This document shows positions 1 to 52,374 of a stretch of 52,374 bases of DNA, in pieces. This stretch comes from a virus. Every line of letters starts with the position of its first letter. Position 1 is the first letter of the stretch. Below the pieces are notes generated by a model that was not told the DNA's origin, searched no databases, and was given only the letters and a program-made list of their open reading frames with translations. The position numbers were made by a program, and so were the translations under genes. The stretch covers positions 1-52,374 of the IMG/VR virus record IMGVR_UViG_3300028364_000046; one strand, given 5' to 3'.

Positions 1-2358
1 ATAAAGATGGGCCAGGGTGTGATTATTGCCTTTGAGCCGTTCATTGCAATGGTTTCGCAAGTTGCCGGTTTGTTGTCTAAAGCTAGCCCAGAAATGCTAC
101 AGTTTGCTGGTGCGTTAACGGCCGTAGTTGGCGTTACACTCACGCTAAACGGTGCTGTGCTAATTATGATTGCGCAGTACGGTAGTGTGGTAAAGACTGT
201 AACCACTCTTTCAGGTATTATTACAGGCACTCTTATTCCTGCTATGACAGCGCTACTGGTGTCCACTAAGAAGTATGTGGCAACACTTTCGTTGGCTAAC
301 ATTGGGCTGACTGGGATGATGACCAAAGCCGCTCTGGCCGCTGCACCTATTGTTGCTCTGGGTGGTGCTTTTATTGCCTTGAATAAGCATGTGGACAATA
401 TGAGCACGGAGATGGAAAACATTGAGATGCAGGGCCTACTCCAGCAAACTGACCAGCTGGCCCAGAAAGCTGCCACCCTGGGTATACGCATAAGTGAGAC
501 TGGTGAAGCTATTCCTGAAGAAGAATTCAACAAGTGGATTAGCCTACTTAAGCAAGCCGACGAAGGCAACGGCACACTTACAGGCATAATTGGAGCACTC
601 GAGAAAAAGCAAGCGTCTGCTAAGGGTAGTACAACAGAACTTTCAAGTGCTGTAGAAGAGTCTGGAGACGCTGCGGATGAGGCAGCAAAGGCATACGACG
701 AATATGCCAAGTCTGTGGAGTCAGCGGTGAGCCGCCTAGATGCTCAGAAGGCAAATTCACAGGCAAACGTTTCAGGTGGCTCTGAGGCTGCACAGGCAAG
801 AAAACGGCTAGTCATTGAAGAGGAAACCACTGCAAAGCAAGTGGCGCTACTTGAAAACCTCAAAAACCAAAGTGCAACAACTGCTGAAGAACGCTTGAAT
901 ATTGAGGTAAAAATCCAAACAAAGATGGTTGCCTCAAACAAAGTGCGTATAGACACGCAGAAGCAACTAGAAGAGTCTTACAACGGCTTTTTGAGGAACA
1001 AACTAGAGGAATCTAAAGCCAACCTAGAAGCCTCCCTAACGCAGTCTGGTAAGTCTGTTGAAGAGTCTTATGAACAACGCAAAGGAATACTTATTGACGC
1101 TTACGAGCTTGAGAAAAGCTTGCTTGATAGTGCCTTTAATAAAACTGCCGCAAACTCTGCTGAGCGCCAGGCAATTTCAACCCAACTTGCGCAACTAGAA
1201 GCGGGCCACATTTCAGACTTGCAAGCACTTGAAACGCAAGCTCATGACGAAAGAATGAACAACTTGCAGATGCTTAATGTTGCAAAAGTGAGTTATCATC
1301 AAGCGGAAATGGAACGAACTGAAAACCGCAAGCTAGCCTTGGACAACGAGACAGCTTCACTGGATGCCCAGAGTTCAATCCTAAGTAGAATTGGCGCTGC
1401 CCTAGGTGACCAGAACGGCAGCCTTGATCAACGCCAAAGTTTGCTTGAGTTGGCCAATGAAATCACGGGTGAGACGCTTACTATTGACCAGGCAGCAGGT
1501 GCAATTGCTAACATCCAAGCAAGCATTGAAAAACGCAAGCTGGACCTGAAGATACAGCAACTGAAAATAGACAAAGAACAACTGAACATAGCCAACCAAA
1601 TCAAACAGCTTGAAATACAAGGACAACGCGAGCAAATAGCTGGAAAGCTTGAGGGAGGTGGTCTGAGTCAAGCAGAGAGGAACAGCTTAGCTAGGCAAGA
1701 CCAGTCGTTGGCTACTCAGAGTGGGCTTCAAAATCAGGCCACTGACTTGCGTAATTCAGGAATAGACCGAGCTATCAATACAGCGCAACTAGAACAACAG
1801 CTTCAAGAGATACTCTCAAGAGCTGTTGGTCAAAGTGTTGAGGACCTTGAGAGGCAAGCTGTAGAGAGAGCCAAACAGGATGGCAGAACGGGCGGCGCTG
1901 CAGGTGGATTTGAACAAGCCAGAACAGATGGACAACTGTCTGCTGAAGAGTACGACAAAATCTCTAAAAGCCAGACGCAGGCTGCAAACGAACAGCGCAA
2001 GGAAGTTGCAAAGAGGCAAGAAGAAGCCACCCGAGAAAACACTCGTAAGCAAGACGAAAGCCGTGCTGGACAACAAGCATCTAGTGGTAGGCAAGATTTG
2101 TCCAACCAAAATCAACTAAGTACTCTGAGTGGTGTGGCTACAAACACTGAGGGTACGCATTCAAGCTTGAAGAACGTTAGCGGGTTTGTTTCTCAGGTGG
2201 CAAATAGCATGCCTGTGGTGGTAGATAGGCTAACTGCAATAAGCTCTACGGCGTCTGTGATTAGCAGGCAGGTGGACTTTGTTCAACGGCAGCTTAATGC
2301 CCTGCCTGAAGCGATTGCGGCCAGAATGCCTAGGCCTAGGCCACCAAGCAAAAACTAG
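1..2358 (+). CDS. Tail tape measure protein, 3' part (continues from 51102-52374)
   Basis: This is the C-terminal part of the tape measure protein, which sets tail length and threads the tail lumen. The window starts inside the gene: base 1 corresponds to base 52104, and the frame is continuous, giving about 1119 aa in total when both parts are joined. The first in-window ATG is at 7, but it is internal. The first ~130 residues here are strongly hydrophobic (several Ala/Leu/Val-rich segments). After that comes a long Gln/Glu/Ala-rich stretch of predicted coiled coil, ending in a basic Pro-Arg tail. This is the usual organisation of siphophage tape measures. The next genes downstream are tail-tip candidates, as expected. 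The TP901-like N-terminal core lies in the other part. Confidence is high for the family and lower for exact domain limits. Confidence 0.9.
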   Translation: MKMGQGVIIAFEPFIAMVSQVAGLLSKASPEMLQFAGALTAVVGVTLTLNGAVLIMIAQYGSVVKTVTTLSGIITGTLIPAMTALLVSTKKYVATLSLANIGLTGMMTKAALAAAPIVALGGAFIALNKHVDNMSTEMENIEMQGLLQQTDQLAQKAATLGIRISETGEAIPEEEFNKWISLLKQADEGNGTLTGIIGALEKKQASAKGSTTELSSAVEESGDAADEAAKAYDEYAKSVESAVSRLDAQKANSQANVSGGSEAAQARKRLVIEEETTAKQVALLENLKNQSATTAEERLNIEVKIQTKMVASNKVRIDTQKQLEESYNGFLRNKLEESKANLEASLTQSGKSVEESYEQRKGILIDAYELEKSLLDSAFNKTAANSAERQAISTQLAQLEAGHISDLQALETQAHDERMNNLQMLNVAKVSYHQAEMERTENRKLALDNETASLDAQSSILSRIGAALGDQNGSLDQRQSLLELANEITGETLTIDQAAGAIANIQASIEKRKLDLKIQQLKIDKEQLNIANQIKQLEIQGQREQIAGKLEGGGLSQAERNSLARQDQSLATQSGLQNQATDLRNSGIDRAINTAQLEQQLQEILSRAVGQSVEDLERQAVERAKQDGRTGGAAGGFEQARTDGQLSAEEYDKISKSQTQAANEQRKEVAKRQEEATRENTRKQDESRAGQQASSGRQDLSNQNQLSTLSGVATNTEGTHSSLKNVSGFVSQVANSMPVVVDRLTAISSTASVISRQVDFVQRQLNALPEAIAARMPRPRPPSKN

Positions 2359-2415
2359 GGTGTCCTAGGCCACTCAAAGCACACTTACTAACAACCTAAG
2401 CGAGACAACAAAAGG

Positions 2416-2934
2416 ATGGCAGACCTAAGTATAGTACTAGACCCAGGAGGTGTTCCAGGTGGGAGGCCGGGAATTAATTTGCCCGTGTACCCAAGTGGTC
2501 AAGAGCCCATTAGGTGGTCTAGTCTGGGGCCAGATATACAGCGCTTGTCAAACGCAAACTTGTCTGCAGGTGGTTTCTCGGAGCTTATGGAGTTTGGCTG
2601 GACTGCAACACTTGAGGAAGCAGACTATAACAAACTTAAGGCTCTTATTGTAGCAATACAGCAAACCAAAAGCCAGTTGAAGCAATGGGAGGTTGTTATA
2701 TATAACCTAACGGAGCCTTTTGTTGAACTCAGCCTGGCACGCAGTCGCTTTAGAGTGCCTGGAACCACCATAGACACTATAGACATGGGTAATGGGTGGT
2801 TGCAATACAGCTACTACCTAGCGCTTCAAGGGAGTTTGTCTATTACTCCTAGGCGTGTCGGTGCTTACTACGTGTGTGACTTTGAGTTTGTTGAAGGTTT
2901 GAAGCTTACTAAGGAAATTGAAGACTCACTTTAA
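2416..2934 (+). CDS. Probable minor tail (tail tip) protein
   Basis: A 172-aa soluble protein encoded 57 bases after the tape measure gene, the position where siphophages keep the distal tail or tail-tip protein. It begins with a Gly/Pro-rich segment and then has mixed alpha/beta character, with regular beta-like stretches near the C-terminus. I see no catalytic motif, signal peptide or membrane segment. The function is inferred from position only; the sequence itself does not match a family I can name. The following gene starts 14 bases later, so the two are probably co-transcribed. Confidence 0.6.
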   Translation: MADLSIVLDPGGVPGGRPGINLPVYPSGQEPIRWSSLGPDIQRLSNANLSAGGFSELMEFGWTATLEEADYNKLKALIVAIQQTKSQLKQWEVVIYNLTEPFVELSLARSRFRVPGTTIDTIDMGNGWLQYSYYLALQGSLSITPRRVGAYYVCDFEFVEGLKLTKEIEDSL

Positions 2935-2948
2935 GGGTATTTAGCTAG

Positions 2949-4043
2949 ATGAAAAGGACGATAAAAGTAACCAACAAAATGCCTCCAGGTTGGCCTAAGA
3001 CTGCACCTAGTGGCCAGGCAGTTATGCTTAACTATGTGGTTGGGCAGGACAACTTGACGGGGAAGACTATTTCCTCTGATGGTAGTCAGGGTTTGACAAA
3101 GGGCTTAACTGATGGCCAACCTCGAGTGCTTCAGTCTGTTGTTGTTAGTCGTTCTAAGGCTTCTGGTAATGGGCGAAGGGTAAGCATGAAAAGCTCTTCG
3201 CGTAAAACTGTAACAATCTCTACAAGCACTGTGCTTACACAAGGAGCCATAGGGCAACCTGAGGTGGATTTATGCAAGTCTAACAGCTTTACAAATAGAC
3301 CACCACCAGAAGACCCGGAAGACCCTGAGCCACCCCCTCCGCCTGTGCCACCTGGTCCTAATGCTCCAGAGCCTCCTGAGACACCTGACCCACCCCCGGA
3401 AACACCTGAAGGGTGCTCTACAGAATCGGATTGTCAATGGTACAATTCAGGCGATGGTGAAGACACTAGCTGTCCTGCGGGAACTACTTACAAAGGATTT
3501 GCGCAACTCAACAGTGGCTTTAAGGTACTTTGTTGCGGGCCAGACAGGCCTGTGGGTGACGGCTGTCCAGAAGACCCTAGCACCTACGGATACCAATGCG
3601 TAAACGGCACTTGTGAAGTTGTTCCAAACGGTCTTTACAGTACACGCGCAGAATGCGAAAGTGCTGGGTGCGGGCAAGATACACCTGAATTACCAGACCC
3701 TGACCCTAGGTATTCGTGCTTGAATGGCAGCTGTGTGGAAAACTCTAAAGGTGAGTTTGAAAGCTTGTCCGCGTGTGAGTCTGGGTGCACGGGAGGTTCT
3801 GAGCCTGAAGAGCCATTTGACTATGGGCCATATGGCATGGTACGCATATTCTGGAAAAACCGTTTTGGGCGTGCTGCAACTCCTCCTGAGGGGAGATGCG
3901 TAAGAGGCTATAGAGTAGATTCTGATGGGCTTTATATACGGGCCACTAACGGCATTTGGGGTGAGCTTAGGCCTTCAACACCAGCTGTAAATACATATCA
4001 ACAAGGCTCATTAAGAGTAATGAGTGTGGGTACCTGTACCTAG
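2949..4043 (+). CDS. Tail-tip/adhesin-like protein with proline-rich hinge and cysteine-rich repeats
   Basis: A 364-aa protein with three visible parts. Residues ~1-115 form a basic N-terminal domain. Residues ~118-155 are a Pro/Glu hinge (runs of P, PE and PD). After that comes a Cys-rich region with at least two copies of the pattern YxCxNGxC-x5-G-x-(Y/F)-x3-(S/A)-x-CE-x-(A/G)-C, near residues 218-242 and 258-281, plus a related less regular copy before them. The last ~70 residues are a separate domain with aromatic and basic residues. Small disulphide-type repeats on a proline hinge suggest an extracellular, virion-surface role. Its place among tail genes suggests host contact. The cysteines would need an oxidising environment to pair. 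No enzyme motif is visible. Confidence 0.55.
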   Translation: MKRTIKVTNKMPPGWPKTAPSGQAVMLNYVVGQDNLTGKTISSDGSQGLTKGLTDGQPRVLQSVVVSRSKASGNGRRVSMKSSSRKTVTISTSTVLTQGAIGQPEVDLCKSNSFTNRPPPEDPEDPEPPPPPVPPGPNAPEPPETPDPPPETPEGCSTESDCQWYNSGDGEDTSCPAGTTYKGFAQLNSGFKVLCCGPDRPVGDGCPEDPSTYGYQCVNGTCEVVPNGLYSTRAECESAGCGQDTPELPDPDPRYSCLNGSCVENSKGEFESLSACESGCTGGSEPEEPFDYGPYGMVRIFWKNRFGRAATPPEGRCVRGYRVDSDGLYIRATNGIWGELRPSTPAVNTYQQGSLRVMSVGTCT

Positions 4044-4083
4044 TAGTGCCACTTTCAAGTAAATTTTATTGGGTTCAAAAGAA

Positions 4084-5430
4084 ATGTCTTTGAGTTATCG
4101 ATCGACGCAGGTAATGGCCCCTAGTTTGGCTCCTACCACTTCTGCTGCGGGAACCACTTATGATGTTGTTACACGCAGACTAAATTTGGATGGCCAACCG
4201 TCGTCCTTTAGCCCAGTGCAGGAAAGCAATCTACCTGCAACTATTACGCCTCAATTTTACTTACTTACAGCAGACTATTCAGCAGACCAGGTGTTGGTAT
4301 CAAGCAATTCAGGTATCACTTGGAGAATAGTTCCCGGTCAAACAAAGGGTGCGCAAGTTGTTCCCGCGTTTGACACAAGTTGGGTTGAGGCCACCAACAT
4401 AGACACCCAAGACTCCGTAACTACGGGTATAAACTTTGGTTCTTTTGGAGCTCTCACAAGTCCCACTAAAAGCTTCTTTATCGTAAACACGGGCAACCCT
4501 GTCCAGAGCCTTACATATTCGTTCATTAATCAGGTTACCAACCAGGTTGCGTCTGAATATTCGGGCCTGATTCAGATTGCTATAGATGGGGTTTTTAGCG
4601 CTTCTGGAAACCTTCCAAGTACAATCTATAACAACCTTTTGCTGTGGTCTAATGCCTCCGGAAGTCTAAACACACAAAGGCTTTTGTTGGCTTCTGGACA
4701 GTTTGTTAAGTTGACTGTTAGCTTTGTTAATTTTCCTATTGGTGGAATCAATTCACAGGAGTTAAACCTGAGTTTTCAGGCCGTTGCCAACCAGACAACA
4801 ATTGCACTAGGGTTAGCCAATAGTTGGCCAGATAATACACTTGAAATAGACTACCAGTCTTGGACTCCAGATATACTTGTAGGTAATTCTGCGGGCTCGA
4901 TTATTGTTAAGCCATTTTTAGCACGCGTGAGTGGTGTACTTGTGGTTAACTATTTTAACAGGACAATAAGCCTAGGTGGTAACTCAGTTGAAAGGTGGAT
5001 ATTTGTTAATAGTCTAGGTGTTATAAAAGCGGCCACCTCACTTGCTGATGCAAACGCGGGTGGACTGGTGTTGGGTAGGGTAGAATCACAGGAAAGCTCT
5101 ACGCTGGCTGGGTTGGATTACCTGTATTCTGTTAAGCCCCAGGTGTGGTTAAAGCAGCCTGGTAGCCTGGCCGTGGGGTTATTTGCAGCAATTGCCACAG
5201 GTGACCTGGAGGTAGCCGTAACAGTGCTTGCGGCCGCTGGAGTGACGTTTGGGAATGGCTTGCTTGCGGTTTCTGGGCTGGCTTGGGTGGTTGCTGGTGA
5301 GGAGCTAAGTAAGGGTGACCTGATAGCACCTGGCACTGGCGGTAAGGCTTTTGTTGCAAGCGGCACAAAGTCAGGTGTCTGCCTGCTAGGTGCCGCGATT
5401 GACAAACCTGCGTTGATTACACTCACATAG
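4084..5430 (+). CDS. Probable virion structural protein (tail fibre/decoration-like C-terminus)
   Basis: A 448-aa protein rich in Ser, Thr, Asn and Val with alternating hydrophobic residues, typical of beta-rich fibre or baseplate proteins. The ATG at 4084 is chosen over an upstream in-frame TTG at 4069. The last ~60 residues contain LSKGDLIAPGTGGKA followed by a V-A-S-G-x-K-S-G-V stretch. This resembles the short beta domain of phage decoration proteins (DUF2190-like: GDLV...G.A...A.....GVA). I take this as weak evidence for a surface-exposed structural role. It is the last gene of the plus-strand tail cluster. Its stop codon is followed directly by a long hairpin (5431-5517) that could end transcription. 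Confidence 0.55.
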   Translation: MSLSYRSTQVMAPSLAPTTSAAGTTYDVVTRRLNLDGQPSSFSPVQESNLPATITPQFYLLTADYSADQVLVSSNSGITWRIVPGQTKGAQVVPAFDTSWVEATNIDTQDSVTTGINFGSFGALTSPTKSFFIVNTGNPVQSLTYSFINQVTNQVASEYSGLIQIAIDGVFSASGNLPSTIYNNLLLWSNASGSLNTQRLLLASGQFVKLTVSFVNFPIGGINSQELNLSFQAVANQTTIALGLANSWPDNTLEIDYQSWTPDILVGNSAGSIIVKPFLARVSGVLVVNYFNRTISLGGNSVERWIFVNSLGVIKAATSLADANAGGLVLGRVESQESSTLAGLDYLYSVKPQVWLKQPGSLAVGLFAAIATGDLEVAVTVLAAAGVTFGNGLLAVSGLAWVVAGEELSKGDLIAPGTGGKAFVASGTKSGVCLLGAAIDKPALITLT

Positions 5431-5517
5431 GGCGTCCTGTGGGGCTGTTTAAGGCCTGCTGAGTTGGTTAGATTGGGTAACCTAAGTAAACCAACTCAGC
5501 AAGCCTCTATGGGCGCC
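5431..5517. repeat. Long hairpin element H1 (dispersed family)
   Basis: The arms AGGCCTGCTGAGTTGGTT and AACCAACTCAGCAAGCCT pair over 18 bp with one mismatch. Outer GGCG.../...CGCC bases add to the stem. The loop (about 19 nt) holds its own small inverted repeat (GGGTAACCT). The AGGCTTGCT/AGCAAGCCT half-sites define the family found at nine other places in the window. It lies directly after the stop of the 4084 gene, so a terminator role is possible, but there is no clean T-tract. Confidence 0.75.
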
Positions 5518-5581
5518 ACAAGTATGCCCTAGGCCTCTGGTTGGCATCTCCTAGTTGCACTTAAAGGTTATGGTGATAAAA

Positions 5582-5935
5582 ATGGCTGCTAAGAAAGTTT
5601 CAATAAGCTTGCCTGAGGATACTCTGGAGCAGATTATTTCGTACGCAAAAACAAAGGGCATTTCTGTTGTTTCAGAAGCTGTTCTAGATTTGATTAGGCT
5701 AGGTCTGGCTTACCCTGCAGAAGCCCGTAGGTACAACTTGAACGACTTCTTTGAGTACGCTGGGAAGGAGTATAGAGACGCTGATAATGCACGAATTGAA
5801 TTTACTAAGCATGTGGAATTTGGTGTAGAGTCTTGGCAAGTTGTTGTTACTGAGAATGGCCAAGAGCTGTTCAGTCAGAAGCTAGGTAGGGAAGAAGGAA
5901 GTGATACCAAGCTGCTGTGGGGCAGCTACAAGTAA
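5582..5935 (+). CDS. Ribbon-helix-helix (CopG/Arc-like) DNA-binding protein
   Basis: A 117-aa protein starting MAAKK. Residues ~3-40 read as a ribbon-helix-helix domain: a beta strand KKVSISLPEDT, then a helix LEQIISYAKTKG, a turn, and a second helix SEAVLDLIRLGL. This is the Arc/CopG fold, which binds DNA as a dimer through the strand pair. The C-terminal ~75 residues form a separate acidic and aromatic domain of unknown type. In-frame starts exist at 5555 (TTG) and 5570 (ATG). I prefer 5582 because the RHH domain begins right after it. It is a lone plus-strand gene between two long hairpins, at the border between tail genes and the minus-strand accessory region, so it may regulate either side. 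Confidence 0.65.
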   Translation: MAAKKVSISLPEDTLEQIISYAKTKGISVVSEAVLDLIRLGLAYPAEARRYNLNDFFEYAGKEYRDADNARIEFTKHVEFGVESWQVVVTENGQELFSQKLGREEGSDTKLLWGSYK

Positions 5936-5936
5936 G

Positions 5937-6025
5937 CCCAGGAGCCGACAAAGGCTTGCTAGCCTAGCAAATAGGGGTTACTATAGGGTAGCCGCCCAGC
6001 AAGCCTCTATCGGCCTCCAGGAGCT
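5937..6025. repeat. Long hairpin element H2 (dispersed family)
   Basis: The left arm GGAGCCGACAAAGGCTTGCT pairs with the right arm AGCAAGCCTCTATCGGCCTCC, with a few mismatches and one bulge. The loop contains the core AAATAGGGGTTACTATAGG, which recurs in H3 (reverse complement) and H4. It starts directly after the stop of the ribbon-helix-helix gene. Confidence 0.8.
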
Positions 6026-6098
6026 GCCTAAAAGCCAGTCCGCGTGCACCGGTGTGCTTGCACCCTATACATGAGCGTACGTTCATATACATAGGCAA

Positions 6099-6133
6099 TA
6101 AAAAGCCCACCTAGGTTGCTCTAGGTGGGCTTT
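6099..6133 (-). terminator. Intrinsic terminator of the 6145 gene
   Basis: AAAGCCCACCTAG - gttgct - CTAGGTGGGCTTT is a perfect 13-bp stem with a 6-nt loop. On the minus strand it is followed by a T-rich stretch (TTTTTATTG), and it lies 12 bases beyond the stop of the minus-strand gene. Confidence 0.85.
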
Positions 6134-6144
6134 CTAGTCTGCAC

Positions 6145-6423
6145 TTAGTCAACCATGTTTTCTATGCAGCCCTCACTGAATATCTCGGCGATTGTTACAA
6201 GTTCAGCCTTGGCTTCTTTGAGAGTCTTGAATTCTGTCTGGTCAAAATCGTAATCGGAGTGCTGTTCTCCGGATATGCACCATACACTTGGGCCCTCGTT
6301 AACAATGTAGAATTCGTAAGGGCGCTGAACTGAAGTGCTTCCCCACCAGTTTGCGGAAACTGTATAACACCCTGCGGATGTTCTCTTGACTGAAGTAGCT
6401 GGAATAAAAGTAACGTTTGTCAT
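6145..6423 (-). CDS. Small paralogous protein, family B member 1 (unknown function)
   Basis: A 92-aa protein starting MTNVTFIP. The C-terminal ~60 residues match two other proteins of this region (12036-12257 and 13846-14067). The shared pattern is Y-x-(F/H/Y)-Y-(I/V/L)-(V/I)-(N/K)...(V/M)-W-(C/S/A)-I, then an acidic segment, then (E/H)-F-(K/N/Q)-T-L-(K/E)-E-A. I read this as a small beta sheet followed by a helix. I do not recognise the family. Longer in-frame starts exist upstream, but they would run through the promoter cassette. The start at 6423 (or MGM at 6429) places the gene just behind that cassette, as in its neighbours. The cassette is specific to the accessory region, so the gene is probably expressed alone. 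Confidence 0.6.
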   Translation of the reverse strand: MTNVTFIPATSVKRTSAGCYTVSANWWGSTSVQRPYEFYIVNEGPSVWCISGEQHSDYDFDQTEFKTLKEAKAELVTIAEIFSEGCIENMVD

Positions 6424-6429
6424 GCCCAT

Positions 6430-6510
6430 TGTTTTGTCCGGTGTGTTTGATATTCCTAATATGACCTGTACCCCAGGGAATGTAATTAGTAAATACACTT
6501 AACTTTGAAT
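6430..6510 (-). promoter_or_regulatory. Promoter cassette P1 for the 6145 gene
   Basis: On the minus strand this holds the conserved block AGTTAAGTGTATTTACT, then a -10-like GTCATATTAGG, then CAAACACACC before the start codon. The same order of blocks recurs upstream of most minus-strand genes up to 13.5 kb. Confidence 0.6.
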
Positions 6511-6652
6511 TTAGGCCCCTTACACGCGTGCATGCATATGTGAGGGCGTGCATATGCGAGGGCGTGCTTGAGGGCAGGCATGCATACGTGAGGGCGTGCT
6601 TGTGGGTGGACTGGGGGATCAGCAGGAGGCATACGGTGGAAGGCTTTCAGGT

Positions 6653-6746
6653 GGCTCCTGGACGGCCATAGAGGCTTGCTGGTTGGCCAGCCTATAGTAA
6701 CCCCTATTTGCTAGGCTGGCAAGCCTCTATGGCCGTCCAGGAGCCA
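6653..6746. repeat. Long hairpin element H3, inverted core
   Basis: Perfect 27-bp outer arms run from 6653 (GGCTCCTGGACGGCC...) to the mirror sequence ending at 6746. An inner GCCAGCC/GGCTGGC pair lies within. The core reads CCTATAGTAACCCCTATTT, the reverse complement of the core in H2 and H4. It lies in the gene-free stretch 6424-7041, which otherwise holds H4 and terminator-like hairpins. Confidence 0.85.
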
Positions 6747-6785
6747 GGGAGGCTTGCTGGGATAGGCTAGGGCAGGCTTTCAGGT

Positions 6786-6876
6786 GGCTCCTGGAGGCCG
6801 ATAGAGGCTTGCTGGTTGGCAAATAGGGGTTACTATAGGCTGGCCAACCAGCAAGCCTCTATGGCCGTCCAGGAGC
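6786..6876. repeat. Long hairpin element H4
   Basis: Nearly perfect 34-bp arms run from GCTCCTGGAGGCCGATAGAG to the mirror CTCTATGGCCGTCCAGGAGC. The loop holds AAATAGGGGTTACTATAGG. The arms are closely related to those of H3, only about 40 bases away, so the pair forms a tandem duplication with oppositely oriented cores. Confidence 0.85.
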
Positions 6877-6962
6877 TGCTGAGGCAGGCCTATGCATGTG
6901 GGTCCGTGGACCTGCTGGATGGTAGTCGAGTATGAGCGTATGTTCATATGTCTAGGCAAAAT

Positions 6963-7033
6963 AAAGCCCACCCAGATTTCTCCAGGCGGGCAGGGATTAT
7001 TTAGGCGGGCCCAGATTTCTCCAGGCGGGCAGG
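6963..7033 (-). terminator. Duplicated terminator-like hairpins after the 7042 gene
   Basis: The plus strand reads GCCCACCCAGATTTCTCCAGGCGGGC and then a second near-identical copy with the arms GCGGGCCCAGATTTCTCCAGGCGGGC. On the minus strand the distal copy ends in TTTATTTT, which fits an intrinsic terminator. The stem has a few mismatches. The element has been duplicated within 40 bases. Confidence 0.6.
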
Positions 7034-7041
7034 GCCAGGGG

Positions 7042-7992
7042 TTAGTTGGCTAGGTAGGCTTGGATGCATTCTCTGCCTGTCTCAGCGGCCACCTGGTAGG
7101 CTGTGGCTGCTTGCTTGTATACTTGGGGATTGGTTAGCAACCAGTCGGCTATCATGATGGCTGGGGAGAATACTTGGCCGGGCTTAGTCTCGGCTAGGAT
7201 GTACTTGAATCGGCTGGCGGACTGGATGGTCAGGGGCTGCCTAGGTAACTTTCTTGAAGCCAGGACTACAAGCTGATTGAATACTTTTTCGCCGATGTTG
7301 ATTGAGTGAACTTCTTCAATCATATTTCTGATTGCCTGGCGGTTGATTACCTGGCGCCCTGGGTCTGAGCAAGTTTCGGACGTCACACTTATCAGGCTTT
7401 CTAATAGCTCTCTTTGCTCAGCACTTAGGGTGTGCAACTCCTCATATACTTTCTTGGGTGCTTTTGCCTTAGGTGTTTTCTTAGGCGTCTTTGTAGTGGC
7501 CTCAGGCGTGGCCTCAGGTGTAGCCTCAGGTGTAGCCTCAGGTGTCTCAGGTGTGGCCTCAGGTGTCTCAGGTGTGGCCTCAGGTGTCTCAACAGCAGGC
7601 TCAGGTGTGGCCTCAGGTGTCTCAACAGCAGGCTCAGGTGTGGCCTCAGGTGTGGGGCCGTTAATGAAGCCACGCTTGGATTCTTTTACTTTTACTTTAG
7701 GTGTCTCAGGAGTAGGCTTGGGCATTTCTACAGGCGTCTCAGGGGCAGGCTCTTGGGTAGGCTTGGGCATTTCTACAGGCGTCTCAGGGGCAGGCTCAGG
7801 AGTAGGCTCGGGCATTTCTACAGGCGTCTCAGGGGCAGGCTCAGGAGTAGGCTCAAGTGTGGCTTCAAGCATTACAACTAGTTGGGCTTTCGTTGCTTTC
7901 CAGGCGCCGGGAATTTTCATCTCCTGGGCAATGGGTCTCATCTGGGCAGCAGTCATAGTGGAGATTTGAGTAGCAGTTAGTGGGTTAGTCAT
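7042..7992 (-). CDS. Rho-N/SAP-like N-terminal domain with Pro-Glu-Thr repeats and unknown C-terminal domain
   Basis: A 316-aa protein in three parts. Residues ~1-47 (from MTNPLTATQ) form a helical domain with A-x-E-M-x-I-P-x-A-W-x-A-T-K-A-Q-L, like Rho-N/SAP-type nucleic-acid-binding modules; it is shared with the 9123, 10533 and 11208 proteins. Residues ~48-175 are low-complexity repeats of PEPTPEPAPETPVEM and PEATPE units, probably an extended linker. Residues ~176-316 form a globular, helix-rich domain found nowhere else in the window. The DNA repeats are nearly exact, so repeat number probably varies between relatives. The gene has its own promoter cassette. I infer a nucleic-acid-associated role from the N-terminal domain only. 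Confidence 0.6.
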   Translation of the reverse strand: MTNPLTATQISTMTAAQMRPIAQEMKIPGAWKATKAQLVVMLEATLEPTPEPAPETPVEMPEPTPEPAPETPVEMPKPTQEPAPETPVEMPKPTPETPKVKVKESKRGFINGPTPEATPEPAVETPEATPEPAVETPEATPETPEATPETPEATPEATPEATPEATTKTPKKTPKAKAPKKVYEELHTLSAEQRELLESLISVTSETCSDPGRQVINRQAIRNMIEEVHSINIGEKVFNQLVVLASRKLPRQPLTIQSASRFKYILAETKPGQVFSPAIMIADWLLTNPQVYKQAATAYQVAAETGRECIQAYLAN

Positions 7993-8090
7993 TTAAGTTT
8001 CGGTGTGGTTTGTTTGCTTGACTCTTTTAATATGACACGTTGCTGGAGGTAATGTAACCGGTGAATATACTTAACTCCCCGGGTTGGGCT
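7993..8090 (-). promoter_or_regulatory. Promoter cassette P2 for the 7042 gene
   Basis: The minus-strand order is AGTTAAGTATATTCACCGG, then -10 CATATT (8029-8034), then AAAAGAGTCAAGCAAACAAA, then the start codon preceded by ACTTAA. The remaining gene-free stretch, to 8356, is filled with repeats of the GGGGATCAGCC and GGCTTGCAGG type (see the intergenic repeat entry). Confidence 0.65.
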
Positions 8091-8356
8091 CCTTATATGT
8101 ATGCATGCATGAGAGGGTGCGTGGGTAAGCATGCTGGGGATCAGCCTAAAGGTATGCCACCAAAGGCTTGCAGGCTTGCTGGGGATCAGCCTGAGGGCAT
8201 GCTTACAGGTGGGGCTAGGGCATGCATGCGAGGGTGCGTGGCTGGGCAGGCTTGTGGGCTGGCTGGAGGCTTGTTGGTGGCCTGGCTAAGGGTTTGCATA
8301 GCCAAGCCGGCCGGGGTGCCTTAAAGGCTGTCGTGAGCCCGGCTGGGCTCGCTTGG

Positions 8357-8776
8357 CTAGGATGCTAGGGCAGCTTGGTAGTGGGCAATCAATTCAGCTT
8401 TTCTCAAAAGTCTTTTGCCATCTTTCAGTGGGATGTCCAGGGCTTTTACCAACGCGGGCAATTTCAGGTCGGTTACTTTCCACGCCCCAAAATCTACAGG
8501 CACCTCTTCAAGTTGTTCTACTTTAGGTTGTTGTACTTCAGGCACCTCTTCAAGTTGTTGTTGTTGTACTTCAGGCTGGACTTCAGGTTGTTCTACTTCA
8601 GGTTGTTGTTGTTGTACTTCAGGCTGGACTTCAGGTTGTTGTTGTTGTACTTCAGGCTGGGCGAGGTCATGTGAGGCAACAAAGACAATGAACGATATTG
8701 AGACGAATAATGCACCGCCGTATAATGTGCCAGTTAGAAGAGTAGTAAGAACGTTGTCGAGAATTTGGTAAGTCAT
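8357..8776 (-). CDS. Membrane-anchored protein with Gln/Glu repeats and C-terminal Rho-N/SAP-like domain
   Basis: A 139-aa protein. Residues ~12-34 form one hydrophobic segment (LLTGTLYGGALFVSISFIVF), likely a membrane anchor. Residues ~40-92 are low-complexity PEVQQQQ/PEVQ/LEEVP repeats. Residues ~93-139 are a Rho-N/SAP-like helical domain (W-K-V-T-D-L-K-L-P-A-L, then LRKAELIAHY). The domain resembles the N-terminal domain of the neighbouring proteins but is placed at the C-terminus. A membrane anchor joined by a flexible linker to a nucleic-acid-binding-type module could tether DNA or RNA to the membrane; that is inference. It has its own promoter cassette. Confidence 0.6.
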   Translation of the reverse strand: MTYQILDNVLTTLLTGTLYGGALFVSISFIVFVASHDLAQPEVQQQQPEVQPEVQQQQPEVEQPEVQPEVQQQQLEEVPEVQQPKVEQLEEVPVDFGAWKVTDLKLPALVKALDIPLKDGKRLLRKAELIAHYQAALAS

Positions 8777-8865
8777 GAAGTTGTTTGTTTGTGTTTGACT
8801 CTTCTAATATGGCCTATCCTCCAGGGAATGTAACTAGTAAATACACTTAACTTTAGAAATGGCTC
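8777..8865 (-). promoter_or_regulatory. Promoter cassette P3 for the 8357 gene
   Basis: This is a minus-strand copy of the cassette with AGTTAAGTGTATTTACTAGTT, -10-like CATATTAGAAGAG, and CAAACACAAACAAAC before the start codon. Confidence 0.6.
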
Positions 8866-9122
8866 CTTATATGTATGCATGCATACGCGAGGGCGTGGGT
8901 AAGTGGGCTGGGGATCAGCCTAAAGGTATGCCACCAAAGGCTTCCAGGCTTGCTGGGGATCAGCTTGCAGGCTTGCTGGAGGCTGGGGATCAGCATGCGT
9001 GTGAGGGCGTGGGTAAGCGGGCGGGCTGGGCAGGCTTGTGGGCTGGCTGGAGGCTGATAGAGGCCTCCTAATTGGTTGGCTTGGCTTATGCCAGGCTTCT
9101 TAATTAGCAGGCCTCCGTGGGC

Positions 9123-9593
9123 CTACAGGCTGATGTTAGGCACGGAGAAGCTAATCCCAAGTGCATTCACTTTTCGGTCGAATTTCATGCTAGAAGCGGC
9201 GCCCTTAACATCTTTCCAAACACTTGTAAACAACTCTTTGTTATCTTTCTTGTTTACATCGAACTGTAACGATACCCGACTAATCCGGCCGGCAGTGAGC
9301 AACGTAGGTGTATTACGCAGGCTGTAGAATTCCACACTTACGTCAGGGAGGCCTTGACTTCTTAGCTGGTGGTTAAGTGCAATCACTTGGGCAGGGTATA
9401 AGCCAATCAGGACATCTTCAAGTGTCTCATAGCTAGACTCTATGGTGGGCTCATCCATGGCGTTAAGAACTTCTTTTACATCGTCTGCAGTAACCGCCCA
9501 GAGTTCAGGCATTTGAAGCTCTTTAGCAACTTCAAGTAATTGGTATCTAGAAAGGGAATCGATTTGAGTAGCTGTGAGATTTAGGTTAGTCAT
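9123..9593 (-). CDS. Family A paralogue 1: Rho-N/SAP-like domain plus family A domain
   Basis: A 156-aa protein. Residues ~1-48 are the helical Rho-N/SAP-like domain (A-K-E-L-x-M-P-x-L-W-x-V-T). Next comes the family A region: LNHQLRSQGLP near residues 74-84, YSLRNTP near 90-96, then F-D-V-N-K-K-D-N-K-E-L-F-x2-V-W-x2-V, and a closing FSVPNISL. The same order occurs in 9887-10225 (without the N-terminal domain), 10533-11003, 11208-11693 and 21089-21433. I do not know this family. The strong pattern conservation with divergent DNA suggests selection on the proteins. Its promoter cassette has lost about 21 bases including the -10 box, so it may be silent or read from upstream. Confidence 0.65.
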   Translation of the reverse strand: MTNLNLTATQIDSLSRYQLLEVAKELQMPELWAVTADDVKEVLNAMDEPTIESSYETLEDVLIGLYPAQVIALNHQLRSQGLPDVSVEFYSLRNTPTLLTAGRISRVSLQFDVNKKDNKELFTSVWKDVKGAASSMKFDRKVNALGISFSVPNISL

Positions 9594-9660
9594 TTAAGTT
9601 TCGGTTGGGTTGTTTGTGTTTGCCGGAAGTAAAAGCGGTGTATCTACTTAACTTTTGAAA
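9594..9660 (-). promoter_or_regulatory. Decayed promoter cassette P4 (lacks -10 block)
   Basis: Flanking parts of the cassette are present (TTTAAGTTTCGG, then TTGCCGGAAGT, then GTGTATCTACTTAACTT on the plus strand). The block that holds the -10 in other copies (GACTCTTTTAGTATGACCTGT) is absent, as if cleanly deleted. The rest of the spacer to 9886 holds only intergenic repeats. Confidence 0.6.
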
Positions 9661-9886
9661 TTTGTTTGGGCTCCCTTATATATGCACGTGGGCAGGCGTG
9701 GAGGCATATTTGAGGGCGTGCTTGTGGGCGGACTGGGGATCAGCCTGAAGGTATACGGGGCAAGGGTTTCAGGCTTTCTGGGGATCGGCTGGAAAGCTTA
9801 CTGGTGAGGGCTGGAAGGTATACGGGGCAAGGCTTTGGGCTTAGGGGCATGCCAACCAGGAGGCTGGAAGGCATGCCCCGTAAGGG

Positions 9887-10225
9887 TTAGAAGTCGATTC
9901 TAGTTACCCGGTAGGTGATTTCCATGGCGTTGATTTTAGAATTAAATTCCATCTTTGCAGAAGTATGCTGGATGTTTTCCCACACATCTTCGAACAACGC
10001 GGAATTATTCACATTGTTCACGGTGAACACTAAGTCCAACGAACAGATTCTGGCTTTGCCTGCCCGTGTTTCTACCCTAGGTGTGGCGGCCAGCCTGTAG
10101 TTGGCCATGTAGAAAGACCCAGCACTGAACGTAGGCAGTCCAATCTCATTCAACGTCTGGTTCAACACCATCAGTTGCAGTGCGTCCAGGTTTCTCATGA
10201 CTTGATTTAAGGTGACAAAATTCAT
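9887..10225 (-). CDS. Family A paralogue 2, short form without Rho-N/SAP-like domain
   Basis: A 112-aa protein that consists only of the family A region: LNQTLNEIGLP near residues 22-32, YRLAATP near 43-49, F-T-V-N-N-V-N-N-S-A-L-F-x2-V-W-x2-I, and the closing segment YRVTRIDF. It lacks the N-terminal helical domain of its neighbours, so the family A region can stand alone. The start ATG lies directly behind promoter cassette P5. Function is unknown. Confidence 0.65.
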   Translation of the reverse strand: MNFVTLNQVMRNLDALQLMVLNQTLNEIGLPTFSAGSFYMANYRLAATPRVETRAGKARICSLDLVFTVNNVNNSALFEDVWENIQHTSAKMEFNSKINAMEITYRVTRIDF

Positions 10226-10325
10226 TTTGAAGTTTCTCGGTAGGTTTGTTTGCTTGACTCTTTTAGTATGACCTGTTGCCGGAAGAATAGAACCAGTAAA
10301 TACACCTAACTTTCAGAATTGGTTC
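10226..10325 (-). promoter_or_regulatory. Promoter cassette P5 for the 9887 gene
   Basis: A full copy: on the minus strand AAGTTAGGTGTATTTACTGGTT, then GGCAACAGGTCATACTAAAAGAGTC split at the -10 CATACT, then AAGCAAACAAACC. The gap from here to 10532 holds hairpin H5 and intergenic repeats only. Confidence 0.65.
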
Positions 10326-10440
10326 TTTATATGTATGCACGTGTGTATGCGAGGGCATGTGGAGGCTGACTGGGGGTATGCGTGGCAAGGCTTTCAGGCT
10401 GGGCGGGGATCAGCCAGAAGTTGGTTGGAGGCGTGTCCTG

Positions 10441-10516
10441 GAGGCCATTTAAGGCTTGCTAATCGGCCAGGTGGGTTTATACCAGCCAATCGGATTAGCA
10501 AGCCTTAAATGGCCTC
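10441..10516. repeat. Long hairpin element H5
   Basis: Perfect 24-bp arms, GAGGCCATTTAAGGCTTGCT... and the mirror ...AGCAAGCCTTAAATGGCCTC. The inner region has a second pair, CCAGGTGG/CCAGCC. It lies just beyond the stop codon of the minus-strand 10533 gene and could act as its terminator, although no T-tract follows. Confidence 0.85.
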
Positions 10517-10532
10517 TGGGAGGCCGGTGAGC

Positions 10533-11003
10533 TTACAGGCGGATATTGGGCACGGAGAACTTAATTTCTAAGGATTGGGTGGCGTTATTGAATTTAATTC
10601 CGTTGTAGGAGGAAGCGTATCGTACCAATACATTTTCGTAAGTGACCAAATCCTGCTTTTGGCTGACGTGGAAGGTTAGAGAAATCTGTTCTACTTCTTG
10701 GCCGTAGAGTCCCAAACGCAGGCGGGGCTTGGCTCTCAGGCTGTAGTACTCTTCGCAAACTTTTGGCAAACCTTGAGTTTCTAGCTGGCGGTTGAGGTCC
10801 ATGATTTGGGTAATAAGCATGCCATCCAAGACTGTTGTAATGGAAGTGGTGTCCACCTCAATGTTGAATTCAGGGCGTGCCTTAAGTGCTTCACTTAGCT
10901 GCTCTTTTGTCACGTTCCAGGCACTTGGTATGCCTAGCTTTTGGGCAAGAGTCATCATCTGAAAAGTGGTCATGTTATTGATTAGGGATTGGAGGTTGGC
11001 CAT
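10533..11003 (-). CDS. Family A paralogue 3: Rho-N/SAP-like domain plus family A domain
   Basis: A 156-aa protein. Residues ~1-45 carry the helical domain (A-Q-K-L-G-I-P-S-A-W-N-V-T-K-E-Q-L). The family A region follows: LNRQLETQGLP, YSLRAKP, then F-H-V-S-Q-K-Q-D and the closing FSVPNIRL. The usual L-F-x2-V-W is here replaced by T-Y-E-N-V-L, so this copy has diverged. Only the first bases of the promoter cassette remain upstream (TTTAATTTCTCGGTGTG), followed directly by intergenic repeat. Expression may depend on read-through from the 11208 gene, 204 bases upstream on the same strand. Confidence 0.65.
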   Translation of the reverse strand: MANLQSLINNMTTFQMMTLAQKLGIPSAWNVTKEQLSEALKARPEFNIEVDTTSITTVLDGMLITQIMDLNRQLETQGLPKVCEEYYSLRAKPRLRLGLYGQEVEQISLTFHVSQKQDLVTYENVLVRYASSYNGIKFNNATQSLEIKFSVPNIRL

Positions 11004-11207
11004 TTAATTTCTCGGTGTGTATACGGGCATGCGTGGTGTGGGCTGGGGATCAGTGGAAGGTATGCCACCAAAGGCTTACAGGCAGCCTGAGCAAGCCCGG
11101 GACTGGCCTGGAGGCTTGCTGGAGGCTGGGCAGCCTAGCGGCCTCAAGCAGCCTGTAGGGGCCTCAGGCAGCCTGAGCAGCCTGAGGCTTTCTGAGGCTG
11201 CGTAGAA

Positions 11208-11693
11208 TTACAGGTGGATGTCAGGAACTCGGAAGTTCACTTGGGCGTTGCCTACTACTTTGCTGAAGTTGGCTCCGCGAGAAGCGCCCCTCACTTTGGA
11301 CCATACTTGGTCAAATAGCTTTCTGTCTTCTCCTTGGTTGACTTTGAACAGCAGGCTGACACACTTAATTTGAGGCCCGTGTGCTTTGAATTCCACACTT
11401 GGCTCAGCACGCAGACTGAAGTTGCCGATGAACAATCCGCCGCGGAAGATGGCAGGCAGGCCGCGGGCTTCCAGCTGTTGGTTTAACTCCCACACTTGGG
11501 CTTCACTTAGGTGTCTCATAACCTTGTCCAGGCTGTCCAGGTCAATCGACGACTGGAACTTGGGGTTGGCGTTGACGGCCTGCATGACCTGCGCCTTGCT
11601 GCACTCCCAGGGGTTGGGCATACCTAGCTCTTCGGCCAGGGCGTTCAGATTTCTCGAGGACATGGAGTTGATTTGGGATTTGAGGTTAATCAT
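11208..11693 (-). CDS. Family A paralogue 4: Rho-N/SAP-like domain plus family A domain
   Basis: A 161-aa protein. Residues ~1-45 are the helical domain (A-E-E-L-G-M-P-N-P-W-E-C-S-K-A-Q-V). The family A region has LNQQLEARGLP, FSLRAEP, F-K-V-N-Q-G-E-D-R-K-L-F-D-Q-V-W-S-K-V and the closing FRVPDIHL. Its closing motif is closest to that of the plus-strand copy at 21089-21433 (LRVPDIQL). It has a complete promoter cassette (P7), and downstream lies the promoter-less copy at 10533. Function is unknown; the N-terminal domain suggests nucleic-acid contact. Confidence 0.65.
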   Translation of the reverse strand: MINLKSQINSMSSRNLNALAEELGMPNPWECSKAQVMQAVNANPKFQSSIDLDSLDKVMRHLSEAQVWELNQQLEARGLPAIFRGGLFIGNFSLRAEPSVEFKAHGPQIKCVSLLFKVNQGEDRKLFDQVWSKVRGASRGANFSKVVGNAQVNFRVPDIHL

Positions 11694-11795
11694 TTAAGTT
11701 TCTCGGTAGGTTTGTTTGCTTGACTCTTTTAGTATGACCTGTTGCCGGAAGTAATAAAGCGGTGTATCTACTTAACTTCTAGAATTTGGCCTCTT
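11694..11795 (-). promoter_or_regulatory. Promoter cassette P7 for the 11208 gene
   Basis: Complete copy with AGTTAAGTAGATACACCGC, a GGCAACAGGT block, -10 CATACT, AAAAGAGTCAAGCAAACAAA, and GAGAAACTTAA before the start codon (all minus strand). It is followed at 11797-11819 by a (TG)n run of about 11 units and then by intergenic repeats up to 12035. Confidence 0.7.
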
Positions 11796-11796
11796 A

Positions 11797-11819
11797 TGTG
11801 TGTGTGTGTGTGTGTGTGT
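11797..11819. repeat. TG dinucleotide microsatellite
   Basis: About 11 uninterrupted TG units lie between promoter cassette P7 and the intergenic repeats. They sit upstream of a minus-strand promoter, so length changes could alter promoter context. Confidence 0.85.
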
Positions 11820-12035
11820 ATATGGGAATGCATGAGTGTATGCATGCATGCGTGTGGGCGTGCTTACAGGTGGGCTGGAAGGCATGCCACCAAAGGCTTC
11901 CAGGCTTGCTGGGGATCAGCCTGAGGGCATGCTTACAGGTGGGCTAGGGGTATGCCACCAAAGGCTTCCAGGCTTGCTGGGGATCAGCCTGAGTGGAATG
12001 CCAACCAGAAGGCTGGAAGGCATGCCACGCAAGGA

Positions 12036-12257
12036 TTACATGCTGTTTAGGGCGTGCTTAACTAGGCAAGCACAGGCTTCTTCGAGAGTATTAAAATGGG
12101 TCTGAGGCATGTTGGGGAACTCTTCATATTCGTTACAGATACTCCAGACATCATTACTTTTTATTACGTAATGGCCATAAGCAAATTCATTATCATTTAT
12201 AAACATCTCGTAGCACTGGTAAGAGGTGAGTTCGAAAGTGGCTTTGAAGTTAATCAT
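12036..12257 (-). CDS. Small paralogous protein, family B member 2 (unknown function)
   Basis: A 73-aa protein starting MINFKATFELTSY. It shares with 6145-6423 and 13846-14067 the order Y-(aromatic or His)-(Y/V)-(V/L/I)-I-K-x-(N/D)-(D/G)-(V/M)-W-(S/A)-I, an acidic stretch, then (H/E)-F-(N/Q)-T-L-(E/K)-E-A and a closing helix. It contains four cysteines. No membrane segment or known catalytic motif is visible. A complete promoter cassette lies directly upstream. Family unknown; likely a small soluble accessory protein. Confidence 0.6.
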   Translation of the reverse strand: MINFKATFELTSYQCYEMFINDNEFAYGHYVIKSNDVWSICNEYEEFPNMPQTHFNTLEEACACLVKHALNSM

Positions 12258-12350
12258 TTAATTTCTCGGTTGGGTTTGTTTGCTTGACTCTTTTAATATG
12301 ACCTGAATTCTGGGGAATAAAATCAGTAAATGTACTTAACTTTGGTTGAT
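12258..12350 (-). promoter_or_regulatory. Promoter cassette P8 for the 12036 gene
   Basis: Minus strand: AAAGTTAAGTACATTTACTG, -10 CATATT, AAAAGAGTCAAGCAAACAAA, then CCGAGAAATTAA before the start. Confidence 0.65.
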
Positions 12351-12430
12351 CCCCAGAATTTGTATGTGGGTGTTTATACCAGGCCCAGGCATGCCAGCCA
12401 GAGGGCTGGAAGGCATGCCAGGCAAGGGTT

Positions 12431-12610
12431 CTAGCCGTTTCCTTGGAGTTGGTCAATCACATCTTGGAGTCTGAGATTCATACTCATAATCTCATTTAAG
12501 TAGCCCTTAGAATCAGGCAACTTTTCCAACTCTTTAATAGACTTCTGAATGGTGGCCACCTTATTGGCGAAGGTAATGATTTGAATTGCTTGGGCTTCTT
12601 TATTAGTCAT
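12431..12610 (-). CDS. Small coiled-coil protein (59 aa), unknown function
   Basis: A 59-aa protein starting MTNKEAQAIQ and ending LQDVIDQLQGNG. It is entirely helical in character, with leucine/isoleucine spacing that suggests a coiled coil. The start is supported by a complete promoter cassette immediately upstream and by the MTN start shared with the 6145, 7042 and 9123 proteins. It weakly resembles the 61-aa protein at 13270-13455 in size and helical pattern. No function can be assigned. Confidence 0.6.
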   Translation of the reverse strand: MTNKEAQAIQIITFANKVATIQKSIKELEKLPDSKGYLNEIMSMNLRLQDVIDQLQGNG

Positions 12611-12705
12611 TTAAGTTTCTCGGTAGGTTTGTTTGCTTGACTCTTTTAATATGACCTGTATCCGGAATTAATAAAGCAGTAAATACACCTAACTTCTAGA
12701 ATTTG
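12611..12705 (-). promoter_or_regulatory. Promoter cassette P9 for the 12431 gene
   Basis: Complete copy: AAGTTAGGTGTATTTACTGC, -10 CATATT, AAAAGAGTCAAGCAAACAAA, then GAGAAACTTAA before the start codon (minus strand). Confidence 0.65.
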
Positions 12706-12809
12706 TTTGGGGCTCTTATATATATGTATATGCATGCCTGCGCGTAAGGGGATCAGTCCAAAGGCATACGGTGCAAGGCTTTTAGGCACTCTGGGGATCA
12801 GCCAAAATC

Positions 12810-13020
12810 TAGCCGGGGATCAGCCCAAATTTTTATGAATATAGCCGGGGATCAGCCCGAATTTTTATGAATATTAAAAAGTCTGCCTACTAAACTTTAT
12901 GCATACTCTGAGTTGGAATACTAAACTTTATGCGTATTCATACTTTTTCATGAGCGTGCTTCCACATGAACGTATGAGCATACATCCACATGAACGTATG
13001 AGTGTGCTTTCACATGAGCG
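12810..13020. repeat. Cluster of short tandem repeats
   Basis: Three tandem sets follow one another. GCCGGGGATCAGCCC + AATTTTTATGAATAT occurs twice (about 12812-12875). ACTAAACTTTATGC(A/G)TA occurs twice (about 12888-12940). CACATGA(A/G)CGTATGAGxxTxC units occur at about 12962-13022. The stretch carries no convincing gene and is more AT-rich than its surroundings. Confidence 0.65.
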
Positions 13021-13024
13021 TGGA

Positions 13025-13205
13025 TTCACTATTTGGTAGCCCGGCCGGCCCCATACACGCTCATACGTTCATGTATTCATGCTTTTAAGAAGCCTGAACG
13101 TATGAGCGTGCGTTCATGTATTCTTAATTGCAAAAGGGTACTATATAACCATATAGCTATATGGCAATATAATTGTGCGGCAATATAACCATATAGCTAT
13201 ATAGC
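13025..13205. repeat. Left arm of a long inverted repeat flanking the 13270 gene
   Basis: It contains CACTATTTGGTAGCCC, a block with CATACGTTCATGTATTCATG and CTTTTAAGAAGCCTGAACG, and CCATATAGCTATATGG (a perfect 16-bp palindrome at 13149-13164). The same blocks occur in reverse order and complement at 13565-13745. Together they enclose one AT-rich gene and its promoter. Confidence 0.7.
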
Positions 13206-13269
13206 AATTAAGTTTTAGAACGGAAATCCAACCAAAAAAGTTGATTGGTTGAATTCCAGTTCCCTAATT

Positions 13270-13455
13270 TTAATTTTCCATTTGTTCTAGAATTTTTTCG
13301 AGTTTTTTATTCAAATCCAAAAGTTTAGAAACATTTTCCCAAGAAATTGGCAAATCTTTTGAGATATTTAATAAAACTCTGGCTTTTAGAATTTTATCTT
13401 CCAAATCTCTAAGTAAATTTGCTTGAGCAAGTTTTTGTGTTTTTTCGTCGTACAT
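13270..13455 (-). CDS. AT-rich small coiled-coil protein inside an inverted-repeat-bounded segment
   Basis: A 61-aa protein starting MYDEKTQKLAQ and ending LEKILEQMEN. It is Lys/Leu/Glu-rich with heptad-like spacing, so a coiled coil is likely. Its codons are clearly more AT-rich than those of the surrounding genes (many AAA, TTT, ATT, TTA), which suggests a different origin. It is enclosed by long inverted repeats (13025-13205 and 13565-13745). A promoter cassette with the best -10 of the set (TATAAT) lies directly upstream. No function recognised; no transposase signature is present. Confidence 0.6.
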   Translation of the reverse strand: MYDEKTQKLAQANLLRDLEDKILKARVLLNISKDLPISWENVSKLLDLNKKLEKILEQMEN

Positions 13456-13545
13456 CTTAAGAAGTCTCGTGATTTGTTTGCTTGACCTTTTTATTATAAC
13501 GGAATAAAGTCTGAAGTGTACCAGTAAATATACTTAACTTTTAGA
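13456..13545 (-). promoter_or_regulatory. Promoter cassette P10, with possible divergent promoter
   Basis: Minus strand: AGTTAAGTATATTTACTGGT, -10 TATAAT, AAAAAGGTCAAGCAAACAAA. On the plus strand the conserved block reads AAATATACTTAACTT, which itself resembles a -10 (TATACT), so the cassette could fire in both directions. Confidence 0.6.
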
Positions 13546-13564
13546 ATTGAATACATAACCACAT

Positions 13565-13745
13565 AACCATACAACTATATGGCTATATTGCTATATTGCT
13601 ATATGGTTATATGAGCGTGCGTTCAGGCTTCTTAAAAGCATGAATACATGAACGTATGGACGTGCTTAGGGTGGCCCGGGGCTACTTTTAATAAGCATGA
13701 ATACATGAGCGTGCTTGAGGGGCTTGTGGGCTACCAAATAGTGGT
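13565..13745. repeat. Right arm of a long inverted repeat flanking the 13270 gene
   Basis: Contains CTATATGGTTATATG, GCGTTCAGGCTTCTTAAAAG with CATGAATACATGAACGTATG, and GGGCTACCAAATAGTG. These are the reverse complement of blocks in 13025-13205 and lie in mirror order. The arm is imperfect (insertions and a partial internal duplication of the TAAGCATGAATACATGAGCG block). Confidence 0.7.
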
Positions 13746-13750
13746 CTTGT

Positions 13751-13826
13751 GGCGTCCACGGAGGCTTGCTAAGTGGTTTACTGGTGTAATGCCTATTGAC
13801 GGGTTTAGCAAGCCTTAATGGACGAC
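13751..13826. repeat. Hairpin element H6
   Basis: AGGCTTGCTAA pairs with TTAGCAAGCCT, with partial outer pairing (GTCCA/TGGAC). The loop is longer and less paired than in H3-H5. It lies beyond the stop of the minus-strand 13846 gene. Confidence 0.65.
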
Positions 13827-13845
13827 GGGGAAGCCTTAGGTGGAT

Positions 13846-14067
13846 TTATAGGCCGCTTTCGTAACTCTGCGCAAACTGGATAAGCCGTCTTTTAGCTTCT
13901 TTAAGTGTTTGGAATTCACTTTCATATAAATGGTCAATTTCAAACTCGTTACTGTCTATGGCCCACATACCATCGTTCTTAATTAGGTAGTAGGGAAAGG
14001 GGTCTTCGTTGTAGTTGATGTACAGGTAGTAACAACTAGCGTAAGTAAGCCTGAAAGTATAATTCAT
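13846..14067 (-). CDS. Small paralogous protein, family B member 3 (unknown function)
   Basis: A 73-aa protein starting MNYTFRLTYASCYY. It has the family B order: Y-Y-L-I-K-N-D-G-M-W-A-I, an acidic stretch, E-F-Q-T-L-K-E-A and a closing helix. The N-terminal half is rich in Tyr. It is the last member on the right side of the accessory array. Unlike the others its promoter is not a cassette copy but a simple -10 (TATACT) about 30 bases upstream. Function unknown. Confidence 0.6.
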   Translation of the reverse strand: MNYTFRLTYASCYYLYINYNEDPFPYYLIKNDGMWAIDSNEFEIDHLYESEFQTLKEAKRRLIQFAQSYESGL

Positions 14068-14074
14068 TTGAGTG

Positions 14075-14110
14075 CCTGTAAATTACTTCTAAGTATACTT
14101 TGAAAGAGCT
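14075..14110 (-). promoter_or_regulatory. Promoter -10 box for the 13846 gene
   Basis: The minus strand reads AAAGTATACTTAGAAG about 25-35 bases before the start codon. The -10 TATACT is clear; no good -35 is visible. It lies between the stop of the 14122 gene and the 13846 start. Confidence 0.5.
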
Positions 14111-14121
14111 TGTGATATAAC

Positions 14122-16131
14122 CTAGGTATACTTTGCAAGCAACAAAGTCTTCTGTGAGTCAGGCCCACTTTGCGTAACTGTTATGTTGTACACCAGGTAG
14201 CCAGATACATTGCCTAAGTGGTCAGTGTAGCTTATAGACTGGCCTAGGGATGCTGGAAAGAAGTATGAGACAGCCACCTCAATGCTTTGGGCTAGGCTGT
14301 TGTTCTCTTTAAGCGTTCTTGTCCCGTACACTTGGAGTTGGGAAAGAGTGTAACAAAATGGCGCTTCTATGGACTCAGGTACGCCCTCTAGTTGCTCTGC
14401 GGCGGAGTCGGTTATGCTGTCAAAAACCAACGCAGACTTTAGGCCAGGACGAACCCACTTAGAGCCACTTGGGCTTTCTGGAGTTACTACTGCGGGTTGG
14501 ACAATAAATGACTTGTCAGAGTCTGAATAAGCGCCCTCTGAGGTAACTTTGGACCACTCTTGCGTAAATCCCTCAAAAGTACTGGTCTCTTGTGGGTTGC
14601 TTGTAAGTGTAGAAAAGCGCTCGTCAGAAACACCATGCAAGCGGTACACAAAATTGTTATCAAGCTTGTAAGTTTCTTTACGTATTGCCGTAAGGAGGTG
14701 GATATAGTCCTTTACGCATACTTCGTTGTTCACTTGCGGTGTATTTACGTACGTCTCAATAGCGTATTCCAGGTTGCCACTGAATAGTCTCCAAACGCGT
14801 GGGCTGTCTGCGTAGTTGGAATCACTTGAGAGCAGACGGTCAGAAGCTTGGTATTGCTTGCCCACCACCCAAGTTTCTGACTTGCTGACTAGGAAGCTGC
14901 CTGAAGCGTGTGGGTAGTAGCCGAGTGCTAGGGTGGTAGTACTTACAATCTGCCAGGATGTGGGTATGGGAGTCCCGTCACACTGGTCCTCGCTATAGTC
15001 AGCATCTGAGATTACTGAGGCTGTGGGCACGTATCCCATAAGTACTTTTGTTTGGAACACTAGGGTATCACCTATGAAGTGGCTGGTTATGGTGGTCTCC
15101 GTGTAGCCACTTTGGAACCATGGACGTATGTTGGAGGGCAAGCTAGAGACTATTTTAGAGACTTCTATGCGTGGATGCAAACTCTCTAAGATTTCATACT
15201 GGTTGCTAACACGCAGTCTAGGTATGGCCACATAACTGGAGGCTACTTGCGTGTCAACCTCAAGTGTGTTTTGAAAGCTGAGGGGCAAGCTAAAGTTTTC
15301 TAGGTAGTTGGGCCTAGGTATTGCTATAATTCCGCCTGAGGGATTACACCTAACGTCCTGGTTAGTAGGCGCGTAAAGTGCCTGCAAATACTGGTAAGGG
15401 GTTTCAGATGAAAATGTTTGGTCATTGCGGTCAATCAGCTGGTGGCCATTGGGGAATGTACGGGTAAGTAGGCCATTATATTGCGCGTATATTTTTGCTG
15501 CTTGTTGTGCAGTCCTAGGCAATTCCCCGCAATACAGTTTGGTTCTCATTCTTGCTCTTTCGTTGAACAGCGCCAACTCATCACCCAGACTCAGGGTGGC
15601 AGAAAAGTAGCCTGACTCTTCGATCGACAGAATAGGGCTAGCTAGTAAGTAAAGTGAGGCTATGCTGAGTGTTTGAAATAGCTTGGATGTGGCCTGGCTG
15701 GTTGCTGGTAAGGCAAACTGTTGAGTGACTTCAAAGCGTTGTCCAACAGCCAACAAGAAGTCTGGAGGCAGGCCTGTGAGTGATACGTATCCTTCTATGA
15801 GGCCACTTAGGGGGAAGCTAAGTGAAAAGCCATTAACGTACTCACCTAGCTGAAGGTTGTCTGAGGTGCGCGTGAGGCCTACTGACGAAACGGAGGTGGT
15901 TAGATTTAGGCTAGGCTGGGAAGTAAGCCTAGGTAGTCCAGCAAACTGAAAGCCAGCTGATGTAGGGCTTTGGCTTGCTTGGGGTGTAGGTGCGTCTAGT
16001 ATTAGTCCCGCGGGCATACTTAGACTGTCTAGCAGAGTGCCTGTGAAGTTTATACCGCTGTTGGTTTCTAAGGCTGCTAGAAAGGTTAACCCAGGCCTGC
16101 TAGGTGTGTTCCCCGTGAGAGCTAAGGTCAT
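14122..16131 (-). CDS. Large beta-rich protein, possible virion/tail protein on the minus strand
   Basis: A 669-aa protein rich in Ser, Thr, Leu, Pro and aromatic residues. It has many short alternating stretches, few Lys, and no membrane segment or nucleotide-binding motif. The composition is like phage baseplate or fibre proteins, and its codon use matches the plus-strand structural genes. It is separated from those genes by the accessory array and lies on the other strand. A virion role is therefore a guess from composition. I see two segments with similar charge pattern but no clear repeat. Alternatively it may be a secreted or surface enzyme I do not recognise. Confidence 0.5.
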   Translation of the reverse strand: MTLALTGNTPSRPGLTFLAALETNSGINFTGTLLDSLSMPAGLILDAPTPQASQSPTSAGFQFAGLPRLTSQPSLNLTTSVSSVGLTRTSDNLQLGEYVNGFSLSFPLSGLIEGYVSLTGLPPDFLLAVGQRFEVTQQFALPATSQATSKLFQTLSIASLYLLASPILSIEESGYFSATLSLGDELALFNERARMRTKLYCGELPRTAQQAAKIYAQYNGLLTRTFPNGHQLIDRNDQTFSSETPYQYLQALYAPTNQDVRCNPSGGIIAIPRPNYLENFSLPLSFQNTLEVDTQVASSYVAIPRLRVSNQYEILESLHPRIEVSKIVSSLPSNIRPWFQSGYTETTITSHFIGDTLVFQTKVLMGYVPTASVISDADYSEDQCDGTPIPTSWQIVSTTTLALGYYPHASGSFLVSKSETWVVGKQYQASDRLLSSDSNYADSPRVWRLFSGNLEYAIETYVNTPQVNNEVCVKDYIHLLTAIRKETYKLDNNFVYRLHGVSDERFSTLTSNPQETSTFEGFTQEWSKVTSEGAYSDSDKSFIVQPAVVTPESPSGSKWVRPGLKSALVFDSITDSAAEQLEGVPESIEAPFCYTLSQLQVYGTRTLKENNSLAQSIEVAVSYFFPASLGQSISYTDHLGNVSGYLVYNITVTQSGPDSQKTLLLAKYT

Positions 16132-16169
16132 TGCTCAAAATCTCAAATATAATTTTTAATTAAGTGCCA

Positions 16170-16300
16170 ACAAAAGGGCCCCAGGCATGCATGACACACT
16201 TGAGGCTTGCTTGAGGCATACCTGACGTATACCTGAAGCACACTTGAGGCTTGCTTGACGCATACCTGAAGCACGCTTGAGGCTTGGCTATGGCTTGGAA
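16170..16300. repeat. Imperfect tandem repeats beyond the 16288 gene
   Basis: Units such as CATACCTGAAGCACACTTGA and GGCTTGCTTGAGGCATACC repeat about three times and run into the last codons of the minus-strand 16288 gene, whose C-terminal Ser-Lys-Pro residues come from the edge of the repeat. Confidence 0.6.
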
Positions 16301-17061
16301 GGCTTGCTGACGTTACTTGATAAGGTGTACTCAAGACTCTTAATGTTTTTTATTAAAGATTTGGGGAGCTCTTCAAGTGGTTCTTCCATGTATCCTAGTG
16401 AGACCACACCCATGAGTATGTTGCCTAGGTGGAGCCCGTAGAGCACTGTGTGGTAGCCTTGTATTTGCTTAGTTATTTGTTTGGTATCAGCAAAGCATCC
16501 TGACACTTTGTTGTTGTACAGCTTAACGCTTACCTCGGTGGGATTGAGATTTTGTAAGTGTTTTAAGGGTAGCAAGGTGTTGGGTTCGTTTACGGTGTAG
16601 TCCCAGTTGAGGTTGCAAAAGTGATAACCAAACTCTGACACTTCACCATTAGAAAGTACACCTAAAGCACACCATTTTGCCGTGGTTGAATTAAGTATCT
16701 TATTGACGTGGTATAAGACCTCTTTCTTAAGCTCTGAGGTGGGATCTAAGGTATACTTATAAGCGTCCTTGGGTTGGACTTTAAGAAATTTTATAGTTGT
16801 TTGTAAGCTTTCTTTAAGCTTGCCTAGGCTTATGCGTGTGATGATTAACGACATGGATGCAACAAGCAAAGCAATATCCAGCAAGCCTGTGAAAACTTCT
16901 GGATTGTCGTCTACCCACTTGTTGATAATAGGAGGGTGTGTGGGATGCTCTTCTCGTGTTTCCATTTCAATAGGCCTAGTGTGATACAACTTAAGTACGC
17001 TAAGACAACCCAGGGCTGCCGATAGTAGCAGTATCAACTTCTGTCCATACTTTAAGTGCAC
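16288..17061 (-). CDS. Membrane protein with two N-terminal hydrophobic segments, possible GAF-like domain
   Basis: A 257-aa protein. Residues ~8-24 (LILLLSAALGCLSVLKL) and ~58-78 (FTGLLDIALLVASMSLIITRI) are hydrophobic, so the protein probably spans the membrane twice with a short outside loop. The C-terminal ~170 residues are soluble. They contain strand-like stretches K-W-C-A-L-G-V-L-S and I-L-M-G-V-V-S-L-G-Y-M, the latter like the closing strand of GAF-type domains. That likeness is weak. Possible roles range from membrane signalling to holin-like; nothing decides between them. A -10-like TGTATAAGC lies about 35 bases upstream on the minus strand. Confidence 0.5.
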   Translation of the reverse strand: MHLKYGQKLILLLSAALGCLSVLKLYHTRPIEMETREEHPTHPPIINKWVDDNPEVFTGLLDIALLVASMSLIITRISLGKLKESLQTTIKFLKVQPKDAYKYTLDPTSELKKEVLYHVNKILNSTTAKWCALGVLSNGEVSEFGYHFCNLNWDYTVNEPNTLLPLKHLQNLNPTEVSVKLYNNKVSGCFADTKQITKQIQGYHTVLYGLHLGNILMGVVSLGYMEEPLEELPKSLIKNIKSLEYTLSSNVSKPSKP

Positions 17062-17326
17062 ATACAGATCAACTTTTGCTTATACATTAATTTGCTAATA
17101 AGAGACCACAGTACTGCTAAGTGTATAGGCTTATAGACGCTCGGTGCAAATTACGTCTGCCTTAAATTGCTAATGTCTTGCCATACAAGCTTGTGGCAGC
17201 TGTGTGGGCTTGTTAGTTGGTTTCCTAGTGGTTAATAAGGCAAACTGGTTGACGTGCCTCCGTGGGCTTTGTGGCTCTAGAAGGTATACTAATGGGGCAC
17301 TAGAAAATGGCGGAATCCTGTAACCC

Positions 17327-17515
17327 ATGTATACCAAGCATTACACCTCAGAAGTGCGGGGGGCCTATGGGTATGAAGTTGGAAAGCTGCTTGTAGTGTT
17401 GGAAAGCATGGTGGGCATGCTCTACAGGCTTTTTAGCATACCCTGGGCGATAGCAGCCCTAAGTAATAATTTGGAAAAAGGGCATGTGAGTTACACGAAA
17501 AAAAAAAAGCACTAG
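17327..17515 (+). CDS. Possible small protein (62 aa) in the gap 17062-17602
   Basis: A 62-aa reading frame with an amphipathic or weakly hydrophobic middle (L-L-V-V-L-E-S-M-V-G-M-L-Y) and a basic end (KKKKH) coded by a run of about ten A. A -10-like TATACT at 17286 precedes it at a sensible distance. It is the only plus-strand candidate in this minus-strand stretch and has no paralogue here. The rest of the gap holds nothing I can name. It may not be a gene. Confidence 0.35.
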   Translation: MYTKHYTSEVRGAYGYEVGKLLVVLESMVGMLYRLFSIPWAIAALSNNLEKGHVSYTKKKKH

Positions 17516-17540
17516 GTGTACTGGTGAATGTACTGGTATA

Positions 17541-17572
17541 AAAGTGGCCACTCAAGTTTCCTCAAGTGGCCA
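17541..17572 (-). terminator. Intrinsic terminator of the 17603 gene
   Basis: TGGCCACT and AGTGGCCA form a perfect 8-bp stem around caagtttcctca. On the minus strand the stem is followed by TTTTAT. It lies 31 bases beyond the stop codon. Confidence 0.75.
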
Positions 17573-17602
17573 ATAGTTGTTCTAAGTTGTTAATACGGGC
17601 GC

Positions 17603-18778
17603 CTAGAGTAAACTACGCAAAGAGTATGTTTCCTTGTAACCCTCAATCGAACGAACTGGCACCGTGTAGCTTGGGTGAGCGTCTGTCACAATGCCCACCT
17701 GGCTTACGTTTAGTATACCTGTGTCTACTCCGGCGTACATAACACCCTCTAGACATTCTAGAACAACTCTGAAGTGGTTATAGTAAACGGTATCACAGTT
17801 TGCAATAGGCCTATATTCACTGTCTAAAAACCCAAGAGTGCCTGTGTTTTTGCTTATTAATCCACCGTTGACTAGATGCCAAGTAGCTATACCTATCTTC
17901 TCTTTTTCAGGAAGTTTACTCATGTTCTTAATAAAGACCGATTGGGTGGAGTCAGAGCCGATAGCGGGGGTATCACTTATTTGGATGCTATTGTGGTACC
18001 CCAAGTACTTTTTGTAATACTTACGTAACTTTTTAGGTATGTTAAAGTCAAACCTATTTCCCGTCTTATTGAGCAAACTGTAGCAAGCCAGCTGTACCAC
18101 ATAGACGAGCTTATCACCTAGGCTGCCCTTGAGTGCTAGATTAAGTTCTGCATCATACCTCTTTTTAGAATTGAAAGATGGCATGGGGTCTGCGTACACA
18201 TCCTTATACACATCTTTAATTACAAACGCAAGTCTGTCATTTAGAAGCTCCGTGTCAAAGTAAGCACTCAAAGAAGGCACACTACCCTTGACAAATTCAC
18301 TTAAAGTGTACCTATTTTTTAGATAGACAAACTTGTTAGTGTGCAGGTCTAAACACTGACGAGAGGTGTTCAATAAACAATGTGAGTTTTGAGTATACTT
18401 TTTAATCTCTAGAATAACCTCTTTGTTATCAAATGCCCACTCCAAGGCTGCTAATGAAAAGCATTCTTTCTTTTTGAACAACGCCAGGTTGTCTATTACG
18501 AACGTAAGCTTACAAAGGCTTTCGGAGGTAAGCCCAAAGTACTCACGTACGCTCAAAGGCCACCACGAGTTGAAACTTTCAAGCTTAGGTATAAATACAC
18601 CCTCAGTGCGCCAGTAGTGTTCCTGAGTGTTTACCCAATGCTTAAATTCATCGTTAAACGTTGGCGAGACTATTTCAAAAAGCGGCTTGAGGTAGTCATG
18701 TCCTTTGCATCTTGGGGGTGTAAGTACTATGGCGTAATGGCGTTCAACTGGATACAACATATTCTTAGGTGGTCTCAT
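17603..18778 (-). CDS. Unknown protein (391 aa)
   Basis: A 391-aa soluble protein with no motif I can assign. It is rich in Tyr, Phe, Leu and Lys. Residues ~100-150 contain Lys-rich helices and a few Cys. The middle (~215-260) has a basic cluster, K-K-L-R-K-Y-Y-K-K-Y. The last ~80 residues read as a beta-rich domain (G-V-D-T-G-I-L-N-V-S-Q-V-G-I-V). It faces the early-type gene at 19056 across a shared 277-base divergent region and has its own -10 (TATACT) and a terminator, so it is probably a single-gene unit. The divergent arrangement with DNA metabolism genes could mean an early role. Confidence 0.5.
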   Translation of the reverse strand: MRPPKNMLYPVERHYAIVLTPPRCKGHDYLKPLFEIVSPTFNDEFKHWVNTQEHYWRTEGVFIPKLESFNSWWPLSVREYFGLTSESLCKLTFVIDNLALFKKKECFSLAALEWAFDNKEVILEIKKYTQNSHCLLNTSRQCLDLHTNKFVYLKNRYTLSEFVKGSVPSLSAYFDTELLNDRLAFVIKDVYKDVYADPMPSFNSKKRYDAELNLALKGSLGDKLVYVVQLACYSLLNKTGNRFDFNIPKKLRKYYKKYLGYHNSIQISDTPAIGSDSTQSVFIKNMSKLPEKEKIGIATWHLVNGGLISKNTGTLGFLDSEYRPIANCDTVYYNHFRVVLECLEGVMYAGVDTGILNVSQVGIVTDAHPSYTVPVRSIEGYKETYSLRSLL

Positions 18779-19055
18779 TGATTTACTTTATAAGTATAAC
18801 AAAAGCAAACAGCATGTGCAGCGGGGGACCAGGCTAAGTAAATTAAATAAGCAAATACTTAGCAGCCCCAGTTGACAAATAGTTGGCTATGTGGTACGCG
18901 CGTGCGTGTGTCATGTGCGTGCGTCATTAATTAGAGGGAAACAATTCAGGAAATATGTAAGGGGCTAGGCTACCAACAAAAGGCCATTGTCGTATATTTA
19001 ATAAAGAAGCAACAAACACACGCTTCAAACACTTAAACACAAAGAGACTTTTATT
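18779..19055. promoter_or_regulatory. Divergent promoter region
   Basis: Two promoters face away from each other. On the minus strand TATACT (complement at 18793-18798) lies about 15 bases from the start of the 17603 gene. On the plus strand CGTATATTTAATAAAGAAG (about 18991-19010) is followed by CAACAAACACAC and lies about 50 bases before the 19056 start. A TTGACA at 18874 has no matching -10. The downstream blocks AAAGxxGCAACAAACA match those of the accessory cassettes. Confidence 0.6.
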
Positions 19056-19529
19056 ATGACTACTCCACAAATCACACGTACTAAGACACGCATTGACCTT
19101 TTGGTTGACCGTATTATCGAAACGCTGGTAAGCTACCCAACACTGTCCATTAATGCTGTTGCAGTTGCTTCATCTTGGACTCAATCCAGCTTCCTGCGTG
19201 CTTGTGAATCTCGCGAAATCTCCTTGCCTGAGCGTGAAGGTCGCGCCTCAATTGAATCGCTGTTGTCTGAGTATGCAAAAGCACGTGACTTTGACTCTAT
19301 CACCTTGCTGATGGACGCAGTTGACCATATGGTGGATGCCCAGACATGCTTCGTAGAAGAGCCACCAGCCAAAGAGCCAGCACCTAAGAAAGTCTCCAAG
19401 AAAGCACAAAAAGCTCTTGACGAAGCTGCTGCCGCTGACGAAGCCACCGACGAAGAAGTTGCTCAAGACATCTGGCCTGAAGGTGAAGTAGACGAAGACA
19501 GCGACGACGACGAAGACGACCAGTTTTAA
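19056..19529 (+). CDS. Acidic-tailed protein, possible DNA-metabolism or DNA-mimic role
   Basis: A 157-aa protein. Residues ~1-90 are helical and mostly neutral (R-I-D-L-L-V-D-R-I-I-E-T-L). Residues ~93-120 are Lys/Ala/Glu-rich, and the last ~35 residues are extremely acidic, ending DDDEDDQF. A terminal acidic tail with a final Phe is typical of phage ssDNA-binding proteins of the T7 gp2.5 type and of SSB, where it contacts partner proteins. The N-terminal part does not look like an OB fold, so this may instead be a partner-binding or regulatory protein. It is the first gene of the plus-strand DNA metabolism cluster, and its regular codon use suggests high expression. Confidence 0.5.
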   Translation: MTTPQITRTKTRIDLLVDRIIETLVSYPTLSINAVAVASSWTQSSFLRACESREISLPEREGRASIESLLSEYAKARDFDSITLLMDAVDHMVDAQTCFVEEPPAKEPAPKKVSKKAQKALDEAAAADEATDEEVAQDIWPEGEVDEDSDDDEDDQF

Positions 19530-19556
19530 TTCCAGTCTGTTTGTTTGATTAACTAA

Positions 19557-19590
19557 GTGCCTCTTGCCCCAAAAGCCTGAGGCGCTTTTC
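19557..19590 (+). terminator. Intrinsic terminator after the 19056 gene
   Basis: GTGCCTC pairs with GAGGCGC around ttgccccaaaagcct and is followed by TTTTCTT. It separates the acidic-tail gene from the ligase unit. Confidence 0.7.
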
Positions 19591-19611
19591 TTACCCACCT
19601 AGGCAAAATCA

Positions 19612-19857
19612 ATGGCAAGACCTAAGTACCATTACGTGTACATGACCACTTATGCAAACGGTTCAATAACTCACGGCACGCGTTCATGCAAGTGCACACC
19701 AGCCCAGGATACTAAGTATGCAGGCCCAGAAGCACTACAGGGAGGCGTCTGGTGGAAGTGCTCATACTACAAGACCATCCTAGGTGTATACCCAACTAGA
19801 CAAGAAGCGCTTGATGAAGAATACAAGCTTGTTGCAAAAGCCACTTCCGGCCGCTAA
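19612..19857 (+). CDS. Small GIY-YIG-like protein with altered active-site motif
   Basis: An 81-aa protein. It reads as the core of a GIY-YIG nuclease domain: YHYVYMTTYANG (first strand), then THGTRSCKC where active members have YIGxRSCKC, then DTKYAGP, and a closing helix PTRQEALDEEYKLV that matches the usual REEALxxE segment with its metal-binding Glu. The second motif YIG is replaced by THG, while the following Arg is kept. It may be inactive, or act as a small accessory DNA-binding protein derived from a homing endonuclease. It lies 26 bases before the DNA ligase gene and is probably co-transcribed. Confidence 0.5.
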   Translation: MARPKYHYVYMTTYANGSITHGTRSCKCTPAQDTKYAGPEALQGGVWWKCSYYKTILGVYPTRQEALDEEYKLVAKATSGR

Positions 19858-19883
19858 ATCCAACACCCCGGGCCCCTAAAGAC

Positions 19884-20879
19884 ATGCCATTCAAACCCAC
19901 CCTGTCCGCTAGTATTGACTCAGAAAACCAAATCATCCTACCAGCATACGCAAGCCCCAAGCTTGACGGCATTAGGGCTGTAGGTACTGCTACGGGCTTG
20001 CTGTCAAGAAGCCTTAAGCGTATTCCCAACATTGCCACCCAAGAAGCCTACAAGCTTGCATTAGAAACGCACCCACAGCTTGTTGGCTTAGACGGTGAAC
20101 TAACAATATCCTATACGCCCCACAGCCTGGCTTATTGGTTGGATGAAAAAGGGGCCAAACATGGAGGCATAGGAGGAGACTACAACAACATCCAATCTGT
20201 AATCATGAGCGCCAACAAGCAAGCGTTGAACGTTTGCTGGAACGTATTCGACGTATGGGATGAGGACCCCGCCAAGAGCTTCACGCAACGTTCCCAGCGA
20301 CTAAAAATGAAGCTCAACAACAATCTGATTTGCTTCTATCAAGACGACCTCCCAACCTCCCCGGTGTTCAACGTCTGCACCGTGCCTCAAACGCTTATCA
20401 CCAGCCTAGAACAACTCGAAGCATACGAAGCAAAACAGCTAGGCCTAGGGTATGAAGGTGTTATGCTTAGGAGTCCAACAGGACCCTATAAGTATGGCCG
20501 CAGTACCGTTCGACAATTTTACCTAGCCAAGTTGAAGCGCTTCCAAGACTCTGAGGCAAAAATTGTAGACTTTGTAGAGCAAGAATCCAACCTGAATGAA
20601 GCAACCATAGGTGAGCTAGGACAAACTAAGAGGAGTGCCCACAAAGCCAACAAAGTAGGCAAAAACACTTTAGGCGTACTTATAGCAGAGCACCCAACGT
20701 TTGGACAAATACGTGTTGGCACCGGTCAAGGACTCACAGCACACTTACGCAAAGAAATCTGGGACAACCAACCTAAGTATGAAGGTCAAATAATCAAATT
20801 CAAGTACCAGGCCATAGGTACACAAGACAAGCCACGACTACCAATCTTCGTTGGCTTCCGGTCACCTGAGGATATCTAG
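19884..20879 (+). CDS. ATP-dependent DNA ligase
   Basis: A 331-aa protein that joins nicks in DNA using ATP. Motif I is SPKLDGIRA with the adenylated Lys at residue 26. Motif III is GLDGEL near residue 72. Motif IV is YEGVMLRSP near residue 190. Motif V is LAKLKRF near residue 213. A C-terminal OB-like domain follows (G-T-G-Q-G-L-T...). The size fits the small T7-type phage ligases. It belongs with the polymerase, exonuclease and helicase genes of this cluster and would seal Okazaki fragments and repair nicks. Confidence 0.9.
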   Translation: MPFKPTLSASIDSENQIILPAYASPKLDGIRAVGTATGLLSRSLKRIPNIATQEAYKLALETHPQLVGLDGELTISYTPHSLAYWLDEKGAKHGGIGGDYNNIQSVIMSANKQALNVCWNVFDVWDEDPAKSFTQRSQRLKMKLNNNLICFYQDDLPTSPVFNVCTVPQTLITSLEQLEAYEAKQLGLGYEGVMLRSPTGPYKYGRSTVRQFYLAKLKRFQDSEAKIVDFVEQESNLNEATIGELGQTKRSAHKANKVGKNTLGVLIAEHPTFGQIRVGTGQGLTAHLRKEIWDNQPKYEGQIIKFKYQAIGTQDKPRLPIFVGFRSPEDI

Positions 20880-21026
20880 CCCAGCCTCCGCAATCCAAGC
20901 ATTCTCAAAGCAGCCCAGCCCACGCAACCCACGCATTCTCAAAGCAGCCCAGCCCAGCCTCCGCAATCCAAGCATTCTCAAAGCAGCCCAGCCCAGCCTC
21001 CGCAATCCAAGCATTCTCAAAGCAGC
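20879..21026. repeat. Tandem repeat array after the ligase gene
   Basis: Four copies of a 34-39-base unit (CCTCCGCAATCCAAGCATTC followed by TCAAAGCAGCCCAGCC). The second copy is diverged, and two later copies have an extra CCCAG. A 66-aa reading frame (20851-21051) runs through it, but it only translates the repeat. Confidence 0.8.
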
Positions 21027-21088
21027 TAAGGCTACTAACAGAATGCTTTAATGACATACTTAATTAAGACACTTACAGGTTACCCAAA

Positions 21089-21433
21089 ATGTTTGGACTA
21101 TTTCTCAAGACTCTCCCCGCTACGCTTGCAAGCTTACTGGGCACCCAGTCTATTGCACTTAATGAGGCACTTGAAGTTCTCAATCTTCCTTCACTGTACC
21201 CTAGCAGTGAGTATGCGCGACATTACAGTATGCGAGCGACTCCGCAATTTAAGTTCACTTGGAGAGGCCTGAAGCTTAACCGTATTTACCTAAGGTTCCA
21301 AGTAAACGAAAAAGAGGACCCCACGCTATTTGGGTACATCCTGGGACACGTGAAAGGTGCCAAACAAAGCATGCACGTAAACAACGCAGGCATCAAGCAG
21401 ATTGACTTGCGTGTGCCAGATATCCAACTGTAG
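21089..21433 (+). CDS. Family A paralogue 5, short form on the plus strand
   Basis: A 114-aa protein made of the family A region alone: LNEALEVLNLP near residues 24-34, YSMRATP near 46-52, F-Q-V-N-E-K-E-D-P-T-L-F-x2-I-L-x2-V, and the closing LRVPDIQL. It is the only member outside the 6-12 kb array and lies on the other strand among nucleotide metabolism genes, without the promoter cassette. The closing motif is nearest to that of the 11208 protein. It shows that the family is not tied to the array. Hairpin H8 follows directly. Confidence 0.65.
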   Translation: MFGLFLKTLPATLASLLGTQSIALNEALEVLNLPSLYPSSEYARHYSMRATPQFKFTWRGLKLNRIYLRFQVNEKEDPTLFGYILGHVKGAKQSMHVNNAGIKQIDLRVPDIQL

Positions 21434-21444
21434 GAGTTTACAGC

Positions 21445-21514
21445 GTCCATTGGGGCATCCAAACCAGCAGACCGACTGGTAAGCCACACGACCGACCAAC
21501 AAGCCTCAATGGAC
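21445..21514. repeat. Hairpin element H8
   Basis: GTCCATTGGGGCAT pairs with AAGCCTCAATGGAC (two mismatches). The loop contains further weak pairing (CCGACTGGT). It is a diverged family member that follows the stop codon of the family A gene at 21433. Confidence 0.6.
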
Positions 21515-21558
21515 ACCCCAGGCACCTCTAACGGCATACCCTTAAACCCAAGACCAGC

Positions 21559-21780
21559 ATGAAAATTCTCAAAATTCTCTCGTTTGTTCTAATTATTACC
21601 CTTTACTCCTCCTTCCAGCCCGCTTACGGTAATCAGTATTGGGTAATGGAATACACACTAGGAGGCAAGTCCGTATCCCTCAGGTTTGACGACCCAACCA
21701 CTTGCAAAACAACAGCAGACTTATTGAACACCAGCAACCGGATTAAAGTTACCAACACATGCTCCAGCATCTGGACCTAG
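21559..21780 (+). CDS. Small exported protein with signal peptide
   Basis: A 73-aa protein. Residues 1-~24 are a clear signal peptide: basic MKILK, a hydrophobic core ILSFVLIITLYSSF, then PAYG as a likely cleavage site. The mature ~49 residues contain two Cys (C-K-T-T ... T-C-S-S), which may form one disulphide, and beta-like strands. It would act in the periplasm or at the cell surface. Superinfection exclusion or a lysis-related role would fit a phage, but nothing in the sequence shows this. It lies 9 bases before the dCMP deaminase gene. Confidence 0.6.
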   Translation: MKILKILSFVLIITLYSSFQPAYGNQYWVMEYTLGGKSVSLRFDDPTTCKTTADLLNTSNRIKVTNTCSSIWT

Positions 21781-21789
21781 GCCTAAGTG

Positions 21790-22317
21790 ATGAAAAGACC
21801 CTCTATAAACCAGTATCTCATGACTATGGCATTTCAGGTGGCAACAAGGGCTACGTGTGAAGAAGCCCAAGTAGGCTCCGTGCTAGTGTCCAAAGATAAC
21901 CACATCCTAGCCACGGGTTATAACGGCTCACCGGCTGGTCAGTCCGAGTGCCTAGGTAAGGCCTCCTGCAAACTGCTAAGAGACCGCGGCAAAAGTGGAG
22001 TGTACCAACTATGCCCGACCATACACGCAGAAGCCAATGCCATTTCGCAATACAGGGCAGCCTACGGCAAGCCACATGCGCCCAAAGGCTCCCGGATATA
22101 CGTAACTACGGCACCATGCTTATCGTGCCTTCAGCAGCTCCTGGCAGCTGGCGTAAATCATGTGGTTTACGGCTCTTCAAACAGCTGGCTGAGTGTAGCC
22201 CAAGATTACACAAAGTATATGCCTGATGTATACTTAGAAAAGTACTACTTGAGGGCAAACTCAAGTGCTCCTTTGCTTCTCCACTGTAAAGACCCACACA
22301 CCCACGGATGCCAATAA
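21790..22317 (+). CDS. dCMP deaminase (zinc-dependent)
   Basis: A 175-aa protein that converts dCMP to dUMP. It has the zinc-binding pair of motifs: HAEANA (catalytic HAE) near residue 80 and PCLSC near residue 109. The early CEEAQVGSVLV and GYNGSPAG segments are typical of phage dCMP deaminases, and an extra Cys-rich part (C-L-G-K-A-S-C) lies between. I use ATG at 21790; a GTG lies one codon earlier. The stop overlaps the start of the thymidylate synthase-family gene (TAATG), so the two are probably translationally coupled. Its product dUMP is the normal substrate of thymidylate synthase; see the next gene for a complication. Confidence 0.9.
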   Translation: MKRPSINQYLMTMAFQVATRATCEEAQVGSVLVSKDNHILATGYNGSPAGQSECLGKASCKLLRDRGKSGVYQLCPTIHAEANAISQYRAAYGKPHAPKGSRIYVTTAPCLSCLQQLLAAGVNHVVYGSSNSWLSVAQDYTKYMPDVYLEKYYLRANSSAPLLLHCKDPHTHGCQ

Positions 22318-23234
22318 TGAACCCAAATAACACTTACGAAGTCACTTCTCAAAACTTTGACGCAACATATAAAGACATTTTCAAGTACATTATGAAGTAT
22401 GGCGTGGCACACAAAGGCACAACAGCCGTTTTCAATGTGTCCTGGTCATTTCAAGGTTGGATGACACCTGTATTAGGATTACGCAAAGTGTACCTAGGCA
22501 CTCTAGTTAAAGAGCTCAACTGGATTCTTAGGGGTGAATACAACGTCCAAGCGCTTGGCAAGCAAGCTCACATCTGGGCTCCGTGGGCAGACAAGAACGG
22601 CAACCTCCAGTCTAGCTATGGCCGTTACCTGAGAAGCTTTCCAACCAACTTTACACCTAGCCCAGGAGAAGCTTGCCAAGACACCCTAGACAAGTCTCCA
22701 AGGGGCCTAGGTGGCATTGATCAGATGCAAAAGCTCTTAGAAGGACTGCTAGAAGAAACGCCTAGCCGCAGACTTCAAGCATCCCTCATGCACCCTGAAT
22801 CGCACTACTCTTCTAACCTACCACCATGCATGTCTGGCCTGGGTCTAAACTGGTTTGCCACCGAGAGAGATGGACGCAAGCTTATTGCAAACATCAAGTT
22901 CCGTTCCTCAGACTTTGGCATTGGATTCGTATTCGACATTTTGCAGTGGTACCTAGTTGTTCAAATGCTCATCCAGGAAGCCAACAAAAGTCTACCATTC
23001 AGCGAGCAATACAGCCTTGCCTCGTATACCTTTTCAGCCGACTGCATGCATGTCTATGACCAGCACCTATACAGCCTACGTGAGATGGTCACAAGGCTCA
23101 ATACACCTGCTATAGAGTGGCACGGATATTACCTAACGCTGCCTGAAAACTCTCTGGATATGACTGAGGACATTCAACTAAATATTCCTCATTACCACCC
23201 ATATGACTCAATCAAGCTTCCTCTAATCGTCTAG
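22317..23234 (+). CDS. Thymidylate synthase-family enzyme with dCMP-type specificity residue
   Basis: A 305-aa ThyA-fold protein. Recognisable parts are ELNW (E of HELLW), IWAPWAD, SYGRYLR, RRLQAS (phosphate-binding Arg pair), the catalytic Cys171 in LPPCMSG, FRSSD, and the closing H-V-Y-x-x-H. In thymidylate synthases the Cys is followed by His and the FRSxD segment ends in PFN, where the Asn selects dUMP. Here the Cys is followed by Met and the segment reads GFVFD, with Asp207 (codon 22935-22937) at the Asn site. T4 dCMP hydroxymethylase also has Asp there. The enzyme may therefore act on dCMP. DHFR next door argues that dihydrofolate is produced, as in a methylation. The start could also be ATG 22308. 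Confidence 0.8.
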   Translation: MNPNNTYEVTSQNFDATYKDIFKYIMKYGVAHKGTTAVFNVSWSFQGWMTPVLGLRKVYLGTLVKELNWILRGEYNVQALGKQAHIWAPWADKNGNLQSSYGRYLRSFPTNFTPSPGEACQDTLDKSPRGLGGIDQMQKLLEGLLEETPSRRLQASLMHPESHYSSNLPPCMSGLGLNWFATERDGRKLIANIKFRSSDFGIGFVFDILQWYLVVQMLIQEANKSLPFSEQYSLASYTFSADCMHVYDQHLYSLREMVTRLNTPAIEWHGYYLTLPENSLDMTEDIQLNIPHYHPYDSIKLPLIV

Positions 23235-23243
23235 CCCACTTAT

Positions 23244-23266
23244 GGCTTACTTACGAGTAAGCCTTT
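23244..23266 (+). terminator. Small hairpin with TACG loop after the TS-family gene
   Basis: GGCTTACT-TACG-AGTAAGCC is a perfect 8-bp stem closed by a UACG-type tetraloop, followed by TTTAAG. A short terminator or mRNA-stabilising hairpin; the next promoter starts four bases later. Confidence 0.6.
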
Positions 23267-23299
23267 AAGTATAATTAAAATACACTTACGGACAACTAA
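23262..23299 (+). promoter_or_regulatory. Promoter for DHFR-RNR genes
   Basis: TTTAAGTATAATTAAAATACAC carries -10 TATAAT at 23270-23275, 24 bases before the DHFR start codon. No clear -35 is visible. Confidence 0.6.
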
Positions 23300-23812
23300 A
23301 TGCTTGGAATTCTTGCAACTGATGAGCGATACGGACTAGCACAAAAGGGTAAACTCCCATGGGAGTGCCCCGCGGACATGACGTTCTTTAAGACCATGAC
23401 CACAAACAGAATACTATGGGTATCTAAGAGCACATTCAACAGCTTACCTAACAGCGTCAAGAAAGACCCCAAGCGTGGCTTCAAAATCCTGACCAGCAAC
23501 CCTCAAAACGCCCATGAATACACCTTTGACCAATTCAACCCACGCCTGCTGAGTAACGACCACATCCTCATAGGTGGAACAAAGGCATACAACAAATTGC
23601 TGAGAACTTGCGCCTGTGTATTTCACACCACCATCAAAGGCACTTATGGGTGCGACACTTTCCTTATAGAAGATGCCACATTCGGCTGGTTTCCTCACTG
23701 CCTGAGGCTCATAGAGGCACCTACGTTTTCTATCGATGTATATTACAAGTTTCCCAGCTGCCTCCCACCAGACGCGCTCAGGAAAGCAGCTGACATCTCT
23801 TGGGAAGACTAG
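23300..23812 (+). CDS. folA: Dihydrofolate reductase
   Basis: A 170-aa protein that reduces dihydrofolate to tetrahydrofolate with NADPH. The N-terminal strand MLGILATDERYGLAQKG, then LPWECPADMTFFK (the W-x-x-P-A-D-M-x-F-F segment with the active-site acid), the nucleotide-binding VSKSTFNSLP, and ILIGGTKAYNKLL (the IGG-x-x-x-Y motif) are all in order and at normal spacing. Length fits bacterial and phage DHFR. Its gene lies directly after the thymidylate synthase-family gene and would recycle the dihydrofolate that enzyme makes. Confidence 0.88.
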   Translation: MLGILATDERYGLAQKGKLPWECPADMTFFKTMTTNRILWVSKSTFNSLPNSVKKDPKRGFKILTSNPQNAHEYTFDQFNPRLLSNDHILIGGTKAYNKLLRTCACVFHTTIKGTYGCDTFLIEDATFGWFPHCLRLIEAPTFSIDVYYKFPSCLPPDALRKAADISWED

Positions 23813-23867
23813 GTTACCTAGAACCCTTTCACGACTCATACTAATACAGTAACCCACCAGTAAAACA

Positions 23868-25610
23868 ATGAACGACTTTCAAGAGTACCTAGACAATCCC
23901 AAAATTGCCATCGTTGGTCGCTTACTAAACTACTTGAACAATCCCAACATGAAGACACTGCCGGCGTCTTGCACAATCCTTGTACCAACATTTCAAGACT
24001 CAGGCATCCGTGAGCTTATCCACTTTGTATCCAAAGCACTTAGGTGTGGCGCCGGTGTAAACGTACACCTAGACAACTTTATCCCAGCCCTGAACTACTT
24101 GGAAATGGGTGAGTGTGCCATAAGCTTGCACCCAGACCACCCCGAATACACCCCAGACATGCTCCAAGCAACTCCCTGGTCTTTCCCAGTGTCTGATAGC
24201 ATGGAAGAAGACTGCCAAGTGTGGCCTGCGCACTCAGATATTGCCCGCAAAGCAAACCTGTCAATTGAGCAAGCAATCTACCACGCTTGGTCTGCTGGTG
24301 AGGGTGGCTATGACTTGCAATTTGACCTAAGTGCTTTAAGACCACCAAACACACCTAACAGCGTTGGCATGGTTTCCTCTGGCGCACTTAGCTTCGGCGA
24401 ATGGATTAAGTCTGCGTATGAGTTTGGCAAAAAGTCAGACATTGAAAGCCTCCTGTATTTCCTAAGTAACTTCAACGGTGTACTCTTACGTGGAGGACAT
24501 TACAAAGGCGGTGCAATTACCACCTCTATGCCAGTGTGGAACAAGAGTGCCCTAGACTACCTGACCCTGCCTAAAGAAGCCCACCCATGGCTAAAGAAAG
24601 GCCTCACGCTTTCCTCAGACTACTTCGAATATGGCTTGGACGAGCTGATCATTGAGAAAGTTAACAACGGCTCTCTCTGGCTTGAAAAAGCTGTTCAACA
24701 AACCACCAACGGCTATGACTGGCTTACCTCCGTGGACACAGGACTAGACGAAAGACTTCGCTCTAATGTCTGCCGAGAAATCCAAATAACCTCTAAGGCT
24801 ACGTGTGACCTCTCCCACGGCAACCTAGGTCAAATTGCCTACTTCAATGAACTACCTGATATGCTGGTAAAGACCACACGGATGCTTTGCACACTTAAGT
24901 CTATGGGCATACAGGACACAGCAGGCATATACAAGAAGTCCTCTGAAGACAAGCAAATAGGTGTGGGTCTAATTGGCCTAAGTAACCTTCTGGCTCGCTT
25001 TCAAATCACTTACAGGGAGCACGTAGACTCACTCAACCGAGTAATCAAGATGGTTACCAAAGACAAGATAAACGATGCTTGTTATGGCTTTAGAATACTG
25101 TCTAAGCCTGAGTTTGAAACCGACAGTGACAGTCTTGCTTGGTGGATGATTATGGCCTACGTAGAAGCGTCCAAAGTGGCACGCTCCTATGGCATGGAAA
25201 GAGCGTTCTGTATTGCGCCCACAGCCAATTCTAGCTTCCGTTATACCGACCTAGAAGGCTACAGCACATCACCTGAAATCAGTCCACCCATCAGCCTGGA
25301 AATAGAACGACTTAGTGAGACTCTAGAAGACACCGATATATTCTTCTACCACCCAAATGCCGAGACTGCTGAACAGGTTGGCTTTCATACATACCAGGGC
25401 TTGGTTGAAGCCTACCAAGAGTTGTTCAATGTCACTGGGTTGGGCCACTCAATATCGTTCAATATCTGGGAGCCCATTGACTTCACATTCCTAGACTGGT
25501 TTGACAACAGCGAAGTGCTAACCACGTACTACCGTATAACCGTAGACCAGGGCTATTTGAACAAGTCCACCCAGTTCGGTGATGAAATCAAGTGTGATTG
25601 CGTAGGCTAG
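23868..25610 (+). CDS. nrdA: Ribonucleotide reductase large (alpha) subunit
   Basis: A 580-aa catalytic subunit, short for NrdA because the N-terminal ATP-cone is missing, so overall dATP control may be lost. Visible motifs are PASCTIL near residue 33 (first active-site Cys), GAGVNVH near 63, SNVCREI near 299 (the N-x-C-x-E motif), GVGLIGLSN near 366 and IAPTANSS near 447 (the substrate-phosphate P-T-A loop). A C-terminal C-x-C-V-G provides the redox-active cysteine pair. It reduces ribonucleotides to deoxyribonucleotides together with the beta subunit encoded next. The pairing with a ferritin-like subunit makes this a class I enzyme. Confidence 0.85.
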   Translation: MNDFQEYLDNPKIAIVGRLLNYLNNPNMKTLPASCTILVPTFQDSGIRELIHFVSKALRCGAGVNVHLDNFIPALNYLEMGECAISLHPDHPEYTPDMLQATPWSFPVSDSMEEDCQVWPAHSDIARKANLSIEQAIYHAWSAGEGGYDLQFDLSALRPPNTPNSVGMVSSGALSFGEWIKSAYEFGKKSDIESLLYFLSNFNGVLLRGGHYKGGAITTSMPVWNKSALDYLTLPKEAHPWLKKGLTLSSDYFEYGLDELIIEKVNNGSLWLEKAVQQTTNGYDWLTSVDTGLDERLRSNVCREIQITSKATCDLSHGNLGQIAYFNELPDMLVKTTRMLCTLKSMGIQDTAGIYKKSSEDKQIGVGLIGLSNLLARFQITYREHVDSLNRVIKMVTKDKINDACYGFRILSKPEFETDSDSLAWWMIMAYVEASKVARSYGMERAFCIAPTANSSFRYTDLEGYSTSPEISPPISLEIERLSETLEDTDIFFYHPNAETAEQVGFHTYQGLVEAYQELFNVTGLGHSISFNIWEPIDFTFLDWFDNSEVLTTYYRITVDQGYLNKSTQFGDEIKCDCVG

Positions 25611-25687
25611 ACTTGAGTGCTAGGGTTGCCTCAGGTAGCCCTAGCCCTTTTGCCGTTACTTATATTCACATTAGCAATACCCCCACT

Positions 25688-26479
25688 ATGCCAAATACTT
25701 ACGAAGAATTCCGAGCGCTTACAGAAGCCCAACTGGTATTGCCTAGTCCCACCCCTGAGTCTGAGTTCTATTCATTCATTGGCCGCAAGTCAGGATGGCA
25801 ACCAGCCAAGTACACCCAAAGCACCTTCAAAGTTAGCCCCGTCAATACCCACGTAGCCGTTCAAAAAGCCCTGGCGCTGGCACTCGCACTTGAGATTCCC
25901 GTTGGTGAGTTTACCCTAGAGGCCAGCAAGCGTGAATTCACCGGTGAGCAGCGGTGGGCTCTCCTGGATAACTCCAAAGACGAACTGGTGCACTATGAGG
26001 CACTTAGCAATTGGGCCTCAGGTTTGAGCACAAGCCTGCCTCAAGAGTACCTAGATGAAGCACAAGCTATGTGCGAAGAGTTCTTGAGCAATGTAGAGCA
26101 CCCAGTACTCAAGGCAGGCTTTATTGAGCTGGGTATATTCTTCCCAGTGCTGTCCATCTTTCGCAAGTTTGGCACCACATCACTCAAGCTCTTGGCAAGT
26201 GATATCAGCCGCGACGAAGCAAGCCACGTGCTTACCAATTGGGCTGTTATCAAGGAGCAAGAAATTGCTTGGGATTTACCATCGTTGAACAAAGTTAGAC
26301 GTGAGGTAATATCCTGGCTTACGGAAGACATCAAATCTAGCAAATTTGGCGCAGACTTTTGGCTGGCCCAGAGTGATTCGTTAATCACCACACGCCAGGC
26401 AGAAGGACTGAAGTTTACCAAAGTAGCCCAGTATACAGCATTGTTCGAAGTGGATAACCGCTCGCTTGCTCAGTACTAA
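25688..26479 (+). CDS. nrdB: Ribonucleotide reductase small (beta, ferritin-like) subunit lacking the usual radical tyrosine
   Basis: A 263-aa protein (start MPNTYEEF; an upstream in-frame ATG at 25598 overlaps the alpha gene and seems less likely). Metal-ligand motifs of R2 proteins are visible: E99-L-V-H102, an E in IELGIFF near residue 158, and D-E-A-S-H near residue 182. In E. coli NrdB the radical Tyr122 is four residues after the first His; here that place is Leu106. The protein may therefore use a metal-only or otherwise unusual radical cofactor, as known for tyrosine-free R2 subclasses. It is shorter than typical R2 (about 320-375 aa). The C-terminal SLAQY could be the tail that docks on alpha. 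Confidence 0.8.
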   Translation: MPNTYEEFRALTEAQLVLPSPTPESEFYSFIGRKSGWQPAKYTQSTFKVSPVNTHVAVQKALALALALEIPVGEFTLEASKREFTGEQRWALLDNSKDELVHYEALSNWASGLSTSLPQEYLDEAQAMCEEFLSNVEHPVLKAGFIELGIFFPVLSIFRKFGTTSLKLLASDISRDEASHVLTNWAVIKEQEIAWDLPSLNKVRREVISWLTEDIKSSKFGADFWLAQSDSLITTRQAEGLKFTKVAQYTALFEVDNRSLAQY

Positions 26480-26493
26480 ATCGAACGACACTT

Positions 26494-26530
26494 AAAGGCC
26501 AGCCTAGGTTAACTTCTGGGCTGGCCTTTT
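26494..26530 (+). terminator. Intrinsic terminator after nrdB
   Basis: GGCCAGCC and GGCTGGCC form a perfect 8-bp stem flanked by AAA and TTTT; the loop is 14 nt. The extended AAA/TTTT pairing and T-tract make it a convincing terminator. Confidence 0.85.
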
Positions 26531-26604
26531 AGTTTGCCTTTAGCAAGCCTTTACGCATACCCTGGGCCCCTAAGTAAACCCAAGGCTTGATTACCCACTA
26601 AAGC

Positions 26605-26658
26605 ACCATTCAAGTATAATAAAAGAGACAAACAAACACACTCAAGTAAACACTTTTT
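26605..26658 (+). promoter_or_regulatory. Promoter for the kinase-sigma-exonuclease unit
   Basis: CAAGTATAATAAAAGAGACA with -10 TATAAT at 26615-26620, followed by AAACAAACACAC. The downstream block AAAAGAGACAAACAAACA is almost the same as in the minus-strand accessory cassettes, which links the two regions by one promoter type. Confidence 0.7.
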
Positions 26659-27348
26659 ATGGCTAGTAAACTCAAGACTATCTACGTATTTGAAGGTCCT
26701 GACCGCGTTGGCAAATCTAGCCTAGCCAAAGCGTTCTCAGAAGCTATCAACGCACCTTTATTTCACTTTGGCAAACCTGACCCAGCACTTGTAGAAGAAA
26801 GAGGTTTGCAGTATCAATACGAAGACCTTACAAACATATTTTCCGACATCGTTCTTGACAGGTCCTGGGTGTCTGGTCTGTTCTATGAGATGTTCAGGCG
26901 CAACCAACCTGCAAGCCTAGACTCCGTAGTCAGCCTAGAAAACCGCCTTATGCACCATGGGTTTAATCTCCAGTACATATTCGTCAACAGACAGTGGTCT
27001 AAAGGCATAGAGAGTGACCACCTAGAAGAAGTTGAAGCGGGCTTGGGATACGGAAACATGCACATAAGGAAATTTGAGCACGTAATGTGGCCCATGTTTG
27101 TTTATAAGTTTCTCCCCTTGACAGCGGCAAATCTTCAAGTGGTACATAGCCCCGCACCATACAACCTAAAAACTTCTGTATCCAACCTAGTAAATACCCA
27201 TGAACACCGACAAGCAGTTAGACAAAGCTATGGTAAATCTAGCAAACGAATTCTTAGGATTTTTAACTCTCAGACAGAAGTCTGTCCTGGTGCTCTTATA
27301 TGGCCTTCAAGCAAGTGGCCTAACAATGACCCAAGCAGAACTTTCTAA
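26659..27348 (+). CDS. Deoxynucleoside monophosphate kinase-like (thymidylate kinase family) protein
   Basis: A 229-aa reading frame. The N-terminal P-loop FEGPDRVGKSS (residues ~11-21) is of the thymidylate kinase type (EGxDGxGKS). VLDRSWVSGLFYE near residue 56 matches the D-R-(Y/W) substrate segment. The enzyme would phosphorylate dTMP or another dNMP. The last ~50 residues overlap the next gene by 149 bases in another frame and look like shadow sequence. Near 27188 the other frame holds TAGTAA just before the next ATG, the spacing usual in this genome. A single-base indel, natural or from assembly, could therefore have removed the original stop. Confidence 0.75.
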   Translation: MASKLKTIYVFEGPDRVGKSSLAKAFSEAINAPLFHFGKPDPALVEERGLQYQYEDLTNIFSDIVLDRSWVSGLFYEMFRRNQPASLDSVVSLENRLMHHGFNLQYIFVNRQWSKGIESDHLEEVEAGLGYGNMHIRKFEHVMWPMFVYKFLPLTAANLQVVHSPAPYNLKTSVSNLVNTHEHRQAVRQSYGKSSKRILRIFNSQTEVCPGALIWPSSKWPNNDPSRTF

Positions 27349-27475
27349 GCACCTGAAAGTTAGCCCCAAGCGCATCTCTGCACTTAGAGAAGATGCCCTG
27401 AACAAACTAAGGTGGGCTAAGTACAAACCCTTGCTTGACCTAGCAGCCTCTAGCCGCTCATTTGAACACTTCTAA
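27200..27475 (+). CDS. Stand-alone sigma-70 region 4-like protein
   Basis: A 91-aa protein. Residues ~22-71 read as sigma-70 region 4: LTLRQKSVLVLLYGL (as LxxRExxVLxLRYGL), then a helix-turn-helix TQAELSKHLKVSPKRISALREDALNKLR, matching the TLEEIGxxLxVSRERVRQIExxALxKLR pattern. Regions 2 and 3 are absent. It may bind the -35 region or the RNA polymerase beta flap and redirect or replace the host sigma region 4. Promoters in this genome have good -10 boxes but poor -35 boxes, so a changed -35 contact would be plausible. It overlaps the kinase frame by 149 bases and ends 7 bases before the exonuclease start. Confidence 0.65.
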   Translation: MNTDKQLDKAMVNLANEFLGFLTLRQKSVLVLLYGLQASGLTMTQAELSKHLKVSPKRISALREDALNKLRWAKYKPLLDLAASSRSFEHF

Positions 27476-27482
27476 AAACACC

Positions 27483-28397
27483 ATGAACATACCCCTAGTT
27501 ATTTACGATTACCGTGTACTATGTTTCTTAATCATGAGCACAATAGACGGTAACGAAATGCAGACCGCTGAGGAGCTCATACTTAATGGGCATTACTCAA
27601 ACAAAATAGAGGAGCTTGAAAGCAACCCTGCGTTGCGACCATACCTAGACCGTGAGGAGCTTGTGCAGTACATTAAGTGCTGCTGGGCAATAGTACTTAA
27701 TAGAGGACCAAACGCATGCCCTTATCAGCCCCACACCGCGGTAGTGGTAGACGACGACGGGAAAACAACTCCCTACTGGAGAAAGCAGATATTTCCCACC
27801 TACAAAGGCAACCGTAGCAAGAAGCCTGAGCTGGTGCTATCAGTTGGACAGATAGGCTTGCAGTATGTAAATGCACCTAAGTCTACCTTCCACTACTTTT
27901 CGTGTCCTGGGTATGAAGCAGATGACTTCGCCGGCGCATTTGTGTATCTTAAGAGGCTCAACCAAAAGCTTCCTGGAGGCAAACCTGAGCTAGGTGACCG
28001 AGAAATCTGGCTATACACCGTAGACTCCGACTGGATGCAATTGGTGGGCGACGGGGTTACCTGGTACAACACTGGACCATGGGAGCCACGCATCAGAGGG
28101 CCTATTGAGACAGCCGGCTGGGCACTTAAGCGCCTCAAGGTTCACATCTCGCATCCTAGCCAGATTGTGGATACCAAAATGAAGCAAGGAGACAAAAGCG
28201 ACAACCTACCCCCCAACACACCTAGATACATGATTGACCTGATGGTGGGCCATCCTGAGTACCACCTAAGGCACAACTTGCCCATCTGGAGACAGCTAGA
28301 GCTTACACTAGGGTCTACGGAAGTTAACCAGAATTTAATACACTGGGGAACAGCAAAACGTTGGATCATGAGACGTGGATACAGACTACCCGTCTAG
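27483..28397 (+). CDS. 5'-3' exonuclease (FEN/PIN-like)
   Basis: A 304-aa protein. Motifs of the flap-nuclease family: an early Asp in VIYDYR, VDDDGKTTPYWRKQIFPTYK (the arch-region R..Y-K-x-x-R), PGYEADDFAG (metal-binding E-A-D-D), TVDSDWMQLV (second D-x-D), and KQGDKSDNLP (the G-D-x-S-D-N-x-P helix-hairpin-helix motif). It would remove RNA primers or degrade 5' ends at flaps. The large family A polymerase lacks such a domain, so this protein supplies it in trans, as in T7. The start at 27483 avoids overlap with the sigma-like gene; an ATG at 27462 is in frame. Confidence 0.88.
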   Translation: MNIPLVIYDYRVLCFLIMSTIDGNEMQTAEELILNGHYSNKIEELESNPALRPYLDREELVQYIKCCWAIVLNRGPNACPYQPHTAVVVDDDGKTTPYWRKQIFPTYKGNRSKKPELVLSVGQIGLQYVNAPKSTFHYFSCPGYEADDFAGAFVYLKRLNQKLPGGKPELGDREIWLYTVDSDWMQLVGDGVTWYNTGPWEPRIRGPIETAGWALKRLKVHISHPSQIVDTKMKQGDKSDNLPPNTPRYMIDLMVGHPEYHLRHNLPIWRQLELTLGSTEVNQNLIHWGTAKRWIMRRGYRLPV

Positions 28398-28430
28398 CAC
28401 ACTTAAACGCATACACCATCAGGAACAGAC

Positions 28431-28790
28431 ATGCCTCGGACTAACGACCTTTACGACTTGATTGCCAAACTAGCCCCTAACATACCTAGCCACTTTTTGT
28501 ACACTCGTGATGACCTCATCAGTGAAGTGTACTTAAAAGCTGTTACACTTAAGCTGACCTCCACCCAGGCACTTGAAATCAAGAAACTTGTAGTAGAGGC
28601 TAGCTATTCACGCTATAGACCTAAGTACAAAAGCCACAGCACTGCTACTTACACAGCGGAGGAGCTTGAGATATATTGTCGCGAGCGCTTAGTCTTGCCT
28701 GAGGATACACTTGCTCCTACCCAACCTGAGGCCAACTTATGGGACTACCTCCGAGAGGCACTCACCCTACACCTTGATTACACTCCGTAA
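28431..28790 (+). CDS. Unknown helical protein (119 aa), faint likeness to sigma region 2
   Basis: A 119-aa helical protein. The N-terminal L-Y-D-L-I-A-K-L-A-P...Y-T-R-D-D-L-I-S-E-V-Y-L-K-A resembles the start of sigma region 2 (as in A-x-x-Y-x-x-x-x-x-D-D-L-x-Q-E-x-x-L-x-x). The rest does not continue the match clearly: the expected aromatic -10-melting segment is not evident. A sigma region 4-like protein is encoded about 1 kb upstream in the same unit, so a split sigma is a possible but weak reading. Otherwise unknown. It lies between the exonuclease and the SSB candidate. Confidence 0.4.
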   Translation: MPRTNDLYDLIAKLAPNIPSHFLYTRDDLISEVYLKAVTLKLTSTQALEIKKLVVEASYSRYRPKYKSHSTATYTAEELEIYCRERLVLPEDTLAPTQPEANLWDYLREALTLHLDYTP

Positions 28791-28794
28791 TCCT

Positions 28795-28893
28795 TTCACA
28801 GTATACTATAAGAAGTTAAGCAAACCCACTTAACACGAGTCTAACAAGCCTATTAAAAGGCATTTTGTTCACTTAACTCAACAAGAAACACAC
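28795..28893 (+). promoter_or_regulatory. Promoter and leader of the 28894 gene
   Basis: CAGTATACTATAAGAAGTTA with -10 TATACT at 28802-28807, followed by AAGCAAACCCAC. The leader to the start codon is long (about 80 bases) and AC-rich, ends in CAACAAGAAACACAC, and has no strong Shine-Dalgarno sequence. Confidence 0.65.
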
Positions 28894-29856
28894 ATGAAAC
28901 TTTTCAACAGCCCTATTTCCACCGAGAATGCTTCCCTAGGCGCTTACACAGGACGCCGGTACAACAAAGGCTTCAACTCAATCTCTTTCACTGACTTAGA
29001 ATCAGTAAGCAAGAACACCTCTAAAAGCCTCTCCGTGCTCTACCGTGTATTTGCTGGCATCGAACCAGAAGCGGACGCAACAGCTATTTCTATCGCTGTA
29101 GAGTCTGGAGCATTCAAGCGTTTCTACGGGCCAACACTCAGCCAGAAAGATGACCAATTAGCTATCGACTTTAACGGCACTGCGCTGACATTTGAAACAA
29201 AGAAAGGAGCACTTATTGCAGGCCTTCCTGAAGGCGTGGATGTCAAGTTGGGCTTTGAATCCATCGACTTGAACGGCTTCAAAGAGACCACCTTCAAAGT
29301 ATCTATCTTCATTGAATCTTCTGACACGCTGTTGGTCTTCAACCTGCCTATCCGGTTTGCTGACTACAAAGCTGAAAAAGCAACAACAACAGACGTCCTG
29401 AGTACAATGCTTGAACGCAAGCCTAAGGACCTAGTAGCCAAGCTGGATACACCCTACGCAGGCTCTGATTTTGACGGGCCCACTCTGAAGTTGGGACAGC
29501 TGATTACAGGTGAAGTTTATGCAATCACCTCAGTCCGCGCTGTCAATACCACGCATGGCTCCAGCTATATGTTCACCATTGAGCCAACTACACCTGGTCA
29601 AACATACCTGGAAGTGGCCAGTATTGAAGACACCGAGGAAGAGGTAGCACTTGAGCAAGCAGAAGTATGGTCCAACCAGCCACTTAAGAGCTTCTTCGGT
29701 AGCCAGCCTAACATCACTCAAGAGAACCCTGCGCAGCTCTTGATTCGCGGCAAGAAAGCAACAAAGAGCGGAAACATCACCGTAGACGCCGCTTGTATGT
29801 TTGACAGCCCTGACGTCGTTGCAGTTGATGAGGAAGACTTAGACTTTAACTTCTAG
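28894..29856 (+). CDS. Candidate single-stranded DNA-binding protein with acidic C-terminal tail
   Basis: A 320-aa protein. Residues ~1-230 are beta-rich with scattered basic and aromatic residues. Residues ~255-300 contain a basic stretch (R-G-K-K-A-T-K), and the protein ends VDEEDLDFNF. An acidic tail with a final Phe is the hallmark of the T7 gp2.5 type, where it regulates DNA binding and contacts polymerase and helicase. It has its own strong promoter, a long leader and a terminator, and its codon use is regular, which fits an abundant protein. It lies just before the helicase. The OB fold itself cannot be confirmed by eye. Confidence 0.6.
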   Translation: MKLFNSPISTENASLGAYTGRRYNKGFNSISFTDLESVSKNTSKSLSVLYRVFAGIEPEADATAISIAVESGAFKRFYGPTLSQKDDQLAIDFNGTALTFETKKGALIAGLPEGVDVKLGFESIDLNGFKETTFKVSIFIESSDTLLVFNLPIRFADYKAEKATTTDVLSTMLERKPKDLVAKLDTPYAGSDFDGPTLKLGQLITGEVYAITSVRAVNTTHGSSYMFTIEPTTPGQTYLEVASIEDTEEEVALEQAEVWSNQPLKSFFGSQPNITQENPAQLLIRGKKATKSGNITVDAACMFDSPDVVAVDEEDLDFNF

Positions 29857-29864
29857 GCATACTT

Positions 29865-29900
29865 AAGGCAGCCTGAGCCTTCTTGGGCTGCCTTAATTTT
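29865..29900 (+). terminator. Intrinsic terminator after the SSB candidate
   Basis: AAGGCAGCC pairs with GGCTGCCTT, followed by AATTTT. The loop is about 12 nt. Confidence 0.8.
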
Positions 29901-29937
29901 ACCTTAAGTAAACTTCTAGCAACCCCCAGGCTTGGCT

Positions 29938-31866
29938 ATGACAGACAGACACAATGCGGAAGTCCCTAACCAGGCAGGATTTGAGGATGACCTCCAGAGC
30001 CAGCTGGATATACCTACAACAGCTGAAGCATATAGGTCAGGCATAGATTACTTTTCTCTAAATGGGTATCGCTTAACGCCTGACATAGCAGGCCAATTTT
30101 GCTTCCACCGCGTATTCAAGCTAAGCGCACCTATTAAGCTCAAGGGTATACACTACCCCAAAAGCTTCAAGGTATGGACCCAAGTGGCTTCTCAAAGGGC
30201 TATTGAACGCTTTGAGAAAGTTGTTCTAGAGTGGCTCCAAAGAGACCCACAAGCCAATCAACTATGGTTACCACTCATAAAACCTGACGCAGCCAAACGC
30301 AAGCCAATCTATGCCTACACCCAGTCTCTAGTAAACCTCAAGAGTACCCAAGAAAAACAGTCCATTGAACCGGATAATTACGGCGTGGATACATTCCCCA
30401 GGATATGCCTAGAGGATGAATCACCCGCCGCCGTTGCACCTAGGGCATTTGTTCCCCTTGCTGAGTGGTTTCCCGCCAGCGTACGTAGCCTAACCCTCAT
30501 AGACTTACTTTCACTCTTCCCTGAAGCCGAACGAAACTTGCTGGCACTTTGCATAGGCCGCGCTGTCGTAGGTAAGTCAGGTGCCATAACTCCTTCAGGT
30601 GTCCTAATCAAGCACACCTCCCGTATGGCTGCCATCATACTAGGTAAAGACCCCGGGCTAGGCAAATCCACCCTGTTTGACATGCTCTGGAAAGCACTTG
30701 AGAGCACGGGATATATTGTAGAAACCTTTAGCAAGATGGGAGCTCGCTTTAACCTAGGTAGTGTTGCTACTGCCGATATCATCTACAAGGATGACATTAC
30801 CTCATCTGGATTAAAGTCTTTTGTTGCCAGTGAAAATACTAAAATTATTATTACTGGCAACGGCTTACTTAGGGTAGAAGACAAAGGTGTTAACGCAGTA
30901 AACGTTAGGCCATGTGGGGCTATATTCCTTAACTCAAACGAATTCAATCCACGCAACGTTTACAACATTGACCCAGGCACCGCTGATAGACTGAAGATGC
31001 TTAGTACTTTGCGCAAAGGAGAACTTGACTCACTTGAACCTGACTCCGCAGCATACCCTGAAATCAAACTAGAACAACTTTCTAAGGACCTGGATGTACA
31101 TACGCACACCATCATGCTTTGGTTGGCCAGGCTATCCGCTGATTACTTTTGGAATTCTATCCAACCTCTGAAAGAGTCTAAAGAAAACCAGCTAAAAAAA
31201 GAAGTACACTACTGGACACACCGCCTGAGAGTACCCTTACATAAGAACGCAACTAGCCAGGTGCTGGGTTTGTTCTTGTTTACTCACTTGTACGAAGTCA
31301 ATCACGGGTCTAAGGCAGGACGCAAGAAGTTTGTAAAAATGGTGTCTAGCCAATCAACTCCTATAAACGCAGTAGACTGGAAGCCCAAGATAGGACGCTT
31401 TTGCGCTTTCGTTGCCGACCCCAGCAGCCTCCCATTCCAAGCGTTCCTTAGGTGGCACTTTGAGACAGTCGACCCAACCAACGAATATCACCCATACCTA
31501 GGCCTGCGCATCTTAAGCACAAAGCATGTAGCCTACATGGAAACCGAGATGGCCCAAGTACTTAGCTACCCTGAGATTATCTCTGAGATTATGGACCAGC
31601 TAAAGTTGTCTCAGGGCTTGCCTCTTTCTAAAGACTACGTGTGGCTTAACGAATCATGGACAACAATACTTCCGCAAACTATCGCAAACTTAAAGCTTGC
31701 CCAACAAATGGAGGATGTTGCTTATGTCCTAGACGAGGATGCCGACCTAGCAAACTCCGTGACAATCAAATCAGAGTCCATAGGTAACCACCAGTTGGCC
31801 TTGGACCAGTATTATACGCCTGAGATACAGCAGACAATATCAGACGCTTGGGAAGACGCACAATAG
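29938..31866 (+). CDS. SF3-like/VirE-like replicative helicase
   Basis: A 642-aa protein with one AAA+-type ATPase core. Walker A is LGKDPGLGKSTLF near residue 236. Walker B-like is ADIIYKDDIT near residue 279. A sensor-like segment follows (IIITGNGLLRVEDK ... IFLNSNEFNP). This pattern is that of phage replicative helicases of the D5/VirE (SF3) type, usually hexameric. The ~200 residues before the core are unlike a TOPRIM primase, so I see no catalytic primase. The C-terminal ~250 residues are helical. It lies between the SSB candidate and the polymerase cluster and is the likely fork helicase. ATG at 29938 is preferred to the TTG two codons earlier. Confidence 0.7.
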   Translation: MTDRHNAEVPNQAGFEDDLQSQLDIPTTAEAYRSGIDYFSLNGYRLTPDIAGQFCFHRVFKLSAPIKLKGIHYPKSFKVWTQVASQRAIERFEKVVLEWLQRDPQANQLWLPLIKPDAAKRKPIYAYTQSLVNLKSTQEKQSIEPDNYGVDTFPRICLEDESPAAVAPRAFVPLAEWFPASVRSLTLIDLLSLFPEAERNLLALCIGRAVVGKSGAITPSGVLIKHTSRMAAIILGKDPGLGKSTLFDMLWKALESTGYIVETFSKMGARFNLGSVATADIIYKDDITSSGLKSFVASENTKIIITGNGLLRVEDKGVNAVNVRPCGAIFLNSNEFNPRNVYNIDPGTADRLKMLSTLRKGELDSLEPDSAAYPEIKLEQLSKDLDVHTHTIMLWLARLSADYFWNSIQPLKESKENQLKKEVHYWTHRLRVPLHKNATSQVLGLFLFTHLYEVNHGSKAGRKKFVKMVSSQSTPINAVDWKPKIGRFCAFVADPSSLPFQAFLRWHFETVDPTNEYHPYLGLRILSTKHVAYMETEMAQVLSYPEIISEIMDQLKLSQGLPLSKDYVWLNESWTTILPQTIANLKLAQQMEDVAYVLDEDADLANSVTIKSESIGNHQLALDQYYTPEIQQTISDAWEDAQ

Positions 31867-31881
31867 GCTCCCTGGAGACGC

Positions 31882-31915
31882 CTAAAGGCTTGCCAACCAG
31901 TAAGCCTTTAGTTTG
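31882..31915 (+). terminator. Hairpin after the replicative helicase gene
   Basis: CTAAAGGCTT and AAGCCTTTAG form a perfect 10-bp stem around gccaaccagt. The sequence around it (GGCTTGCCAACCAG) is that of the hairpin family, so this may be a shortened member acting as a terminator. Confidence 0.6.
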
Positions 31916-32026
31916 CCATTAGACAGCCATTAGGAGTGCCTTAATTGACTCCCTAGGCACCTGATTACTTTACAAAATACAGTCCGCTACACTTGAATAG
32001 TAAACATTAAAGACACCTGAATCAAA

Positions 32027-32452
32027 ATGCAAGACTTTGTTAACCCGCTTAGAGACATGATTGCACACCAGACACACTTACAAACGCAACTGACTCGTAA
32101 GTGTCAGCCTGAAGATAACCACCAAAACATTGCGCATACCTGGACGCCCATGCACCTAGGTATAAACGCACTAGACAATGTAATTGAAGAGGCTATTGAA
32201 GCCAAGCGCCACGTCAAGGCACGCAAGTGGTGGGCAAACCCAGACGCCATACGAGAATCCAACATTGGACTGATGACTATGACAAACTTGCGCAAGGCTT
32301 TTGTAGAAGAGCTTGCAGACATCTTCATTTGTTGGATTAACGTTCTTGTTTACTTCTCAATTAGCCCCCAAGAATTCGTCTTTGTTCTAGAGTCCAAGAT
32401 GAAGAAGAACAACCCTGACAACTCCAAATCAGATATCGGCAATCGATCGTAG
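32027..32452 (+). CDS. MazG-like / dimeric dUTPase-like all-alpha NTP pyrophosphatase
   Basis: A 141-aa helical protein. The metal-binding acidic motifs of the all-alpha NTP-PPase superfamily are visible: V-I-E-E-A-I-E-A near residue 51 and V-E-E-L-A-D-I-F near residue 97. A C-terminal F-x-x-K-M-K-K-N-x-P-D follows, like the K-(x)-x-x-N-x-x-R segment of MazG and dimeric dUTPases. It would hydrolyse dUTP or another (d)NTP to the monophosphate. This fits the dCMP deaminase/TS-family route, where dUMP must be supplied and dUTP kept low. A MazG role in altering host (p)ppGpp is another known possibility. Confidence 0.65.
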   Translation: MQDFVNPLRDMIAHQTHLQTQLTRKCQPEDNHQNIAHTWTPMHLGINALDNVIEEAIEAKRHVKARKWWANPDAIRESNIGLMTMTNLRKAFVEELADIFICWINVLVYFSISPQEFVFVLESKMKKNNPDNSKSDIGNRS

Positions 32453-32490
32453 TCACACCCCCTAAGCATACACTCAGGTGTGCAATCAAA

Positions 32491-34008
32491 ATGCCTCAGT
32501 TTAACGAATACCAAAAAGACATAGCTAGAAGATACTTAACCACCAGAGACAACATTTCAGTGGACGCTACGCCAGGCTCAGGCAAAACTACTATGCTGGT
32601 AGGGCTGGCGCACAAGATTAAGAAGCCACAGTCATTCTGTTTCCTTGCGTTTACAAAGGCAACGCAAAGTGTGCTCCAAAAGAGGCTCCCACACATGTCT
32701 GGAAGCATTATGACCACCTATTCGTTGGGCTTCAAAAACTGCTACAACTACCTAGACAGACCCCTCACGGTGGCTTATAACAAAACCCAAAATACCTTTG
32801 ATAGCTTGATAAACAAGAACACTTATTGGTCCACCCTGTACACTCGAACAACCGGATGCACGCTTGCAGATAGCTTGTACAACCTCAAAAAGCAAGTGTG
32901 CAACCTTCAGTCACTTAGTTTGCTTAACTGCTGGACAAGAGTTGAAGACATATTTGAATACTCCCAGGAGCTGAACAGCTCTTGGGGGCATGAGGATGAG
33001 GTTCTTGAGTGGATGTCCCAACTTACCCACGCCATAACTAAGCACAATTACTATCTCTTGATAAACGAGGGACAAATAGACTTCAGCGAGATGGTGGCAT
33101 GGCCGGCTATGTGGGATGACTTAATTCCCATGACGTTTCAAGAGATATTTGTAGACGAATTCCAGGACCTATCGCATGCCCAGCAAATGCTGGTGCACAA
33201 GAGCCTAGCCAAGGGTGGCCAGATCGTTATGGTTGGCGACCGGAGACAGGCAATCTACGGGTTTGCTGGGGCAGACCACAACTCCGCCGAAAACATGACT
33301 CAGCTCTTTGACGCAATAACAATGCCTATGCCCATAAACTACAGGTGTGCGCTTGAAATCATTAAGCATGCCCAAGAGATAGACGGTGAAATCCAAGCAC
33401 GCCCTGGTGCACCCGTAGGTGAGGTGAAAGACCTAAACACGCAGGATGCATTTAGTCACTTACTTCAAACAAAAGAAGAGACTCTGGTGGTAGCCCGTAC
33501 AAACGTTGCGCTTATTAAATTGGCATTGCGTTTAGTGGCCCTAGACAAGCCCTTCTGTTTCAACAGGGATGTCTTACTTGAGCGCCTAACCGGCCAGATA
33601 TACAAAGCAACTTCGTCCAACCCACCCGTAGACATAAGCCAATTTAAGGTCTGGCTAGGAGAAAGTAAGCTGTTTGCTAAAGAGAAGAAAGCAAGTGCCA
33701 TGATGGACCTTCTGGAGTGCTTAGAGCTCTTTTACAACAACTACAGGCCCAACAGCTGGTCTGCCTTCAAAAGACTACTTAAGCGCTTCTTCAAGAAGGC
33801 TGAAACAACCTCGCAAGTAACATTGTCCACAATACACGCAGCCAAGGGTGCCGAAGCCCATACGGTGGTGTTTTGGGGAACAAACCTAGTGCCACACCGT
33901 ATGGCCGTTACGGAATCTGAATTGGTACAGGAAACCAACCTAGAATACATTGCCAGAACAAGGGCTATTATGAGGCTATACCGCGTAGACACCTCTGAAG
34001 ACACCTAG
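32491..34008 (+). CDS. UvrD/Rep-like SF1 DNA helicase
   Basis: A 505-aa protein with SF1 motifs in order: Walker A DATPGSGKTT near residue 26, LAFTKATQ (Ia) near 53, VDEFQDLSHAQ (Walker B, motif II) near 221, MVGDRRQAIYGFAGAD (III) near 246, INYRC (IV) near 280, STIHAAKGAEAHTV (V) near 446, and LEYIARTRA (VI) near 490. It would unwind DNA 3'-5' in repair, recombination or replication. It is smaller than UvrD because the 1B and 2B insertions are short. It lies 62 bases before the polymerase gene. Confidence 0.88.
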   Translation: MPQFNEYQKDIARRYLTTRDNISVDATPGSGKTTMLVGLAHKIKKPQSFCFLAFTKATQSVLQKRLPHMSGSIMTTYSLGFKNCYNYLDRPLTVAYNKTQNTFDSLINKNTYWSTLYTRTTGCTLADSLYNLKKQVCNLQSLSLLNCWTRVEDIFEYSQELNSSWGHEDEVLEWMSQLTHAITKHNYYLLINEGQIDFSEMVAWPAMWDDLIPMTFQEIFVDEFQDLSHAQQMLVHKSLAKGGQIVMVGDRRQAIYGFAGADHNSAENMTQLFDAITMPMPINYRCALEIIKHAQEIDGEIQARPGAPVGEVKDLNTQDAFSHLLQTKEETLVVARTNVALIKLALRLVALDKPFCFNRDVLLERLTGQIYKATSSNPPVDISQFKVWLGESKLFAKEKKASAMMDLLECLELFYNNYRPNSWSAFKRLLKRFFKKAETTSQVTLSTIHAAKGAEAHTVVFWGTNLVPHRMAVTESELVQETNLEYIARTRAIMRLYRVDTSEDT

Positions 34009-34024
34009 GTTGTTTACAAGCCAA

Positions 34025-34070
34025 CTTTCAAGTATACTTAAACAAGCAAACCTGACACTCAACCAAACGC
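34025..34070 (+). promoter_or_regulatory. Promoter for the polymerase gene
   Basis: TTTCAAGTATACTTAAACAAG with -10 TATACT at 34033-34038, followed by CAAGCAAACCTGACAC. It resembles the other early-type promoters; the start codon follows about 32 bases later. Confidence 0.65.
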
Positions 34071-36923
34071 ATGCAAACTAAGATACTGAGTACAAAGCCC
34101 AAAGTAAACGAACTGGGCTTTGAGATGATTTCAGACCCACTGTGGAATTACTTATTCGGCAGTGATGAAGACCGCCCTGAAATTCACAAAGTTACTCAAG
34201 CAGAAATACGGGCAAGCTTCAAGAAGTTTGATGGATACCTATTCCCACCTGACACAGTAGGGTATGAGGGATTTGACCTTGCCGTGCCTGCATTTGAGGG
34301 ACCCCTTCAAGACTACGTAAACAAGCTTGCGTCAGACAAGTGGCTACCAACTAAGAACCAGCTGCTGAAGTTTCTCAACAATGACATAAGTATATTACCT
34401 AGCTGTGATGTCGTCGTCAAGCAATCGGGGTGGACTAGGTATCAATTCGTAGGCAAAGTGAAAGAATCTTTGTTTGACTTTGACTTTGGCCATGAAGAAA
34501 AGCCCGAAGAAAGCTGGCTAATTTCTAAGGTTGCTTATCCCACTGAGGACACGCTGGTTTTTGACGTAGAAACCTTTGTAAAGCAAGGCAATGGGCCCGT
34601 GCTAGCTGTTGCTGTTTCTAATGATGCCTGGTACCTCTGGATTCATCCTGCGTTGGCCCATAACAACGTAATGTACGCTGACTGTTTGATACCCCTAGGC
34701 ACTGGCAAACTTATCTTAAACCACAACCCAAAGTTTGACAGTACACGCGTGGCTGAAACATATGACCTAAGCCTAACCGGTAGAAACATCTGGTTAGACA
34801 CTATGAGTATGCACATGGCTGTGTGTGGCATGTCCAGTAAGCAAAGAGTGCCCTACAAAGCTTACCAGTCGGGCTCTCAAACCTTTGCATCTAAGTGGGC
34901 CACACAAACTTCAGACAATTCCCTGGTTGCTGTATATAACCACCACGTGAAACCACTTAAGCCCCTTACCAAGGCAGACAAAGAAACCAGGAACATCTTT
35001 GTCCAGGCTAGTGATGTGCAAGAGTTCCGTGAATGCCTAGACGAACTGCTGGACTACAACCTGAAAGACGGTCTGTATACCTACCAGCTTGGCCAAGCGC
35101 TTGTACCTAAGTACTTCAGAAGCCAACCGTCTATCATTTCGTTTGGTGGTTCTTGTATACTTTCTAAGAGCTTTTTACCCGTACGAGACGACTGGTCTGA
35201 AAGGCTTTTTGAAATTGATAGAGTGTATTCATCTACTAAAAAGAAGCTTAAGAAGGACATAGAGGCCATTGCGCATCACTGGGCTAAGGGGTTTGCAAAC
35301 GGGAAGCTTACCAGAGAGATGATTGATAAGTGTCCTTGGAAGTCACAGTTAGACTGGACACCGGCCAAAACAGGAGCCAACAAAGGGTACCCAGCATGGT
35401 GGAGAAAAGCCAAATCCAAAGGTATATCCACTGGCTCTCGTTTAGCACCCAGACTTCTAAAGATGTGTTGGAAGGGACAGCCACTTGTTCACCACCCAAA
35501 GCTAGGATGGATGTTCAAGGCACTACCTAGCAGCCCAAGTGTGATAGATTTGCCTCAGGGAATTGTTGGATGCCTAAGTAGTTTGTTCCCGCCCGGAGCA
35601 TACCAGAAAGTGCCTCACAAGAAAGGCGACAAGAACAACTGTGGTAACCCCCTAGCTAAGGACTATATCGACGCAATCCAGAGTGGCTTACTTAGTAGTC
35701 CTAATGAGAAGGCTAAAGGCTTTCTGGAGGCAGCACGTAGCATTGCTTATTGGACTTCCATGCGCTCACGGGCAAATGACTACAAGCCCAAGCAGTGCAC
35801 GTATCCTGACGGCTCTACGGGGCTGATGGTGGAGCCTGTTCTAGCATACTTTGGCACAGCCTCTCGTAGGTGCGTAGAGCGCTTATGGCTTACTGTGAGC
35901 AGTGCCAAGTCGGTAGTAATAGGCAGCGAACTAAAAGGCATGGTCAGGCCTATTAACTGGGACAAAGAACTACCTATAAGTTCGTTCGGCAACTACGAGA
36001 TGGTGGGCTATGACTTTGACGCACAAGAGCTCAAGATTGCCTCCAGCTACGCAGACTCACTGTCCTTTGGCATATTCGGTAGCAGTCCTATGGGGTACAC
36101 TCAGCTCCTAGGTGACAAGGACAAAGGCACGGACGGCCACACCTTGCTTGCGACGTTCTTGAAGATGTCCAGAACTATTGCAAAGAACCTCAACTTCCAG
36201 ATGTTGTACTTGTCCGGGGTACTCGGGTGTGCAGGGACCATCAAAAGTCAGCGTCCGGAGCTTACTGAGGCAGAGTGCAAGAGTGTTGCCAACAAAGCCT
36301 TGAAGCTACGCCGTGGCTCAAAAGTATACGGTAAAAATGGCACATACAAATACGTAGGCGGAACTGACTCCCAAGCGTATAACTTTATGCTTCAGTTGGC
36401 CAACCGAGAGCCTCTGCCCCACAAGCTGAGACACTTACAGACAGACAAGCTACCTAGGACACCTATGTTGTCTTCTGCTATGTCTGAAGCTGTTACTGAG
36501 TCCAACTGTAGTGGCGATTACCTAACCTCAAGGGCTAACTGGACAGTGCAATCACCTGGCGCAGACCTCTTGCACACAATGCTTGTGCTAACTGACCACT
36601 TTTATACTGCCCTGGGCCTGGATGCTCAGTTTATGTTCTCTTATCACGATGAGATTTGGAACCTAGTTCACGCAAAAGATGTCAAGCAAGCTACTTGGGT
36701 GGGTCAAATATCTCACTTGCTTGCTTGGGCGTATTTCTTCCAGCGCTTGAACTTCAAAGATATGCCATACCAATACATGTTCTTCTCAGGTGTTAACGTA
36801 GACAAGGCGTTCAGGAAAGAAGTCTATGAGAGTCAAGTAACCATCAGTAATCCCACCGACGCACTCAAGCCTGGTAAAAGCTACAAACCAACTGACTTGG
36901 CACACTTGCCACAAACCCACTAA
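34071..36923 (+). CDS. Family A DNA polymerase of the mitochondrial polymerase gamma type
   Basis: A 950-aa replicative polymerase with 3'-5' exonuclease. Exo I is VFDVET (D165, E167), followed by ILNHNPKFD and then LDTMSMHMAVCGMSSKQR, which nearly equals a segment of human POLG as I remember it (LDTMSMHMAISGLSS). The linker also matches POLG: FLPVRDDW, PWKSQLDW, GYPAWW and CWKGQPLVHH..GW. Then come PHKKGD..NPLAKDY, TASRRCVERLWLT, IGSELKGMV, motif A VGYDFDAQELKIA (D648), motif B SRTIAKNLNF, GGTDSQAYN, TSRANWTVQSPGADLLH, and motif C SYHDEI (H859-D860-E861). Motif B has Phe where POLG has Tyr951, and LNFQMLY replaces the usual NFGxxYG. T7 and E. coli PolA lack the linker motifs. The start ATG follows its own promoter. 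Confidence 0.93.
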   Translation: MQTKILSTKPKVNELGFEMISDPLWNYLFGSDEDRPEIHKVTQAEIRASFKKFDGYLFPPDTVGYEGFDLAVPAFEGPLQDYVNKLASDKWLPTKNQLLKFLNNDISILPSCDVVVKQSGWTRYQFVGKVKESLFDFDFGHEEKPEESWLISKVAYPTEDTLVFDVETFVKQGNGPVLAVAVSNDAWYLWIHPALAHNNVMYADCLIPLGTGKLILNHNPKFDSTRVAETYDLSLTGRNIWLDTMSMHMAVCGMSSKQRVPYKAYQSGSQTFASKWATQTSDNSLVAVYNHHVKPLKPLTKADKETRNIFVQASDVQEFRECLDELLDYNLKDGLYTYQLGQALVPKYFRSQPSIISFGGSCILSKSFLPVRDDWSERLFEIDRVYSSTKKKLKKDIEAIAHHWAKGFANGKLTREMIDKCPWKSQLDWTPAKTGANKGYPAWWRKAKSKGISTGSRLAPRLLKMCWKGQPLVHHPKLGWMFKALPSSPSVIDLPQGIVGCLSSLFPPGAYQKVPHKKGDKNNCGNPLAKDYIDAIQSGLLSSPNEKAKGFLEAARSIAYWTSMRSRANDYKPKQCTYPDGSTGLMVEPVLAYFGTASRRCVERLWLTVSSAKSVVIGSELKGMVRPINWDKELPISSFGNYEMVGYDFDAQELKIASSYADSLSFGIFGSSPMGYTQLLGDKDKGTDGHTLLATFLKMSRTIAKNLNFQMLYLSGVLGCAGTIKSQRPELTEAECKSVANKALKLRRGSKVYGKNGTYKYVGGTDSQAYNFMLQLANREPLPHKLRHLQTDKLPRTPMLSSAMSEAVTESNCSGDYLTSRANWTVQSPGADLLHTMLVLTDHFYTALGLDAQFMFSYHDEIWNLVHAKDVKQATWVGQISHLLAWAYFFQRLNFKDMPYQYMFFSGVNVDKAFRKEVYESQVTISNPTDALKPGKSYKPTDLAHLPQTH

Positions 36924-36940
36924 TAGGCCCACCAGTTGAC

Positions 36941-37002
36941 CATTTAGGCCTGCTAATCGGCAAGCACTCAGTAACCGCTAAGTGTCCGATTGGTGGGCCT
37001 TC
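36941..37002. repeat. Hairpin element H10
   Basis: ATTTAGGCCTGCTAATCGG pairs with CCGATTGGTGGGCCTTCAT with about four mismatches. The loop has an inner CACT/AGTG pair, so a cruciform or branched hairpin is possible. It lies between the polymerase and portal genes, the border between early and late clusters. Confidence 0.7.
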
Positions 37003-37079
37003 ATGGTTGCCACAGGTTAACCCTAGGCAACTAAGTATGTCCTTTAAGCTAGCCCCTAGAATCACAAGGTTGCCTCCTA

Positions 37080-38348
37080 GTGCCAAACAATAAACTTACA
37101 GACCTAATCTGGTACTTGGCAGGTGAAACTTCCAAGTCTAATCACGCAATTATATGGGACACTCAGCGAGCTTGTTGTTTGCCTGTGGTTGCTTCACCTA
37201 TATCCAATTACCTACACGAGGTTGGCCGGTTCTTATTTGATGGTGGCCTCAATGTGGATGTGGAGTACGTAGACAGCCAAGACGCTCGCCAAACATTTGT
37301 AGAGGACCTGATTACTAAGAACAGCCTTCAATCCTCTCTTGAAAGCATCTGGGAAACAGGGGCAATCACGGGCGAACTATTAGTGGTGCTAAGGTTGTCT
37401 GGTGACAACTATTCATTTGAGTGGTTCGATAAAACAGAATTCACACCTGGGCTAAATGAAATAACCGTTGAGACGCTTAGGGACATAGACGGGAAAACTT
37501 ACGTATACAAGCTGGACATCACACCCAGCGCCTACATAGAGTATCCTCTGGTTGAAAAGCAGTACGCCTACCTGTATGACTGGGCGGCTAACCAAGAGGT
37601 TGTCCCTCACGCTTATCAAGAGATTCCAGCGATCGTTATAAAGAACGCTGTTACACTTGGGTCTAATCGTGGTGAATCAGAGTTTAACTTCGGCGCATGT
37701 AGGCTAGCTGCAAGCGTTATTATGGCTACGTTTGACAGTCTAGAAAACGTGCATTTCTTTGGCTCTCCAATGCTTGCCTCACCTGACCCTGAGGACACTT
37801 TGAAGAGGCTTAAAAAACGCATCCAAGTACTCCAGAAAGAATCCAACGAAGATGGTGGAACGGTAGACGTCCTAAACTACCAAGCAATCTCAGAAGAGCA
37901 CCTAAAGCTTATTGACAAGCTAGAGAACAACATGAATCGCCACATGGGTATACGTGTTGGAGGAGAGGCCAAAGCAAGCGCTGATGTGTCGTCACTTGCC
38001 TTAAGGATACTAAACTCGTCTACCATTAGCAAGGCAGAGGGCAAGTGGCAAAACTACGTAGAAGACGGCCTGGTGTTGGTGTTTGAGCTAGCCCTACGCA
38101 TGTCTGCCGCAGACGGTATGCTTTTGATGGTCAACCCAAGTGTGCCTGAAAGCTACAAGGTGGCTGTCACACGCAAGATGCCATACTTCGTGGAATCACC
38201 TATGGAGAAGAGCCAACTACTGTCGGTGGCACAGCAAATGGTAGACCTAGGTGTAGACCGTATTGAAGCACTCAAAGCAACAGTCTGGCCACACCTAAGC
38301 ATCGGACAAATTGAAGAAAAACTGAGGATAAACTTGGAAGATGTCTAA
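37080..38348 (+). CDS. Portal protein
   Basis: A 422-aa protein starting with GTG. It shows the pattern of siphophage portal proteins: an N-terminal helical region, a wing domain of mixed strands (residues ~100-180: ETGAITGELLVVLRL ... FEWFDKTEFTPG), a stem-like helix-rich core (residues ~230-330) and a C-terminal helical crown (MEKSQLLSVAQQMVDLGV...IGQIEEKLRIN). It forms the dodecameric ring through which DNA enters and to which the tail is joined. It is the first gene of the head cluster, and its stop overlaps the next start by 8 bases. Confidence 0.75.
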   Translation: MPNNKLTDLIWYLAGETSKSNHAIIWDTQRACCLPVVASPISNYLHEVGRFLFDGGLNVDVEYVDSQDARQTFVEDLITKNSLQSSLESIWETGAITGELLVVLRLSGDNYSFEWFDKTEFTPGLNEITVETLRDIDGKTYVYKLDITPSAYIEYPLVEKQYAYLYDWAANQEVVPHAYQEIPAIVIKNAVTLGSNRGESEFNFGACRLAASVIMATFDSLENVHFFGSPMLASPDPEDTLKRLKKRIQVLQKESNEDGGTVDVLNYQAISEEHLKLIDKLENNMNRHMGIRVGGEAKASADVSSLALRILNSSTISKAEGKWQNYVEDGLVLVFELALRMSAADGMLLMVNPSVPESYKVAVTRKMPYFVESPMEKSQLLSVAQQMVDLGVDRIEALKATVWPHLSIGQIEEKLRINLEDV

Positions 38349-38622
38349 TCAAGACGACGGTAAGAAAGTTTGCAAGAACTGCGGGGAAACCAGGGCCTCT
38401 TCTAAAGGCATAAATACTGACACAATAACAACACTTAAAATGATTCCTGTACCCTCTGATTCACAGAAAAAGTTTGAAGAAGCATTAGGCCTGACTGCTG
38501 GGGAATGGTCTTTGGCCACAGAAGTTAAATACGCCAAACAAAAGTGGACTTTTAATATCTTGTTGCGCAACAACCTGGACTCAAGCAAAAATACACGGAT
38601 ATTTGGTTGCACATTTGGGTAA
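38341..38622 (+). CDS. Small protein with one CxxC motif
   Basis: A 93-aa protein. The N-terminus holds CKNC (residues ~11-14), half of a zinc-ribbon; a second pair is not present, although one Cys lies near the C-terminus. The rest is mixed alpha/beta with no known motif. The gene overlaps the end of the portal gene by 8 bases (ATGTCTAA), so translation is probably coupled. A role in head assembly or DNA packaging is inferred from position only. Confidence 0.55.
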   Translation: MSNQDDGKKVCKNCGETRASSKGINTDTITTLKMIPVPSDSQKKFEEALGLTAGEWSLATEVKYAKQKWTFNILLRNNLDSSKNTRIFGCTFG

Positions 38623-38654
38623 CCCCTAGGCATGATTGCCCACACAGTCCACTC

Positions 38655-38692
38655 CCAAGTATACTCTTAGTAATTACACAGGCATACCTAAA
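38655..38692 (+). promoter_or_regulatory. Promoter for the capsid genes
   Basis: CCCAAGTATACTCTTAGTAA with -10 TATACT at 38660-38665, 28 bases before the scaffold-like gene. The -10 is of the same kind as in the early genes. Confidence 0.55.
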
Positions 38693-39271
38693 ATGACTTT
38701 CAAGTCCACTCGTAACGCACCTGAGCCTGGTACAGAAGGCTCCTCAGGCTCGCCAGAAGCCACTCCACCCGTAGTGCCTGAAGCCACTCCACCCGTAGTG
38801 CCAGAAGCTGCTCCAGAAGCCACTCCTGAAGCTGCTTCTGAAGTACCTGAGGCCACACCTGAGTCGCCTGAAGCTTCTAAGGGGTTTACACTGGCAGACA
38901 TTGTTGCTGCTGTTAAAGCTCTTTCACCTCAGCCTGAAGCCGCTCCAGAGGTTACACCTGAAGTGCCTGAGGTTGCTCCGGACCCCACAGGCGCGCTGCT
39001 CCGGAGCATGCTAATCCAGCAAGCAAAAGTACCTGATGAGCTCACGGCTCTACTTCCCAAGGATTTGACTAAGTTAAGTGAGTTCTTAGGTTCAGAGTCT
39101 TATAAAGTTCTATCGTCTGGCATGAGGGTGGCTAGTCAAAAGCAACCACCTAATACAGGGGCACCCAGTCCAACACCTGGAGCTGGAGAGAAGCCTAAAG
39201 AAACCATTTCGCCTAAGACGTTTTCTGATGTGACCCTAGAGTTACTTACAGAATTCGACAACTTCTCTTAA
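38693..39271 (+). CDS. Scaffold-like protein with Pro-Glu-Ala-Thr repeats
   Basis: A 192-aa acidic protein starting MTFKSTRNAPEPG. Residues ~20-105 are low-complexity (EATPPVVPEAT, EVPEATPESPEAS), interrupted by a helix TLADIVAAVKAL. Residues ~115-150 form a helix-rich segment, then a Pro/Lys-rich part and a final helix. Position between portal and major capsid protein, acidic composition and length fit a scaffolding protein. The EATP repeats resemble those in the accessory 7042 protein. An upstream TTG at 38636 is in frame but lies before the promoter. Confidence 0.6.
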   Translation: MTFKSTRNAPEPGTEGSSGSPEATPPVVPEATPPVVPEAAPEATPEAASEVPEATPESPEASKGFTLADIVAAVKALSPQPEAAPEVTPEVPEVAPDPTGALLRSMLIQQAKVPDELTALLPKDLTKLSEFLGSESYKVLSSGMRVASQKQPPNTGAPSPTPGAGEKPKETISPKTFSDVTLELLTEFDNFS

Positions 39272-39295
39272 TAACCACCTATTAGACACCTAGCC

Positions 39296-39508
39296 ATGAC
39301 ACCTAAAGAACAAGAAAGAAAACCCCAAGTAAAAGTAGTTGATTCCAAAGACTTTGGAGACAATTATCCCTCATCCGTAGAGTCAGCCAAAAAGCAGCTT
39401 GAAGAGAAGCTCGCAAGCTACTTGAAAGGTGGGTGGGTTTACTCGGGAATCATTCAGAGAAACATTGGGGCCGCACCTAGAGACTATTACGTGTTTTACA
39501 AGATTTAA
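39296..39508 (+). CDS. Small protein (70 aa) before the terminator, unknown
   Basis: A 70-aa Lys/Glu-rich protein starting MTPKEQERKP. It has a central helix (ESAKKQLEEKLASYLKGG) and a strand-rich end (DYYVFYKI). It lies 24 bases after the scaffold-like gene and just before a strong terminator. No known family; position suggests a head-related role. Confidence 0.55.
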   Translation: MTPKEQERKPQVKVVDSKDFGDNYPSSVESAKKQLEEKLASYLKGGWVYSGIIQRNIGAAPRDYYVFYKI

Positions 39509-39538
39509 GACTGCTTAGGGTATGCACTAAGCATCTCA

Positions 39539-39568
39539 GGGGTTTGCAATCCTGTAGACCCCTTTTTT
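39539..39568 (+). terminator. Intrinsic terminator before the major capsid gene
   Basis: GGGGT and ACCCC (with further partial pairing) enclose a loop and are followed directly by TTTTTT. It separates the scaffold unit from the capsid gene, which suggests separate control of capsid amount. Confidence 0.75.
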
Positions 39569-39590
39569 AATAGTCAACTGGAGGCTTCTA

Positions 39591-39668
39591 CGGCAAACGT
39601 GGAGGCCTTTCTATTAGCAAGCCTGTCAATACACCTATAAATGGTTTGGCAAGCCTCCACGTTTGCCG
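39591..39668. repeat. Hairpin element H11
   Basis: Perfect 16-bp arms CGGCAAACGTGGAGGC and GCCTCCACGTTTGCCG. The loop of about 46 nt contains TAGCAAGCCTG, an inner copy of the family half-site. It lies between the terminator at 39568 and the major capsid gene. Confidence 0.8.
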
Positions 39669-39776
39669 TGAGCAAACCCTAAGTGACTAGTTAACCCTAG
39701 GCCACTATGTTGCTTATTGATACCTAGCAGAGGCTACTAGATGGCCCATCCTAAATAATCTCCAAGGTACAAACAC

Positions 39777-40847
39777 ATGGCTATTGATTACGCTGCAATT
39801 TCGGGAGTAGCAAATAGAATTTTTGCTGAGCCTCTGCAGGACTACGTAAACCGCGCTAACCCTATCCTCCAAGCTATTACTAAGCGCGCCGTAGCGTCTG
39901 ATCGTATTTACATGAAAGGCATTCTGTCCAGCTCTCATGCTGCTGGTGCTATTGCTGACGGTTCAACTGTCACACTAGCCGGCACTGAAGGGACTCAGTA
40001 CACCGCACCTACACTTGATTGGTCTACTTACGTTTCCAAGTTTGCTGTAAACAAGCGCGCTGCTGAGCAAATGGCCAACCAGCCTGGTGGCCTAGGTAAC
40101 TTGCTGCAGTCTGAAGTTATGATGGCTGCTAAAGACCTGGCCGACAAGATTGCTGCAGACCTGTTTGGTGGGTCTGTATCTAACGGCTTGGTTGGCGTTC
40201 AGTCCATGATTAACAACACTGGCATCTACGGCGGCGTAAACCGTGACACTTCTGGTAATGAAGCGTTTCGGTCTGTTGTACTTGACGTTAAGGACACTGA
40301 CGATGCAACCGTTGAGCTGTCTACAAACGCTCTCTATGAAGCAGACAGCCTGTTCTTCGAAGCTAACGGCTATGGCTTCACCGAGACTCCAGGCCTGTTT
40401 ACTGGCGTCACTGATCGCAAAATCATGACTAAGTACAAGCAGCTGATGGAGAACATCGACCTAAGCGCTATGAGTGCGGCTCACTTTGTTAACCGCGCTA
40501 ACTCCACTGGCTCTCTGGGCTATGGCAGCGTTGGTTTTGCTGGTGTTCCTTTCATCCGCGACCGCAACATCTCGGCCGCTGGTGATATTGCTGATTCTGG
40601 TCGCCTGTATATCCTCGATATGTCTAAGATTGAGCTGGCTGTGCTGGTTCCTAATCCAAACATGTCCTTGATTCATCAGGTGCAAGGGTACAGCCAAGCA
40701 CCTGTAGTAGACGGTATCCGCACTACTATTGAGTTCTTAGGTAACACTGGTGAGCAACTTCAAGGCTACGTAAAAGCGTATGTCCAGTTGGCTTCTCCTA
40801 ACCCTAAAGCTGCTGGCATGGTCATCAAGAACATCAAAGCCAACTAG
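39777..40847 (+). CDS. Major capsid protein (HK97-fold type)
   Basis: A 356-aa protein. It is Ala/Gly/Asn-rich, with a N-terminal helix, a long strand/loop region (S-T-V-T-L-A-G-T-E-G-T) and a P-domain-like helix (GGLGNLLQSEVMMAAKDLADKIAADLF, too long to be chance). A C-terminal beta segment with G-I-R-T-T-I-E-F-L-G follows. Composition, length and place after portal and scaffold identify it as the main shell protein. Its codon choice is more biased (many CGC, CTG, GGC) than in neighbouring genes, as expected for a very highly expressed product. No protease or decoration domain is fused to it. Confidence 0.8.
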   Translation: MAIDYAAISGVANRIFAEPLQDYVNRANPILQAITKRAVASDRIYMKGILSSSHAAGAIADGSTVTLAGTEGTQYTAPTLDWSTYVSKFAVNKRAAEQMANQPGGLGNLLQSEVMMAAKDLADKIAADLFGGSVSNGLVGVQSMINNTGIYGGVNRDTSGNEAFRSVVLDVKDTDDATVELSTNALYEADSLFFEANGYGFTETPGLFTGVTDRKIMTKYKQLMENIDLSAMSAAHFVNRANSTGSLGYGSVGFAGVPFIRDRNISAAGDIADSGRLYILDMSKIELAVLVPNPNMSLIHQVQGYSQAPVVDGIRTTIEFLGNTGEQLQGYVKAYVQLASPNPKAAGMVIKNIKAN

Positions 40848-40932
40848 GGATACGGCCTAGGTAACTTGAGACAACTCTGGCTACCTGGGCCTCCTTTAGA
40901 CCACTTATACTTAGCTGACGTTGTAAATTGTA

Positions 40933-41184
40933 ATGCTCTATATTCTCTCAACACTTGTAGTCTTTCTACTTATCACGGAACAAGAGCCAAACCCTGGGCA
41001 ACGTCAGCTATTTATTTATATCTGCGCATGCTTAGTGTGGCCTTTGCTTGCACTAGGTTTGCTATTTGAAAAGCGCAAAGAGCTCTTATACACACTCAAG
41101 TACGCCTTTGAAGTACCTGAGGCTGAAGAGCAATTACCCGCAGTATTATTCCCGCTAGATGAAGTAGACCCTGAAACGCTTTAG
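40933..41184 (+). CDS. Small membrane protein with two hydrophobic segments
   Basis: An 83-aa protein. Residues ~2-14 (LYILSTLVVFLLI) and ~27-45 (FIYICACLVWPLLALGLLF) are hydrophobic, with an acidic C-terminal tail (EVPEAEEQL ... DEVDPETL). Two short membrane segments and this size fit a holin-like protein, but no endolysin gene is recognisable nearby. It lies in the head gene cluster, unusual for lysis genes. The function is open. Confidence 0.5.
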   Translation: MLYILSTLVVFLLITEQEPNPGQRQLFIYICACLVWPLLALGLLFEKRKELLYTLKYAFEVPEAEEQLPAVLFPLDEVDPETL

Positions 41185-41220
41185 AATAACAAACACGCAT
41201 ACCCTAGGTGTGCCTAAGTA

Positions 41221-41631
41221 GTGTCTTTAACACCTCTCCAAAGAAGCAGAATTGAATACCACCTGGACCTTGACAGCTTGCAAGGGTTGCTTGCGTTATC
41301 TTTCAACATACGTAGCTCCACCCTAAGTGACTCAAGGTTGCTGTCAGTAGTTGGGAATTTAAGCACCGCACCTACAGCAGAAATCTATACCCACCAAGGA
41401 CAATCCCTAGCTACTACGGAGAGTGCCCTAGGTAGGTGTGAAAGAGCGTTTGATAAGTTGAGCCCAACAACCATAGATGACTCTTTGTTGGTATCTAAAG
41501 CGGGCAAGGTAGTATTACGCAAAGACGAGTTAAAAGCACGCAGACAGTTGTACCGTGAGGCAGCCTCACAGCTTGCACAGGCTATGGGATACACAGACTC
41601 AACGGATTGTCGCGCCCAGCTATGGGGTTAA
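41221..41631 (+). CDS. Probable head-tail connector/adaptor protein
   Basis: A 136-aa helical protein starting with GTG. The pattern of a helical bundle with short loops (R-I-E-Y-H-L-D-L..., A-L-G-R-C-E-R-A-F-D-K-L) fits connector or adaptor proteins that follow the capsid gene in siphophages. No specific motif is present. It ends 6 bases before the MuF-like gene. The assignment is by position and size. Confidence 0.5.
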   Translation: MSLTPLQRSRIEYHLDLDSLQGLLALSFNIRSSTLSDSRLLSVVGNLSTAPTAEIYTHQGQSLATTESALGRCERAFDKLSPTTIDDSLLVSKAGKVVLRKDELKARRQLYREAASQLAQAMGYTDSTDCRAQLWG

Positions 41632-41637
41632 CTCAAA

Positions 41638-43398
41638 ATGGCGGAGCAAACTTCCAAGTCGCTCATCAGAGCACTTGCTAACCAAGACCTAATGCTTGAA
41701 ACCAAAGCAGCTAGGCGTGTGCAAGAAAACCTCACAGAAGTGCGTAATAGGCTCAAGGCACACTTAGAGGAAGACCCCAACAACTGGAACGCAAATAGGC
41801 TCGCTCCCGTAATAGAGGGTTACCTAAGAGAGTTTGAGGCAAAGGGAATATCCTCCTTAGGCGTTGAAGGAGCCATCAACCAGGGAGTAAACAATGGGCG
41901 TTTAGTGGTAGCCGAAACCGCTAGAATTCCCAAAGATTCCAACTACTTCAACTGGTCCCCCGTACTGCCAATAAACTCAATCAGCTTGTTGGAGTCTAAA
42001 GCAGCCTCAGACATCACCAAAGTAAGCGCTCAAGTAAAGGACCAGATACTTAGGAAAGTGCAGGTGGGTCTGGCCCTAGGTGCTCCAGTAAACGAAATTG
42101 CTGATGACATCCTAGGTGTGGGCTTAAAAGGCTCAAAGGGACGTGACGGTGTATTCAGGTCTGCTTCTGTACGTGCTGAAACTATTGCCCGCACGGTATC
42201 CAACGACCTGATAAACGAGGGCGCACTTATTACCTACAATGGTGTAGACCAAGTAACACCTGAGTTGGACCTGAAGAAGATATGGCAGACGCTTTCTGAC
42301 AGGCGTACGTCTAAGCGTTGCTTGTCCCTAAGTGGTCAGGTCAGGGGCTTGAAAGAAGAATTCAATGCATCAGACGGTTGGGCTGGAGAACACCCATCTG
42401 CACACCCCAACTGCCGTTCTCGCATAACAGTCAAGAGCGAGCCCTACAACAGCAAGTGGGAATCCCGTTGGCCAAGTAAACCAATAAGCATACCCAAGCC
42501 TCCTGTAAGCATACCTGTAAGTGTGCCCAAGCCCACTGTTAGCACGCCTCTAAGTGTGCCTGTGAGTGTTCCTAAAAAGCCTAGGAAAAACGCTAAAAAG
42601 TCTGAAAGAATGCCTGAGCCAGACGCACTAAGTATCCCTAAGAACACTGTTCTAAGCGAAAACCCAGCATTTAATGACGCCAGCCTACAAGCAGCAATCA
42701 GAAGCTTGCCCACAGCTCAGGCCGAATTGATTGAAAAGTTTCTCAAGAATACAGACGTCCAGACAGTGTTCTCAACTGAAAAACCTAAGAGTGTTCAAAA
42801 GCTTGTAGATAGCCTAAAGTTTTCAGGTAGTTCTGAACACAGGAACATTTTCAATAAATCAGTAAGTGCATACGCTTATAGAGACGACGACGGCAACAAA
42901 ATGGTGGCTAACGGGTACACGAGTAATTACTATAATCACATTCAAGTACGCCTGATTGAGCCTATAAAGAAGTTTAATCCACAAGTCAAACTTTTGCAAG
43001 CTTCAGACAAGAAAGTTGTAAGTAAGCACCTAGCTGATAAAGACTACATGGCGTGGTCTTATTCAGAGTTTCTTGATGAAAAGGGCCCAGAGCAAATCTT
43101 GTGCACTATGCTACATGAAATAGGCCATCAAATGCAACACAAGGCAGGATTTGGATACCAAGGTGCCCCTGAAAATGTTTGGTGGTTTACTGAGTACGGT
43201 GACCCCAACGACGACCAGGCGGAATGGCACGCAGAAAGCTTCCGGTTATGGGCAGTATCACCTGAACTGTTTAAGGAAAGTGACCCTCTAGGATACGAAT
43301 ATATCAACAGCATGGCCATTAAAGCCGCAAACACACCTAGCTTTAATCACATTCCAAAAGATACTAAAAATGGTACTAAATTACAGGATAGAAAATAA
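41638..43398 (+). CDS. MuF-like head protein fused to a C-terminal zincin metalloprotease-like domain
   Basis: A 586-aa protein in three parts. Residues ~1-275 are the MuF/phage head morphogenesis domain: AxxIARTxSNDLINEG, WQTLSDRRTSKRCLSLSGQ and HPSAHPNCRS, where the C-x2-L-x-G and H-P-N-C-R-C/S pattern is typical. Residues ~275-340 are a Ser/Pro/Val/Lys linker with IPKP and VPVS repeats. Residues ~345-586 contain HEIGHQMQH (H493, E494, H497, H501), the HExxH zinc signature, and downstream AEWHAESFRLW with candidate third ligands. MuF proteins ride in the capsid, and in other phages carry variable C-terminal toxin or effector domains. This protein could therefore bring a protease into the host with the DNA. 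Confidence 0.8.
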   Translation: MAEQTSKSLIRALANQDLMLETKAARRVQENLTEVRNRLKAHLEEDPNNWNANRLAPVIEGYLREFEAKGISSLGVEGAINQGVNNGRLVVAETARIPKDSNYFNWSPVLPINSISLLESKAASDITKVSAQVKDQILRKVQVGLALGAPVNEIADDILGVGLKGSKGRDGVFRSASVRAETIARTVSNDLINEGALITYNGVDQVTPELDLKKIWQTLSDRRTSKRCLSLSGQVRGLKEEFNASDGWAGEHPSAHPNCRSRITVKSEPYNSKWESRWPSKPISIPKPPVSIPVSVPKPTVSTPLSVPVSVPKKPRKNAKKSERMPEPDALSIPKNTVLSENPAFNDASLQAAIRSLPTAQAELIEKFLKNTDVQTVFSTEKPKSVQKLVDSLKFSGSSEHRNIFNKSVSAYAYRDDDGNKMVANGYTSNYYNHIQVRLIEPIKKFNPQVKLLQASDKKVVSKHLADKDYMAWSYSEFLDEKGPEQILCTMLHEIGHQMQHKAGFGYQGAPENVWWFTEYGDPNDDQAEWHAESFRLWAVSPELFKESDPLGYEYINSMAIKAANTPSFNHIPKDTKNGTKLQDRK

Positions 43399-43400
43399 CA

Positions 43401-43610
43401 ATGCCAGTTTATAAATCTCAAAGCACACCTAAGCCTAGAAGAAGCCCACTGTTTGGTAAGCTCCATAAACTTAAGATAAACTCTCCCACACTTGAAGTGT
43501 TTATAAGTAAGCTCTCTAAAATGGAGTTTACCCCTAAGCAACGTAAAAGGGTCGGAGAGTACCTAGAGATTGCGTTGGTATATTATTCATCGTCTCCTGG
43601 GCCTCTTTAA
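43401..43610 (+). CDS. Small basic protein (69 aa), unknown
   Basis: A 69-aa Lys-rich protein starting MPVYKSQSTPK. It begins 2 bases after the stop of the MuF-zincin gene and is therefore probably translated with it. It is helical in the middle (LEVFISKLSKMEF, RKRVGEYLEIALVYY). A small partner encoded directly behind an effector-type domain could be an immunity or chaperone protein, but nothing in the sequence shows that. Confidence 0.55.
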   Translation: MPVYKSQSTPKPRRSPLFGKLHKLKINSPTLEVFISKLSKMEFTPKQRKRVGEYLEIALVYYSSSPGPL

Positions 43611-43646
43611 GTGGTCTATAGAACAAACCTTAGCTAGGGCCGTTGT

Positions 43647-44099
43647 ATGTCTGTTCGTGACTTAGAAGTACGCTTAACTAGGCTTGAGGACAGCATACTA
43701 GGGCGCCTAGGCTACCGAGAGTACGAAGTCAAGGTAGGCAACCAGTTGTTGGACCCTCAGCCAGAAGTTGTTCAAAAGTCTGTTGCTTCTTACTCAGAAA
43801 CAAAGTTAGCCAGCTTTATTAATGCCCTAGGTGGGCGTGGAAATCCAATAAGCTATTTTGAGCTTGAAGTAAGCAGATTGGTGCCTGAGGCAGTCGTTCG
43901 AAGCTATCAGTACTGGTCTCTTAAGCGTGATGGCTTTGTGTCTGAATGTTTGCCCGTTTCTATAACAACAACAGACGCTCGCCATAGAGTAATTTTAGCG
44001 GCCATAAAGATTGCGCAAAGTATTGACTCCAGCCCAAATACACTTGACAGCCTAGAAACTTCTTGGGACAGCCATGTGTCATATTTTGATGGAACGTAA
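43647..44099 (+). CDS. Unknown protein (150 aa) in the head-tail cluster
   Basis: A 150-aa protein starting MSVRDLEVRLTRLEDS, with a short N-terminal coiled coil and a mixed alpha/beta body. No known motif. It lies between the MuF-like gene and the tail fibre gene, so a role in the neck or fibre attachment is possible. The N-terminal coiled coil might bind the fibre. Confidence 0.5.
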   Translation: MSVRDLEVRLTRLEDSILGRLGYREYEVKVGNQLLDPQPEVVQKSVASYSETKLASFINALGGRGNPISYFELEVSRLVPEAVVRSYQYWSLKRDGFVSECLPVSITTTDARHRVILAAIKIAQSIDSSPNTLDSLETSWDSHVSYFDGT

Positions 44100-44155
44100 T
44101 TAGGCCCGGGCCTTTTAATTGCCGCTATAGCTAAGAAACCTATTTTGCACTTAGA

Positions 44156-45796
44156 ATGACTCAACAAACTCTTAACTTAGGTACTTCCCCTAACGACGGT
44201 ACAGGAGACTCTTTAAGAGTTGGTGGGGCAAAAATTAACGAAAACTTCACGGAGCTTTATGAGCTGTCTGAAGACAACTTTGATGGCACCTACGGCAGTC
44301 TCACTGGCACCCCTACAAGCTTTCCACCAGAGGCTCACAACCAGGCCGCAAGCACTATAACCGGATTGGCCTCCGTAGCCACCACAGGACAATATAGTGC
44401 ACTACTAGGCATACCACTTGCATTCCCACCAGCCTCCCACAACCAAGCCTGGAGCACAATCACGGGCACTCCGACGTCGCTTGCAGGGTATGGCATCCAA
44501 GACACTGTAAGCACCTTTGATGGCGCTTACGGAAGCCTCACAGACACACCTACAGAATTTACACCTGCTGCTCACAACCAAGCCTGGAGCACAATCACAG
44601 GTACACCTACGTCGCTTGCAGGCTATGGCATTCTGGATGGTGGCGGAAGTGATTTTAATGGCGCTTACGGCAGTCTTACTGGAGTGCCAACAAGCTTTAC
44701 ACCGGCTGCTCATGACCAACCTTGGAGTACAATTACTGGCACACCTACCTCACTTTCTGGGTATGGCATCCAAGACACGATAAGTGACTTTGATGGCGCT
44801 TACGGTAGTCTTACTGGAGTGCCAACAAGCTTCACGCCGGCTGCTCATGACCAACCTTGGAGCACAATCACAGGTACGCCAACGTCACTTGCTGGGTATG
44901 GCATCCAAGACACTATTAGCAACTTTGATGGTGCTTACGGCAGTCTTACAGGCACACCTACAGCATTCACACCGGCTGCTCACGACCAAGCCTGGAGTAC
45001 TATTACAGACACTCCGACGTCGCTTGCTGGCTACGGTATCCAAGACACGATAAGCACCTTTGATGGCGCCTATGGTAGTCTTACAGGCACACCTACAGCA
45101 TTCACGCCGGCAGCTCATGATCAAGCCTGGAGTACAATTACTGGCACGCCTACTTCTTTAGCTGGGTACGGTATCCAAGACACGATAAGCACCTTTGATG
45201 GCGCCTACGGTAATCTTACTGGTGTCCCAACAAGCTTCACGCCGGCCACTCATAACCAAGCCTGGAGTACAATTACGGGCACGCCTACTTCACTTGCTGG
45301 GTATGGAATTCTGGATGCTTCTTCAGCAGCTCCCGTCCGGTCTGTGTCTGGTAAAACAGGTGCCGTACAGCTTAACAGCCAAGATGTGGGGTTAGGCTCG
45401 GTAAACAATACGTCAGACTTCTCAAAGCCCGTTTCACAAGCCACTCAATTGGCATTAAATAGCAAAGTTGGAGCCTACACCGAGAGCCAAGAAGTCACAT
45501 ACGTAAACAACACTACTATTTCAATAGCCCACCAATTAGGTTCTGTTCCTAAGGACTGGCACATAGTTATTAGGTGCAAGACTGCTGAACACGGATACCA
45601 GCCAGGTGATGAAATTTTGCCTTTCATAGGTGGTAAAAACCCACAAGTTACAATTTTTGGGTGCTATCCTTTTGTTACTGATCAGAACGTGGGTCTTATT
45701 ACTACTCAGTCTATACCTATTTTAAGTATCCCAGCACGTACGTTTTTTAACATAACACTTGATAGCTGGAGAATTGTTGCAAGATGGAGAAGTTAA
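44156..45796 (+). CDS. Tail fibre protein with about seven 44-residue repeats
   Basis: A 546-aa protein. The N-terminal ~40 residues (LNLGTSPNDGTGDSLRVGG) match the start of many phage fibre proteins, which attach to the virion. Residues ~45-385 are about seven repeats of 44 aa; each reads FDGAYGSLTG-x-PTxFTPAAH-x-QxWSTITGTPTSLAGYGI-x-D. Next comes a SVSGKTGAVQL motif, common in phage fibres. The C-terminal ~160 residues form the tip, which probably binds the receptor. The DNA repeats are nearly identical, so copy number and fibre length can change by recombination. It lies in an unusual place, between head and tail-tube genes. Confidence 0.82.
   Translation: MTQQTLNLGTSPNDGTGDSLRVGGAKINENFTELYELSEDNFDGTYGSLTGTPTSFPPEAHNQAASTITGLASVATTGQYSALLGIPLAFPPASHNQAWSTITGTPTSLAGYGIQDTVSTFDGAYGSLTDTPTEFTPAAHNQAWSTITGTPTSLAGYGILDGGGSDFNGAYGSLTGVPTSFTPAAHDQPWSTITGTPTSLSGYGIQDTISDFDGAYGSLTGVPTSFTPAAHDQPWSTITGTPTSLAGYGIQDTISNFDGAYGSLTGTPTAFTPAAHDQAWSTITDTPTSLAGYGIQDTISTFDGAYGSLTGTPTAFTPAAHDQAWSTITGTPTSLAGYGIQDTISTFDGAYGNLTGVPTSFTPATHNQAWSTITGTPTSLAGYGILDASSAAPVRSVSGKTGAVQLNSQDVGLGSVNNTSDFSKPVSQATQLALNSKVGAYTESQEVTYVNNTTISIAHQLGSVPKDWHIVIRCKTAEHGYQPGDEILPFIGGKNPQVTIFGCYPFVTDQNVGLITTQSIPILSIPARTFFNITLDSWRIVARWRS
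44278..45315 (+). repeat. 132-base tandem repeats in the tail fibre gene
   Basis: About seven units of ~132 bases with high DNA identity (for example GATGGCGCTTACGGTAGTCT and GGAGTGCCAACAAGCTTCAC recur). The first unit is diverged, and one unit carries a short insertion (LDGGGSDFNG). Confidence 0.85.
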
Positions 45797-46209
45797 TGGA
45801 AGTTTATTACAGTTTGAACAAAGTATTTTATTTGCAAGTGGGTGGTGAAATACCAGCAGGTGCAACAGTCTTTGAAACACTTGAAGATTTTGAGTTTGCA
45901 AAGGAGCTAGAGGTTGGCCAACCCCCAGACTGGGACGGCTTTACGTCTGCCTTATTATCTGATGACCGCCTCAATAAAGTACTTGGAGAAGCCTTTGTAA
46001 AAGCACCTGCTGTGGCCCTAGGTGTGACTGTAGCATTGGGACAAGTAGCTAAAGATGGCCCGAGCGCATTCAGCGTTGCTTTTCCGGCTCTTTGTCAGCT
46101 AGGTGGAGCAACTCAGAAGGACGTAGAAAGCTGGGCAACTATGGCATCAGACCACAACTTACCTAGGGACTTTGTGGCAGTAATTATGGACGTTATCCCA
46201 CCTAAGTAA
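45796..46209 (+). CDS. Unknown protein (137 aa) after the fibre gene
   Basis: A 137-aa protein. The ATG at 45796 overlaps the fibre stop (TAATG), which suggests translational coupling; ATG at 45784 is in frame too. The N-terminal ~45 residues resemble a short module found behind fibre proteins (YYSLNKVFYLQVGGEIPAG...TLEDFEFAKEL). The rest is helical and Ala/Val-rich. A fibre assembly helper is a reasonable guess from position. Confidence 0.5.
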   Translation: MEVYYSLNKVFYLQVGGEIPAGATVFETLEDFEFAKELEVGQPPDWDGFTSALLSDDRLNKVLGEAFVKAPAVALGVTVALGQVAKDGPSAFSVAFPALCQLGGATQKDVESWATMASDHNLPRDFVAVIMDVIPPK

Positions 46210-46213
46210 ACCC

Positions 46214-46630
46214 ATGACAAGTTTAGTGCAACTTAAGACCAACTTAGAAAGCTTCCTCAGGTCTACCTTAGGTGTGCAAGCATGGGACACTATCCAGTTC
46301 TCCATGATACCTACGGACGCTCCTAAGGGGTACTTTCAATTGTCTGAGATTACCTACGGCCAATCCACCCAGTCTCTTTGGCTAGTAGGCATAGGTATAG
46401 CCAGCCTCTCTTTAAGTGGTTTAGACAATCAGATTGCCACCATACTTGAGGCTATAGAGGCAAACTATTACTATCCTCAACCTTGCATAAATGGGCTAGG
46501 TGCCCTAAGCATACCAGGGTCCATTCAGATTGAGGTCCCAGACTCTTACGCAAACCAGTCAGGCATCTCTCAGACTACCGGCTTTAGAACTGCGGTAACC
46601 TTTCAGCTGTCTATAAGCTTTGCGCGATAA
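46214..46630 (+). CDS. Probable tail terminator / tail completion protein
   Basis: A 138-aa protein. It begins with a helix (LVQLKTNLESFLRSTLG) followed by a series of strands, like the small tail terminator proteins of siphophages (lambda gpU and DUF3168-type). It lies between the fibre region and the tail tube gene, as expected. It would cap the tail tube at the head side. Confidence 0.5.
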   Translation: MTSLVQLKTNLESFLRSTLGVQAWDTIQFSMIPTDAPKGYFQLSEITYGQSTQSLWLVGIGIASLSLSGLDNQIATILEAIEANYYYPQPCINGLGALSIPGSIQIEVPDSYANQSGISQTTGFRTAVTFQLSISFAR

Positions 46631-46653
46631 CCCCTAAGTGAGCCCTAAGTAAG

Positions 46654-47160
46654 ATGGCAACCGTTAAGTTTTCAGGACAGGAACCAACAAACTTTTACAA
46701 CAAGTCCAAGGCTGAACTTGTAGCAATCGTAAACCAGGAGGCTGCCAACTTAGAAACGGCTCTTGTAGAGGCCACCCCAGGTGACCGAGGTGGGCTCAGG
46801 CAGGGTTGGGTATTTAAGCCAGCCACTGAAAGCAAACTTCAAGCAATTGTTGGGCAAAGTAAGGTTTACTTTTTGCCTCTTGAGTTGGGCCGCAAACCAG
46901 GTAAGGGAGTAAGTGCAAAAGGCCAGCAGGAATTGGCAAAATGGTCTATACGCAAAGGCATAACTGGAGACCCAAAAGAAGCCAAATCGTTCGCCTTTTT
47001 GGTTTCAAGGAAATACAAGCGTGAAGGTAAGACTGCACTTGGATTTGCGGGTTTGGCCACTGAGGGTGCTCAAGCAAGCTCCGTAAACTTAGATGAAATC
47101 AAGCCTGTAGGTGGGCCTATTCTAGAGGGATTTAAGAAGCTCACTGAGCGCCTTAAGTAA
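46654..47160 (+). CDS. HK97 gp10-like head-tail joining protein
   Basis: A 168-aa protein. The pattern helix - TPGDRGGLRQGWVFKP - basic segment - YFLPLELGRKPGKG - AKWSIRKGI - F-A-F-L-V-S-R-K is that of the HK97 gp10 neck family, which has a conserved T-G-x-L-R/K-x-G-W or similar near the N-terminus and an acidic/aromatic middle. Position before the tail tube gene also fits. The C-terminal helix is basic. Confidence 0.6.
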   Translation: MATVKFSGQEPTNFYNKSKAELVAIVNQEAANLETALVEATPGDRGGLRQGWVFKPATESKLQAIVGQSKVYFLPLELGRKPGKGVSAKGQQELAKWSIRKGITGDPKEAKSFAFLVSRKYKREGKTALGFAGLATEGAQASSVNLDEIKPVGGPILEGFKKLTERLK

Positions 47161-47174
47161 ACTCGCCCAGGGCC

Positions 47175-47237
47175 ACTTACACTAGCCTTAGGTAATGTTA
47201 TAAAATCACTAGGCAGGTCCACGAGGCCTGAAGAAAT
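47175..47237 (+). promoter_or_regulatory. Possible promoter for the tail tube gene
   Basis: GGTAATGTTATAAAATCAC offers a -10-like TATAAA (about 47198) roughly 35 bases before the start codon. A good -35 is not visible. The 77-base gap after the neck gene supports a separate start of transcription. Confidence 0.4.
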
Positions 47238-47954
47238 ATGGGTCTCATTACAGGCTTTATTGAAGGGCTAATCAAGTACGACGCTGCCGGAGTATCTAAA
47301 GCACTGCCCTTCCAAGACAAAATTGAAGGCGCCAACTTCAAGTATATGAGCGAAAGCTTGCTTGTAGAAACGTTTGGCCAAGATGGCATGAAAGGCGCCT
47401 CTGAAGCGTGCCCTTACCGCCATGAGTGTAGCATTGAGTTCAACAGCAAGAACCTAGCGTGGTCTTTCCTCCAAGCTGCAACAAACACCATTGCACGCGC
47501 TTCGACAGTACCTAGCCAAATCACTTACTCCCAGGTGCTGACAGCTGACACAATTACCGCTGGTACATCTACTCTGACTGTTGATTGGACTCCGGTAGCT
47601 GGTACAGACATTATCGTGTCTGACATCAACGGCATTCAGTATGACGTCACTCTGGACTCCGGTTCTTTGGAAATTGAAGGTGTTACCGCAGGCCTGAAAG
47701 TTACCATCACTTACACTGAGGCGCCTAGTGGAAGCAACAACGAAATTGCTTTAGGTTCTGGTGCTAAGCTAGGTGAGATTGGCGTTTACGGTCGATTCAA
47801 CGGTTGTCCCGATACTTTGCTGGTTCAAGTTAATCGCGCAATCATTGACGCCAACCTGGAGTTTGCTGTAGGCACGGATGCCGCTTCTGCCACACTGGTA
47901 GCAAAAGCACTCAGAGACCCAGCAGGCAACTTTGCGACCATCAAGCGCCTGTAA
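47238..47954 (+). CDS. Major tail tube protein
   Basis: A 238-aa protein. It has the usual pattern of tail tube proteins: mixed N-terminal region, long beta strands in the middle (TAGTSTLTVDWTPVAGTDI), a V-K-V-T-I-T-Y-T strand and a C-terminal part. The middle also resembles an Ig-like insert (SLEIEGVTAGLKVTITYTEA), as often found in tail tubes. Codon use is biased as in the capsid gene, so high expression is likely. The following hairpin H12 and then the chaperone gene fit the standard order. Confidence 0.65.
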   Translation: MGLITGFIEGLIKYDAAGVSKALPFQDKIEGANFKYMSESLLVETFGQDGMKGASEACPYRHECSIEFNSKNLAWSFLQAATNTIARASTVPSQITYSQVLTADTITAGTSTLTVDWTPVAGTDIIVSDINGIQYDVTLDSGSLEIEGVTAGLKVTITYTEAPSGSNNEIALGSGAKLGEIGVYGRFNGCPDTLLVQVNRAIIDANLEFAVGTDAASATLVAKALRDPAGNFATIKRL

Positions 47955-48018
47955 ACCAATGCCTCCGGTTTACTAGTAGGTATCTTGTATGCCTATAGGT
48001 TTGCCGAGAGGTACCATA

Positions 48019-48104
48019 GCAGCCCTGTGACGGACATAAAAGCTTTCCAGTCAGTAGTACCCAGTAGTCTACTTGGCAAGCCTTTATGGACGTCGTGGGG
48101 CTGC
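48019..48104. repeat. Hairpin element H12
   Basis: Outer GCAGCCC/GGGGCTGC and a long inner imperfect pair (GGACATAAAAGCTTTCCAG against TTGGCAAGCCTTTATGGAC) give a stem of roughly 40 bp. It lies between tail tube and chaperone genes and may reduce read-through so that much more tube than chaperone is made. Confidence 0.75.
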
Positions 48105-48136
48105 CCACAATTAACCACCTACGCATACTTAAGCAC

Positions 48137-48765
48137 ATGTCCTCATTTCAAGTAAACAATGAAGAGTTGGGATTCAACGGAAAAGAATCTTTATTAGTAA
48201 TTAAGCCACCCACTGGAGATGCTGTTGTTGTTTCTGAGTTGGCATTGAACGACTTTGAGGTTTTTTACAAGAAGTGGTCTCTAGCCATGCAACTAGGTGG
48301 GAAAGACGATTTCTTAAATTCTTGGACATTCAACCAGCCATTTAGAAGCCTAATTACAGAATGCTTACAAACAGCCGGAGTCATGCAACCGGAGCTCTTG
48401 AGGCTGTCTCAGTTAGAGGCTTTGCTTCTGTCTTATGAGGGGAAAGAAGGGCTATTGTTCCAGTTGCATAACACATTCCCAAAGCTCCTAGCCCAAGAGC
48501 CTCTAAGCAAAACTTGGGTGATGAATTTAGCGACTGCCCTGAGCCTGATAACTTTGATGTTGCAAGAATCTTTGCATACTCTGAGTTGGACGGAGAAGCC
48601 ACTTGTTCAGCTTGGCCTCTTTCACGTGTCATGCGTATCCTGGCTATCAAGGCGTGGGCTTCTTTCCTCGGAGATGAAGATAGGGTTGAAGCCTCACTTG
48701 GAGAAAGATGGAAAGACAACGTTAAGAATACCCAACTAGACCTGAATCTCTTGAACGTAGGATAG
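48137..48765 (+). CDS. Tail assembly chaperone with probable -1 frameshift (gpG/gpGT type)
   Basis: Starting at ATG 48137 (MSSFQVNNEE) the zero frame runs to 48739 (200 aa). At 48478-48484 lies C-CCA-AAG, a canonical -1 slippery heptamer in the right frame. A slip there leads into the second frame, which ends at 48765 and gives a ~209-aa product. After the heptamer the -1 frame looks protein-like (DNFDVARIFAYSELD), while the zero frame does not. Siphophages make two chaperone forms this way between tail tube and tape measure genes to load the tape measure. Unusually, the zero frame stays open for about 85 codons after the slip. A sequencing indel is the main alternative. Confidence 0.65.
48478..48484 (+). 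promoter_or_regulatory. Slippery heptamer CCCAAAG for -1 frameshift
   Basis: The zero-frame codons are TTC CCA AAG, so the heptamer reads C CCA AAG, the X XXY YYZ form. I did not find an obvious strong pseudoknot just behind it. Confidence 0.6.
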
Positions 48766-48766
48766 C

Positions 48767-48800
48767 AAAAAGCCCCAAAGATTTACTCTAAGGGGCTTAA
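48767..48800 (-). terminator. Terminator between converging genes
   Basis: AAGCCCC pairs with GGGGCTT around a 15-nt loop. On the minus strand it is followed by TTTTTGC, which suits the minus-strand 48816 gene; on the plus strand it may also stop the chaperone transcript. Confidence 0.7.
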
Positions 48801-48815
48801 TGCATAATTGGTCTC

Positions 48816-48956
48816 TTATTTTACTCGCTTAACGCACTCCTGGATTGCTTTGTCAGTTGTGTCGGTGCCGGAATTCAAAGTGGTTACTACAACAGGTGTT
48901 TTCTTGTATCCTCTAACTACGGATGCTGCTTCTTTGGCAAGTTGTTCTACAGACAT
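48816..48956 (-). CDS. Very small protein (46 aa) on the minus strand, unknown
   Basis: A 46-aa protein starting MSVEQLAKEAASVV and ending IQECVKRVK. It is supported by a promoter with -10 TATACT about 32 bases upstream (complement at 48988-48993) that carries the AAGAG...CAAACAAA blocks of the early promoters, and by a terminator 15 bases beyond the stop. The protein has a helix, a strand (TPVVVTTL) and a final helix. No function known. Confidence 0.6.
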   Translation of the reverse strand: MSVEQLAKEAASVVRGYKKTPVVVTTLNSGTDTTDKAIQECVKRVK

Positions 48957-48959
48957 GTG

Positions 48960-49000
48960 ATTGGTGCTCTTTGTTTGGTACTCTTAAAGTATACCCCGAA
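48960..49000 (-). promoter_or_regulatory. Promoter of the 48816 gene
   Basis: The minus strand reads GGGGTATACTTTAAGAGTAC followed by CAAACAAAGAGCACC. It shares -10 and downstream blocks with the accessory and early promoters, so this minus-strand gene is probably early although it lies among late genes. Confidence 0.65.
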
Positions 49001-49005
49001 CAAAT

Positions 49006-49263
49006 TTATAGAGTAACCTGGGCCGGTAATGCTGGGAAAGAAACCACATTATTAAGCGTGCCCGATTTTTGCTTCAGGTCTTCTTGCTGTCTATCATCCC
49101 TCTCCTGAAGTCTCAAGACAAGGTTACCTAGGGCTGCTAGGTCCCTTGGGTGTATGCTTGAAGACTCTCCAGTTTCTGGGTCTATCACTTCCTCACTTAA
49201 GGCTTGGTAAACTTTAAGCTTAAGTGCCTCAAAGATGTCTGCTTGTTTTGTATTGGTAGGCAT
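49006..49263 (-). CDS. Small protein (85 aa) next to the large terminase gene, unknown
   Basis: An 85-aa protein starting MPTNTKQADIFEALK. It is helical, with a Pro-Glu-Thr-Gly turn, a second helix (DLAALGNLVLRLQERDDRQQED) and a Ser/Val-rich end. It lies directly upstream of terL but on the opposite strand. Small terminase subunits are often in this place and also helical, but they are normally on the same strand, and no DNA-binding helix-turn-helix is clear. I leave it unassigned. Confidence 0.5.
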   Translation of the reverse strand: MPTNTKQADIFEALKLKVYQALSEEVIDPETGESSSIHPRDLAALGNLVLRLQERDDRQQEDLKQKSGTLNNVVSFPALPAQVTL

Positions 49264-49383
49264 CTTTCGCCCTTAGCCTTAGAATAGTACACCTAGAAGC
49301 AACCCTAAATAGGCCTAGGGTTGCTTTTGTATCCAGGGCCATATTTTGTTGGCTATTAGTCAGGCATACTCAGGAACGCATAA

Positions 49384-50862
49384 ATGAGATACGAATCCCT
49401 TATTGGCAACGGGTTTGAAAGGTGGTCCACTGGAGCATATTCACCTGGACAACTAGAGGCATTTTCTGACTTTGAAAATAGCTTCATCCTTTTGTCAGGT
49501 GCATACCGTTCAGGCAAGTCAGAAATTGGCTCCCGAATGGCTATCCGTCATGCTATGTTCTTCCCCAACAGTAAGGTAGGTATTTTTAGGGCGTACCTTG
49601 CAAGCCTACGTAAAAGCACCCTAATAACGATGCTTGAGCTAATCCACCCAAGCTGGGTAAAAAGCTGGTCAAACACTTACTTACAAATGGAGCTACTCAA
49701 CGGCTCAACAATATCGTTTATTGGCGCGGACAGTCCAGACCGCTTAGGTAGCATAGAATTGTCGTTTGCGATGATTGATGAGGCCTCTGAGCTTTCCCAA
49801 GAAAGCCTAGGTATGATTCAAGGCCGGCTATCAGGCAACCTAGTGCTACCTAGTAACTACAAGGAGTTGCCTGATAATATCAAAAGCTATGTGGAGAAGA
49901 CCATAGGTATACGTCAGGTGGTTCTTGCATGCAACCCTAAGAGCACGGGGCATTATCTTTACAAGCGTTTTGTAAGTGAACCCCAGCCAGGCCACGTGGT
50001 ATACAACTCAAACAGCGTAAGTAATCCAAACTTGCCTGAAGTTTATTTGGTAAACAACCTGTCTGCGTATGTTAGGCCTGGAGTAAGCCGTGAATGGGTT
50101 ATTGAGCAGGTGCGTAGAGTCAGAGCTGGAGAGGTGGACCCAAACGGCCTACATATGATGGACAGCTTGACACCCTTTGGCCAAAGAAATCTACTTGGCT
50201 TGTGGGTGGCTTTAGAGGGTGCTATTTACGCAATCGATAAGGATGCTCACGTAGTTTCCCAAGTGCCTGATTTTTGGGGTCCAAGCTTGGGCCATTTTGT
50301 AGGTGGTGACTTTGGTTTCCATAACCCACGCCTAGCTGTACTTAGCCACCACAGATTCTTGCAAGGAAACCAAGTTGTAAACGCTTACATAATAGTCGAC
50401 GGCTGGCACAAGAAAAACGCCACCGGAGATGACCTGGTGTTAGCGCTAGAAGTACTCAAGGAAAAGTGGTGCGCTAAGTATGCATACTTACCACATGACC
50501 AACCAGGCATCAAAAAGACAGCCAAGAAAACACTTGGAAGCAGCTTCATCAAGAACGCCAAAAACGCTGTAAACGCGGGAATAAACGTAACCAGCCGTTT
50601 CCTCAACCAAGGACGCTTACTCATACTTGATGGGTGCACAGACTTTGACCTGATTTGGGCAGAGTTTTCAGGCTATGCGTGGAAGTCAGCAAGCGACGGT
50701 GGCTTCAAAGATGAGCCCGTAAAAGCCGAAGACCACTACCCAGATGCTGTCCGGTACCTCTTGTATACCAGGCATTACAGGGACGAAGCCAAAGTGGTCA
50801 AAGGAGAAACTGAGGAGATTACCTACGATGTGCCCACAGTGTTTCCAGGTGGCTTATTTTGA
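49384..50862 (+). CDS. terL: Large terminase subunit
   Basis: A 492-aa DNA-packaging motor. The ATPase has SGAYRSGKSE as Walker A (residues ~37-46), FAMIDEASEL as Walker B (~135-144) and VLACNPKS as the coupling motif (~180). The C-terminal RNase H-like nuclease has GGDFGFHNP (first Asp, ~307), the middle acid near LPHDQPG (~378) and DHYPDAVRYLLY (last acidic residues, ~455-466). It cuts and packages concatemeric DNA through the portal. It lies far from the portal gene here, after the tail chaperone, which is an unusual order; a clear small subunit was not found. Confidence 0.9.
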   Translation: MRYESLIGNGFERWSTGAYSPGQLEAFSDFENSFILLSGAYRSGKSEIGSRMAIRHAMFFPNSKVGIFRAYLASLRKSTLITMLELIHPSWVKSWSNTYLQMELLNGSTISFIGADSPDRLGSIELSFAMIDEASELSQESLGMIQGRLSGNLVLPSNYKELPDNIKSYVEKTIGIRQVVLACNPKSTGHYLYKRFVSEPQPGHVVYNSNSVSNPNLPEVYLVNNLSAYVRPGVSREWVIEQVRRVRAGEVDPNGLHMMDSLTPFGQRNLLGLWVALEGAIYAIDKDAHVVSQVPDFWGPSLGHFVGGDFGFHNPRLAVLSHHRFLQGNQVVNAYIIVDGWHKKNATGDDLVLALEVLKEKWCAKYAYLPHDQPGIKKTAKKTLGSSFIKNAKNAVNAGINVTSRFLNQGRLLILDGCTDFDLIWAEFSGYAWKSASDGGFKDEPVKAEDHYPDAVRYLLYTRHYRDEAKVVKGETEEITYDVPTVFPGGLF

Positions 50863-50889
50863 GCACCTAGATTAACCACCTAAAGGCTA

Positions 50890-50927
50890 GCGAGGTACAC
50901 TTATAAAGCAAACTTAAGGCAAGCTCT
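50890..50927 (+). promoter_or_regulatory. Possible promoter before the 50928 gene and tape measure
   Basis: GGTACACTTATAAAGCAAAC with a -10-like TTATAAAG, followed by CTTAAGGCAAGC. It lies about 25 bases before the 39-aa gene. Confidence 0.45.
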
Positions 50928-51047
50928 ATGACACTCTGGAATTACAAGGACCCTAGCAAAGACTCTGAGTTTACTAAGGAAGACGAGGAAACACTTAAAA
51001 AGATGTACAATAAGCCAAAGAAAGCACCTAAGAAGAAAAGCAAGTAG
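50928..51047 (+). CDS. Very small basic protein (39 aa) before the tape measure gene
   Basis: A 39-aa protein starting MTLWNYKDPSKD and ending KKAPKKKSK. The N-terminal W-N-Y-K-D-P resembles small proteins sometimes encoded just before tape measure genes, and the Lys-rich tail could bind DNA or an acidic partner. It lies 54 bases before the tape measure start and is probably co-transcribed. Function unknown. Confidence 0.5.
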   Translation: MTLWNYKDPSKDSEFTKEDEETLKKMYNKPKKAPKKKSK

Positions 51048-51049
51048 GC

Positions 51050-51112
51050 AGCCTAGGCCACTTAAGGGTTACTTAAGGTTAACCTTAGGAGTGACTCTCA
51101 AGTGGCCAAAAG
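51050..51112. repeat. Inverted repeat covering the tape measure start codon
   Basis: GGCCACTT (about 51056) pairs with AAGTGGCC (about 51100-51107), and the GTG start codon at 51102 lies in the right arm. The loop also has AGGTTAACCT, a perfect palindrome. Folding of the mRNA could hide the start codon. Confidence 0.55.
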
Positions 51113-52374
51113 TATATACCAGATTCTTATTGACATTGAAGGCGACAAAGATGCCAAGTCAGCCATCGAAGGCCTAGGTAAGGCAGCTGGTTTAACGGGT
51201 GCAGCACTTACAGCCTTCTCTACAGGTGCCGCCAAGCTTGCCGCAGACTATGAAACAGCAATGGCAAACGTAGCAACAGTCTCTACTGAAGCTACTGGCA
51301 GCACTGAAGAATTTTCCGCAGCGCTCTATGAAGCCCAAAATCAACTAGGTGGCGCTCTTAATGTACAGGAAGCAGCGGTGGCTTCCTACGGTATTTTGTC
51401 TGCAGGCATTAAGGACCAAGATGCCGTAATCCAAGCGCTTACAAGTAGCCAGAAGGCTGCCATTGCTGGACAGTCAGACCTGACGTCAGTAACTAAAGCG
51501 GGTGTGGCTATTGTAAACTCCTATGGGGATGCACTTGGAGAGGGACTAACGGAAGCTGAAAAGTTTGATAAGGCCATCAACCTTATGATTCAAACGCAAC
51601 TAGATGGTGATCTTACTGGTGATGAATACGCAGCCAGTATTGGTAACGTTGCCGCTAACTTTAAGGCGGCTGGCGTTAGCATGGAACAAGTTAACGCAAT
51701 AATTGCAGTAACCACCGCTGGGGGTATTGCATCCGCTAGTTCATTTACAAGCTTAAGTCAGGCTATCTCTAACATTCAAAAGCCAACCTCAATGGCTATT
51801 GAAGAAGCCGAGCGCATGGGCATAAAGTTTGATGCCGTAACTTTGCAAACCCAGGGTCTTGATGGCATACTCCAACAAATGGTGGCCTCTGGAAAGATGC
51901 TCCCGGATACCCTTGCCAAGATGTTTGAAAGTACTGAAGCAAGGTCCTCAATTGCCGTACTGGTTGACAATCTAGATGGCCTTGAAGTTGCCTATCAAAA
52001 TCAGCTAGATGGGCTAGGTGCACTTGATAAAGCCTATACGCTAACTTCAGACACAGTGAATCAGCGCGTAACCAACTCAATGAACCTTTTGCAAGGTAGC
52101 CTGATAAAGATGGGCCAGGGTGTGATTATCACCTTTGAGCCGTTCATTGCAATGGTTTCGCAAGTTGCCGATTTGTTAACTAAAGCTAGCCCAGAAATGC
52201 TACAGTTTGCGGGTGCGTTAACGGCCGTAGTAGGTGTTACACTCACGCTAAACGGTGCTGTGCTAATTATGATTGCGCAGTACGGTAGTGTGGTAAAGAC
52301 TGTAACCACTCTTTCAGGTATTATTACAGGCACTCTTATTCCTGCTATGACAGCGCTGCTGGTGTCCACTAAGA
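51102..52374 (+). CDS. Tail tape measure protein, 5' part (continues at 1)
   Basis: Start GTG at 51102 (VAKSIYQILIDIEGD). Residues ~36-110 match the N-terminal core of TP901-type tape measure proteins (AADYETAMANVATVS...). The frame is open to the end of the window, and the last 90 codons repeat the first 90 codons at 1-271 with a few amino acid changes (Ala/Thr, Gly/Asp, Ser/Thr). The gene thus crosses the point where the sequence was cut. Joined length is about 1119 aa. A tape measure of this length would give a tail of roughly 150-170 nm by the usual 1.5 A per residue rule. Confidence 0.88.
   Translation, partial: MAKSIYQILIDIEGDKDAKSAIEGLGKAAGLTGAALTAFSTGAAKLAADYETAMANVATVSTEATGSTEEFSAALYEAQNQLGGALNVQEAAVASYGILSAGIKDQDAVIQALTSSQKAAIAGQSDLTSVTKAGVAIVNSYGDALGEGLTEAEKFDKAINLMIQTQLDGDLTGDEYAASIGNVAANFKAAGVSMEQVNAIIAVTTAGGIASASSFTSLSQAISNIQKPTSMAIEEAERMGIKFDAVTLQTQGLDGILQQMVASGKMLPDTLAKMFESTEARSSIAVLVDNLDGLEVAYQNQLDGLGALDKAYTLTSDTVNQRVTNSMNLLQGSLIKMGQGVIITFEPFIAMVSQVADLLTKASPEMLQFAGALTAVVGVTLTLNGAVLIMIAQYGSVVKTVTTLSGIITGTLIPAMTALLVSTK
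52104..52374. repeat. Near-identical terminal overlap with bases 1-271
   Basis: By eye 262 of 271 positions agree. The differences are at window positions 27, 28, 68, 75, 76, 108, 129, 132 and 255 (left copy). An exact overlap would simply mean a circular assembly; the differences point to strain variation in the source, or to a true diverged duplication. Confidence 0.85.

Follow-up and report, generated by a model that had tools for sequence, protein, structure and literature searches.

A minus-strand array of single-gene units with shared intergenic modules in the genome of a cyanosiphovirus

The viral record analysed here (52,374 bases, referred to as the window at its full length) carries 11 ORFs in succession on the minus strand at positions 6145-14067, in line with the eleven or so short genes reported in the initial annotation. 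What is repeated in this array is the intergenic module, composed of a hairpin, GATCCCC repeats, a 17-bp box, a -10-like element and a leader, and not the genes. Taking the whole explanation jointly, we consider it fairly probable that the array is an accessory (hyperplastic) locus of single-gene units with a dedicated promoter class, in which the homologous terminator-promoter modules would serve as recombination handles. Our analyses supported the earlier description of units that hold one gene each, share regulatory cassettes, draw on a mix of small families and are spaced by repeats or hairpins.

The phage and its array

The ends of the record overlap by 271 bases at 97% identity, which indicates a circularly assembled genome, close to complete, of ~52 kb. 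The TerL protein is 45% identical to that of Acaryochloris phage A-HIS1 (FN436268). The polymerase is PolG-like, a type found in A-HIS1/A-HIS2, S-TIM5, S-CBWM1 and Mic1, and shares 31-34% identity with the PolG-like polymerase of A-HIS1, and the gene that adjoins the array on its upstream side (14122-16131) encodes a protein with 28% identity to an A-HIS1 virion protein. Based on these three matches the phage is assigned to the cyanosiphoviruses, as a distant relative of A-HIS1 from a sparsely sampled lineage. Relatives found via TerL and polymerase comprise the same phage (L009, 99.98% identity) and two others that are ~72% alike in DNA (L010 and L128); the array region lies outside the coverage of all three. 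The terminase profile gave no match in GTDB genomes. The features of the array and those connected with it are given below (positions in the window, strand in brackets).

5585-5935 (+): small protein, encoded convergently to the array end, whose ribbon-helix-helix signal is weak (RHH_5 E 0.07, below cut-off); a regulator candidate on a speculative basis
6100-6133 (-): hairpin and U-run 3′ of B1, canonical intrinsic terminator shape (z -5.6)
6145-6429 (-): B1, family B, 94 aa with the ATG chosen as start (tblastn B1-B3 E 4e-5)
6488-6504 (-): 17-bp box of B1 (AGTTAAGTGTATTTACT)
7042-7992 (-): SAPrep, with an N-terminal Rho_N/SAP-like segment (Rho_N E 0.015, below cut-off), P/E/A-T repeats and an uncharacterised C-terminal domain
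8009-8036 (-): -10-like element and leader of SAPrep
8060-8076 (-): box of SAPrep
8357-8776 (-): TMrep, with one hydrophobic (membrane-like) segment, PEVQQQQ repeats and a C-terminal helical segment
8780-9055 (-): one copy of the repeated intergenic module, as an example; aligns with 8005-8271 over 280 columns at 78% identity
8786-8813 (-): -10-like element and leader of TMrep
8836-8852 (-): box of TMrep
9123-9593 (-): A1, SAP-like N-terminus and family A domain
9637-9653 (-): box of A1, variant AGTTAAGTAGATACACC; -10/leader core deleted
9846-9888 (-): hairpin module adjoining the A2 stop codon, 86-88% like its B2 and C1 counterparts
9887-10225 (-): A2, family A domain alone
10245-10272 (-): -10-like element and leader of A2
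10295-10311 (-): box of A2
10436-10521 (-): long hairpin 3′ of A3, 29-nt arms, 93% complementary (z -9.0)
10533-11003 (-): A3, SAP-like N-terminus and family A domain; no box, leader end only
11208-11693 (-): A4, SAP-like N-terminus and family A domain
11711-11738 (-): -10-like element and leader of A4
11761-11777 (-): box of A4 (variant)
11995-12037 (-): hairpin module adjoining the B2 stop codon
12036-12257 (-): B2, family B
12275-12302 (-): -10-like element and leader of B2
12325-12341 (-): box of B2
12388-12430 (-): hairpin module adjoining the C1 stop codon
12431-12610 (-): C1, short ORF, 59 aa, no assigned family
12628-12655 (-): -10-like element and leader of C1
12678-12694 (-): box of C1
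13270-13455 (-): C2, short ORF, 61 aa, no assigned family
13473-13501 (-): TATAAT -10 and leader of C2
13523-13539 (-): box of C2
13846-14067 (-): B3, family B, preceded by a promoter-like sequence without a box (AAGTATACT); immediately downstream of the virion gene
21089-21433 (+): A5, fifth member of family A, encoded away from the array and lacking a box (tblastn to A3 E 8e-9)

Codon usage favours the annotated frame in eight genes (B1, SAPrep, TMrep, A1, A3, A4, C1, and B3). It is equivocal for A2 and B2, yet both belong to families, and gives no support for coding in C2 (13270-13455), the ORF with the weakest coding support in the array. No relationship could be demonstrated between the short ORFs C1 (12431) and C2 (13270). 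For B1, the ORF listing extends the start to a GTG within the box. An integron-like cassette array, which would have a tyrosine-recombinase integrase and promoterless cassettes, was rejected, as the units carry their own promoter-like modules; reading the ORFs of the window by eye, we noted no integrase.

Intergenic modules and their elements

The box (AGTTARGTNTATTTACT) is present upstream of 9 of the 11 array genes. Seven copies match AGTTAAGTGTATTTACT with ≤3 mismatches, where shuffled genomes average 0.23 such copies, and no copy of this strength occurs elsewhere in the 52 kb. The boxes of A1 and A4 share a common 5-mismatch variant, yet their weight-matrix scores are far above the rest of the genome: all nine boxes score 23-28 bits, and the next genome site 14.7 bits (among 10 control shuffles, one reached 19.6 bits). 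The -10-like/leader part (GTCATAYTAAAAGAGTCAAGCAAACAAA or a variant) accompanies eight box copies, and the gap between box and -10, read from the alignment, is 24 nt in seven of the eight intact cassettes and 25 nt in one. The leader is conserved and A-rich, ends at the start codon and has no Shine-Dalgarno sequence. No sigma-70 consensus pair was found at the cassettes, so the -35 is missing.

The A1 unit has kept the box and lost the -10/leader core, and the A3 unit, with neither box nor -10, has kept the last ~20 nt of the leader; these losses indicate that not every unit is independent. The type of promoter-like sequence found at B3 (TTTCAAAGTATACT) also precedes other phage genes, e.g., at 23300, 26659, and 34071. 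A relative of the -10/leader part is located outside the array at 26613 on the plus strand (TATAATAAAAGAGACAAACAAACACA), and the box has no such relative. Across IMG/VR, the box and leader patterns were found in 39 and 112 contigs, respectively, with one match in each; since none had a second box or a nearby leader, they were rejected as true relatives and ascribed to chance. Dyad symmetry of the box was not above chance (at best 5/8, p 0.05).

At the other end of the units, a stable hairpin lies directly 3′ of the stop codon in 11/11 array genes (z from -2.1 to -9.0, 100-nt flank); the same measure gave mixed values, from +2.2 to -7.4, for core genes of the plus strand. The textbook terminator shape, a hairpin followed by a T-run, was seen only after B1 and SAPrep (7042-7992), and an Rfam search gave no match. 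The hairpins probably end or protect the own mRNA of each gene, of which termination is not certain because most of them have no U-run.

Self-comparison of the array revealed modules with 64-90% similarity across stretches of up to 280-380 bp. Thus, the shared upstream cassette annotated before most of the genes was confirmed in its box and -10/leader, but its proposed length of ~90 bases falls short of the span of similarity. In addition to the example listed above, 7983-8220 and 11684-11949 are 73% identical over 268 columns, and 10222-10419 and 12607-12807 are 76% identical over 206 columns, and the alignment of spacer A2-A1 with spacer B2-A4 runs the full way between the stop and start codons (383 columns, 64%). 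Where the genes are unrelated, their start and stop codons mark the limits of homology. When coding flanks were included, cassette alignments for unrelated downstream genes ended, in most pairs, between 19 nt before and 10 nt after the start codon, and a 43-bp hairpin block adjoins the stop codons of three unrelated genes, A2, B2, and C1.

Array proteins

Comparisons by tblastn confirmed the two annotated families of paralogues, A (with or without the SAP-like domain) and B. Family A has five members, A1-A4 and A5, the latter encoded outside the array on the opposite strand, and family B has three (B1-B3). Paralogue pairs share 24-36% amino-acid identity; every pair is more alike at codon position 2 (50-64% identity) than at position 3 (26-41%). 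As codon positions 1 and 2 are conserved over position 3, both families appear as old coding paralogues under constraint. The initial annotation looked to homologues elsewhere for coding constraint; it is evident through the paralogues, but homologues of families A and B were found neither in INPHARED, where SAPrep also had none, nor in IMG/VR. There was likewise no homologue in PLSDB of A4, the sole query used there. The array proteins gave no match of weight to Pfam or PHROG, and no PADLOC defence profile matched at E 0.1.

An N-terminal SAP/Rho_N-like segment is common to four proteins, with Pfam Rho_N scores (E 0.015-0.12; 12.8-15.7 bits) below the gathering cut-off of 24.9. Such a domain had been placed at either terminus; the N-terminal segments were retained at this sub-cut-off level, but the C-terminal one in TMrep (8357-8776) was dropped, as comparison gave no support. 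AlphaFold models predict for family A (pLDDT 81) a helical N-terminus followed by a helix-strand-strand-helix-strand-strand domain, and for family B (pLDDT 84) a four-stranded sheet with one C-terminal helix. No significant fold matches were obtained in the PDB for either model or in BFVD for that of family A. An anti-defence or host-takeover role would be reasonable for loci of this kind in general and is conceivable for the array proteins.

Origin and control of the array, and comparison with known systems

Cassette duplication followed by divergence had been proposed for the array. In its full form, whole units (gene and cassette) would have been duplicated in tandem, with the genes diverging under arms-race selection and a regulator alone keeping the cassettes alike. 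The paralogy within families A and B agrees with this, and so does the above-average similarity (78-90%) of A-family cassettes; cassettes before genes of one family are somewhat more similar to each other (80%) than those before genes of different families (66%; label-shuffle p 0.02), which suggests that whole units were duplicated at times. Yet the closest cassette matches are also found before unrelated genes (A4-C1 and A2-C1, 88% each; B1-TMrep, 76%), the repeats in the spacers upstream of the box, for which no regulatory role is obvious, are 70-98% alike as well, and gene homology is absent between most neighbouring units. Because unrelated genes share the closest cassettes and homology stops at gene edges, the modules have undergone exchange or homogenisation, or selection has held them, separately from the genes, giving cassettes and genes partly different histories. 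Selection or homogenisation would be needed to keep cassettes 78-90% alike before genes near synonymous saturation. We find tandem duplication of whole units rather doubtful as a full account of the array. We regard as highly unlikely a selfish origin of the intergenic repeats, as REP- or MITE-like insertions with promoter-like sequence by chance: the array spacers are where GATCCCC/AAGCCT repeats and GC-rich hairpins mainly occur, densely and with a strand bias, but the arrest of homology at start codons of unrelated genes and the fixed box-to-minus-10 spacing suit selection on expression, the repeat 20-mer had 0 matches in the GTDB genomes searched, and no transposase was noted in the array. 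Recombination between modules would explain both their spread and their sharp codon edges.

A further possibility concerns the box itself, which might be the site of a known host regulator (RpaB/HLR1, NtcA or Pho) tying the array to the light, nitrogen or phosphate state of the host. Its location at about -53 to -37 is near the positions used by activators; the sites through which RpaB activates lie at about -45 to -66 (PMC13421787), and T4-like cyanophages have many NtcA sites (PMC3037559). In motif tests against shuffles, however, the match to HLR1 (consensus KTTACAWWNNKTTACAWW near the start site, from PMC11633204) was no better than shuffles (p 0.23), and there was no Pho match (p 0.77 for CTTAN7CTTA; p 0.19 for the tandem 8-bp form). 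NtcA-like half matches were slightly above column shuffles (p 0.045), a value that fails given the number of motifs tried; the full GTAN8TAC occurs in no box, where the best match is 5/6, and the sole full match lies upstream of the TMrep box. By these tests HLR1, NtcA and Pho sites were rejected as the identity of the box, and control by such a regulator seems very improbable.

In the reading that we prefer, with exchangeable units and a promoter class of their own, each unit would carry an array-only type of promoter with the box in place of a -35, a -10 located 24 nt downstream and an A-rich leader. Host RNA polymerase would start at the -10, ~7 nt downstream of it, and a box-binding factor, with its site at about -53 to -37, would help or repress the start. 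As the box is common to the units, the set would respond as one regulon, and the hairpin would end or protect each single-gene mRNA. Because the hairpin-to-leader module is repeated and homologous, it could act as a recombination handle by which genes are gained, lost, swapped or duplicated one at a time with frames unbroken. A bolder version, which we consider rather unlikely, is that a phage-encoded activator or repressor (e.g., the candidate at 5585-5935) binds the box and fires the whole set of interchangeable units, each with one gene, whose new protein families would act on the cyanobacterial host, the modules being a built-in exchange platform.

The initial annotation knew of no described system of this form, which was too strong a statement, since PeSLs, ESAS/SAS and HF2 repeats are similar in kind. 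PeSLs of T4-type phages (Arbiol 2010, Comeau 2014) are presented, as cited and discussed in PMC4503421, as mobile cassettes, composite promoter-terminator motifs that are said to mediate modular shuffling. Like the array, they place a composite of stem-loop and promoter between one small gene and the next in a plastic region, and gene shuffling by homologous recombination has been proposed for them. The PeSL stem-loop downstream of the upstream gene has its equivalent in 11/11 array genes; the many PeSL copies amid lineage-specific small genes compare with 9 boxes in 8 kb, among genes for which no homologues were found; and where the PeSL module has an early sigma-70 promoter, eight array units have a -10-like element at fixed spacing, with no -35 and no sigma-70 consensus pair. 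Unlike PeSLs, the array resides in a cyanosiphovirus of the A-HIS1 lineage, not in a T4-type myovirus, and its modules are longer (about 170-380 bp) and have an array-specific 17-bp box. The array, known here from one genome, appears to work like PeSLs; it is not classed as a PeSL system because the phage is not T4-type, the -35 is missing and a single genome covers the array.

In cluster K mycobacteriophages, one repeated regulatory sequence (SAS/ESAS) precedes many small genes, and gp91, the most toxic Adephagia protein, sits behind a SAS/ESAS-type sequence (PMC11373665). These phages are also siphoviruses, and both systems combine a conserved inverted-repeat or promoter part with a near-start part. 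ESAS, unlike the array, has SigA-like -35 and -10 elements, whereas the array units are also closed by hairpins, and the sequence differs. SAS (GGGATAGGAGCCC, 3-9 bp before start codons) gave three 2-mismatch matches in the genome, none before array genes, at a chance mean of 0.85 (three matches were reached in 6/100 shuffles). Halovirus HF2 has two classes of intergenic repeats, and 9/9 cloned repeats showed promoter activity (PMC8707807). These are promoter-bearing repeated intergenic sequences as in the array, but HF2 is an archaeal virus with archaeal promoters, repeats of 29-58 bp and very long transcripts.

A-HIS1, the closest described relative, has repeated promoter modules of its own, several flush with start codons. 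Nine copies of ACCATATGATAAACG were found in its genome, several before virion genes, and its ORFans are preceded by another class, TTGACA-N18-GCATACTAAG. At the corresponding place, downstream of the homologous virion gene, it has a series of small hypothetical ORFs. Unlike in the array, these motifs are different and scattered, and the family A profile found no homologue there. The 'ORFanage' of S-PM2 is a block of small uncharacterised cyanophage genes, apparently dispensable in culture (PMC4503421); it differs from the array in having few PeSL-like elements, and a per-gene repeated cassette is not described for it. As far as we found, comparable layouts are known in T4-like phages and none has been described for this cyanophage group.

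The array provides a clear sequence case, outside T4-type phages, for the view that accessory loci can be built from control-module repeats with exchangeable genes between them. With this layout, each gene would be turned on individually but as part of a set, and the virus could take up new genes and drop old ones. The box offers a handle, as a gene located behind it in a related phage is predicted to join the same regulon; in this way, host-interaction genes of no known family may be findable by their control module and not by their own sequence.

Promoter-like motifs of the window phage and A-HIS1

The window has a general promoter-like motif of the phage, CAAGTATAMT or a near variant. It differs from the array cassette, and an A/C-rich leader often follows it.

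CAAGTATAMT-type motifs in the window
14091-14100, minus strand
23267, plus strand
26612, plus strand
34030, plus strand
38657, plus strand

In Acaryochloris phage A-HIS1 (L008, FN436268), ACCATATGATAAACG was found nine times with up to 2 mismatches, vs. 0 in shuffles. Several copies directly precede virion genes, including that of the putative major head protein, and the nine together resemble a class of late promoters specific to the phage. A second module, TTGACA-N18-GCATACTAAG, is located upstream of ORFans, and modules with BLAST similarity to it were observed near 46486 and 47716.

Motif copies in A-HIS1 (L008 coordinates)
20952, 29631, 39048, 42326, 49210: ACCATATGATAAACG (examples)
26134, 28032: TTGACA-N18-GCATACTAAG, clear copies
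34126: TTGACA-N18-GCATACTAAG, weaker copy

Array spacers and a relative of the window phage

The array spacers (5400-14200) are strongly enriched in GCTGATCCCC and AAGCCT/GCATGC; GATCCCC occurs there 16 times on the minus strand and once on the plus strand. Two IMG/VR contigs from a single sample (3300035698), L010 and L128, represent one relative of the window phage, with approximately 72% DNA identity and with 89% (TerL) and 83% (polymerase) amino acid identity. The array region would fall in the missing middle of this relative.

Repeats associated with individual genes

Directly upstream of A5, the out-of-array family A gene, lies a 39-bp tandem repeat (20878-21026, 3.9 copies). The gene at 44156-45796 contains a 135-bp tandem repeat (44442-45306, about 6 copies), which probably encodes a domain repeated within a tail or fibre-like protein. 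PEATPE-like repeats are common to the genes at 38636-39271 and 7042-7992, the latter in the array. Because the former sits immediately upstream of the likely major capsid gene, the array gene may have borrowed its repeats or may be virion-linked.
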